Assembly (NCBI GenBank): GCA_020725625.1
Contig: DYET01000098.1
Span: 1-34,577, forward strand
Reading direction: 5' to 3'
Origin: Desulfovirgula sp.
GTDB taxonomy: Bacteria; Bacillota; Desulfotomaculia; Desulfotomaculales; Desulfocucumaceae
Length of the DNA: 34,577 nt
Part shown: positions 1 through 34,577 of the stretch, piece by piece
How positions within the stretch are numbered: position 1 is the first letter of the stretch
Layout of the letters: each line of letters begins with the position of its first letter
Translations under genes and position numbers: made by a program
The notes under the pieces: model-generated
What the model saw: only the letters and a program-made list of their open reading frames with translations
Database searches by the model: none
Told to the model about the DNA's origin: nothing

Positions 1-313
1 AAAGACTGGGTTGGTAAAATTCCTCTTCAATTAAATTAGCCTGTTTTCTCACCTTTGATATTATCGTCAGGGGATCGATTCGCTCATGGACGTGTAAAGA
101 CACCGTGTCTACCTCGAAACTGGTATGCTCGGCCTTTCCGGCCCATACCAGCTGAGGGTCCAGGTGAGGGTCATATTGGTATTTTTTCTTCGGTGCATCC
201 TTGTCAGTTTCCGGCGTGACAAGCCCTACCGGCGGGTTATTTAGCCGTTTCTTTTCCGTGTAAATGTACTGGTCTATACTTTGATCATCTTTTTTCTTTT
301 TGGGCAAACCCAT
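1..313 (-). CDS. Site-specific DNA methyltransferase (type III Mod-like), N-terminal part
   Basis: Reading the minus strand from the ATG at 313 gives 104 codons without a stop, running off the left edge. The start follows a G-rich stretch (GGGGGC) that could serve as ribosome site. The peptide opens with a lysine-rich segment and then carries NNPPVGLVTPETD, YDPHLDPQLVWAGKAEHTSF and SLHVHERIDP. I recall these as the conserved opening of a large family of site-specific (adenine) DNA methyltransferases related to type III Mod proteins. The catalytic SAM and DPPY-type motifs would lie outside the window. Such genes usually pair with a helicase/nuclease (Res-like) gene and act in restriction-modification. 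It is divergent from the element genes to its right. Family call by recall, no search run. Confidence 0.75.
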   Translation of the reverse strand, partial: MGLPKKKKDDQSIDQYIYTEKKRLNNPPVGLVTPETDKDAPKKKYQYDPHLDPQLVWAGKAEHTSFEVDTVSLHVHERIDPLTIISKVRKQANLIEEEFYQPSL

Positions 314-548
314 CGCCCCCAATTCATAGTCTATCAACACTTTTTATATCTTGAAATCTTCCGCATGATCCTGGCGTATAGCATTATTACTACATAAGGT
401 ATAATTTTCCTCCATTTTTCTTTTTTTCCTTAGAGTAACCATAGGGTTCTGCTCTCCTAACCGTGGTCATGTACTTCTTCAGTATTCTTTTCATTCCTGA
501 AAAAAATTCAGTAAACCATTTAGGGAACAAACATCCCAGGAATTTAGT
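314..548. other. AT-rich divergent intergenic region
   Basis: This gap separates the methyltransferase start from the Rpn-family gene. On the minus strand there is a 23-codon reading frame (about 420 to 349) that ends one stop codon before the methyltransferase frame and is in phase with it, but it has no good ribosome site, so I do not call it a gene. The right end holds the left arm of an inverted repeat described separately. I see no RNA gene here. Confidence 0.4.
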
Positions 549-577
549 TTACTGTATAAACAGGGAAATGTTATAAT
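509..577 (+). promoter_or_regulatory. Promoter with overlapping inverted repeat, upstream of the Rpn-family gene
   Basis: TTACTG (549-554) and a perfect TATAAT (572-577) are spaced by 17 bp, a sigma-A-type promoter placing the transcription start near 584. The inverted repeat CAGTAAAC (509-516) / GTTTACTG (547-554), with an inner GGGA/TCCC pair (523-526, 534-537), has its right arm over the -35 box. It could be an operator. The promoter position argues that translation begins at TTG 600 rather than GTG 582. Confidence 0.5.
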
Positions 578-599
578 TCAAGTGCGGAGTTGGTGTTGG

Positions 600-1466
600 T
601 TGGCGGAATATGATCTTATTATAAAAGCGCTGGTGGATAGATTTTTAGATAAGATAGCCTCTTTTGTCCGTGGTCAGAATGTTTTGGTGGAGCAAGTTGA
701 GGACAGGGACAAAGAGGCCGTGGCCGTGCAGCGAACTTCCGACATGCTGGCGAAGGTGCGGGAGAATGGTTACGAATACCTGATGCTGGTGGAGTTCCAG
801 GCCAGGCCGGACCGGAGGATGGCCGGAAGGCTGCTGGAATACACGGCCATGCACCACCGCCGGCACGAAAAGCCGGTGTACCCGGTGGTAATAAACCTTA
901 CCGGCAGAGGCCTCCCTGCTGAGAAGTACACAATGGACTGTCTGGATCTGACCGTGGTTGACTTCAGCTACCGCACGATCAACCTGGAGGAAATCGCCGG
1001 ACGGGACGTATTATACCGGGGACCCGTAGCTCTTCTACCCCTGGCCCCTCTGATGCGCCAGGAAGACCCTCCGGAGGCGGTGCTTGAAAAATGCGTCAAG
1101 CGCATTAAGAGCGAAGTAGTTTCAGACGATGACAGGTCCGTTCTGTATGTGGCCCTGGCCGCCCTGTCGTCTTTGAAATTTTCTAAGGACATGATTCTGA
1201 AGATACTGGAGGTGAGCAAGTTGGAAAACTTACCGCTGTTTGACGGCATCCGGGAAGAATGGGAGGCCAGAGGGATACTGAAAGGCCGGGAGGAAGGCCG
1301 GGAGAAAGGCCGGGAGGAAGGGAAAATTGAAGTAGCCAGAAATTTGTTGTTGTTAAAGATGGATACCGAAACTGTGATCAAGGCGACCGGACTTGACATA
1401 ACAAAAATTGAGGAAATAAAGAAACAGCTAAAACAAGAGTCAACCGAAACCGGCCCCCGGAATTAA
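600..1466 (+). CDS. Rpn-family PD-(D/E)XK nuclease / putative transposase-like protein
   Basis: This 288-residue protein matches the Rpn (recombination-promoting nuclease, formerly 'transposase_31'-like) family in layout. The N-terminal nuclease-like domain carries a candidate metal-binding set D48, E65 and Q67 in SDML...LMLVEFQARPD. A helical middle follows, then a charged linker with repeated GREEGREK units around residues 228-242 and a short C-terminal helix-turn-helix-like segment (TVIKATGLDITKIEEIKK). Family members cut DNA and raise RecA-independent recombination; in Firmicutes they occur in many divergent copies. I chose TTG 600 because GGAG lies 10 nt upstream and the promoter's start point falls at about 584; GTG 582 is an alternative. 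No IS ends are visible, so it is not a demonstrable transposon. Confidence 0.7.
   Translation: MAEYDLIIKALVDRFLDKIASFVRGQNVLVEQVEDRDKEAVAVQRTSDMLAKVRENGYEYLMLVEFQARPDRRMAGRLLEYTAMHHRRHEKPVYPVVINLTGRGLPAEKYTMDCLDLTVVDFSYRTINLEEIAGRDVLYRGPVALLPLAPLMRQEDPPEAVLEKCVKRIKSEVVSDDDRSVLYVALAALSSLKFSKDMILKILEVSKLENLPLFDGIREEWEARGILKGREEGREKGREEGKIEVARNLLLLKMDTETVIKATGLDITKIEEIKKQLKQESTETGPRN
1282..1317 (+). repeat. 12-bp in-frame tandem repeat, three copies
   Basis: AAGGCCGGGAGR is repeated three times without a gap (1282-1293, 1294-1305, 1306-1317). Each unit encodes four residues (GREE/GREK), so copy-number change would alter linker length without a frameshift. Confidence 0.85.
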
Positions 1467-1486
1467 GGGCAACTTAAAATTGCCCG

Positions 1487-1515
1487 TTGACACTTACACA
1501 AACATATGTTACTTT
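1487..1515 (+). promoter_or_regulatory. Sigma-A-type promoter of a candidate small RNA
   Basis: A consensus -35 box TTGACA (1487-1492) is followed after exactly 17 bp by TACTTT (1510-1515), a weak -10. It lies about 20 bp after the stop codon of the Rpn-family gene and points at the structured region below. Confidence 0.45.
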
Positions 1516-1521
1516 TACGGT

Positions 1522-1706
1522 ACAGATGTTTGCCTGCGCTTCTAAGACGCGGGAAGGAAGGGCAGCCGGGATGGGGGCGAGTCAGCGCCCGGATGCCACC
1601 TGGTGGGCGATTTGCAGCTGTGACTGACAGCAGTTGCCTAAGGTTAAGGTATTTCTGATCTAAAAGGCATTTGTATTTTTGTGCAAGTGCCTTTTTTTGT
1701 TTTTTC
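1522..1706 (+). ncRNA. Candidate structured small RNA or leader, unknown family
   Basis: Between a TTGACA-type promoter and a strong terminator lies a GC-rich island with no convincing open frame. I see three hairpins. The first is CCTGCG/CGCGGG near 1533-1556. The second is a 10-bp stem GGCAGCCGGG (1561-1570) with CCCGGATGCC (1588-1597), one mismatch, which competes with an inner GGGCG/CGCCC pairing. The third is GCTGT (1617-1621) with ACAGC (1627-1631). The stem pair that can form two ways is a feature of riboswitches and attenuators. It does not match any riboswitch consensus I can recall (cobalamin, c-di-GMP, THF, glycine, T-box). It may be a free RNA of about 185 nt or a leader of the small gene at 1822. 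Confidence 0.4.
1662..1706 (+). terminator. Rho-independent terminator
   Basis: AAAAGGCATTTG (1662-1673) pairs with CAAGTGCCTTTT (1684-1695), 11 of 12 Watson-Crick plus one wobble, and is followed by a T-rich tract to about 1706. Confidence 0.8.
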
Positions 1707-1769
1707 TGGTAGTTTATGTTATTTAAAGTCCCTGGGAGATCCGCTGAGGCACGATTCAGCCCCGGGGCA

Positions 1770-1792
1770 CTCCTGCCAGTGCTTGGCAGGAG
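1770..1792 (+). other. Hairpin containing an AGGAGG-like sequence
   Basis: CTCCTGCCA (1770-1778) and TGGCAGGAG (1784-1792) form a perfect 9-bp stem with a 5-nt loop. The right arm holds GGAGG, but the nearest start (1822) is 30 nt away, so this is not its ribosome site. Confidence 0.5.
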
Positions 1793-1821
1793 GTATCTCA
1801 CATTCAACTGGGGGTGATATT

Positions 1822-1971
1822 TTGCAATCGCATGGCAAGAATTGGAAGATAAAACAGAGGGAAAAAAGGCTTCGGGCAAAGCGTTGTGCTGAGAATACAA
1901 GACACTTGCTTGCCCATATTGAAGCTCTCAAACTAGGAAAACTTGACAGCCCCTTGGGAAAATTCAGCTGA
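1822..1971 (+). CDS. Small basic hypothetical protein (49 aa)
   Basis: TTG 1822 follows GGGGTGAT by a normal spacing and opens a 49-codon frame. The peptide is strongly basic and predicted helical (WKIKQREKRLRAKRC, then HLLAHIEALKLGKLD). I do not recognise a family. The TTG-after-GGTGAT arrangement is the same as that of the replication-relaxation gene at 2512, which supports real translation. Its frame also continues upstream without a stop to 1681, but that part overlaps the terminator and is unlikely to be translated. The gene sits between the candidate small RNA and the origin-like region. It could be a small DNA- or RNA-binding element protein; that is only a guess from charge. Confidence 0.4.
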   Translation: MQSHGKNWKIKQREKRLRAKRCAENTRHLLAHIEALKLGKLDSPLGKFS

Positions 1972-2054
1972 AGCTGGAAATTGATCCAGCTTTTTTTGAT
2001 TAAGAGGGGTGAATTGAATTGTGAATATAGCGTTGACTTTTAATCCACCCTTCA

Positions 2055-2232
2055 ATCGCCCCCGCCCGCCCCGACTGAAAGTAAGCCGGCCGCCGCTTCG
2101 GGCACCTCTGCTCGCAGGCTCGCAGCAAGCTGACCCCCCGCTCACAACGACTGTCGTCGTCTTTGATCGGGGGGTCAGCTTGACGGTGCTCTCGCGGCGG
2201 CAATTATTTCCAGTGGGGCGGGCGGGGGGATC
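2055..2232. repeat. Giant nested palindrome (about 175 bp), candidate origin structure
   Basis: The outer arms are CCCCCGCCCGCCCC (2059-2072) and GGGGCGGGCGGGGG (2215-2228), perfect over 14 bp. Middle segments stay partly complementary (ACTGAAAGTAA at 2074-2084 against TTATTTCCAGT at 2204-2214, and two GCCGCCGC-like patches). The inner arms CAAGCTGACCCCCCG (2126-2140) and CGGGGGGTCAGCTTG (2168-2182) are perfect over 15 bp. The 27-nt loop itself contains ACGAC/GTCGT. A single strand here would fold into one long hairpin. It lies before an AT-rich stretch and iterons, so I read it as part of a replication or transfer origin. A miniature transposon is the alternative. Confidence 0.75.
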
Positions 2233-2315
2233 TGGGGTTAGTTATATTTTTATATCTAATGAGTAATTTTAGTTGCAAGTATATATTTATAGTCTTAATT
2301 TGTATGCAGTGATTT

Positions 2316-2473
2316 GGGGTCATTTTTGCATGTACTGCTTTGGGGTCTTTTGCATGTTATATTTTGGGGTCATTGATTGAATAAAATACTATGAGGTCTT
2401 GTGTGTGCACTACTTTGAGGTCCTGATGTGAATGTACTGCTCAGTGGTCTTGAATAACTACTACTTTGGGGTC
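2316..2473 (+). repeat. Seven iteron-like direct repeats (TTTGGGGTC type)
   Basis: The core GRGGTC/GTGGTC occurs at 2316, 2342, 2366, 2393, 2417, 2444 and 2468, giving spacings of 26, 24, 27, 24, 27 and 24 bp. Most copies share the longer form ACTACTTTGGGGTC or TACTGCTTTGGGGTC. The alternating 24/27 spacing, all in one orientation, is characteristic of Rep-protein iterons. The array ends 38 bp before the start of the replication-relaxation gene. An AT-rich stretch (2240-2310) separates it from the palindrome. Confidence 0.8.
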
Positions 2474-2511
2474 CTGTGAAAACATTCAATTAAGAAAATG
2501 AGGTGATAGTA

Positions 2512-3150
2512 TTGCAAATAACTTCTCGCGACATTTCAATGTTCATGTTCATTGACAACTACGGCTACGTATCCGCTCAACAAGTAGCAACCATGTTTAA
2601 TGTGAGCCTGAAGAGTGCATACAAACGTCTTAGTTCCCTGGTTAAATATGGTTATTTGCAACATGAAAGAATTTTTCATCAAAAACCTGGAGTTTACCTT
2701 CTAGCAGGCAAAGCACTGTCTTTAATCCCCTACCCCGCCAGCATTGCCAGAATTAATCTCAGCACCTACAAACACAACTTGTTGCTGGTGGACCTGCTGC
2801 TGGCTTTATCTAATGAATACAACTGCACGTATAAAACCGACAGAATTATTTGCAGGGAAAGCGGCTTTAGTTTAAAATCGGTTTCGCGCCCTCATGTTCC
2901 TGATGCCGTTTTATTAGACATTGATGAAAAAAATATTGCGGTTGAGCTTGAATTAACTGAAAAAGGTGCCGCCAGGCTGGAAAGAATCCTCAAGTTTTAC
3001 GTCAGATGCACGGATTACGGGGAGGTCTGGTACTTTGTCGAAGGTCCTGCTCTTCTACGGAAGATCCAAAATAAAGCGGCTAAAATGCCTTTTGTCAAGG
3101 TAAATCTTATAAGTGAGGTGTTGAGCGATGTCTCAAAAGCAGCAAGATGA
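2512..3150 (+). CDS. Replication-relaxation family protein (winged helix)
   Basis: A 212-residue protein. Residues 1-70 look like a winged helix-turn-helix (YVSAQQVATMFNVSLKSAYK, then a RLSSLVKYGYL-type wing and a YLLAGKAL turn). The C-terminal half carries HVPDAVLLDI and IAVELELTEKGAARLERIL, the restriction-endonuclease-like segment I associate with the replication-relaxation family (PF13814), found on conjugative plasmids and ICEs beside coupling proteins. TTG 2512 is preferred over GTG 2503 because the latter lies inside the AGGTGAT ribosome site. Its 3' end overlaps the downstream ATPase start by 23 bp, so the two are translated as a pair. The iterons directly upstream make it the obvious candidate for binding them; that link is inference. 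Confidence 0.75.
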   Translation: MQITSRDISMFMFIDNYGYVSAQQVATMFNVSLKSAYKRLSSLVKYGYLQHERIFHQKPGVYLLAGKALSLIPYPASIARINLSTYKHNLLLVDLLLALSNEYNCTYKTDRIICRESGFSLKSVSRPHVPDAVLLDIDEKNIAVELELTEKGAARLERILKFYVRCTDYGEVWYFVEGPALLRKIQNKAAKMPFVKVNLISEVLSDVSKAAR

Positions 3151-4785
3151 AACCATTTTTTGGATTTCAATAATCATCGTGGCTTCAATGCTGATGGCCG
3201 TCCTGCTCCCGGCATGCGGGGTGATGCTCATGGTTCTGGCCGCCTGGAGATTCTTCAAAATAAAGTGGTATTACATAGCTATAGCAGCTTTGATTGCCGT
3301 ATCGGTTTTAGCATTTTTCGACATAAAGCAATTATTACACACCTATTTGCTGGCGCTTAAAACTGCCTACCTAAACCGCTTCTCATTCCAGGCAACCCCC
3401 TGGCTTAAACTGCTGCCTCTGGCGGGGGCGGGCGGCCTGGCGGGGGCAGCTGTAGTTGCAGCAGCCATCGAGCTCAGATATGGCGGACACAAGCGGCGGG
3501 CCGGCGAAAAGCCCGGCCCCCTGGCGATGTGGCTTGAGAGGAGAGCGTTAGACAAGATAGCAACAGCTGAGCATCCTTGTGGTGTCCTCCTGGGCGTCAA
3601 TAGGGAAACTGGAAAACCGGCGGTTCTCAGCGATGAGGAACTCAACCAGCACTGCCTGATCTTCGGCACCACCGGCAGCGGGAAGACCACCACCATCATG
3701 AACGTGGTGGAGAGTGCCGTCAGCAGGAAAATTCCCCTGGTGCTGGTGGATGGAAAGGGGGCCTCCGACCTTGGTGAAAAGGTAAAACTCCTGGCGGACC
3801 GCTACGGACGAAAGTTTTACCTGTTCACCATGCGCGGCCGGAGCCGGCATTACAACCCCCTGGCCCGGGGTGAAATCACCGAGTTGAAGGACAAGCTGAT
3901 CAGTCTGACCGAATGGGCGGAGGAACACTACAAAAAACTGGCTGAGCGTTACCTGCAGCTGGTTTTTCGGTGCTTTGCAGCTGCCGGGGAGAAAGTGGAT
4001 CTGGTAAAGGTGGCCAGGTATCTGGATCCCGACAACCTGGCCTTGCTGGCCAGGGGGATTGGTGAAGCGGAAGAACGCGATCATATCCTGAACGCCCTGG
4101 AGTCGTTCAATGTCCCGGAAATCCGGGGCCTGGCCGCCCGCATCGCTGTGATGACCGAGAGCGAAATTGGGCACCTGTTCAGAAACGAAGAACGCGACAA
4201 GACCATCGACCTGGGCCGGGCAATCGAGGAAAACGCCGTGGTGGTTTTCCTGCTGGATTCTTTGAGTTTCCCTGAGTACAGCCGCCTGCTGGGCCGCCTG
4301 GTGGTGCGGACCTGAAAAGCGTGGCCGCGAGGCAGTTCAGCGACGGACGGAAGAAGATCTACGCGGTCTTTGATGAGTTTAATGTTTTTGCCAGCAACGC
4401 AGTGGTTGACCTGATAAGTAAAACCCGGACATTTGGATTTCACGTGCTGATCGGCACGCAGTCACCTTCCGACCTGGAGCGCGCCGGCGGGGCCGCTTTG
4501 CTGGAACAGGTGGTCGAAAACTGCAACAGCTTCATCATCCAGCGGCAGAACAGCGCGGTCAACGCTGAAAAACTGGCCGCAGTCATCGGTACGCAAAAAA
4601 GTTATGAAGTTACGCACCAGGTGCAGGGTATCTTCCGCGTAAAAACCGGTATAGGAAGCATGCGGGAAACAAGGGAATTCCTGGTGCATCCGGACGAGAT
4701 AAAGCGCCTAAACACTGGTGAAGCCATCCTGGTGCGGAAGGCCGGCGGCTTCAGGGTGGAAAAAGTAAAGGTGCGGCGACTGTAG
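3128..4785 (+). pseudogene. TraG/TraD/VirD4-like coupling ATPase, split by a one-base frameshift
   Basis: The first frame (3128-4318) starts ATG after AGTGAGGTG. It has three hydrophobic N-terminal segments (near residues 12-42, 47-64 and 96-115), a linker and a Walker A motif GTTGSGKT at residues 180-187. It stops just after GRLVVRT. The second frame carries ADLKSVAARQ, then the Walker B-like YAVFDEFNVFAS and the RecA-like end LIGTQSPSDLERAGG. Re-reading one base at about 4306 joins them as GRLVVADLKSVAARQ, so one G appears missing. The restored protein would be about 552 residues, an inner-membrane ATPase that couples DNA to a type IV secretion channel. No slippery heptamer is present, so mutation or a sequencing error is likelier than programmed frameshifting. 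No relaxase or T4SS genes are in the window. Confidence 0.8.
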
Positions 4786-4788
4786 GAA

Positions 4789-4834
4789 CGGCGCGGCCGC
4801 TTCATATTTGTAAAATATTTCAGCCGCCGCGCCG
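4789..4834 (+). other. Strong GC-rich hairpin after the coupling ATPase gene
   Basis: CGGCGCGGCCGC (4789-4800) pairs with GCCGCCGCGCCG (4823-4834), 11 of 12 bp, three bases after the stop codon. There is no T tract, so it may protect the 3' end rather than terminate transcription. Confidence 0.5.
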
Positions 4835-4842
4835 ATTATAAA

Positions 4843-4895
4843 GGGCACACTCCGCCTTCTGATCAACTTGTTGGGCCAGGGCAGAGAGTGCCCCT
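4843..4895 (+). terminator. Possible terminator
   Basis: GGGCACACTC (from 4843) pairs with GAGAGTGCCC (ending about 4892) with one mismatch, and a CCTTTGTTTG tail follows. The loop is long (about 30 nt), so efficiency is uncertain. Confidence 0.35.
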
Positions 4896-4922
4896 TTGTT
4901 TGTATAGCTCCCGGGTCGTTTT

Positions 4923-5115
4923 TTCGCCTTTCGGCGGCCTCATTATACGACGGCTCAAAAAGGGCCTGCAGGCAAGGGCAAGGGCCTGCGGCAAATCCTC
5001 CCGGCCGCTGTCAGGCAGGTCTTGACAGCCGGTCCGGTATTCCTCGGCCTGGCCTTAACGGCCACCCCTGCCTTCCGGGCTGCCGTCTCTATTCCGGCCT
5101 TAGCCGAAAGGCGAA
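4923..5115. repeat. 193-bp fold-back element with terminal inverted repeats
   Basis: TTCGCCTTTCGGC (4923-4935) is the exact reverse complement of GCCGAAAGGCGAA (5103-5115). Similarity continues inward with gaps (GGCC...TATACGACGGC on the left against GACGGC-like sequence on the complementary right). The inside is dense with further GC palindromes and GGCAAGGGCAAGGGCC repeats. An 85-codon frame crosses it (4868-5125), but its composition (arginine, glycine, proline, serine) looks like structured DNA read by chance. It may be a transfer origin, a single-strand origin, a MITE or a structured RNA. Confidence 0.55.
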
Positions 5116-5235
5116 GACGTGGTGAGGTGCGAGTTTAAAAGGGGGAGCCTCGGGGATTGAGTACCCCCCCTGCACCCCAAACGCTTCGCTCCAAAGTTTG
5201 CAAACTCTTATTTAAATTAAAAAGAAGGTAGTTAA
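5116..5235. other. Intergenic spacer
   Basis: A C-rich run (CCCCCCCTGCACCCC) gives way to AT-rich sequence. The ribosome site AGAAGGTAG of the next gene lies at its end. No gene or hairpin of note is visible. Confidence 0.4.
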
Positions 5236-5496
5236 ATGAAGAAAGCCGTGTTTGAATACATTTACCAACAATCAGTCAAGTTGTTGGAGAAAGCAATTAT
5301 TAACTACAATAGGTACAAATCAAGCATCGATAATAGCATTTCGACTTATTACATGGGACAATACTATGCGTATCTCGATTTCTTCAAACTGTTCCGCGAG
5401 TACGTGGATAATATTGAAGATATTGATGTCAGTGATAGGTTTGAAATTTGGAATGAGTTATCTTATATGCTCTATGGAAATAGTTTTTTGATTTAA
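5236..5496 (+). CDS. Hypothetical protein, AT-rich gene (86 aa)
   Basis: ATG 5236 follows AGAAGGTAG by a normal distance. The product is acidic and rich in tyrosine and asparagine, with a helical pattern (VKLLEKAIINYNRYKSS, then YYMGQYYAYLDFFKLFREYV) and no membrane segment or signal peptide. The DNA is much more AT-rich than the flanking structured region and the catabolic genes, as is usual for accessory genes on mobile elements. I do not recognise the family. Its position just before the excisionase and integrase genes suggests an element-encoded regulator or anti-host/anti-phage factor, but nothing in the sequence shows which. Confidence 0.6.
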   Translation: MKKAVFEYIYQQSVKLLEKAIINYNRYKSSIDNSISTYYMGQYYAYLDFFKLFREYVDNIEDIDVSDRFEIWNELSYMLYGNSFLI

Positions 5497-5524
5497 CTTG
5501 AACTAATAATTAAAGGCTTTCCGG

Positions 5525-5604
5525 AAACCTGCTGAAAACCTGCTGAAGCGGTTTTCAGCGGGTATAACCCCCGTGGCCGTGGGGCTGAGGTGAAACCTGC
5601 TGAA
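5525..5604. promoter_or_regulatory. Repeat cluster AAACCTGCTGAA upstream of the excisionase gene
   Basis: AAACCTGCTGAA occurs at 5525-5536, 5536-5547 and 5593-5604, with a degenerate inverted copy (TTCAGCGGGT) at 5554-5563. The second and inverted copies form the hairpin GCTGAAAACC (5531-5540) / GGTTTTCAGC (5550-5559). The first two are 11 bp apart, one helical turn. Repeats of this kind next to xis are typical of excisionase or integrase arm sites or of an autoregulatory operator. Confidence 0.5.
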
Positions 5605-5689
5605 AAAATTACTCTGCAAGAAAAAATTTTTGGGCGGGATACAACGCCCATTCTTTTATGAATCAAATCATGGAAAGGTGGTTTATTGC

Positions 5690-5875
5690 ATGGAACAACA
5701 GTTGTCAAAGTTTTACACCGTGCCGGAGGTAGCGAAGCTATTGAGGGTCAAGAAGGGGTATGTATACGAGCTGGTGGCCACCCGCAAGTTGAGGGCCGTG
5801 AAGCTGTCGGAAAGGAGGCTGAGGATACCGGAGGCGGCAATAAATGATTATATTCAAAGTTCAATGAACGAGTAA
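5690..5875 (+). CDS. xis: Excisionase-like MerR/HTH_17-type DNA-binding protein (61 aa)
   Basis: A 61-residue protein with a single winged helix: FYTVPEVAKLLRVKKGYVYE, then a wing with RKLRAVKLSERRLRIPEAAI and a short tail. This is the usual excisionase / helix-turn-helix type 17 layout. ATG 5690 is chosen because GGAAAGGTGG lies at the right distance; the upstream TTG at 5630 lacks a ribosome site and its extra residues look random. The integrase gene follows directly but is separated by a terminator hairpin, so the two need not be expressed together. It is expected to direct the integrase toward excision and may repress its own promoter through the repeat cluster upstream. Confidence 0.8.
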   Translation: MEQQLSKFYTVPEVAKLLRVKKGYVYELVATRKLRAVKLSERRLRIPEAAINDYIQSSMNE

Positions 5876-5888
5876 GAAACGTGCAGGA

Positions 5889-5937
5889 AAAGGGCCGGGC
5901 AGGTGAGAATAAATCACCCGTCCGGCCCTTTTTCTTT
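5889..5937 (+). terminator. Rho-independent terminator between xis and int
   Basis: AAAGGGCCGGGCAGGTGA (5889-5906) pairs with TCACCCGTCCGGCCCTTT (5914-5931) over 18 positions with one wobble and one mismatch; TTTCTTTT follows. The integrase ribosome site starts at about 5939, immediately after the tail. Confidence 0.8.
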
Positions 5938-5950
5938 TGGAGGTGTTAAG

Positions 5951-7024
5951 ATGGCACAAATCCGGAGGAGAGGGCCAAACCGATATCTAATTACAGTGTA
6001 CGTTGGGAGGGATGCGCAAGGCAAGAAAGTATTCGAGAACGAAACCTTCTACGGCACACTGCCTGAGGCCAGGCAGCGGGCCGCAGAACTGGAAATCGGA
6101 AAGCGCAAAAAAGGACCAAGGAAACTTGCCGGGACCGTCGGAGAATACCTGGAGACCTGGCTGAAAAAGGTGGAGGGCACCGTATCCCGGCGGACGCAAG
6201 AATCCTATGCCTATCATGTAAAAAAAATGCTGCCCCTGCTAAACAACCTTCAACTGTACAACCTTACCGCCTACGAGCTGCAGGGGGCGCTGGCCGGACT
6301 GACCGGCAAGCCGAAAACACTGAAAGGCACGTACGGCGTGTTAAAGACCGCCCTGCGCCAGGCCGTGGCCTGGGGGCTGCTGAATACCGATCCCACGGCG
6401 GGACTCAAATCCCCGCGTGTCCCCAGGCGGGAAATCACCGTGCTGACCAGGGAGGAACTGCAAAGGCTTCTGGAAGCCGCCAGGGAATACAAACATCACC
6501 TGATCATCCGTCTCCTGGCTGCCACCGGCGCAAGGCTGGGTGAAATACTCGGACTGTCCTGGCGGGATCTCGACCTCGAAAAAGGGACGGCAACCATCAG
6601 GCGGGCCGCCGACCTCCGGTATAGGGAACTGAAAGAGACCAAGACTTCCAGCAGCCAGCGCACCCTGCCCCTGGACCCCGAAACGGTGGCGCTGCTCAAA
6701 GACTTCAAAAAGGCCCAGGGGAAAGGAAAGGTTACTGCCCTGAGAAAAGGTGACGCTCTGGTGTTCACTGCCCCGGACGGGAGGCCGGTACGTGAAATGG
6801 CCGTGCGGCGGACGCTCAACCGAATCCTGAGAACTGCCGGTCTTGACCATATCCGCATTCACGACCTGCGCCATACAGCGGCGTCATTACTGCTTGAACA
6901 CGGCTTCTCACTCGCGTCTGTCGCCGCATTCCTGGGTCACTCCAGCACAGCCACGACCGCTTCGATATACACTCATGCGGTCAGGCAGGGAGTGGGCATG
7001 AACGGGGTTTTGAATCCGAATTAG
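5951..7024 (+). CDS. int: Site-specific tyrosine recombinase (integrase)
   Basis: A 357-residue phage/ICE-type integrase. Residues 1-50 form an AP2-like arm-binding domain (RYLITVYVGRDAQGKKVF), residues 60-150 a SAM-like core-binding domain (GTVGEYLETWLKKVEG), and residues 165-345 the catalytic domain. The full catalytic set is visible: R195 in TGARLGEI, K231 near KETKTSSSQRTLPL, H304-R307 in HDLRH, H330 in LGHSS and Y340 in SIYTHA. ATG 5951 follows GGAGGTG; the GTG at 5903 in the same frame lies inside the terminator hairpin. The enzyme should integrate and excise the element together with the excisionase. It appears intact. Confidence 0.92.
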   Translation: MAQIRRRGPNRYLITVYVGRDAQGKKVFENETFYGTLPEARQRAAELEIGKRKKGPRKLAGTVGEYLETWLKKVEGTVSRRTQESYAYHVKKMLPLLNNLQLYNLTAYELQGALAGLTGKPKTLKGTYGVLKTALRQAVAWGLLNTDPTAGLKSPRVPRREITVLTREELQRLLEAAREYKHHLIIRLLAATGARLGEILGLSWRDLDLEKGTATIRRAADLRYRELKETKTSSSQRTLPLDPETVALLKDFKKAQGKGKVTALRKGDALVFTAPDGRPVREMAVRRTLNRILRTAGLDHIRIHDLRHTAASLLLEHGFSLASVAAFLGHSSTATTASIYTHAVRQGVGMNGVLNPN

Positions 7025-7123
7025 ATCAACAGTCAGGCAAAAATTCAGACAGCCAAAAATAAATTCAGTAAAATCAAGGGCTTGACACGGGGATAAATAC
7101 TTCGAAACCAGTCATCCCCACCA

Positions 7124-7165
7124 GTAAAATAAAGACTCCGAGAGATCGGAGTCTTTTGATTTTAC
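7124..7165. terminator. Bidirectional terminator between the element and the catabolic cluster
   Basis: AAAGACTCCGA (7131-7141), loop GAGA and TCGGAGTCTTT (7146-7156) form a perfect 11-bp stem. Pairing resumes beyond a 2-nt bulge with GTAAAAT (7124) and ATTTTAC (7165). T-rich sequence follows on both strands. Confidence 0.85.
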
Positions 7166-7177
7166 ATAGTTTTACCC

Positions 7178-7342
7178 TTACTTTACCCTTACCGGGAAAA
7201 AACCTGGTTCCGAAAAAGAATCTCCAGCAGTTTGGGCGTATATGTTTGCAGTGGTTCTGAAGTCTGCATGGCCCAGCCGGCCCTGGAGGGTCTTTAGGCC
7301 GCCCTCCGGCTTATCCCGGTACAGGGCCTGTTTAATCAAGAA
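7178..7342 (-). pseudogene. C-terminal remnant of a second tyrosine recombinase
   Basis: The minus strand between 7342 and the TAA at 7178-7180 reads 54 codons that include GGLKTLQGRLGHADFRTT and ANIYAQTAG. This matches the end of a tyrosine recombinase, with the LGH histidine box and the nucleophilic tyrosine, but lacks the ARxGE and HxLRH boxes. It differs from the intact integrase end (LGHSSTATTASIYTHA), so it comes from another enzyme. The frame is in phase with, and begins right after, the TAG stop of the SDR gene. It is most likely debris of an older integration at the same spot. Confidence 0.7.
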
Positions 7343-8143
7343 CTATTCCTTTCCAGGAGACGGTAGTCTATATGCATCACCGTATGAACCGAAGGCCGTC
7401 CACCCACCGTCTACGGGCAGGTTAATTCCAGTAATATAACTGGCAGTGTCTGAAAGAAGAAAAAGAACTGCCCCCGCCACTTCCTCGGGAAGGCCCACCC
7501 TTCCCACGGGAGTGCGCCTGATGATATCGCTTTCGTCAAACTTGCCGCCCAGGATTAACCGTTCCACCATGGGGGTGCGGATATATCCCGGGGAAACGGC
7601 ATTCACGTTGATGTTATAGTGGGCACATTCCACTGCAAGTACCCTGGTAAACATTATAACGCCTGCCTTGGCGGTACTGTATGCGTTTCGCATGGGAAGG
7701 CCCACCACGCCTGCTATGGAGGATATGTTAACGATTTTGCCCGACTTTTGTTTGACCATGTATTTGGCAACGTTTTGGCAGCATAGATAACAGCCCCGGA
7801 GGTGAACATCTATCACCCTCTGCCAGTCGTCCGTTCTTTGCTTCATCGCCGGGGCTGCCTGATCCAAAATGCCGGCGCTGTTAACCAGAAGATCAATCCT
7901 GCCGAACTCTTCCACCGCCCTGTCCACCATGGAAATAACCTCTTTCTCCACACTGACGTCAGCCCCTCTGGCCATGCTTCGGCGCCCCAGTGAAACTATT
8001 TCTTCAGCTACACCCTCCGCCAGTTCCACATTTAAATCGTTGACAACTACATCAGCCCCCTCCCGGGCCAGAGACAGAGCTATGCATTTTCCAATGCCGC
8101 TTCCGGCCCCGGTTACAAGAGCTATTTTATCTGTAAACCGCAT
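7343..8143 (-). CDS. Short-chain dehydrogenase/reductase (SDR)
   Basis: A 266-residue classical SDR. The NAD(P)-binding TGAGSGIG is near residue 11, the NAG-like motif is NSAG, the catalytic serine is in IVNISSIAG and the YSTAK motif supplies Tyr and Lys. The acidic residue after beta-2 (VVNDLN) favours NAD(H). ATG 8143 follows AAGGAGGG. As the last gene of the minus-strand run it would act on a 3-hydroxyacyl-CoA or alcohol/ketone intermediate of the pathway; FabG-like 3-oxoacyl reductase activity is the default guess. The C-terminus after VDGGWTAFG is about 15 residues longer than usual and its stop adjoins the recombinase remnant, so the native 3' end may have been altered. Confidence 0.85.
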   Translation of the reverse strand: MRFTDKIALVTGAGSGIGKCIALSLAREGADVVVNDLNVELAEGVAEEIVSLGRRSMARGADVSVEKEVISMVDRAVEEFGRIDLLVNSAGILDQAAPAMKQRTDDWQRVIDVHLRGCYLCCQNVAKYMVKQKSGKIVNISSIAGVVGLPMRNAYSTAKAGVIMFTRVLAVECAHYNINVNAVSPGYIRTPMVERLILGGKFDESDIIRRTPVGRVGLPEEVAGAVLFLLSDTASYITGINLPVDGGWTAFGSYGDAYRLPSPGKE

Positions 8144-8210
8144 ACATACTTCCCTCCTTCATTAAAAACAACAAACAATCTTCCGCACCATCTCAAACCT
8201 GAGAAAAACA

Positions 8211-8256
8211 AAGCCCCCGGAAAGCATATGTTGTTAGGACACCTTACACTGGGGGC
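8211..8256. other. Large-loop inverted repeat between SDR and ligase genes
   Basis: GCCCCC near 8212 and GGGGGC near 8251 could pair across a loop of about 30 nt in the 142-bp gap. There is no clear T tract; I see no promoter with good boxes. It may be a weak transcription-attenuation or processing structure. Confidence 0.3.
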
Positions 8257-8285
8257 AATCATGAAAGCGGGTTTTGATCACGGAT

Positions 8286-9827
8286 TTAACTATACAATTC
8301 GCGCAGCCTGGTTTTGAGAACCTTGCCCGCTGCGTTACGGGGGAGGGCATCGGTAAACTCCACCGAACGGGGCTTCTTGTAACCCGCCAGGCGCCCCGAG
8401 CACCACTCTATAATTTCCTCGGCTGTCAGGGATTCGCCTGGCTTCGGCACCACCACCGCGTGGACCCTTTCCCCCCACTTCTCGTCCGGCACCCCGATCA
8501 CCGCCGCCTCCTGCACTTTTTCGTGCCGGTACAGCACCTCCTCCACCTCAGCCGGGTATACATTCTCACCGCCGGTTATGACCATATCCTTTTTCCGGTC
8601 CACCACATACACAAACCCCTCGTCGTCCAGCCGCACCAGGTCGCCGCTGTGGAACCAGCCGTCCACAATTGCCTCGGCGGTGGCAGACGGGTCCCGGTAG
8701 TATTCCTTCATCATGGTGGGGCCCCGGTAGGTAATTTCTCCGACCTCTCCCACCGGCACGTCATTGCCGGCGTCATCCACCACCCGGATTTCTACGTTAA
8801 AAACCGGGCGTCCCACCGAATCGGGCTTGCGCAGGAAATCTTCGGCCTTCAGCACTGTGGTTACCGGGCTCATCTCGGTCTGTCCCAGGGCGTCGTAAAG
8901 GCCCATATTGGGCAAGGTTTTAGATACATACTGTTTTAAGGGCAGGGGCATAATGGCCGCCCCGGTGATGCCTATCCTCAGCCCGGCAAGTTTTTCAGCC
9001 GCCCCGGGCACCTGGAGGATCATCTGCCACATGGCCGGAACCAGGAATATAACGGTTCCCCCCTCCCGGGCAATGGTCTCCGCCACATCTGCGGGATTAA
9101 AAATTTTTACCAGCACAATCTTGACCCCCAGCAGCACGTGCATCAGCACGGCAAAGAGGGCGGCGGTGTGAAAGATGGGAGGCACGCAGATATATACGTC
9201 CGTGGGCTTTAAGCCAATCTCAATTATGCCGTTGAAACAGCACATCATTTTGTTTTTGTGGGTTAGCACCGCTCCCTTGGGCCTTCCCGTGGTCCCGGAG
9301 GTGTACATTATGTAGGCGTCGTCATCATCGTATACCGGCACCATGGGCTCCTCTTCCGACCCTTCCGAAAGCAGATCCTCATAGCCGATGAAACCTTCTT
9401 CCGGGTCCTTGTCCAGCGTCACCAAGTCCTCTACGCCCGGAATCCGGTCCCTGATTTCTTTGATCGTCCTGTTGTACAGCCCGTCGAAGACTAGCATGCG
9501 GGACTGGGAGTGGTTAAGAATATACACCATCTCCTGGCCCGCCAGGCGGAAATTCACCGGGACCGCCACCACCCCCAGCTTTGCCAGGGCAAAGTAGCAC
9601 TCCACCATCTGGGAGCAGTTAAACATCAGCAGGGCAACCTTGTCTCCCCGGGCCACACCCTTCCTGGCCAGGGCCGAGGCCAGCTTGTTTACCCTCCGGT
9701 TCAATTCCAGGTAAGTATACCGCAGGTCTCCGTCCACCAGGGCAATCCTGTCGGGGATTCTCCTGGCCTGCCGGGCCAGAACTTCTCCAATAACCAGCTG
9801 ACGCGCCAAAATCCCGCTGGCGTCCAT
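8286..9827 (-). CDS. AMP-dependent acyl-CoA ligase (fatty-acid type)
   Basis: A 513-residue ANL-superfamily ligase that would form acyl-AMP and then the CoA thioester in the cytoplasm. Visible motifs are the P-loop YTSGTTGRPKGAVLTH, the A5 motif YDALGQTEMS, HSGDL with the hinge VDRKKDMVITGGENVYP, and the C-terminal lysine in PRNAAGKVLKTRL. ATG 9827 is preferred since GGGGGTGT precedes it; GTG 9833 is possible. It resembles long/medium-chain fatty-acyl and O-succinylbenzoate-type ligases. It is the fourth ligase in the cluster by transcript order and lies 21 bp after the dehydrogenase stop, so they are co-transcribed. The substrate cannot be told from sequence alone. Confidence 0.88.
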   Translation of the reverse strand: MDASGILARQLVIGEVLARQARRIPDRIALVDGDLRYTYLELNRRVNKLASALARKGVARGDKVALLMFNCSQMVECYFALAKLGVVAVPVNFRLAGQEMVYILNHSQSRMLVFDGLYNRTIKEIRDRIPGVEDLVTLDKDPEEGFIGYEDLLSEGSEEEPMVPVYDDDDAYIMYTSGTTGRPKGAVLTHKNKMMCCFNGIIEIGLKPTDVYICVPPIFHTAALFAVLMHVLLGVKIVLVKIFNPADVAETIAREGGTVIFLVPAMWQMILQVPGAAEKLAGLRIGITGAAIMPLPLKQYVSKTLPNMGLYDALGQTEMSPVTTVLKAEDFLRKPDSVGRPVFNVEIRVVDDAGNDVPVGEVGEITYRGPTMMKEYYRDPSATAEAIVDGWFHSGDLVRLDDEGFVYVVDRKKDMVITGGENVYPAEVEEVLYRHEKVQEAAVIGVPDEKWGERVHAVVVPKPGESLTAEEIIEWCSGRLAGYKKPRSVEFTDALPRNAAGKVLKTRLRELYS

Positions 9828-9848
9828 AACCACACCCCCATATTCTCT

Positions 9849-11018
9849 TCAGGCCGTAGCATTATTCAGACCAAGCAGCCCACCTATGGAATTTTTAAGG
9901 ACTTCCAAAGTCACTCCGCCTCCCATCAGGGTCAGGGAATCCCTGACATAACGCTGGGCGTCGTACTCCATTGCATATCCGTAGCCGCCGAATATCTGCA
10001 GACACTGCAGTGCTGCTTTTTTGGCGGTCTCAGAGGCATGGGCCCTGGCCATGGCAGCCTCCAGCAGGCATGGCCTGCCCTGGTCCGCAAGCCATGCCGC
10101 CCTGTAGGTCAAAAGCCTTACGGATTGGATATCCATGGCCATATCCACCAGCATATGCCTTACCGCCTCAAATTCAACAATGGCTTTCCCGAACTGTACC
10201 CTTTCCCCGGCGTAATTTGCCGCGTAATCATACGCTCCCTGGGCTATGCCCAGGCTGCAGGCGGCTACTTCCAGATGATCCGACTCCTGAACGGTTGCCA
10301 GTTGATCCCATCCCAGGTTGATTTTTTCCACGCCTCCCAATAAATCTTCCTCCGGCACACAGACGTTGAAGAGGGTCACCTCACCCAGGCCAAAGCCGTT
10401 AAAGCCGGTTTTTTCAATTTTATTTACGCTGATGCCCGGAGTTTTCATATCTACGATAAAAAACGACAGGCCCTTTTTATCGTCCCCGCTTTCCTCCGTA
10501 CGGGCCAGGGTTAACATGTAATCCGCGGTGTCCGCCAGCCGCACAAAGGTTTTGGCACCGTTTAAGATAAATTTCCCGCCGTCCCTTAAGGCCGTGGTCC
10601 TGATAGAGGATAAGCCTGAAAAACCCGTGCCGGGCTCCGACAGTCCGCACGTAAAAAACAGCGATCCCCGGGCGAGGCCGGGCAGGTACTTTTTCTTCTG
10701 ATCATTGCTGCCAAGATCGGAAATGTTCTTGCCCCCGCACAGGGTGGGACTGACAAAGGCCCCCGCCAGCACGGGATAAATTGTGGATATCTCTTCCGCC
10801 ACAATCACCGCCCCGAGAATGCTTCTCCCCACGCCCCCGTATTCCTCGTCAATGGCCAGCCCGCACAAATCCATCCCTGCGACTTTTTTAATCATACCCC
10901 CGGGAAATTCTTCCCTGCCGTCAAGCCCCATGACCACGTCCCTCGGACACTCTTTTGAAACAAATTTCCGGATCATGTCTTTGAGGTCTTTTTGCTCGTC
11001 AGTTAATTCAAAGCCCAT
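9849..11018 (-). CDS. Acyl-CoA dehydrogenase, atypical catalytic region
   Basis: A 389-residue FAD enzyme of normal length, with N-terminal helices (MGFELTDEQKDLKDMIRKFV), the flavin/substrate motif CGLSEPGTGFSGLSS, and the C-terminal IFGGYGYAMEYDAQRYVRDS. The usual YEGTxEIQ box with the catalytic glutamate is replaced by LMGGGVTLEVL, so Glu at that position is absent. ATVQESDHLEVAACSLGIAQ has acidic residues in the helix where isovaleryl-type dehydrogenases place their base. It should catalyse alpha-beta desaturation of an acyl-CoA, with electrons going to ETF (not in the window). Start ATG 11018 follows a moderate ribosome site. Note ELTEPNAGSD-like motif divergence (SEPGTGFSG). Confidence 0.85.
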   Translation of the reverse strand: MGFELTDEQKDLKDMIRKFVSKECPRDVVMGLDGREEFPGGMIKKVAGMDLCGLAIDEEYGGVGRSILGAVIVAEEISTIYPVLAGAFVSPTLCGGKNISDLGSNDQKKKYLPGLARGSLFFTCGLSEPGTGFSGLSSIRTTALRDGGKFILNGAKTFVRLADTADYMLTLARTEESGDDKKGLSFFIVDMKTPGISVNKIEKTGFNGFGLGEVTLFNVCVPEEDLLGGVEKINLGWDQLATVQESDHLEVAACSLGIAQGAYDYAANYAGERVQFGKAIVEFEAVRHMLVDMAMDIQSVRLLTYRAAWLADQGRPCLLEAAMARAHASETAKKAALQCLQIFGGYGYAMEYDAQRYVRDSLTLMGGGVTLEVLKNSIGGLLGLNNATA

Positions 11019-11066
11019 AGTTAACGCTCCTTGTCAGGAATATTATGATCAGGCGGGCCCTCAGCC

Positions 11067-12155
11067 CTACCATTGCTCAAGGGTACTGCGCCATACCTTC
11101 TCCCAGGTGTTCAAAAGTTTCTCTTCCCCGCCTGCGGCTGACTTTTTGACCTCCCGCACACCCAGGTAAGACTCCCGCAGCCAAACAATTTTATCCCGGA
11201 TCTCCTTTATGTAGTTCCCTGCGTACTCCTCACCCCGGACGGCAAAGGCCCCGGCGGCGCAGGCGCCGGAATAAAGGGCCAGTCCGATTCCCTCACCGCT
11301 CATTGGGACAACCAGGCCGGCGGCGTCACCGGCCAGAAGGACGCCGCCTTTACCCTGTAACGACTGGCCGCCGAACCAGCTGCCATAAAGCAGCGGCTCC
11401 CTGCATCCCTTTTCGAAGACAACAGCCTCGACCTGTAATCCGAACTTGCTTTTCAGCAAGTCCAGCCCCCAATTGCGAATGTTCATAAATTCCTTCAACG
11501 GTCCCCCGGCCTCAAACACAATATCCTGCTGCTTGTAGTGCAGCGAAACATAATACGGCGCTATTGCCGCATTTGTAAACAGGTGAAAATAATCCGGGTC
11601 CAGGTCTGACTTTCCCCTGACGACCTGCTGGTAACCATACGCGTACTCGGCCTTCAAACCCGGATAGAGTTTTTCTCTGACCCGCGAGGCTGCTCCGTCG
11701 GCTCCCACGACTCCGGCGGCCGTATAGCCGGTAAACCCCTGCTTGGTCCTGCAGGTAATCCTATAGCCGTTTTCCGCCAGGTCCAGGCTTATAAATTCCG
11801 CGGATCTGATCGTTTCGGCGCCGCTTTCCACAGCCCTGTCCAGCATCCAGCTGTCCAGGTCCCGCCGCCGGTAGGCGGGCATCGGCCAGTCCAAAAGCCG
11901 GGGCGGCTTAGTATTCACATGCAGGGCGAATCCCTTTAACTTTTTATGGAAAATGTCTTCCGGAGGCCAGCCGGCGAAAACCCGGCGGGCGGTCTCCCGG
12001 GCCAGCTTGCTGACGATTAACCCCGAGCAGACTTTGTCCCTTGGGAATCCTTCCTTTTCAATCACCAATGTTTTAAGCCCCAGCCCGGCCGCCGCGGCGG
12101 CTGCCGAACAGCCCGCCGGGCCCGCCCCGATGACGGCTAGATCATACATTTTCAT
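11067..12155 (-). CDS. Geranylgeranyl-reductase-family FAD-dependent oxidoreductase
   Basis: A 362-residue flavoprotein. The N-terminal Rossmann motif is DLAVIGAGPAGCSAAAAAAG, followed by VIEKEGFPRDKVCSG, the GG-reductase/PHBH signature around the FAD, VVGADGAASRVREKL, and a GD box LLAGDAAGLVVPMSGEGIGL. ATG 12155 (MKMYDL) is used because AGGGTGAAGG precedes it; a longer frame starts at 12185. Members reduce double bonds of isoprenoids or other alkenes, or oxidise substrates with quinone/ferredoxin partners. It sits among ligase and acyl-CoA dehydrogenase genes, so it may reduce an unsaturated intermediate or serve as an electron-transfer flavoprotein dehydrogenase analogue. No Fe-S cluster domain is seen. 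Confidence 0.8.
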   Translation of the reverse strand: MKMYDLAVIGAGPAGCSAAAAAAGLGLKTLVIEKEGFPRDKVCSGLIVSKLARETARRVFAGWPPEDIFHKKLKGFALHVNTKPPRLLDWPMPAYRRRDLDSWMLDRAVESGAETIRSAEFISLDLAENGYRITCRTKQGFTGYTAAGVVGADGAASRVREKLYPGLKAEYAYGYQQVVRGKSDLDPDYFHLFTNAAIAPYYVSLHYKQQDIVFEAGGPLKEFMNIRNWGLDLLKSKFGLQVEAVVFEKGCREPLLYGSWFGGQSLQGKGGVLLAGDAAGLVVPMSGEGIGLALYSGACAAGAFAVRGEEYAGNYIKEIRDKIVWLRESYLGVREVKKSAAGGEEKLLNTWEKVWRSTLEQW

Positions 12156-12276
12156 GCCTTCACCCTTTAAAAAGCTGCCAGCCAATTAGCTGTCGGTTTT
12201 AAGCTTGTCACCACAAAAGGTACAGGGGTGCGGAAATTGGGATTAGAACAGTCCGCCCTTTGCGGCATGGGGGGTG

Positions 12277-13986
12277 CTAATTCTTTTCCTGGGCAAGTTC
12301 CCTGAGTTGTCTTTTTAACACCTTGCCCACCGGGTTTCTGGGCAGGGTATCTACGGTGACAATCTTCTCCGGGAGCTTGTAGACGGCGATATCTTTTCCC
12401 TTTAGAAACGCAATAATTTCTTCCAGGGTAACGCTCTCACCCTTCGCCGGCACCGTGACGGCGCAGATTCTCTCGCCCAGCTTTTCGTCCGGGTATCCCA
12501 CCACGGCCACCTCGGCCACCTTTGGGTGCTCAACGATCAGGTATTCCAGCTCTTCCGGGGAAATGTTCATGCCTCCCCGGATGATCAGGTCCTTGGACCG
12601 GCCGCAGAAAAGGTAGCGGTTCAGGTTTCCCTCTTCCCCCTCGATGGAGAAAAGGTCGCCGGTATAGAAATAGCCTTCATCGTCAAAGGCCTTTTGGGTG
12701 AGGTCGGGGCGCTTGTAGTAGCCCGCGAACACCGCCGGCCCTTTAATGCACATTTCACCGGGAACGCCTTTTTCAGTTATCAACTCCCTGGTTACCGGGT
12801 CCACCAGCCTGGTGGACATCTGGTTGGCCACCCTGACCTTCCACGTAAGTCCCCGGACACCCCAGCGCGGGAAATACTGGGCCCGGTCGTCGGGGTTGGG
12901 GAAGTCCTTCGGGCCGCTGACCAGGGATATTCCCTCGTTGGAACCGAAAATATTAATTACATTGACTCCGTACTTCTCCTGATACTGCCTGACCATCCAG
13001 GGCGACAGGGGTGCGGACCCCGACCCGATGCTCTTCACCGAGCTGATGTCAATGCTGTTCAGGATGGCCGTGTTTTGCAGCAGCATATTCAGAACCGCCG
13101 GTGGAACCACGGTGTAGTTGATCCTTTCAGCCTGGACCTGGCCGAGGAAAACCTGCAGGTCGTAGGGGTGGTGCAGGACGAATTTCCCGCCGGTAAGCAG
13201 CCAGGGAACAAACATCCCACCTATTGAGGCCATGTTGATAAACGGAAATGGGTTCAATATATTGCAGCCCTCGTCCATCTCGCAGCCATCCACCAGAACT
13301 GAGGAAATTGATATCCAGTGATTGTGGCTCCGGGGAACCCCCTTGGGGTCGGCCTCGGTCCCCGATGTCCAGCAGACGGTAAAAACGTCGTTGGCCGACG
13401 GCGCATTTCCGGCCAGGTAATCATGCAGGGGTTTTTCGTCCCTGTCTTTGAAAAGCAGTTCCTGCAGGGACAAAACTCCCGGCGGAAGATCCCCGCCGGC
13501 CCCGATAATGGTCTTTAGGCTTGGAAATTCGGCCTTAAGCCCCAAAACCATGTCGGCGTAGTTAAATCCCCCAAAATTAATTGTCGTGATGAAGGCCTTG
13601 GGATTTGTGACAGACATCGTATGCCTTAATTCGTGGGTACGGTACTGGACGGGCAGCGGGCTGGCAATTGCCCCGATTCTGGCCAGGGCCAGGTAAACAC
13701 AGGCCAGTTCCACAATATTGGGCAGTTGTATCATGACTATATCGTCCTTCCTGATCCCGGCGCCGATTAATCCCGCCGCCAGCCGGTCCACGGCCCGCCT
13801 TGCCTCGGCGTAAGTCAGGCGCAGCTGTTCGCCCACGGTGAATTTTTCACGGTTGGGGGCGTCCGCCAGGGCGACTTCATTTGGATTTTTCTCTGCGTTC
13901 TTGAGAAACAGGTCAACGACGGTCTGAGTACCCCACCATCCTTTTTCCGTGTACTCCCGGATCTGGCTTTCCGGAGTTAATATCAT
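12277..13986 (-). CDS. AMP-dependent acyl-CoA ligase with divergent P-loop
   Basis: A 569-residue ANL ligase. The P-loop reads CWTSGTEADPKGVPRSHNHW, in which the usual TTGxPKG is TEADPKG; the PRSH ending recalls aryl-acid (2,3-dihydroxybenzoate-type) and cyclohexanecarboxylate-type ligases. The A5 motif is NIFGSNEGIS, the A7/hinge region is YTGDLF ... CGRSKDLIIRGGMNISPEEL and the catalytic lysine is in PRNPVGKVLKRQL. ATG 13986 follows GGAGGTG at a normal distance. The initial part (WWGTQTVVDLFLKNAEKNP) is typical of the medium-chain/alicyclic group. It is one of three adjacent ligases, each unlike the others, which suggests several related acid substrates or one substrate plus its breakdown products. 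Confidence 0.88.
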   Translation of the reverse strand: MILTPESQIREYTEKGWWGTQTVVDLFLKNAEKNPNEVALADAPNREKFTVGEQLRLTYAEARRAVDRLAAGLIGAGIRKDDIVMIQLPNIVELACVYLALARIGAIASPLPVQYRTHELRHTMSVTNPKAFITTINFGGFNYADMVLGLKAEFPSLKTIIGAGGDLPPGVLSLQELLFKDRDEKPLHDYLAGNAPSANDVFTVCWTSGTEADPKGVPRSHNHWISISSVLVDGCEMDEGCNILNPFPFINMASIGGMFVPWLLTGGKFVLHHPYDLQVFLGQVQAERINYTVVPPAVLNMLLQNTAILNSIDISSVKSIGSGSAPLSPWMVRQYQEKYGVNVINIFGSNEGISLVSGPKDFPNPDDRAQYFPRWGVRGLTWKVRVANQMSTRLVDPVTRELITEKGVPGEMCIKGPAVFAGYYKRPDLTQKAFDDEGYFYTGDLFSIEGEEGNLNRYLFCGRSKDLIIRGGMNISPEELEYLIVEHPKVAEVAVVGYPDEKLGERICAVTVPAKGESVTLEEIIAFLKGKDIAVYKLPEKIVTVDTLPRNPVGKVLKRQLRELAQEKN

Positions 13987-14014
13987 TTTCCGCACCTCCA
14001 CATGATTATATAGC

Positions 14015-14106
14015 TTCTAGCTTCTAACCTCTGGCTTCTAGTTGCCAGTGGCCGGCTGCTAGCCGCTGCTGATTACCAATCCCCAACCCCTAATCCCCAA
14101 TCCCCC
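14015..14106 (-). repeat. Low-complexity intergenic tract with G-quadruplex motif
   Basis: On the transcribed (minus) sense, the sequence right after the ligase stop codon at 14113 reads GGGGG-ATT-GGGG-ATTA-GGGG-TT-GGGG (C-runs at 14081-14084, 14087-14090, 14095-14098 and 14102-14106 on the + strand). These four G-runs meet the standard quadruplex rule. The rest of the gap (14015-14042) is a degenerate TAGCTTCTAG-type tandem repeat. Both could affect transcription or message stability between the two ligase genes. Confidence 0.7.
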
Positions 14107-14112
14107 GTTTTT

Positions 14113-15684
14113 TCAGACCCTGCGCTCGCGCCCTTCCCAAAACTTTTCGCGGATTTTTTTCTTGTCAATTTTACCTAGGTTAGTCAATGGAATTTCGTCC
14201 CAGAACTCAACGCTCTTGGGCGCCATCAGGCTTCCCTTGCAGTCCTTGACAAAATTGACCAGGTCCTCCTCGGAAACCGATTTTCCCTCATGCAGCACTA
14301 CCACCGCCTTGACCGCCTCGCCCCACTTCTCATGGGGAACCCCCACCACGGCTACATTTTTCACTGCAGGGTGTTCGTGAAGGGCGTCTTCCACCTCGCG
14401 GGGATAGATATTGAATCCGCCGCTTACAATCATGTCCTTGGACCTGTCCACGATATATAAAAAGCCCTCTTCATCCTGCCTAGCCAGGTCTCCGGTGAAC
14501 AGCCAGCCGTCCCTGACAGCCGCCGCAGTTGCCTCCGGGTTTTTCAGGTAGCCGTCCATCATGTTGGGATGGCGTACCACTATTTCCCCGACCTCCCCGG
14601 GCTTCACATCCCTTCCATCTTCGTCCACAATTCTTACCCGCGCCGGAATGGTGGGCCTGCCGCAGGAGCTGAAAACCCTCCTCTCCCTTTCCGGATCGGC
14701 GATGACGTGATCCTCCCTGGGCAGAACGCTGATCATCATTGGCGCCTCGGTCTGGCCGTAAAGCTGGGTAAATATCGGCCCGAAGGTGTTGATGGCCTGT
14801 TTCAGCCGCTCCGGGGCGATGGCGGCGGCCCCGTAGATTACATTCCGGAGGCTGCTGAAATCGTATTTTTTCAGGTCCGGGTAATCCAGCAGGACGTATA
14901 TCATGGTGGGAACCATAAAGGCCGCGGTGACTTTCTCCTTTTCGGCGGTCTTAAGGAATAACCCGGGGTCGAAATGGTCCAGGATCACGCAGGTGCCCCT
15001 TCTCAGGAGGACCGGCAGGATTAAACAGCCGCCCGCGTGAGTAAGGGGAGTGGCATAGGCGAACACCTCGTCATACCCCAGGCCGAGCTCCAGCATTTCA
15101 GTAAGAAATGTGCTCACCCAGGACCTGTGCGAGAGCATGACCCCCTTTGGACGGCCGGTGGTCCCGCCGGTGTAATAAATGCCGCAAAGGTCCTCCGGGC
15201 TGACTTCAACCTGGGGGACTTCCGGGGGGTTGCCGTCAATTAGCGCATTCAGGTAGACATGACCGTCCATAATTTCCGCGGGATCTTCACCAATGCAGAT
15301 ATAGTGCCTGACAGTCTCAAGCTGCGGGATCATTTCCCTGACCCTGGAAGCCAACCTTTCGTGGTAAATCAGCGCGGCGCACTCCGACTGGTTCATCATG
15401 TAGACATGGTCGCTTGAATTAAGCAACACGGCCAGGGGCACCCTGACATTTCCCAATTTGCCCAGGGCATATTCGCAGAAAATATATTCGGGACAATTGG
15501 CCATCAAAAAGGCCACCCTGTCTCCCTTTTTCAGCCCCATTTTGGCAAAGGCGCCGGCCAGGCGACAGGCCTTTTCCCCCATCTCGCCGTATGTATAAAC
15601 CCTGTCGCCGTGTTTTATGGCCGTTCTGCCCCTGTAAAAAGTGACACACCTGTCGTACAGTTCCCCCACTGTCTGGCTGATCAT
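14113..15684 (-). CDS. AMP-dependent acyl-CoA ligase (long-chain type)
   Basis: A 523-residue ANL ligase. Motifs in order are IYYTGGTTGRPKGVMLSH (P-loop), QLYGQTEAPMM (A5), FTGDLARQDEEGFLYIVDRS (A7/hinge), SGGFNIYPREVEDALHEHP and the C-terminal lysine in LTNLGKIDKKKI. ATG 15684 is used since GAGGGG lies 7 nt upstream; the frame extends to 15717 without a better site. In the YxxGGTTG P-loop the first serine is glycine, seen in several FadD-like enzymes. It would activate a free acid to its CoA thioester. It is preceded by an AT-rich gap of about 180 bp that may hold a promoter, so it could start a separate transcript with the genes downstream. Confidence 0.88.
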   Translation of the reverse strand: MISQTVGELYDRCVTFYRGRTAIKHGDRVYTYGEMGEKACRLAGAFAKMGLKKGDRVAFLMANCPEYIFCEYALGKLGNVRVPLAVLLNSSDHVYMMNQSECAALIYHERLASRVREMIPQLETVRHYICIGEDPAEIMDGHVYLNALIDGNPPEVPQVEVSPEDLCGIYYTGGTTGRPKGVMLSHRSWVSTFLTEMLELGLGYDEVFAYATPLTHAGGCLILPVLLRRGTCVILDHFDPGLFLKTAEKEKVTAAFMVPTMIYVLLDYPDLKKYDFSSLRNVIYGAAAIAPERLKQAINTFGPIFTQLYGQTEAPMMISVLPREDHVIADPERERRVFSSCGRPTIPARVRIVDEDGRDVKPGEVGEIVVRHPNMMDGYLKNPEATAAAVRDGWLFTGDLARQDEEGFLYIVDRSKDMIVSGGFNIYPREVEDALHEHPAVKNVAVVGVPHEKWGEAVKAVVVLHEGKSVSEEDLVNFVKDCKGSLMAPKSVEFWDEIPLTNLGKIDKKKIREKFWEGRERRV

Positions 15685-15867
15685 GGCTATTCCCCTCTTT
15701 TGTTGCTTGATCTGCATAACTATACTAATATGGTTTTATAGTTTTTTGATAAAATTAAATATCGTGGAGTAATTGCGGTTTACCCAACATCTGTTAACCC
15801 GGCTATTGATAAAAAGGTTATTGGTTTTTGGTTATTAGCTGAATATTGCAAATTTTAACTGTAATTC
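15685..15867 (-). promoter_or_regulatory. AT-rich gap, possible internal promoter region
   Basis: This is the longest gap of the minus-strand run. It is AT-rich, with TATAGT-like and TTATCA-like hexamers on the minus strand near 15715-15760, but no pair has ideal spacing. I do not assign boxes. No gene is seen. Confidence 0.3.
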
Positions 15868-17493
15868 TTACTTCAGGAGGCGTCTCAAAATTTTTCCGCT
15901 GCCGCTCTTGGGCAGGCTGTCCACGAATTCCACCTGCCGGGGGTACTTGTAGGCAGCCATTTTTTCTTTGCACCATTCAATAATCTCCTCACCGGTCACC
16001 TTGCCCCTGTATTCAGGCTTCAGGACAATAAAGCTCTTTGGCTCCTCTCCCCGGTATGGGTGGGAAACACCGATGGTGGCCGCCTCGGCCACTGCCGGGT
16101 GCCGGTAGAGAAAGGCATCCACCTCGGCCAGGAAAACGGCGTAGCCGGATACCTTGATCATCTCCTTGAGCCTGCCCACTATTCTGAATACTCCGTTTTC
16201 GTCCATGACTGCGATATCCCCGGTCCTGAGCCAGCCGTCCCGCAGCACCCTTTGGGTCTGTTCCGGGGCATTCCAGTAACCCTTCATTACGCAAGGCCCT
16301 TTTACCCACAGCTCGCCCTCCCTGCCGGTTTCAACCTCTTTTTCCCCGCCGTCAACATCCATCAGCTTAACGTCGTGGTAATAAAGCGGGCTTCCCACCG
16401 CGCCCGGCCAGAAATTATACTGGTTGTTGCCGACAATTCCGCCACAGGCCTCGCTAAGCCCGTAACCTTCGATAATATTGATCCTGGTAACTTCGTACCA
16501 TTTCTTGTGAATTTCCGTAGGCACCGGGGCACCTCCGGAGAGCACCAGCCGCAGGGAGGAAAAGTCGTATTTGTCAACGCCGGGGAGGTTAATCACCGCC
16601 ACATTGATGGGCGTGATGGTGACCCAAACGGTGGCCCTGTACTTTTGAATAACCTCCAGGGTGGGGACCAGGTCAAACCGGGCGAACAGGATCAGCGTTC
16701 CGCCTGCAGCCAGGGCCGGGTTCATGGCTATGTCCAGTCCGGTGACGTGGAACAGCGGCAGCACTATCAGGTGGACATCCCGCTCGGTGTACTGGTAATA
16801 ATGCCTGATGCACCTGCTGTGTACAGCAATGTTCCAGTGACTGATCATGGCGCCCTTGGGGAGGCCGGTGGTACCCGCGGTGTATTGGAACAGGGCCAGG
16901 TCTTCCTCCATGTTGATGGAAACCTGAGGAGGCTTTGCTTCCGTTTTTTCAATCAGGTCCTTGAAGTCGATGGAGTCCGGCACCTCAACTTTTCCCCCGG
17001 TCATCGTGGGGTGGACGGGTATGGCCGGCTTTTCCGGCAGGTAGTCTGAGAAACTGGTGACTATTACGTTCCTGACTCCGCAGGCTTCCCTTATGGGCCC
17101 CAACACCGGGTAAAAGTGGTCCAGCATAACCACAGTTTCAATCCCCGCGTCCTTCAGTTCGTGTTCCAGCTCATCGGCCTTGTACATCGGGCTGCAGTTT
17201 GCCACTACGGCCCCCGCCTTCAATATCCCGTAAAAGGCGATTACGAACTGGGGGCAGTTTTCCATGTACAGGGCGACCCGATCACCTTTTTTCGTCCCCA
17301 GGTTGACCAGGGCCGCAGCAAACCGGTCGGATGCCTCGTCGAGTTCCCGGTAGGTAATCTCGTACCCGTAAAAATTGACGGCAACTTTATCAGGATTCTT
17401 TGCAGCCTGTTTCCTGATGTTTTCAAATATAGGTTCCTTCGGCAGCGGAGGAATCAGGGGGTCCTGTTTAGGCCAGTTTTTTTCCCAAAGCAT
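15868..17493 (-). CDS. AMP-dependent acyl-CoA ligase
   Basis: A 541-residue ANL ligase with P-loop FQYTAGTTGLPKGAMISH, A5 motif IEGYGLSEACGG, RTGDIAVMDENGVFRIVGRL hinge (Arg-Leu-Lys form RLKEMIKVSG) and the C-terminal catalytic lysine in KSGSGKILRRLLK. ATG 17493 follows GAGGGG. The opening WEKNWPKQDPLIPPLPKEP is typical of long-chain fatty-acid ligases from Peptococcaceae and related anaerobes. It starts 32 bp after the stop of the long acyl-CoA dehydrogenase, so these two are probably one transcript, and the pair would make and then desaturate an acyl-CoA. The message could end in the AT-rich gap after it, although no good terminator is visible there. Confidence 0.88.
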   Translation of the reverse strand: MLWEKNWPKQDPLIPPLPKEPIFENIRKQAAKNPDKVAVNFYGYEITYRELDEASDRFAAALVNLGTKKGDRVALYMENCPQFVIAFYGILKAGAVVANCSPMYKADELEHELKDAGIETVVMLDHFYPVLGPIREACGVRNVIVTSFSDYLPEKPAIPVHPTMTGGKVEVPDSIDFKDLIEKTEAKPPQVSINMEEDLALFQYTAGTTGLPKGAMISHWNIAVHSRCIRHYYQYTERDVHLIVLPLFHVTGLDIAMNPALAAGGTLILFARFDLVPTLEVIQKYRATVWVTITPINVAVINLPGVDKYDFSSLRLVLSGGAPVPTEIHKKWYEVTRINIIEGYGLSEACGGIVGNNQYNFWPGAVGSPLYYHDVKLMDVDGGEKEVETGREGELWVKGPCVMKGYWNAPEQTQRVLRDGWLRTGDIAVMDENGVFRIVGRLKEMIKVSGYAVFLAEVDAFLYRHPAVAEAATIGVSHPYRGEEPKSFIVLKPEYRGKVTGEEIIEWCKEKMAAYKYPRQVEFVDSLPKSGSGKILRRLLK

Positions 17494-17525
17494 GATCGTT
17501 TCCCCTCTTTCTTAAATTGATTTTT

Positions 17526-19394
17526 TCAACCTTCCCAGGAAAAAGCGTTTTCCGGCATAGTAAGGTATTCCGACTCCGGGCTGAGGATCTGGCGGACTTT
17601 TCCGTATATGCGGGGGAGCAGCGATCCGATATAAAATTTGGCTGTCCCGATTTTTCCGGTATAAAAGGCCACGTCCCTGTCCACCCCCGCCAGGTCCGAC
17701 ATTTTCCCGGTGGTTTCGGCTCCCTCACCGCCGGCCAGGAGGCTTAATTTTTCTTTTGCCACGGTGGCCTGCCAGAGAAGCAGCCAGGCCAGTACCACAT
17801 CGCCAAACAGCTCCAAAAACGGCGTTGCGGCCCCGATGGCAGTCATGAATTCCGGTCCGCGGCTCCGGCCTGCCAGCGTCATGATTACTTCCAGGAGCGA
17901 CTTTTTAGCTTGGTCCAGCTCGCCGGCATAAGGCTTGAGGGAGGGGTCGGCATCAGCCTTAGCCAAGGTTTCATCCATTAACGAATTCAGACTCTGGAGA
18001 ACCGTGCCGCCTTTCATTCCTAACTTCCGGCCCAAAAGATCGAGAGCCTGGATCCCTGTGGTCCCCTCGTAGATGGATGTGATCTTGCAATCCCTCAGGT
18101 GCTGCTCAATGGGATATTCCGCAGTATACCCGTATCCCCCGAAAACCTGCATGGACTGTACACAGACTTCAAAACTGCGCTCGGAAATATACCCCTTGAC
18201 AACCGGGGTCAGCAGGTCCAGGTAACCGTTCCATAAGGCTTTTTCTTCTTCCGTGGCGGCTGATTTCATTCTGTCAATACAGTAAACCGTGAAATACAAC
18301 AGGGCCCGGTCTCCCTCCACGTATGCCTTCATGGTCGCCAGCATGCGGCGGACATCGGGGTGCTGGATAATGGGCACATCGGGGGCGTCCGGCTGCTTTG
18401 CCCTTGAAATATGGGGTCCTTGCAGCCTCTCCTTGGCATAGGCGGCCGCTTTCAAAAACGAAGTGCTGGCAAAAGCCGAGGACTGGCATCCTACGCCAAT
18501 CCGGGCCTCGTTCATCATGCGGAACATTACTTCTATCCCCTGCCGGGGCCTGCCCAGCAGATAGCCCACACACCTGCCCGAATCCCCAAAGCTTAGATAG
18601 CAGGTGGCAGAAGCATGAATTCCCATCTTATGCTCTATCCCGGTACAGACCACGTCATTCCGATCTTTAGGATTGCCGTTCTCGTCAAGGAGATATTTTG
18701 GCACCAGGAACAGAGACAGCCCCTTGGTTCCTGGAGGGTCTCCTTCAATTCGCGCCAGCACGGCATGGATAATATTTTCAGAAAGGTCGTGTTCGCCGTT
18801 GGTGATAAATATTTTGTTTCCTGTAATGGAGTAGGTTCCATTATCCAGGGGAACCGCCTTGGTTTTAGCCGCCCCCACGTTGCTGCCGGCCTGGGGTTCA
18901 GTCAGGCACATCGTTCCGCTAAATCTGCCTTCAAAAATTGGCAGCATGAATTTTTCCTTTTGTTCCTCGTCACCGAATTCTTCGATCATTTTGGCCACAC
19001 CGTGGGAAAGCCCGGCATAACCGACCAGGGTGCTGTTTCCCGCCACAAACAGCTCCATGCAGGCTGCACTTAGACAATTGGGCAATCCCTGGCCCCCAAC
19101 CCCGGGATCGTCAGCAATACAATGCCACCCCCCTTCGATTATCTTTTTATGACCCTCGTGAAATGCTTCGGGAACAAAAACATTCCCGTTCTCGAACCGG
19201 CATCCTTCCCGGTCACCCATACGGTTTAAAGGCTCCATGACATTGACAGCCAATTTTTCGGCCGTATCCAGCACCATTTCATAGTCTTCCCTGGACTGGC
19301 CGGAGAACGGACCGGATTTTGTCAAATCCTCCAGTCTCAATTGTTCGAAGAGAACGAATCTTACGTCTCTCATGTCCACCAGCAGGTTCTTCAT
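17526..19394 (-). CDS. Long acyl-CoA dehydrogenase with C-terminal extension (DmdC/FadE-like)
   Basis: A 622-residue acyl-CoA dehydrogenase, far above the usual 380-400. The central dehydrogenase part has SGTMCLTEPQAGSNVGAAKT (flavin-binding), VFGGYGYTAEYPIEQHLRDC and the intact catalytic-base box SIYEGTTGIQALDLLGRK. The last 120 or so residues form the extra helical domain (PF12806-type) known from 3-methylmercaptopropionyl-CoA dehydrogenase and similar enzymes. ATG 19394 follows GAGGAGG. It should desaturate an acyl-CoA, using ETF. It lies 33 bp after the FadB-like gene. Unlike the other two dehydrogenases here it keeps the YEGT glutamate, so it is the most conventional of the three. Confidence 0.9.
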   Translation of the reverse strand: MKNLLVDMRDVRFVLFEQLRLEDLTKSGPFSGQSREDYEMVLDTAEKLAVNVMEPLNRMGDREGCRFENGNVFVPEAFHEGHKKIIEGGWHCIADDPGVGGQGLPNCLSAACMELFVAGNSTLVGYAGLSHGVAKMIEEFGDEEQKEKFMLPIFEGRFSGTMCLTEPQAGSNVGAAKTKAVPLDNGTYSITGNKIFITNGEHDLSENIIHAVLARIEGDPPGTKGLSLFLVPKYLLDENGNPKDRNDVVCTGIEHKMGIHASATCYLSFGDSGRCVGYLLGRPRQGIEVMFRMMNEARIGVGCQSSAFASTSFLKAAAYAKERLQGPHISRAKQPDAPDVPIIQHPDVRRMLATMKAYVEGDRALLYFTVYCIDRMKSAATEEEKALWNGYLDLLTPVVKGYISERSFEVCVQSMQVFGGYGYTAEYPIEQHLRDCKITSIYEGTTGIQALDLLGRKLGMKGGTVLQSLNSLMDETLAKADADPSLKPYAGELDQAKKSLLEVIMTLAGRSRGPEFMTAIGAATPFLELFGDVVLAWLLLWQATVAKEKLSLLAGGEGAETTGKMSDLAGVDRDVAFYTGKIGTAKFYIGSLLPRIYGKVRQILSPESEYLTMPENAFSWEG

Positions 19395-19427
19395 TTTTTC
19401 CTCCTCTTCTAATAAGCCCTGAAACGG

Positions 19428-21437
19428 TCAAATATAAAATTTCCTACTGTACAGCTCCCGGCTTAATCCCGTCAGATCCGCCCACTTCATGGGGCCCCCC
19501 TTGTCCGGAGGGAAGCCCAGTCCCCAGATCATGGCCACGTCTATTGAACCCGGATTATCGACAATTCCCATGTCGAGCAGTTCCTTGCCCTTTTTGACAA
19601 ATTCCAGGTAAAGGGCATCCTGGATTTCCCCGCCGGACATCTCGACGGGATCTCCCTTTACCGCAATCAGTGGCAGCACCCCGGGGTCTACACTGCCGTC
19701 CTTTAAGAAAAATCCCCTTCCCGACTTTTTCAGGCCGGCGCGCCCGTCCTTGATCACCCTTTTAAGTGTTTCCGGCGGGTCCAGTCCCAGGGCGTAAAAG
19801 GCCTTATAATGAACGTCGATACCTATCTCATCGATTAGCCTCACCGGCCCCACAGGAAACCCGAACTGAACCATGGCGGCATCTATTTTTTCAATGGGTA
19901 CGCCCCGTTCCAGGAGTTCGTACAGCTTTAGAAAGTACGGCAGGATAAGGGCGTTGACGACGAATCCCGGGTAGTCGTTGCACACCACCGGGCGCTTCCT
20001 GATGGCTGCGGCAAAGGCCAGCAGGTTGCTAATCGTCTCCGGGCTGGTATTCTCGCCCCTGATAACTTCTAATAGCTCCATCATCCAGACCGGCGAGAAA
20101 AAATGGGCGCCGGCAAATCTCCCGGGGTTGGTTACAGTCCGGGCCATCCTTGTGATGGGAATGGTTGAGGTGTTGCTGGCGATAATGCAGTCACCGGGCA
20201 CAACCCGGCACAGCTCCCTGTATACCCCGTCCTTCACCTTCTGGTCCTCGAACACCGCCTCGATCACCAGGTCCACATCTTTAAAGTGTTCGCCGTATTC
20301 CGGGGTTAACGTCAACAAGCTCATTAACTGGTCTACATCCGCCTTAAGCTTTTTCTTTGCGGCCATTTCCTCCAGTATTTTCCGTACAAATTCTCTTCCC
20401 GGTTCCAGCGCACCGGGCAGGTCCTTGACCAACACAGGAATCTGCATGTGCCTGAGGATGTCAATGACTATGCCGCGCCCCATAGTGCCAAAGCCAAGCA
20501 CAGCGGCTTTCCTTACAGGCCTGGCCTTAAAGCCCGGCGGAACCATGGACAGGGGCTTGTCGGTCCCGGTCTTAAGGAAAAAGGTGTGTATGCTTCCCTT
20601 GGCTTCATTGGAAAGGGTGACCTCGGTAAAATATTTTTTCTCAACTTCCAGGCCTTCTTTTAACGGCAGCCTGACCCCCTCCTGAATGGCTTTGACGGCC
20701 AGCATGGGCCCGGGAAGCTCGCGTCCCCTGGCTGCCTTAATCGCCTTTTGGCGGGCCTCTCCGGCCACGGCATCGATCTGGGAGAAATCGTGGGCCGGCC
20801 TCCTTAAATCGGCTGTTCCGGCAATAATCTCATTCAGCAGGGCTTTGGCCTCTTCCAGCAGGTCGCCCGCCGCCGGCACAACACGGTCGATCAGCCCGGC
20901 CTGAAAAGCCTTGTCTGCGGGCAGGGTCTTTCCGCTTAAGATCAAATCAACCGCAGCGGGACCAATAAGGCGGGTCAGCCGCTGGGTCCCGCCGCCGCCG
21001 GGGAACAGTCCCACCAGACACTCGGGAAGGCCGATCACCGTGGCCTTTGACTCTTTGGCTATTCTTGCCGTACAGGCCAGGGCCAGTTCAAAACCCCCTC
21101 CCAGGCAGTGCCCGTAGATCGCCGCCACCGATGGAAAAGGCGCATCCTGCAGCCTGTCAAAGGCCCGGTGTGTCCGGTCCAGGGCCCGGGCCAGCTTCTC
21201 CCTTGAATCAAAGGCTTCCAAGTATTTGAGGTTTCCCCCGGAATGAAAATTGTTGGGCTTGCCGGAAATGAATATTATACCTTTAATGAACTGGTCATCC
21301 CCAATGGTTTCGACAAGTTCATAAAATTCTTCGCTGACTTCCTCCGTCCAGGTGTTTACCGGTTCCCCGGGCACATCAACGGTGATTACGCCTACTCCTT
21401 CTTCCGCATTGAACTTAAAGATTTTTCCAATCCCCAC
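19428..21437 (-). CDS. Bifunctional enoyl-CoA hydratase / 3-hydroxyacyl-CoA dehydrogenase (FadB/FadJ-like)
   Basis: A 669-residue fusion. The N-terminal crotonase part holds GHCLGGGFELALACTARIA and GLPECLVGLFPGGGGTQRL, with both catalytic glutamates of the FadB family (in GGFE and LPE). The NAD-binding dehydrogenase part starts with AAVLGFGTMGRGIVIDI, continues with IASNTSTIPITRMA and the catalytic histidine in AGAHFFSPVWMMELLEV, and ends with a C-terminal domain (NDYPGFVVNALILPYF). GTG 21437 is chosen since GAGAGGGG lies 8 nt upstream. The frame is open to 21596, but those extra residues look untranslated. The oxyanion GAD motif is HSGGNLKYL, a little unusual. It hydrates and oxidises enoyl-CoA in beta-oxidation, giving the 3-oxoacyl-CoA for a thiolase. 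Confidence 0.9.
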   Translation of the reverse strand: MGIGKIFKFNAEEGVGVITVDVPGEPVNTWTEEVSEEFYELVETIGDDQFIKGIIFISGKPNNFHSGGNLKYLEAFDSREKLARALDRTHRAFDRLQDAPFPSVAAIYGHCLGGGFELALACTARIAKESKATVIGLPECLVGLFPGGGGTQRLTRLIGPAAVDLILSGKTLPADKAFQAGLIDRVVPAAGDLLEEAKALLNEIIAGTADLRRPAHDFSQIDAVAGEARQKAIKAARGRELPGPMLAVKAIQEGVRLPLKEGLEVEKKYFTEVTLSNEAKGSIHTFFLKTGTDKPLSMVPPGFKARPVRKAAVLGFGTMGRGIVIDILRHMQIPVLVKDLPGALEPGREFVRKILEEMAAKKKLKADVDQLMSLLTLTPEYGEHFKDVDLVIEAVFEDQKVKDGVYRELCRVVPGDCIIASNTSTIPITRMARTVTNPGRFAGAHFFSPVWMMELLEVIRGENTSPETISNLLAFAAAIRKRPVVCNDYPGFVVNALILPYFLKLYELLERGVPIEKIDAAMVQFGFPVGPVRLIDEIGIDVHYKAFYALGLDPPETLKRVIKDGRAGLKKSGRGFFLKDGSVDPGVLPLIAVKGDPVEMSGGEIQDALYLEFVKKGKELLDMGIVDNPGSIDVAMIWGLGFPPDKGGPMKWADLTGLSRELYSRKFYI

Positions 21438-21568
21438 GGCCGGCTCCCCTCTCCCTCCTGTAAATCCGTCTCCAACCTCCGGCTTCCTGCATCCCGGCCG
21501 GTACCCAGGCCACACTTTTAACTGCACTCGGAACCGTGTATGCTGCACAAAAATCCGGTTTTCAAGTT
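21438..21568 (-). other. 131-bp spacer before the FadB-like gene
   Basis: No hairpin with a T tract and no convincing promoter are visible. The minus strand carries an AGGAGGGAGAGGGG tract that supplies the ribosome site of the following gene. Confidence 0.35.
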
Positions 21569-22123
21569 CTAAATCCTGACCTCCCATTCGCAGCATACAC
21601 CGCTGCCTATGGTCTCAGGCGGTATTTGCAGGGCTTTTACAGATATATCCGGATTCAGGGCGCGGGCCTGCATCTCGAACATCTTCGTTTCCACTTCACG
21701 GCAGAAGTACTTTTCTCTTCCCCCACCCTCCTTTATCAGGGCCTCCAGAGTGGGGCATTTTTGCACCCTGATTGTGCCGTGATTTTGATTGATTAAATCG
21801 GCCTTGAATTTGATGTTCCAGGACCACGGGCTGAATTGGAGGATTTTAAAAAAGGACTCGATATCATTTCCCGTAATATTAAGAAGCTTCGTTATGTGTT
21901 TGGTTTCGTACCTGAAGTACTTGTTCCAGGCCCACAGGTCGCGTTCTATGGCGGTTTTATCGCCGAAGCGGTCCTTTACCGAAAGATACCAGAAGCCGTC
22001 TATGGCTAAAAACAGTTTGCCGTACAGCTTTAAGGCCTCCAGCAGCAGTTCCCTCGGAAAGCTTTCCCACCCGGTATCCGGCCTGAAATCACCGCTGTAG
22101 TCTTTCATTTCGCCCATTGCCAT
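21569..22123 (-). CDS. Small cytoplasmic protein, DUF6125 / ATC-hydrolase-like
   Basis: A 184-residue protein starting at ATG 22123, with GAGGG five to six nt upstream; the frame runs further upstream but over the previous gene. It is helical in its first half (ELLLEALKLYGKLFLAIDGF, then WAWNKYFRYETKHITKLL), followed by FKILQFSPWSWNIKF, and a C-terminal part with cysteines in RVQKCPTLEAL, YFCREVE and GVCCEWEV. By recall this resembles the DUF6125 group, related to L-2-amino-thiazoline-4-carboxylate hydrolase-like proteins, which are common near acyl-CoA genes in anaerobes. No enzyme activity is established for it. It is 17 bp after the dehydrogenase stop, so tightly co-transcribed. The three Cys positions could bind a metal. 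Confidence 0.6.
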   Translation of the reverse strand: MAMGEMKDYSGDFRPDTGWESFPRELLLEALKLYGKLFLAIDGFWYLSVKDRFGDKTAIERDLWAWNKYFRYETKHITKLLNITGNDIESFFKILQFSPWSWNIKFKADLINQNHGTIRVQKCPTLEALIKEGGGREKYFCREVETKMFEMQARALNPDISVKALQIPPETIGSGVCCEWEVRI

Positions 22124-22140
22124 CCCAACCCTCTGTATTG

Positions 22141-23286
22141 CTATAAACCCAGGGTTTTTGCCACAATGTTCTTTTGAATCTGGGTGGTGCCGCCTCCGAT
22201 TGAAAGAATCAGGACATCCCTCAGGTACCTCTGCATGTCGTGAGCCATGACCGGCCCGTACGGCCCGAGAATGTTGATGCCCTGCATTACCACCTTTTTT
22301 GCGGTCTCGGCGGCAAAATATTTGGACATGGATGTTTCTTTCACGCATTCTATTCGCTGCGTTTCCTTCCAGGCGGCGTAATAAGCCAGTTGCCTTGCTG
22401 CTTCCAGTTCAGTTGCCATTTCCACCAGCCTGTGCTGTATCGACTGGTACTGATCCCTCGACTGCCTGTGCCTGAAGTTTTCTTTTGCAAATTCGACTGC
22501 GTCTTCCAGGGCCGCCTGGCCGATTCCCAAGGCGCAGGAAGAAAGCACCAGCCGTTCCTGGTTTAAAAGCTTCATCTCCTGCTGCCACCCTTTGTTCAGT
22601 CCGCTTTCCCCGCCCAGTATGTTCCCGGGCGGTACTTTGACATTGTCGTATATAACCTCGCAGGTGTTCGACCCGTGGTATCCCAGTTTCTTGATGGGCC
22701 TGGCGCTATAACCCTCGGACTTTGTATCCACTATAAACGATGTTATTCCCCCGTACCTGGACTCACCCGTACGGGCAAAGGTAATGGTGTAATCCGCGAC
22801 CCCGGCCCCGGTGATGAACATCTTGCTGCCATTGATCCAGAAGTAGCCGTCCTTATAGGCGGCCTTTGTGCTTATGTTGGCGGCGTCCGATCCGGCGTTG
22901 GGCTCGGTGATGGCAAAGCTGAACATGACCTCGCCTTTGGCCAGCCTGGGCAGGTACGATTCTTTTTGTTCCCGGCTGCCGTTGAGGGAGATGATTTCGT
23001 TTCCGTACAGCGCTATGTTTCCCATCGCCCATGACAGTACGGGCAGCCTCCTTGAAATTTCTTCGTAGACAATCATCGTGTCAATGACATCTCCGCCCAT
23101 GCCGCCGTATTCCTCCGGGATGTTAATCCTCATGAAGCCCTGTTGGCTCAATTTTTTAATCAGTTCATGAGGAAACTCGTCCCTTTTGTCCAGCTCCCTG
23201 GCATGCTCCCTTGGTATTTCTTTCTCAACGAATTCCCGGATTTTTTCTTTCAGCGCGCTTCGCTTTTCATTAAAACGAAAATCCAT
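22141..23286 (-). CDS. Acyl-CoA dehydrogenase, YEGT box replaced by GGGT
   Basis: A 381-residue acyl-CoA dehydrogenase: N-terminal helical domain, FSFAITEPNAGSDAANIST (flavin motif), WINGSKMFITGAGVADYTI, and the C-terminal ILGPYGPVMAHDMQRYLRDV. The catalytic-glutamate box reads ILSIGGGTTQIQKNIVA, so the usual E is G. An acid is present in LLNQERLVLSSCALGIGQA, near the base position of isovaleryl-CoA-type enzymes. ATG 23286 follows GAAGGAG; ATG 23319 is possible. It lies directly after the MaoC hydratase gene and so belongs to the hydratase-aldolase group. Enzymes of this group that act on branched or ring-carrying substrates (such as steroid side chains) often have a moved base. Confidence 0.85.
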   Translation of the reverse strand: MDFRFNEKRSALKEKIREFVEKEIPREHARELDKRDEFPHELIKKLSQQGFMRINIPEEYGGMGGDVIDTMIVYEEISRRLPVLSWAMGNIALYGNEIISLNGSREQKESYLPRLAKGEVMFSFAITEPNAGSDAANISTKAAYKDGYFWINGSKMFITGAGVADYTITFARTGESRYGGITSFIVDTKSEGYSARPIKKLGYHGSNTCEVIYDNVKVPPGNILGGESGLNKGWQQEMKLLNQERLVLSSCALGIGQAALEDAVEFAKENFRHRQSRDQYQSIQHRLVEMATELEAARQLAYYAAWKETQRIECVKETSMSKYFAAETAKKVVMQGINILGPYGPVMAHDMQRYLRDVLILSIGGGTTQIQKNIVAKTLGL

Positions 23287-23340
23287 TTTCCGTTCTCCTT
23301 CGGAAAGGCTTGTGTTCAAAACGGTCCGGCGCTGGGTTCG

Positions 23341-23796
23341 TCAGGAGTCCTGCGGCCGCCTGTGCATCATGAATTTCATGAGCAGCCCCATGACAACTTC
23401 GTTTTTCTGGTTGTATACCTTGTACTGCCAGGTTTGTACCCCCTGGGTCGGCTTGCTGGTTTCCCTTCTGTCGATGACCTCCACCTCAACGGTTATAGTG
23501 TCGCCTATTTTAACGGGGGCAAACATTTTCATGTTGTCCACCCCCAGCCAGGCGATCACCGAATCCTCGGCAATCCCCGTCATTCCCACCAGGCCCACGG
23601 CCATTCCAAATATCAGCGGCCCGTGGGCTATCCTTTCTTTGAAAATGGTCCTGGCGGCATATTCCTTGTCCATGTGCAGGGGATAAAAATCCATGGTCAG
23701 GCCGGCCCAGTTGACTATATGGGTTTCGGTCACCGTGATGGAAGCTGTTCTGAAACTGAACCCGACGCCAAAATCTTCCCAATACTTCTTTGGCAT
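23341..23796 (-). CDS. MaoC-like (R)-enoyl-CoA hydratase
   Basis: A 151-residue single hot-dog domain protein. The hydratase-2 motif is present as NWAGLTMDFYPLHMDKEYA, where D36 and H41 are the catalytic pair; the Asn and Gly positions of the textbook GDxNPLH motif are changed (MDFYPLH). ATG 23796 has AAGGAG upstream. It should add water to a 2-enoyl-CoA. Its place 24 bp after the DUF35 gene, with the Cys-less thiolase-fold gene before that, matches the gene content of the ChsH1/ChsH2-Ltp2 hydratase-aldolase complex, in which a MaoC protein and DUF35 domain work together. Here MaoC and DUF35 are separate proteins and only one MaoC is present, so it probably forms a homodimer. Confidence 0.85.
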   Translation of the reverse strand: MPKKYWEDFGVGFSFRTASITVTETHIVNWAGLTMDFYPLHMDKEYAARTIFKERIAHGPLIFGMAVGLVGMTGIAEDSVIAWLGVDNMKMFAPVKIGDTITVEVEVIDRRETSKPTQGVQTWQYKVYNQKNEVVMGLLMKFMMHRRPQDS

Positions 23797-23820
23797 GATT
23801 TCACTCCTTCACGCTGACCT

Positions 23821-24237
23821 TCACTCAGAACCGGCAGGCTTGAACTTGGGCAGGACAAAGTTCTCGTTCAGCCTCTCAAAGGTAACTTCAACGGGCATTT
23901 CACAGCGGACCTCGTCGGGGTCGCAGCCGACAATGTTGGTGAGCATCTGCACTCCCTCCTCAAGGCGCACAATGGCGATGACGAAGGGCATGTCGCCGAT
24001 AAAGGCCGAAGGGGCGTTGCTGCGGACTACTGTATACGTGTAAACCCTGCCTTTTCCTGAGGCCGGAACCCATTCGATGCGGTCCGAAAAACAGAAGGGA
24101 CAGCAGATTCTGGGATAAAAAATGTGTTTTTGGCAGTCCAGGCATCTCTGAATGATCAATTTCCCTTCATTGGCGGCGTTCCAGTACGGTTTCGTCCAGT
24201 AATTGACGGGCGGCGCGGGCTTTTCGGGCGCACTCAC
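23821..24237 (-). CDS. DUF35 OB-fold protein with rubredoxin-like zinc ribbon
   Basis: A 138-residue protein with the standard DUF35 layout: an N-terminal helix (VNYWTKPYWNAANEGKLI), a zinc ribbon of two Cys pairs in QRCLDCQKHIFYPRICCPFC, then an OB-fold with GKGRVYTYTVV and MPFVIAIVRLEEG. GTG 24237 is preceded by AGGAGGGG. DUF35 proteins act as partners of thiolase-fold enzymes. Known cases are BbsA with BbsB in toluene degradation, the bridging protein between thiolase and HMG-CoA synthase in archaea, and ChsH2-DUF35 with Ltp2. The gene sits 15 bp after the thiolase-fold gene; the two products almost certainly form a complex. The C-terminal part (MPVEVTFERLNE) is normal. Confidence 0.88.
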   Translation of the reverse strand: MSAPEKPAPPVNYWTKPYWNAANEGKLIIQRCLDCQKHIFYPRICCPFCFSDRIEWVPASGKGRVYTYTVVRSNAPSAFIGDMPFVIAIVRLEEGVQMLTNIVGCDPDEVRCEMPVEVTFERLNENFVLPKFKPAGSE

Positions 24238-24252
24238 TTTATCCCCTCCTGT

Positions 24253-25437
24253 TTATGGAATCTCCGTTCCCAGAATAGTTACGTGGGTATCCATGTATGT
24301 CCCACCGGTGGCGGTTTCAATTGCGAAGCGGGCTCCTTCGACCTGCCGCTCCCCTGCTTTCCCCATCAACTGCCGGGCCGCCTCCACCAATATGGCGACG
24401 CCCCCGCCGGCTCCGGTATGTCCCTGGGACAGCATTCCCCCGTTGGTGGTCATGGGCAGCTTCCCGCCCGGCCAGGTATTTCCCTCGTATACGAAGGCTC
24501 CGGCCTCGCCCCTTTTGCAGAATCCCAGCTCCTCCAGGGCTATAAGCTGAAAAACCGGATATGAATCATATATTTCTGCTATGTCTATGTCCCGGGGCGT
24601 CAGCCCGGCTTCCCGGTAGGCTTCCTCCGCTGCTGCGGCGTAGGCGAAGCGCGTCAGGTCAGGCTCCTGTGAAAGGGCGAAGTGGGTGACCCGGGACCCT
24701 TCACCCAGTATGTAAACCGGCCTGTCGGTGATCTCCCTGGCCCGCTCGGCGGAGGTAATGATAAATGCCGAACCGCCGTCGGCCAGCATGTTTGACTCCT
24801 TGGCATGCAGGGGGGTGGACAGCATCTTTGAGGCCATAACCTCTTCCACCGTGAGGGGCTTGCGGAACATTGCGTTGGGGTTCAGTTCGGCCCACTTGCG
24901 GTTGGACACGCAAACAGAGGCTACCTGTTCGGCGGTCGTTCCCGTTTCATACATGTACCGCTGGGTGATTAGCCCTGCTATGGCCGAGTAGTGCATACCG
25001 TAGGGGACTTCCCATTCCTTCGAAATCCCGGCCGTTGAAAAAAGGTCAATCCCTCCCTGGGCGGACACGCCCGTGCCCAGCTTGTCGGCGTGGACACACA
25101 GAATGCACCTGGACACTCCCAGGTTGATCAGGCCCGAAGCTATCCTTAAAAAGTTGCAGCTGCTGGATCCCCCGGAAAAAATCTGTACGTTGTTTTTTAC
25201 TTTTCCGGCCAGCCCGATCTCCTCCACAATCCTGCAGCCCACCAGCTCGGTGTTGAACTGCGGGCTGTAAAGTGCGGCAGTGGGGATCACGGTGTCGATC
25301 TCGTCTTTGTTGATGCCCGCATCCAGGATGGCTTGCCTGGCCGATTCGATTGCGCATACGATGGCTTCACGATCGGGAAACTTTCCCGTCGGAACCTCGC
25401 CTATTCCGACTATGGCGGCCTTTCCCTTAATGCCCAT
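24253..25437 (-). CDS. Thiolase-fold protein lacking the nucleophilic Cys (Ltp2-like aldolase candidate)
   Basis: A 394-residue protein of the SCP2-thiolase / lipid-transfer group. The nucleophile motif (ENxCxSG in true thiolases) is IFSGGSSSCNFLRIA, so Gly90 sits where Cys should be; the nearest Cys is 94. The HDCF motif is EIYDSYPVF, with Tyr290 for His and Ser292 for Cys. The GHP motif is retained as SQGHTGAGG (H340). This substitution pattern is that of the retro-aldolase Ltp2 and related lipid-transfer proteins, not of a thiolase. ATG 25437 follows AAAGGAGG. It is next to the DUF35 and MaoC genes, hence a candidate aldolase that cleaves a 3-hydroxyacyl-CoA made by the hydratase. A non-catalytic scaffold remains possible. 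Confidence 0.8.
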   Translation of the reverse strand: MGIKGKAAIVGIGEVPTGKFPDREAIVCAIESARQAILDAGINKDEIDTVIPTAALYSPQFNTELVGCRIVEEIGLAGKVKNNVQIFSGGSSSCNFLRIASGLINLGVSRCILCVHADKLGTGVSAQGGIDLFSTAGISKEWEVPYGMHYSAIAGLITQRYMYETGTTAEQVASVCVSNRKWAELNPNAMFRKPLTVEEVMASKMLSTPLHAKESNMLADGGSAFIITSAERAREITDRPVYILGEGSRVTHFALSQEPDLTRFAYAAAAEEAYREAGLTPRDIDIAEIYDSYPVFQLIALEELGFCKRGEAGAFVYEGNTWPGGKLPMTTNGGMLSQGHTGAGGGVAILVEAARQLMGKAGERQVEGARFAIETATGGTYMDTHVTILGTEIP

Positions 25438-25466
25438 TGCCTTCCTCCTTTCGTATAAACCCAGGC

Positions 25467-26366
25467 CTATTCGTCTACCAGCGTACTGCCCAGGTACCTA
25501 CAAACCCTGAAATAGTCCTCCGCCATTTCCCGGATAACCTCCGCGGCGGGTTTGATTTCCTCCACTTGGGCGACGCTCTGTCCGGCGCTCCAGATGTCGA
25601 GCCAGCGTTTTGAACCCAGTCCGGGCCTTTTGTCGACTTTCTCTATGCTCTTCGCCAGCCAGTTGGCAAAGTTCCCGGTAATGCGGTCGGTAAAAACGAT
25701 GTCCCCCGGCCCGGCTTCGATGACCGCCTGTTTGTAGGCCGGCAACGCCCTGGCCTCAGGTGTCGCGATCAGCCGCGTGCCCACAATGACCGCACATGCC
25801 CCGACGGCGAGGGACGCCGCCATCTGTGCCCCGGTGCTGACGCCGCCCGCCGCGATTACGGGCAGCCCCACCTTATCCTTCAGGTACGGAACCAGGATCA
25901 GCGTGGGTACGGTGCCTGCATGTCCCCCGGCCCCGGAGCCCACAGCCACCAGGCCGTCCACCCCCCTTTCCCGGGCCCTTACCCCCTGATCAAGAGAGAT
26001 GACGTCGGCGAACACCTTGCCGCCGCTGGCGTGGACATCCTTTACAATAAGGGCTGGGTCCCCCAGGGAAGTGATGAAGAATTTTACGCCGTAGTCCAGG
26101 CACAGGGCCAGCTGTTCCCGCCAGGGAAATCTCCCGGACAGGTGGATATTTACCCCGAAGGGCTTATCGGTGGCCCTCCTGACTGTATCCAGGGCCTTTT
26201 TCAGGTCATCCGCCGTCCGGTAATTGGGCAGAGGAAAGGTGCCCAAGCCGCCGGCCTCGGAGACCGCCACGGTCAGGTCCTCGAAGGAGACCAGGAACAT
26301 CGGCGCCCCGATAATCGGATAGCGGATGTCAAACATTTCTGTAAATAATGTCATTATTCTGGCCAT
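25467..26366 (-). CDS. Nitronate-monooxygenase / 2-nitropropane-dioxygenase-like FMN protein
   Basis: A 299-residue FMN-binding TIM-barrel protein. Motifs include RYPIIGAPMFLVS at the N-terminus, GVDGLVAVGSGAGGHAGTVP (phosphate/FMN contact), VIAAGGVSTGAQMAASLAVG and AVIVGTRLIATPEA. ATG 26366 follows TAGGAGG. Family members include nitronate monooxygenases, FabK enoyl reductases and FMN-dependent dehydrogenases. In an anaerobic acyl-CoA cluster, an enoyl-CoA reductase or an isomerase-type role is more likely than nitroalkane oxidation. It lies between two thiolase-fold genes with gaps of 9 and 29 bp, so all are co-transcribed. The FabK-specific elements cannot be verified by eye, so the reaction stays open. 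Confidence 0.8.
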   Translation of the reverse strand: MARIMTLFTEMFDIRYPIIGAPMFLVSFEDLTVAVSEAGGLGTFPLPNYRTADDLKKALDTVRRATDKPFGVNIHLSGRFPWREQLALCLDYGVKFFITSLGDPALIVKDVHASGGKVFADVISLDQGVRARERGVDGLVAVGSGAGGHAGTVPTLILVPYLKDKVGLPVIAAGGVSTGAQMAASLAVGACAVIVGTRLIATPEARALPAYKQAVIEAGPGDIVFTDRITGNFANWLAKSIEKVDKRPGLGSKRWLDIWSAGQSVAQVEEIKPAAEVIREMAEDYFRVCRYLGSTLVDE

Positions 26367-26375
26367 TGCAGCCTC

Positions 26376-27575
26376 CTAGGGACCCACTATGATTACACTG
26401 ACGGTGGCCCCCCCTGGCGTGCCCCCGAGGTTGTGGGCCAGCCCCAGGCCGGGGTTCTTAATCTGGCGGGGTCCGGCTTTGCCCTGAATCTGCTTGCAGA
26501 GTTCGTACACCATCCTTAGGCCGGTGGCCCCGATGGGGTGTCCAAAGCATTTCAGGCCCCCGTCCATGTTTACCGGCAGTTCGCCGTGAAGCTCAAAGGT
26601 TCCGGCCTCTATTTCCTCCCGGGCACCGCCGCGGCGGGTAAACTGCAGGTCTTCATATATCACCGCCTCGGTTATGGAAAAGCAGTCGTGCACCTCGGCC
26701 ATGCTTATTTCCCTGCGGGGGTCCTTTATCCCGGCCTCGGCGTAGGCGGCAATCCCCGCCCGGTACGTCTCCTTGACCATGGTCCAGTCGTGCCTGGGGT
26801 TCATATAACCTTCCTGCGGGCCCACCGCGATTTGGCACGCTTTTATATAAACCGGGTCGGGCCTGAAATTTCTGGCCATATCTCCTCTTACCAGTATCGC
26901 GGCGGCCGCGCCGTCACTCACCCCGCAGCAATCCAGCAGACCCAGCGGCCATGCAATGATGGGAGCCTTCAAAACCTGTTCAACAGTTATTTCTTTTTGA
27001 AAGTGCGCCTTCGGCGACATGGTGCCGTTGTGGTGATTCTTGACCATGATTTTGGCCAGCATTTCCTTGCCTGCTTCCGGGCTAAGGCCGTATTTGTTGA
27101 AGTAACTGGTGGCCATCATGGCAAAATGTCCCGGCGCAGTAAAGTTTCTGCTTCTGAAAGTGTTAATCGCCGTGGAAACATTGCCCATGGCAATGTCATC
27201 GGTGGGCAGTCCGCTGTAGCCCGAGTCCTTTAATTTTTCCGCCCCGATGACCAGGGCTATGTCGCACACCCCCGCGGCTACGGCGTAAGCGGCCTGCCTG
27301 AGGGCGTCCGAAGCCGTGGCGCACATGTTTTCCAGCCTTGTTACCGGCTTGTAGTCCAGTTTTAAGGCTGTTGCCAGGGGCTGACTGGGAGCCGGTATGC
27401 CGGACCAGTATGACCCGAACCAGACCGCCTGAACATCCTCCGGCCCGATGCCGGCATCTTCGTATGCCTCGTAGACGGCATCGATAATCATGTCCTCAAG
27501 GCTCAAATCCCAATTTTCCCCGAACTTTGTGCACCCCGTGCCCACTATCGCGACTTTGTCTTTAATGCTCTCCAT
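26376..27575 (-). CDS. SCP2-type thiolase with intact catalytic residues
   Basis: A 399-residue thiolase. The nucleophile is C85 in RLENMCATASDALRQ, the second site is H296-D-C298-F in MAEVHDCFSITE, and GHP is present at 345-347 in LKCFGHPIGATG. It ends with the SCP2-type AHNLGGTPGGATVSV. It is therefore expected to be active, cleaving a 3-oxoacyl-CoA (or joining two acyl-CoAs). ATG 27575 follows a GGGGGT stretch. It is 40 bp downstream of the HMG-CoA-synthase-like/DUF35 gene. In archaea, acetoacetyl-CoA thiolase, DUF35 and HMG-CoA synthase form one complex; here the DUF35 domain is fused to the synthase-like protein, and the same kind of complex is a sensible guess. Confidence 0.87.
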   Translation of the reverse strand: MESIKDKVAIVGTGCTKFGENWDLSLEDMIIDAVYEAYEDAGIGPEDVQAVWFGSYWSGIPAPSQPLATALKLDYKPVTRLENMCATASDALRQAAYAVAAGVCDIALVIGAEKLKDSGYSGLPTDDIAMGNVSTAINTFRSRNFTAPGHFAMMATSYFNKYGLSPEAGKEMLAKIMVKNHHNGTMSPKAHFQKEITVEQVLKAPIIAWPLGLLDCCGVSDGAAAAILVRGDMARNFRPDPVYIKACQIAVGPQEGYMNPRHDWTMVKETYRAGIAAYAEAGIKDPRREISMAEVHDCFSITEAVIYEDLQFTRRGGAREEIEAGTFELHGELPVNMDGGLKCFGHPIGATGLRMVYELCKQIQGKAGPRQIKNPGLGLAHNLGGTPGGATVSVIIVGP

Positions 27576-27615
27576 TTAAGGAATACCCCCATTTTATGCA
27601 TTACCGGTCACTTTT

Positions 27616-29034
27616 TTATCTGACGGGCCGGCATTTCCACCAGTAGACATTTATGCCTTCCACCTGCCGGAATTTTCTAAAAGTCAATTCCACCGGCATT
27701 CCCACCTTAACCTCGGCCGGATCCCTGTCCGTTACGTCCAGCATAATTCTTCCCCCGCCGTCAAAATCAACGGCTGCCACGGTTGAGGGGGGATCGGGGG
27801 ACACGGCCAGATTATCGTGGGAAAACGTAGTGACCTTTCCCTGCTTATCTGCAAAGGGGTGGTATTCAAAATCATCCTTTGCCAGGCATTCCATACAAAT
27901 TCTCTGGACCGGGTATTGAACGGTGCCGCACTTCCTGCACTTAACGCCGTAAAGGGTCATGCCGCACTTGCGGTCTCTCCACAATGCCACTGCGGAAACA
28001 GGCTCGGTGCGCGGGCGCGTCGGCGGCTCGGTACTGACGACCTCCCGCCAGCGCAGGTACTTCTGGTAGCTCAGGCCGGCGTTTTTGGAATCGATTTGCC
28101 TGCCAATCACCTGCCTGCCCCGCAGCTTTGCGATCTCATCAGTTACCGTCAGGGCCAGTACGTCGCAGCCGTCCCCGTAGTTGACCCACAGTATTTTATC
28201 GCCGGATTTCGATTCATCAAGGGCCGCTGCCAGCAACATCATGGACTGGGCTGTCCCGGTGCAGCCTACCGTGCTGTACATGGTATCCTGGACCTGTTTT
28301 TTTGCGTCAAATCCCGTCATTTTTGCCGCCGCGCCAAGATAGCCGGGATTGGGGGCGGAAAAAACCGCCCTGGCAAAATCCTTTGCCGTCATGTTGAATT
28401 TTTTCAGGGCTGCGGCAACCGTATCCGCCACAATTTTTATATATCCTCTTTCCCTGACAAAGCGATCTTCCCAGGATCTGACATAGTTTTCTTTTGCGGG
28501 CCTGAAAACTTCAAATATTTCGTGGTTGCTGCTGTACACCTGGTCAATAGTGGCGATAACCCCGGCACTTCCCAGCAGAAGCGCGGCCGCGCCGTCACCG
28601 AACTCCATTTCCCTGGCGCCGTTCGGCAGCCCCATGCGGTTATCGGAGGCACACACCAGGACATTCCCGGCGGTGCCTCCCTTTATTGCGTCAATGGCCA
28701 GCATAACGCCGCTTGTTCCGGATCTTAGTGATCCGGAAAGGTCAAGCGTCAATACTTCCTGCCTCATGTCGACGGCCGCCGCGACCAGGGCGGCCGACTG
28801 CTTCTCGCCGTACGGGAAAGTCGTCGAGGCTAAATAGAATTTATCAATATTATTTGAATCAAAGCCTTTGAGGCAGTCCCTGCATGCCTCCACCGCCATG
28901 GTGACAATGTCTTCATCGTAGTTTGCCACCGACCTTTCGCCCGGCAAAGGCGGGCCGCCCCAGAATTTGGAAATCTCGGCGCGGCTCAGCCTGTAATAAG
29001 GAATATAGGCTCCATACGATGTAATACCTACCAT
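27616..29034 (-). CDS. HMG-CoA-synthase-like protein fused to DUF35, catalytic Cys and His absent
   Basis: A 472-residue fusion. Residues 1-330 are HMG-CoA-synthase/KAS III-like: GITSYGAYIPYYRLSR at the start, then YGEKQSAALVAAAV (E77 at the Glu position) and STVGCTGTAQSMML with LWVNYGDGCDVLALTVTDE near the end. Residues about 345-472 are DUF35, with zinc ribbon CRKC (366-369) and CMEC (380-383). The active-site motif NACYGGT of true synthases reads SGSLRSGT (Leu103 for Cys), and the HQPN motif reads FSAPN (Ser226 for His). Condensation by the known mechanism should be impossible. ATG 29034 follows AGGAGGG. It may serve as a scaffold, as an acyl-CoA binder for the next-door thiolase, or catalyse a different reaction. 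Subfamily function is not known to me. Confidence 0.82.
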   Translation of the reverse strand: MVGITSYGAYIPYYRLSRAEISKFWGGPPLPGERSVANYDEDIVTMAVEACRDCLKGFDSNNIDKFYLASTTFPYGEKQSAALVAAAVDMRQEVLTLDLSGSLRSGTSGVMLAIDAIKGGTAGNVLVCASDNRMGLPNGAREMEFGDGAAALLLGSAGVIATIDQVYSSNHEIFEVFRPAKENYVRSWEDRFVRERGYIKIVADTVAAALKKFNMTAKDFARAVFSAPNPGYLGAAAKMTGFDAKKQVQDTMYSTVGCTGTAQSMMLLAAALDESKSGDKILWVNYGDGCDVLALTVTDEIAKLRGRQVIGRQIDSKNAGLSYQKYLRWREVVSTEPPTRPRTEPVSAVALWRDRKCGMTLYGVKCRKCGTVQYPVQRICMECLAKDDFEYHPFADKQGKVTTFSHDNLAVSPDPPSTVAAVDFDGGGRIMLDVTDRDPAEVKVGMPVELTFRKFRQVEGINVYWWKCRPVR

Positions 29035-29074
29035 AACTACCCTCCTGATTAATCTCCGGCAGCGGACAGGTATT

Positions 29075-30508
29075 TTAATTATTGATTCCTGCCAGTTCCT
29101 CGGCCAGTTTCTTGCAATATGCGATGGTTTTCCTTGCCTCGCCGTAAATGGTCATCCTTTCTGCCTGGGGAGAGCCTTCACCGTGCAGGGCGATGGTCTC
29201 GAGCTCGGAGTGCGTCATTCTGCGGATCAGGTCGAGCATCCTCAGCCTGCTTTCAGTGGGTATCCCGGCCTTGGCGCCGCAGTACTTGACAATATCATCC
29301 TTGAGCTCGGGAACACAGTAATCCAGATAAGACGGCCTGGTTACCAGCAGCCCGCCTGCCAGGTCCTGCACTATCCTGATGATTTCATGGTAATTATGGG
29401 CGAAGTGGTACTTGGCGATATTGGTAACCACCGGGTTGGGAATGGCTATGCCGCCATACATCGTGTAGTCATAGCACGCCGCCTTGCACAATGCCTTGAG
29501 GGTCTCCAGGTAAATTACCATATCGGTAATCTTTTCCCTTACGTGTTGAGCCTTTTCCACGCCGTTGTATTCGGCTATCGCCTGCGCCATACCCAGCAGC
29601 TGCTCGCTTAAGGGTATCCTGTATGCGCAGCCGGTCCGCCTGTGCAGCAGCGCAAAGTTATATACCATGGTGGCGGCATACTTCCATTCACCGCAAAGGA
29701 ACACGCGTTCCCATGGAACAAACACGTCGTCGAAAATAATCAGGGAGTCGGTAATCATGGTGTGAGGGCGCTGGTTGGGGAAGTCGTTGGCCGACCTTCT
29801 CTCGACAAAGGGGCGCACCACCTGTTTTATTCCCCTGGCATTGGCCTGAATGGCAAATGCCACGGCGTAGTCCGCATCGCCTTCAGTCATGGCGCGGCAT
29901 GGAATTACAAAGAACTCGTTGGCATACGCGGCGCCGGAAATATGAGCCTTGGCGCCCCTGACGATAATTCCCTTGCTGTTTTTCTCAACTACTCGTACGT
30001 AATAATCCTTGTGGGCCTGGCCGGGATCTCCGGGCCGAAGCATCCTGTCGCCCTTTACGTCGGTCACGGCGGCCACAACCGCGATGTCCGTTTTCTTCAG
30101 GTATTTACGGTAGTTTTCAATTCTTTCGATATATTCCTTGTTCCCCATTACGTTCGCCGTGATGCTGATGCCGTTGAGGGCGTCGGCGCCGATATCGTGG
30201 GACAGGGGAATATACCCGTCCCCCAGTTCGGTTGACTTGATAATCAGTTCCTGCATCTTCAAAAGGTCATCACCGTTTCTGGGTATGTAGAAATGCCTGC
30301 TTATTTCTTCTCCCAGTTCCTCGTCGTATACGACAGCCAGGTCCTTATACCTGGGGTCATGGGCCATTTCAAAGTCTATGGCCATGGTGTTGACGCAGTT
30401 AGCGATGGCCGGGTGCCCGGTTACGTCTTCCACTTTATCGCCCTTGTAATATACTACCCGCCCGTCTCTCAAACTCTCTTTGTACTGTTCCGCAGTCATC
30501 AGGCCCAT
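29075..30508 (-). CDS. 4-hydroxyphenylacetate-3-hydroxylase / 4-hydroxybutyryl-CoA-dehydratase-fold flavoprotein without Fe-S ligands
   Basis: A 477-residue flavoprotein. It is collinear with 4-hydroxybutyryl-CoA dehydratase (AbfD) in MTAEQYKESLRD, AAVTDVKGDRML, IVRGAKAHISGAAYANEFF, AMTEGDADYAVAF, FDDVFVPWERVFLCGEW and AGGLLVTRPS. AbfD binds a [4Fe-4S] cluster by C99, C103, H292 and C299. Here, by my alignment from memory, the first two positions are P101 and D105 (YIPLSHDIGADALNG). The H and C are retained as HRRTGC but with a shorter spacing. The cluster therefore probably does not form, and FAD alone would act. Oxygenase use is unlikely in an anaerobe. Start ATG 30508 after GAAGGGA; MTAEQ (codon 4) is an alternative. 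Candidate roles: dehydratase, isomerase or dehydrogenase for an acyl-CoA. Confidence 0.8.
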   Translation of the reverse strand: MGLMTAEQYKESLRDGRVVYYKGDKVEDVTGHPAIANCVNTMAIDFEMAHDPRYKDLAVVYDEELGEEISRHFYIPRNGDDLLKMQELIIKSTELGDGYIPLSHDIGADALNGISITANVMGNKEYIERIENYRKYLKKTDIAVVAAVTDVKGDRMLRPGDPGQAHKDYYVRVVEKNSKGIIVRGAKAHISGAAYANEFFVIPCRAMTEGDADYAVAFAIQANARGIKQVVRPFVERRSANDFPNQRPHTMITDSLIIFDDVFVPWERVFLCGEWKYAATMVYNFALLHRRTGCAYRIPLSEQLLGMAQAIAEYNGVEKAQHVREKITDMVIYLETLKALCKAACYDYTMYGGIAIPNPVVTNIAKYHFAHNYHEIIRIVQDLAGGLLVTRPSYLDYCVPELKDDIVKYCGAKAGIPTESRLRMLDLIRRMTHSELETIALHGEGSPQAERMTIYGEARKTIAYCKKLAEELAGINN

Positions 30509-30573
30509 ATCCGGTCATCCCTTCATTAAAATATGTCTTCCGCTGTTGAATCCGCCCTGATGCCAAACAGGTT

Positions 30574-32190
30574 TCACCAAACGAGTTTCTTTTTGGGCAG
30601 TCCGCGGTTGTAAGGTTTAAAGGCTTCTTCTATATTTGACCCCATCATGCTGTCCACGCACATTACAGCGCTCAGTGCCGCGGATTCAACACCGCAGCTC
30701 CAGTTGCGCTCGCCGTACTGGTCACCTGCGAAATACAGGCCTTCAACATACGGGCAGACCACGTCGGGTCTTTCCTTGCCGACGGGCCTCCACCAGCCGA
30801 GAGCTTCATCGCAGGGAGTCCACAAAATAAATTCGACTTCATTTTCCCAGACGTCTTGCCCGAATGTCGTCTTAAACCACGCCTCGTTGAACTCGATGAT
30901 CCTGTTGACCTTTTGCGGGTTGCGCATTTCAGCTTCTGTAAGCGCAGTTGAGAAGGCGAAGTCGCGCTTTCCTTCGGGAGCCCTTCCCTTTGCCGGGGCG
31001 CCCGGTGTCGCCAGGCTGTCCCTGGAGGAGGAGGACAGGTTCCAGTACACCATGTCGACGCAGCCGATGTATCCTTCATGTTCGATGACGGCCGGCATGT
31101 AAATAAAGCTTCTTTCTTCAATCCCCTTGGCCGCCCAAACGTCGCTCCTGAGGCCGGCCATGCCCGAAAGCAGCCCGACACCCCAAAACTCGGTTTCAAT
31201 GGACTTGACGAATTCCGCCGGGAAGTGCCTTGGGTGAATCACGTTGAACATATACTTGGGCTGTACGGTACAGATGACTTTATCCGCATAGATGGTCTCG
31301 TGGCCGTTCTTTGTCAGAACATTGACGCCCCTGACCCTGCCCTTTTCAATGATTGTCTCGGATACGGCGCTGTTTCTCCACACCTCTCCGCCATTGTTCA
31401 GGATGACCTTTTCCATTGCCAGCGGAATGGCCACCGGCCCGGGATTGGCCACCGTTCCAACGGAGCCGGAAACTAGGTTCATTTTGATGTCCCTCTGTAT
31501 GCACATCTGCCCGAGGAAATCACCTGCCGGCGTCATCTTGGGCTCGGCCTGACCGGTCTGGGATGCTGCAAGGACCTTGATAAAGTCATAGGCTTCCGGG
31601 TGCATGCCCCTTAGTTCCAGCCAGGTCTGAAGGTCCGTGTTCATTTGTCCCTGCACGTCGGCCAAGCTCATTCTGCCCATGTCCCTCAAAGCCCTCATTG
31701 TGGCCTTGAAGCCCTCTTCACTCATCCACTTGTAGGGCTCGCCCTTTCCCACCTGGTATGCCTTGTTGCCGCCCTTCCAATCTATAAAAGCAAAACCCGT
31801 GTTGACGGGAATGTCGACTTCCACGCCAAGGTATTTCAGCAGGTTGGCCCCTCTTCCCTTATTGCCCCAGAACAGTCCGTGAGCGCCGTTGTCAAAGGTA
31901 TACCCGTCAAAAAGGCCCTTCTTCATGCATGTTTCCAGGTCCGGGGTGCACTTTGCCACCCAGCACTTGGACATTTCAAGAACCCTCTTAAATCCTTCGG
32001 CATCCAGTTCCAGGCCGTCAATGGTCATCTTGTCGCCCTTGCCCACGAAGGAGGCCAGGCGGCCGCCAATATACGGCGCTTTCTCAAGGACCAGAACTTT
32101 CTGATTGAAGTCCTTCGCCAGCAGTGCGGCTGCACCGATACCTGAAACCCCACCGCCAATGACTACTACGTCGTATTTCTTTGCCATCAT
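30574..32190 (-). CDS. Phytoene-desaturase-like FAD-dependent oxidoreductase
   Basis: A 538-residue protein of the amine-oxidase / phytoene-dehydrogenase group. The N-terminal dinucleotide motif is YDVVVIGGGVSGIGAAALLA, followed by VLVLEKAPYIGGRLAS (the conserved GGR). The C-terminal FAD motif is YVEGLYFAGDQYGERNWSCG. ATG 32190 or 32187 both fit the AAGGGGG site. Relatives desaturate carotenoid precursors, saturate retinol, or oxidise other hydrophobic substrates. In this cluster it may introduce or remove a C=C bond in a hydrophobic acid. Unlike CrtI the middle part is rich in charged residues and a short proline/glycine-rich insert (TPGAPAKGRAPEGK) is present. No signal peptide or transmembrane helix is seen, so it is likely cytoplasmic or peripheral. 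Confidence 0.8.
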   Translation of the reverse strand: MMAKKYDVVVIGGGVSGIGAAALLAKDFNQKVLVLEKAPYIGGRLASFVGKGDKMTIDGLELDAEGFKRVLEMSKCWVAKCTPDLETCMKKGLFDGYTFDNGAHGLFWGNKGRGANLLKYLGVEVDIPVNTGFAFIDWKGGNKAYQVGKGEPYKWMSEEGFKATMRALRDMGRMSLADVQGQMNTDLQTWLELRGMHPEAYDFIKVLAASQTGQAEPKMTPAGDFLGQMCIQRDIKMNLVSGSVGTVANPGPVAIPLAMEKVILNNGGEVWRNSAVSETIIEKGRVRGVNVLTKNGHETIYADKVICTVQPKYMFNVIHPRHFPAEFVKSIETEFWGVGLLSGMAGLRSDVWAAKGIEERSFIYMPAVIEHEGYIGCVDMVYWNLSSSSRDSLATPGAPAKGRAPEGKRDFAFSTALTEAEMRNPQKVNRIIEFNEAWFKTTFGQDVWENEVEFILWTPCDEALGWWRPVGKERPDVVCPYVEGLYFAGDQYGERNWSCGVESAALSAVMCVDSMMGSNIEEAFKPYNRGLPKKKLVW

Positions 32191-32229
32191 GATCCCCCTT
32201 TTTTGTTTTTAATCAGACCTGTTACCCGG

Positions 32230-32994
32230 TTAAAGCGAACTACCGCCGTCCATTACAATGACCTGGCCGGTTACCCAGGCTGATGCGTCCGTGGCCAGGA
32301 ACAGGGCAATTCTGGCCACCTCTTCCGGTTCCGATAAGCGTTTTAAGGGAGTATGGCTCATTTCTTGTTTCAACAATTCCTCGTTGCTCCAGAGAGCCTG
32401 GCTGAACCTGGTCTTCACCAGCCCGGGAGCGATGGCGTTCACCCGGATGTTGTAGTCCCCCATCTCCACTGCCATGGCCTTGGTGAGCATGATGATCCCG
32501 GCCTTGCTGATGCAGTACAGTCCCAGCCCCTTGTCCGGGCTGACGCCGCCTACGGAAGAAATGTTGATGATATTCCCGCCGCCCTGTTCTCTCATCAGCT
32601 TCCCCACCAGCTGGCTCAATACGGTGTAGCCCTTTAAATTAGTGTTCATGATCTGGTCGTACATCTTTTCGTCCATGTCCACCAGCAGGCCCATGCCCGG
32701 GTTGGTGGCCGCGTTGTTGACCAGGATGTCGATGCGGCCGAACTCTTCCCTTGTCTTTTCAAAAAGATTTACCAGGTCCTCCGTTTTGCGGATGTGGGCA
32801 GCCACGGGCAGGGCCTTCCTCCCCATACCCCTGATTTCATTGGCCACCTCCTCAAGGTGGGGCTGGTTCCGGCAACTCACGGCAACGTCGGCCCCGGCGT
32901 CGGCGAACATCACGGCTATGGCCTTGCCGATACCGCGGCAGGCGCCGGTGACCAGGGCCACCTTGCCTTCCAAAGAAAGGTACGAAACGTCCAA
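32230..32994 (-). CDS. Short-chain dehydrogenase/reductase (SDR)
   Basis: A 254-residue classical SDR: TGACRGIG cofactor loop, NNAA motif (DILVNNAATNPG), catalytic serine in IINISSVGG, and YCISK for Tyr/Lys. An arginine after beta-2 (VSCRNQ) favours NADP(H), in contrast to the other SDR at 7343, which looks NAD-dependent. The start is TTG 32994, preceded by GAGGGGG. C-terminal WVTGQVIVMDGGSSL is typical FabG-like. It is 52 bp after the DUF362 gene and 39 bp before the flavoprotein gene, hence the second gene of the putative operon. It would interconvert a hydroxy and a keto group on the substrate or its CoA ester; which one is not visible. Confidence 0.87.
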   Translation of the reverse strand: MDVSYLSLEGKVALVTGACRGIGKAIAVMFADAGADVAVSCRNQPHLEEVANEIRGMGRKALPVAAHIRKTEDLVNLFEKTREEFGRIDILVNNAATNPGMGLLVDMDEKMYDQIMNTNLKGYTVLSQLVGKLMREQGGGNIINISSVGGVSPDKGLGLYCISKAGIIMLTKAMAVEMGDYNIRVNAIAPGLVKTRFSQALWSNEELLKQEMSHTPLKRLSEPEEVARIALFLATDASAWVTGQVIVMDGGSSL

Positions 32995-33046
32995 AAGAAT
33001 AACCCCCTCTTTCTTTTTAAATTTGCAGTTTAGTCAAGGCCTTCCC

Positions 33047-34351
33047 TTACAGTTCCTGTTCCTGGTACAGGGCCGGGTCAAAGCCTTCCTTCCCCTTGTA
33101 GCGGTCGTAGAGGTGGTGGCGGTACTTCACGTACTCGTCCATGCTGCAGTCAATACCCTCCGCCTTCAGGGCCCCAATAAAGTCCTCCAGCTTTGGCGGG
33201 CAGCCCTTCACCGGGATGGGCTTCTTTATGTTCGGGTTGTCCTTGTTCAAATCGCAGGCGCACTTCCCGAAAAGGATGGTTTTCTCGAAGCCGGGGGAGG
33301 CGGTCTGGATTTTCCCGCTCAGCACCTCGGTGCCCGGGAAAGGCTCTCCCTTGAAGGCCGACATCAGCACCATGATCATCGGGGTGAAGGAAACAGAACA
33401 GCCCGTACACAGGGTGTTGTCGTACTTCCTCAGGGCCAGGCCTGTGATGCCCCTTTTCTCAAAGGCCGCCGGGCCCGTATTGTCGGGCGTCCATTCAAAG
33501 TCGTAATCAACAAATTTTCGGTGCTCCCCGACATCCTCACCCGCCACTTCGATGTCTTTCAGGCTGTAGCTCCTGCCGTGCACGTCTGCGAAGTACTTGA
33601 GGTGCGGAACGTCCTCCACCCGGTAGCCCATTATCTCCGCCCCCACCACATCGCAGGCGTAGGGATCGGTGGAAGCTATTACCAGGTCCTTGCGGATGGC
33701 CCTGCCGGTATAGCTGGGGCCCTTTTCCAGGGAAAAAACGCCGTCAATGATGGTGAGTGCCACAGGAAGCCTCTCGATGATGCGCGGAAACAGCCGGTCC
33801 AGGTCCTCGTTTACCTTTCCGTGACAGAACATTTTGGATTTTCTGTTTAAGCAGCCCTTTAGGTTTTTCAGGCCCAGCGAAACCTTGGTCTGGTTGTGGG
33901 TTTTCAGCACCGGCAGGTTGATTATTTTGTCCGCCTCCAGCACCTTCCGGGCCACAGACAGTTTAAAATCGCCAAAATCAACTTCTGTGAATTTCTCCTC
34001 GTTAAAATCGACCAGTTCAACTCCATACCTGTCCCTGAGCCTTTCGTAGCCAAAGGTCTTGAACATTACCCTGCCCATGGTTTTTGGAATCATCAGGGGA
34101 CCTTCGCCGATGGTTATCTTTCGGAATCCCTCCTCGGCCAGTATTTTCACCAGGGCGAACATGACCGCACTCGTAACCACCATGCCATAGGGGGGAACCG
34201 GAAAGTCAACATCCCAGCCCACCAGATTCGGCTTTATTAAAATCCTGTCGTCCTTGCCGATACCCTCCAGTCCCCTGCACAGGTCCAGGGCCTCCCGCAC
34301 AGTGCCGTACGGTTCCTGGAACTGGACCACCGATACCACAGGCCTAGACAT
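33047..34351 (-). CDS. DUF362 protein with Cys-rich C-terminal domain
   Basis: A 434-residue protein. The DUF362 core shows ILIKPNLVGWD, a segment ITIGEGPLMIPKTMG, INLPVLKTHNQTKVSLGLKN and ASTDPYACDVVGAEIMG. The last 130 residues hold TLCTGCSVSF, FGKCACDLN and VKGCPPKLED, five or more cysteines that could bind an Fe-S cluster. ATG 34351 is chosen because GGAGGGG lies about 10 nt upstream; the frame is open to 34495, but that part overlaps the likely promoter. DUF362 proteins often carry ferredoxin domains, and their biochemical role is mostly unknown. As the first gene of the minus-strand run, with the probable promoter just before it, it may supply electrons or modify a substrate for the flavoenzymes that follow. 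Confidence 0.78.
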   Translation of the reverse strand: MSRPVVSVVQFQEPYGTVREALDLCRGLEGIGKDDRILIKPNLVGWDVDFPVPPYGMVVTSAVMFALVKILAEEGFRKITIGEGPLMIPKTMGRVMFKTFGYERLRDRYGVELVDFNEEKFTEVDFGDFKLSVARKVLEADKIINLPVLKTHNQTKVSLGLKNLKGCLNRKSKMFCHGKVNEDLDRLFPRIIERLPVALTIIDGVFSLEKGPSYTGRAIRKDLVIASTDPYACDVVGAEIMGYRVEDVPHLKYFADVHGRSYSLKDIEVAGEDVGEHRKFVDYDFEWTPDNTGPAAFEKRGITGLALRKYDNTLCTGCSVSFTPMIMVLMSAFKGEPFPGTEVLSGKIQTASPGFEKTILFGKCACDLNKDNPNIKKPIPVKGCPPKLEDFIGALKAEGIDCSMDEYVKYRHHLYDRYKGKEGFDPALYQEQEL

Positions 34352-34393
34352 CGACAAATATCCCCTCCGTAACTGATTTAGTGACACTATTAA

Positions 34394-34422
34394 ACTATAT
34401 GGGTTTTTTAGTTTCCCCATAA
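34394..34422 (-). promoter_or_regulatory. Candidate promoter and operator of the catabolic operon
   Basis: On the minus strand TTATGG (34422-34417) and TATAGT (34399-34394) are 17 bp apart, giving a transcript start near 34387 and a leader of about 36 nt with a good ribosome site. The inverted repeat TATGGG (34398-34403) / CCCATA (34416-34421) spans the two boxes and could bind a repressor or activator. Boxes match consensus only partly. Confidence 0.4.
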
Positions 34423-34545
34423 AAAATTTTTTTATCTTAGTACTACAGCGTAACTTAAAAATAACAATGGACAAAACTAAATTCCAATGATACAATTGCT
34501 AAAAGGGGTTCGGTGACGCAAGTAAATTAGTAGAAAGTAGCATTC

Positions 34546-34577
34546 ATGAGCACGGACATTTTGCTGGACAAACGGCC
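34546..34577 (+). CDS. Possible start of a divergent gene (10 codons, truncated)
   Basis: ATG 34546 reads MSTDILLDKR and runs off the right edge. The ribosome site (GAAAGTAG) is weak. It is too short to classify. The region 34423-34545 is AT-rich and could hold a divergent promoter; a regulator of the catabolic genes is commonly placed at such a site. Confidence 0.25.
   Translation, partial: MSTDILLDKR

Follow-up and report, generated by a model that had tools for sequence, protein, structure and literature searches.

Organization of the locus

The window analyzed here, a 34,577-nucleotide stretch comprising positions 1 to 34,577 of the forward strand of contig DYET01000098.1 (assembly GCA_020725625.1, Desulfovirgula sp.), carries a minus-strand run of closely spaced acyl-CoA genes that is transcribed from position 32994 (Table 1). 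Within this run lie three intact open reading frames, separated from each other by intergenic gaps of 15–24 nt and surrounded by gaps of about 15–30 nt, which encode a thiolase-fold protein (THL394), a free DUF35 protein and a MaoC-type hydratase. In the order of transcription, the trio is preceded by genes for a short-chain dehydrogenase (SDR), an FAD oxidoreductase, an HpaB-family protein, an HMG-CoA-synthase (HMGS)-like protein with a DUF35 domain, a second thiolase-fold protein (THL399) and a nitronate monooxygenase (NMO)/FabK-like enzyme. It is followed by an acyl-CoA dehydrogenase, a DUF6125-like frame, a FadB-like protein, a second acyl-CoA dehydrogenase and four acyl-CoA ligases, interspersed with one more dehydrogenase and a protein resembling geranylgeranyl reductases. 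The four ligases are crowded into 9 kb (8286–17493), with three of them adjacent. Scanning the window for Rfam families and tRNAs returned no matches.

Table 1. Features of the minus-strand acyl-CoA operon, with window coordinates.
Feature	Position	Strand	Remarks
SDR dehydrogenase	32230..32994	-	Conserved in 10 related loci
FAD oxidoreductase, phytoene-desaturase/amine-oxidase superfamily	30574..32190	-	Conserved in 10 related loci
HpaB/4-hydroxybutyryl-CoA dehydratase-family flavoprotein	29075..30508	-	Without FeS cysteine ligands; conserved in 9 related loci
HMG-CoA-synthase-like protein with C-terminal DUF35	27616..29034	-	Leu103 at the nucleophile position
THL399, ordinary Cys-containing thiolase paralog, 399 aa	26376..27575	-	Cys, HDCF and GHP all retained
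FMN enzyme, nitronate monooxygenase/FabK family	25467..26366	-	Conserved in 9 related loci; putative enoyl reductase
THL394, thiolase-fold protein, 394 aa	24253..25437	-	Predicted acyl-CoA retro-aldolase; Gly90 at the Cys position, Tyr290-Asp-Ser-Tyr293, His340
DUF35 protein, free, 138 aa, GTG start	23821..24237	-	Zinc ribbon C32/C35/C46/C49 and OB fold; predicted to pair with THL394 as a subunit
MaoC-type (R-specific) enoyl-CoA hydratase, 151 aa	23341..23796	-	Asp36/His41 dyad; predicted maker of the β-hydroxyacyl-CoA substrate
ACD392, acyl-CoA dehydrogenase	22141..23319	-	Predicted to catalyze the preceding desaturation; at least 50% identity in 14 related loci
FadB-like hydratase/3-hydroxyacyl-CoA dehydrogenase	19428..21596	-	
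Acyl-CoA ligase (FACL3)	14113..15717	-	At least 58% identity in 15 related loci; predicted to activate the substrate

The composition of the trio had been proposed in a sequence-only reading as a MaoC hydratase with D36/H41, a free DUF35 protein and a thiolase-fold protein with Gly90 and YDSY, next to an acyl-CoA dehydrogenase. Open reading frames, Pfam matches and alignments confirmed both the coordinates and the residues, and the dehydrogenase is indeed present (Table 1). THL394 matches Pfam Thiolase_C_1 (2e-56), and in alignments with solved structures its Gly90 occupies the position of the thiolase nucleophile and YDSY that of the HDCF motif. The DUF35 protein matches zf-ChsH2 and OB_ChsH2_C (1e-24), combines a rubredoxin-like zinc ribbon with an OB fold, and has its four ribbon cysteines invariant in 21 sequences. 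Its best matches in the PDB are the DUF35 domains of the ChsH2-Ltp2 (6ok1_B, 1.2e-23) and Shy-Sal (9myr_B, 1.2e-20) aldolase complexes. The third protein matches MaoC_dehydratas (3.2e-22) and belongs to the MaoC fold family; D36 and H41 of its D-x4-H dyad are invariant in all 18 orthologs. Among solved structures it matched PaaZ-type hydratases, and no ChsH1-ChsH2 structure was found among its structure matches.

The host is an anaerobic sulfate reducer that probably degrades aromatics, because neither the heme-copper oxidase subunit COX1 nor cytochrome bd was found in the genome in searches with working controls, while DsrA (580 bits; cut-off 393) and BamA (567 bits; cut-off 464) scored above their cut-offs. 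The anaerobic setting supposed for these genes was thereby borne out. No match to the CdhC marker was obtained in the genome, and we do not claim a Wood-Ljungdahl acetogen. The contig as a binning contaminant was ruled out by its tetranucleotide profile, which correlates with those of other contigs, including the dsrA contig, at r = 0.89–0.95.

THL394 lacks the nucleophilic cysteine of thiolases

We compiled a conservation set of 41 sequences, consisting of the window protein and relatives at 45–83% identity. Gly89-Gly90, Tyr290, Tyr293, Gly339-His340 and Gly378-Gly379 are invariant in all 41, as is His252, while position 291 is Asp or Gly and position 292 Ser or Ala. The clade thus displays the motifs YDSY, YDAY, YGSY or YGAY together with the invariant His340. 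The only cysteine near the nucleophile position, Cys94, is present in two of the 41 sequences, and no cysteine is invariant anywhere in the protein. The nucleophile has therefore been replaced, as the earlier reading had it, and a true thiolase employing C94 as a hidden nucleophile was ruled out. As Gly90 stands in place of the Cys as well, thiolase chemistry is excluded for THL394 as far as sequence allows.

THL399 offers a contrast within the same operon (Table 1). Among seven thiolase paralogs aligned from the same genome, six keep the Cys, and all seven have His at the position equivalent to 290. The one Cys-less paralog (L005; C195:26565-27713) shows a different half-way state, with Gly at the nucleophile position and HDAF and GHA kept.

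A separate clade on the aldolase side of the tree

A maximum-likelihood tree of 67 sequences, with BbsB, an archaeal acetoacetyl-CoA thiolase and the own-genome paralogs on the thiolase side, split the Cys/His thiolases from all Gly/Tyr aldolase-type proteins with a support of 100/99. THL394 was thus placed on the aldolase side, with Ltp2 and Sal and apart from the true thiolases. There it belongs to a clade of its own (100/100), outside the Ltp2 (100/100), Sal (100/99) and 4U4E (97/93) groups; the mutual branching order among these four aldolase-side clades has a support of 87/17, which does not resolve it. All five groups were retained upon re-running the tree without the three catalytic stretches, the D clade and the thiolases both at 100, so the split between thiolases and aldolases is not driven by the motifs.

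The predicted model of THL394 (pLDDT 87.6, pTM 0.91) has 4u4e as its nearest fold, followed by the Sal-Shy aldolase (9myr); Ltp2 lies at a TM-score of 0.83–0.84, and thiolases are near too. Aldolase and thiolase are not told apart by the fold alone, but by the residues and the tree.

Conservation of the trio and of its neighbors

More than 20 other microbes, spread over many phyla, share the trio, which is contiguous in 20 of the 21 untruncated loci with at least 60% identity, an arrangement far beyond chance; the exception (L029) has an HpaB-family gene inserted in the trio. The nearest locus, in a Desulfovirgula metagenome-assembled genome (MAG), has an identical gene order and 67–89% identity for most genes. 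Of 60 genomes searched as relatives, only the one to which the window belongs yielded a protein this close to THL394, yet copies with about 70% identity occur in Desulfobacterota, Chloroflexota, Spirochaetota, SAR324, a Methanotrichaceae bin and four proteobacterial/actinobacterial bins. This scattered distribution indicates horizontal spread, with the reservation that the relatives are nearly all MAGs, so that their taxonomic assignment depends on the quality of the binning.

Not every relative of THL394 is paired with a MaoC protein, since in a sister clade at about 48% identity (L034–L051; YGSY/YGAY), mostly from actinobacterial and deltaproteobacterial MAGs, DUF35 adjoins and a crotonase-like gene replaces MaoC, and two further relatives (L031, L032) are without any hydratase partner. 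A free DUF35 and a free MaoC also occur in aerobes, as a plasmid of Rhodococcus sp. 008 carries both, in the order acyl-CoA dehydrogenase, MaoC, THL394-like protein (47%) and DUF35, with a P450 a few genes on. A 53% identical relative on the Rhizobium etli plasmid pRetNXC12e (L064) is clustered with P450, acetoacetate decarboxylase-family and hydantoinase-family genes.

The most constant partners across related loci are the acyl-CoA ligase and the acyl-CoA dehydrogenase, followed by the FAD oxidoreductase, the SDR, and the HpaB-family and NMO-like proteins (15, 14, 10, 10, 9 and 9 loci, respectively), and three related loci contain genes for branched-chain-type ABC importers, named by eye from the sequence. 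The FAD oxidoreductase lies directly upstream of THL394 in four proteobacterial/actinobacterial bins (L017, L020, L023, L028); NCBIfam contains no close family for it, and a search of the plasmid collection gave no match. Phytoene desaturase is nearest overall to its model by TM-score (0.66/0.75), whereas the Foldseek E-value ranks other members of the superfamily first. A limonene dehydrogenase or Δ24-desaturase was ruled out for this protein, as the covalent-flavin consensus is absent in 10 of 10 orthologs. In the HpaB-family protein, the three cysteine ligands of the FeS cluster in 1U8V are replaced by Pro101, Asp105 and Tyr296, and the replacements are invariant in 10 orthologs. With the cluster ligands missing, a 4-hydroxybutyryl-CoA dehydratase was ruled out; judged by these residues, the neighbor is an FeS-free flavoprotein in anaerobes. 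The HMGS-like protein shares the missing Cys nucleophile with PhlA. Beside the Cys thiolase THL399, it resembles either a PhlABC/AACT-HMGS complex in which two subunits have been fused or a lyase of the LrcC type; most related loci lack both it and THL399.

A proposed hydratase-aldolase module

We propose, with a probability of roughly 0.7, that the trio is a catabolic hydratase-aldolase module, in which hydration by MaoC is followed by a retro-aldol step of THL394-DUF35 with Tyr290 and His340 as the predicted catalytic residues. An acyl-CoA delivered by a ligase would be desaturated by the adjacent acyl-CoA dehydrogenase, and MaoC would add water to give the β-hydroxyacyl-CoA. THL394, together with the free DUF35 protein, would then cleave the Cα-Cβ bond, releasing a ketone or aldehyde and acetyl- or propionyl-CoA. 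Adjacency of the genes and the type of DUF35 support such a THL394-DUF35 complex. In the active site, Tyr290 would deprotonate the β-hydroxyl, for which Gly90 may provide room, and His340 would return a proton to the CoA enolate, the role of Tyr344 in Ltp2 and of Cys304 in Sal. The equivalent of His340 in true thiolases is the histidine that activates the Cys.

The assignment of the acid draws on the two characterized enzymes. For Ltp2, the motif residue Tyr294 has been reported to act as the base, with Tyr344 as the acid, while Sal uses Tyr302 and Cys304, with a Gly at the nucleophile position that rules out thiolysis (PMC12329534). Y302 of Sal was proven essential by a Y302F exchange, and activity was lost when the motif Cys was exchanged for Ser (PMC12329534). 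In our alignments, Tyr344 of Ltp2 corresponds to His340, and Cys304 of Sal corresponds to Ser/Ala292. Residue 292 is unlikely to be the general acid, because Ala occurs there; given that the Cys-to-Ser variant of Sal is inactive while Ser or Ala is found here, the acid would have to sit elsewhere. His340 appears to be the best candidate, with His252 as a spare, and we infer a Tyr/His pair.

Our best guess for the substrate is a bulky alicyclic or isoprenoid-like acyl-CoA, based on the likeness of the FAD protein to phytoene desaturase, the branched-chain-type importers and the HMGS-like protein. The suggestion that the module might handle a quaternary β-carbon is chemically too strong, as such a carbon cannot be desaturated and hydrated. 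The β-carbon must accept water and can thus bear at most two carbon substituents besides Cα, which gives a tertiary alcohol.

Alternative explanations

Cinnamoyl-type substrates would leave the proposed chemistry intact and change only its use: an arylpropenoyl-CoA side chain would be cleaved to an aromatic aldehyde feeding benzoyl-CoA degradation. The BamA hit, which makes degradation of aromatics via benzoyl-CoA probable for this genome, and the PaaZ-like MaoC are in keeping with this idea, but such a route would not need the desaturase-like FAD protein, the FeS-free HpaB-family protein or the HMGS-like neighbor, and we regard it as unlikely. We give still less credence to a THL394 working in the synthetic direction, as an acyltransferase or a condensing enzyme of the aldol or Claisen-like kind with DUF35/HMGS-like partners as in PhlABC. 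Although PhlABC-type complexes (PDB 5m3k) use partners such as the HMGS-like protein with DUF35 and the Cys thiolase of this operon, these two are missing from most related loci, THL394 itself is without an invariant Cys, and the ligases and acyl-CoA dehydrogenases that fill the operon, together with branched-chain-type solute importers in related loci, fit catabolism.

That THL394 is an Ltp2 or Sal orthologue and the organism an anaerobic steroid degrader seems very improbable. Fold, the Gly and Tyr substitutions and the types of partner are alike, and one related locus (L041) encodes, close to the cluster, a DUF1329-like protein, named by eye from the sequence; however, Ltp2 and Sal each lie on a fully supported branch of their own, in which position 340 is occupied by Tyr or Gln, the MaoC protein gave no ChsH1/ChsH2 match, THL394 scores 222 against a cut-off of 469 for the NCBIfam lipid-transfer family PRK07855, and no 3-ketosteroid-Δ1-dehydrogenase above the cut-off was found in the genome. 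The slimmest chance goes to a non-catalytic THL394, serving the MaoC hydratase as a scaffold or as a chaperone that binds enoyl-CoA or β-hydroxyacyl-CoA. Loss of the nucleophile would suit such a role, and PhlA-like HMGS-fold partners without a nucleophile are known in related complexes; against this, the polar residues Y290, Y293 and H340 are invariant over a large divergence and across phyla, as expected of a working catalytic site.

Novelty and implications

Cleavage of side chains by retro-aldol reactions is known from denitrifying steroid degraders, and Sal homologs have been reported in Azoarcus sp. Aa7 (PMC8399759, PMC6208644). The chemistry is thus not new to anaerobic growth, in contrast to what the sequence-only reading had implied; new here are the clade, the predicted catalytic pair and the wide conservation of the operon in strict anaerobes. 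We found no published description of this cluster in the open-licence literature and no assayed member of the THL394 clade in the literature.

As a tentative extension, to which we give slightly less than even odds, the hydratase-aldolase module may contain a third type of aldolase built on the thiolase fold, whose Tyr/His pair retains the histidine of thiolases. Such an enzyme would be central to an as yet undescribed anaerobic route for bulky acids (alicyclic, terpenoid or branched), widely distributed among sulfate reducers, syntrophs and a few lineages generally regarded as aerobic. Characterized thiolase-fold aldolases come from steroid degraders. If the THL394 clade is active, this strategy of C-C cleavage would be widespread outside steroid pathways, in strict anaerobes of many phyla and with a different catalytic pair. 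It would help to explain how anaerobes, without oxygenases, overcome the obstacle of β-branched or ring-bearing acyl-CoAs, and would correct the annotation of a whole branch as acetyl-CoA acetyltransferase/thiolase. The clade would also provide a natural test of the change from thiolase to aldolase, in which the Cys-activating His was apparently kept and reused.

Comparison with known systems

Several anaerobic systems can be set beside the window. The benzene 'Magic' cluster of anaerobic benzene degraders differs in its gene set and the naphthalene thn operon in its lyases, and neither accounts for the locus. Anaerobic cleavage of a tertiary β-hydroxyacyl-CoA, a tertiary alcohol for which thiolysis is impossible, has been shown or proposed for the AtuA-like lyase ThnQS (PMC12016498) and for LrcC of the HMG-CoA synthase superfamily (PMC12583861). 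Compared to THL394, these are unrelated or distantly related proteins, although the window also encodes an HMGS-like protein. The benzoylsuccinyl-CoA thiolase BbsAB (PDB 7pxp) likewise combines, in anaerobes, a thiolase fold with a separate DUF35 subunit, but BbsB keeps the nucleophilic Cys and HDAF and groups with thiolases.

The best match in both sequence and structure is 4U4E, a putative thiolase from Sphaerobacter thermophilus, with the PRK06158 group, in which Gly, Tyr and His fill the three key positions. This group forms a separate branch (97/93) with the motifs YDSF, YDHF or YDCF, and we found no characterized function for it.

Ltp2 with ChsH1-ChsH2, the actinobacterial hydratase-aldolase for the C3 side chain of steroids (PDB 6ok1), shares with the window the thiolase fold, Gly for Cys, Tyr for the His of HDCF, a DUF35 partner and a preceding MaoC hydratase. 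Of the sequence-only reading, the functional idea of a hydratase and a Cys-less aldolase acting together in an anaerobe is well supported by the residues, the clade and the fold, while its equation with the ChsH1/ChsH2-Ltp2 pattern and partner set proved inexact: general acid, motif, type of MaoC and clade all differ. Ltp2 has YDHF and Tyr344 where THL394 has YDSY and His340, and the two, at about 30% identity, fall in separate clades; in the heteromeric ChsH1-ChsH2 hydratase, DUF35 is fused to an inert MaoC, whereas the window encodes a lone MaoC of the PaaZ/Shy kind with an intact dyad and a free DUF35.

Sal with Shy, the proteobacterial hydratase-aldolase for the C5 side chain of bile acids (PDB 9myr), also has Gly at the Cys position, the equivalent Tyr302, a single MaoC of the PaaZ kind, reported as PaaZ-type in Shy (PMC11321319), and, within Shy, a DUF35 that binds the aldolase. 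It departs from the window in the YDCY motif with Cys304 and Gln352, in place of Ser/Ala292 and His340 in THL394, and in Shy itself, where MaoC and DUF35 are fused and the zinc site is Cys3His1, as opposed to the free, Cys4-type DUF35 protein encoded here.
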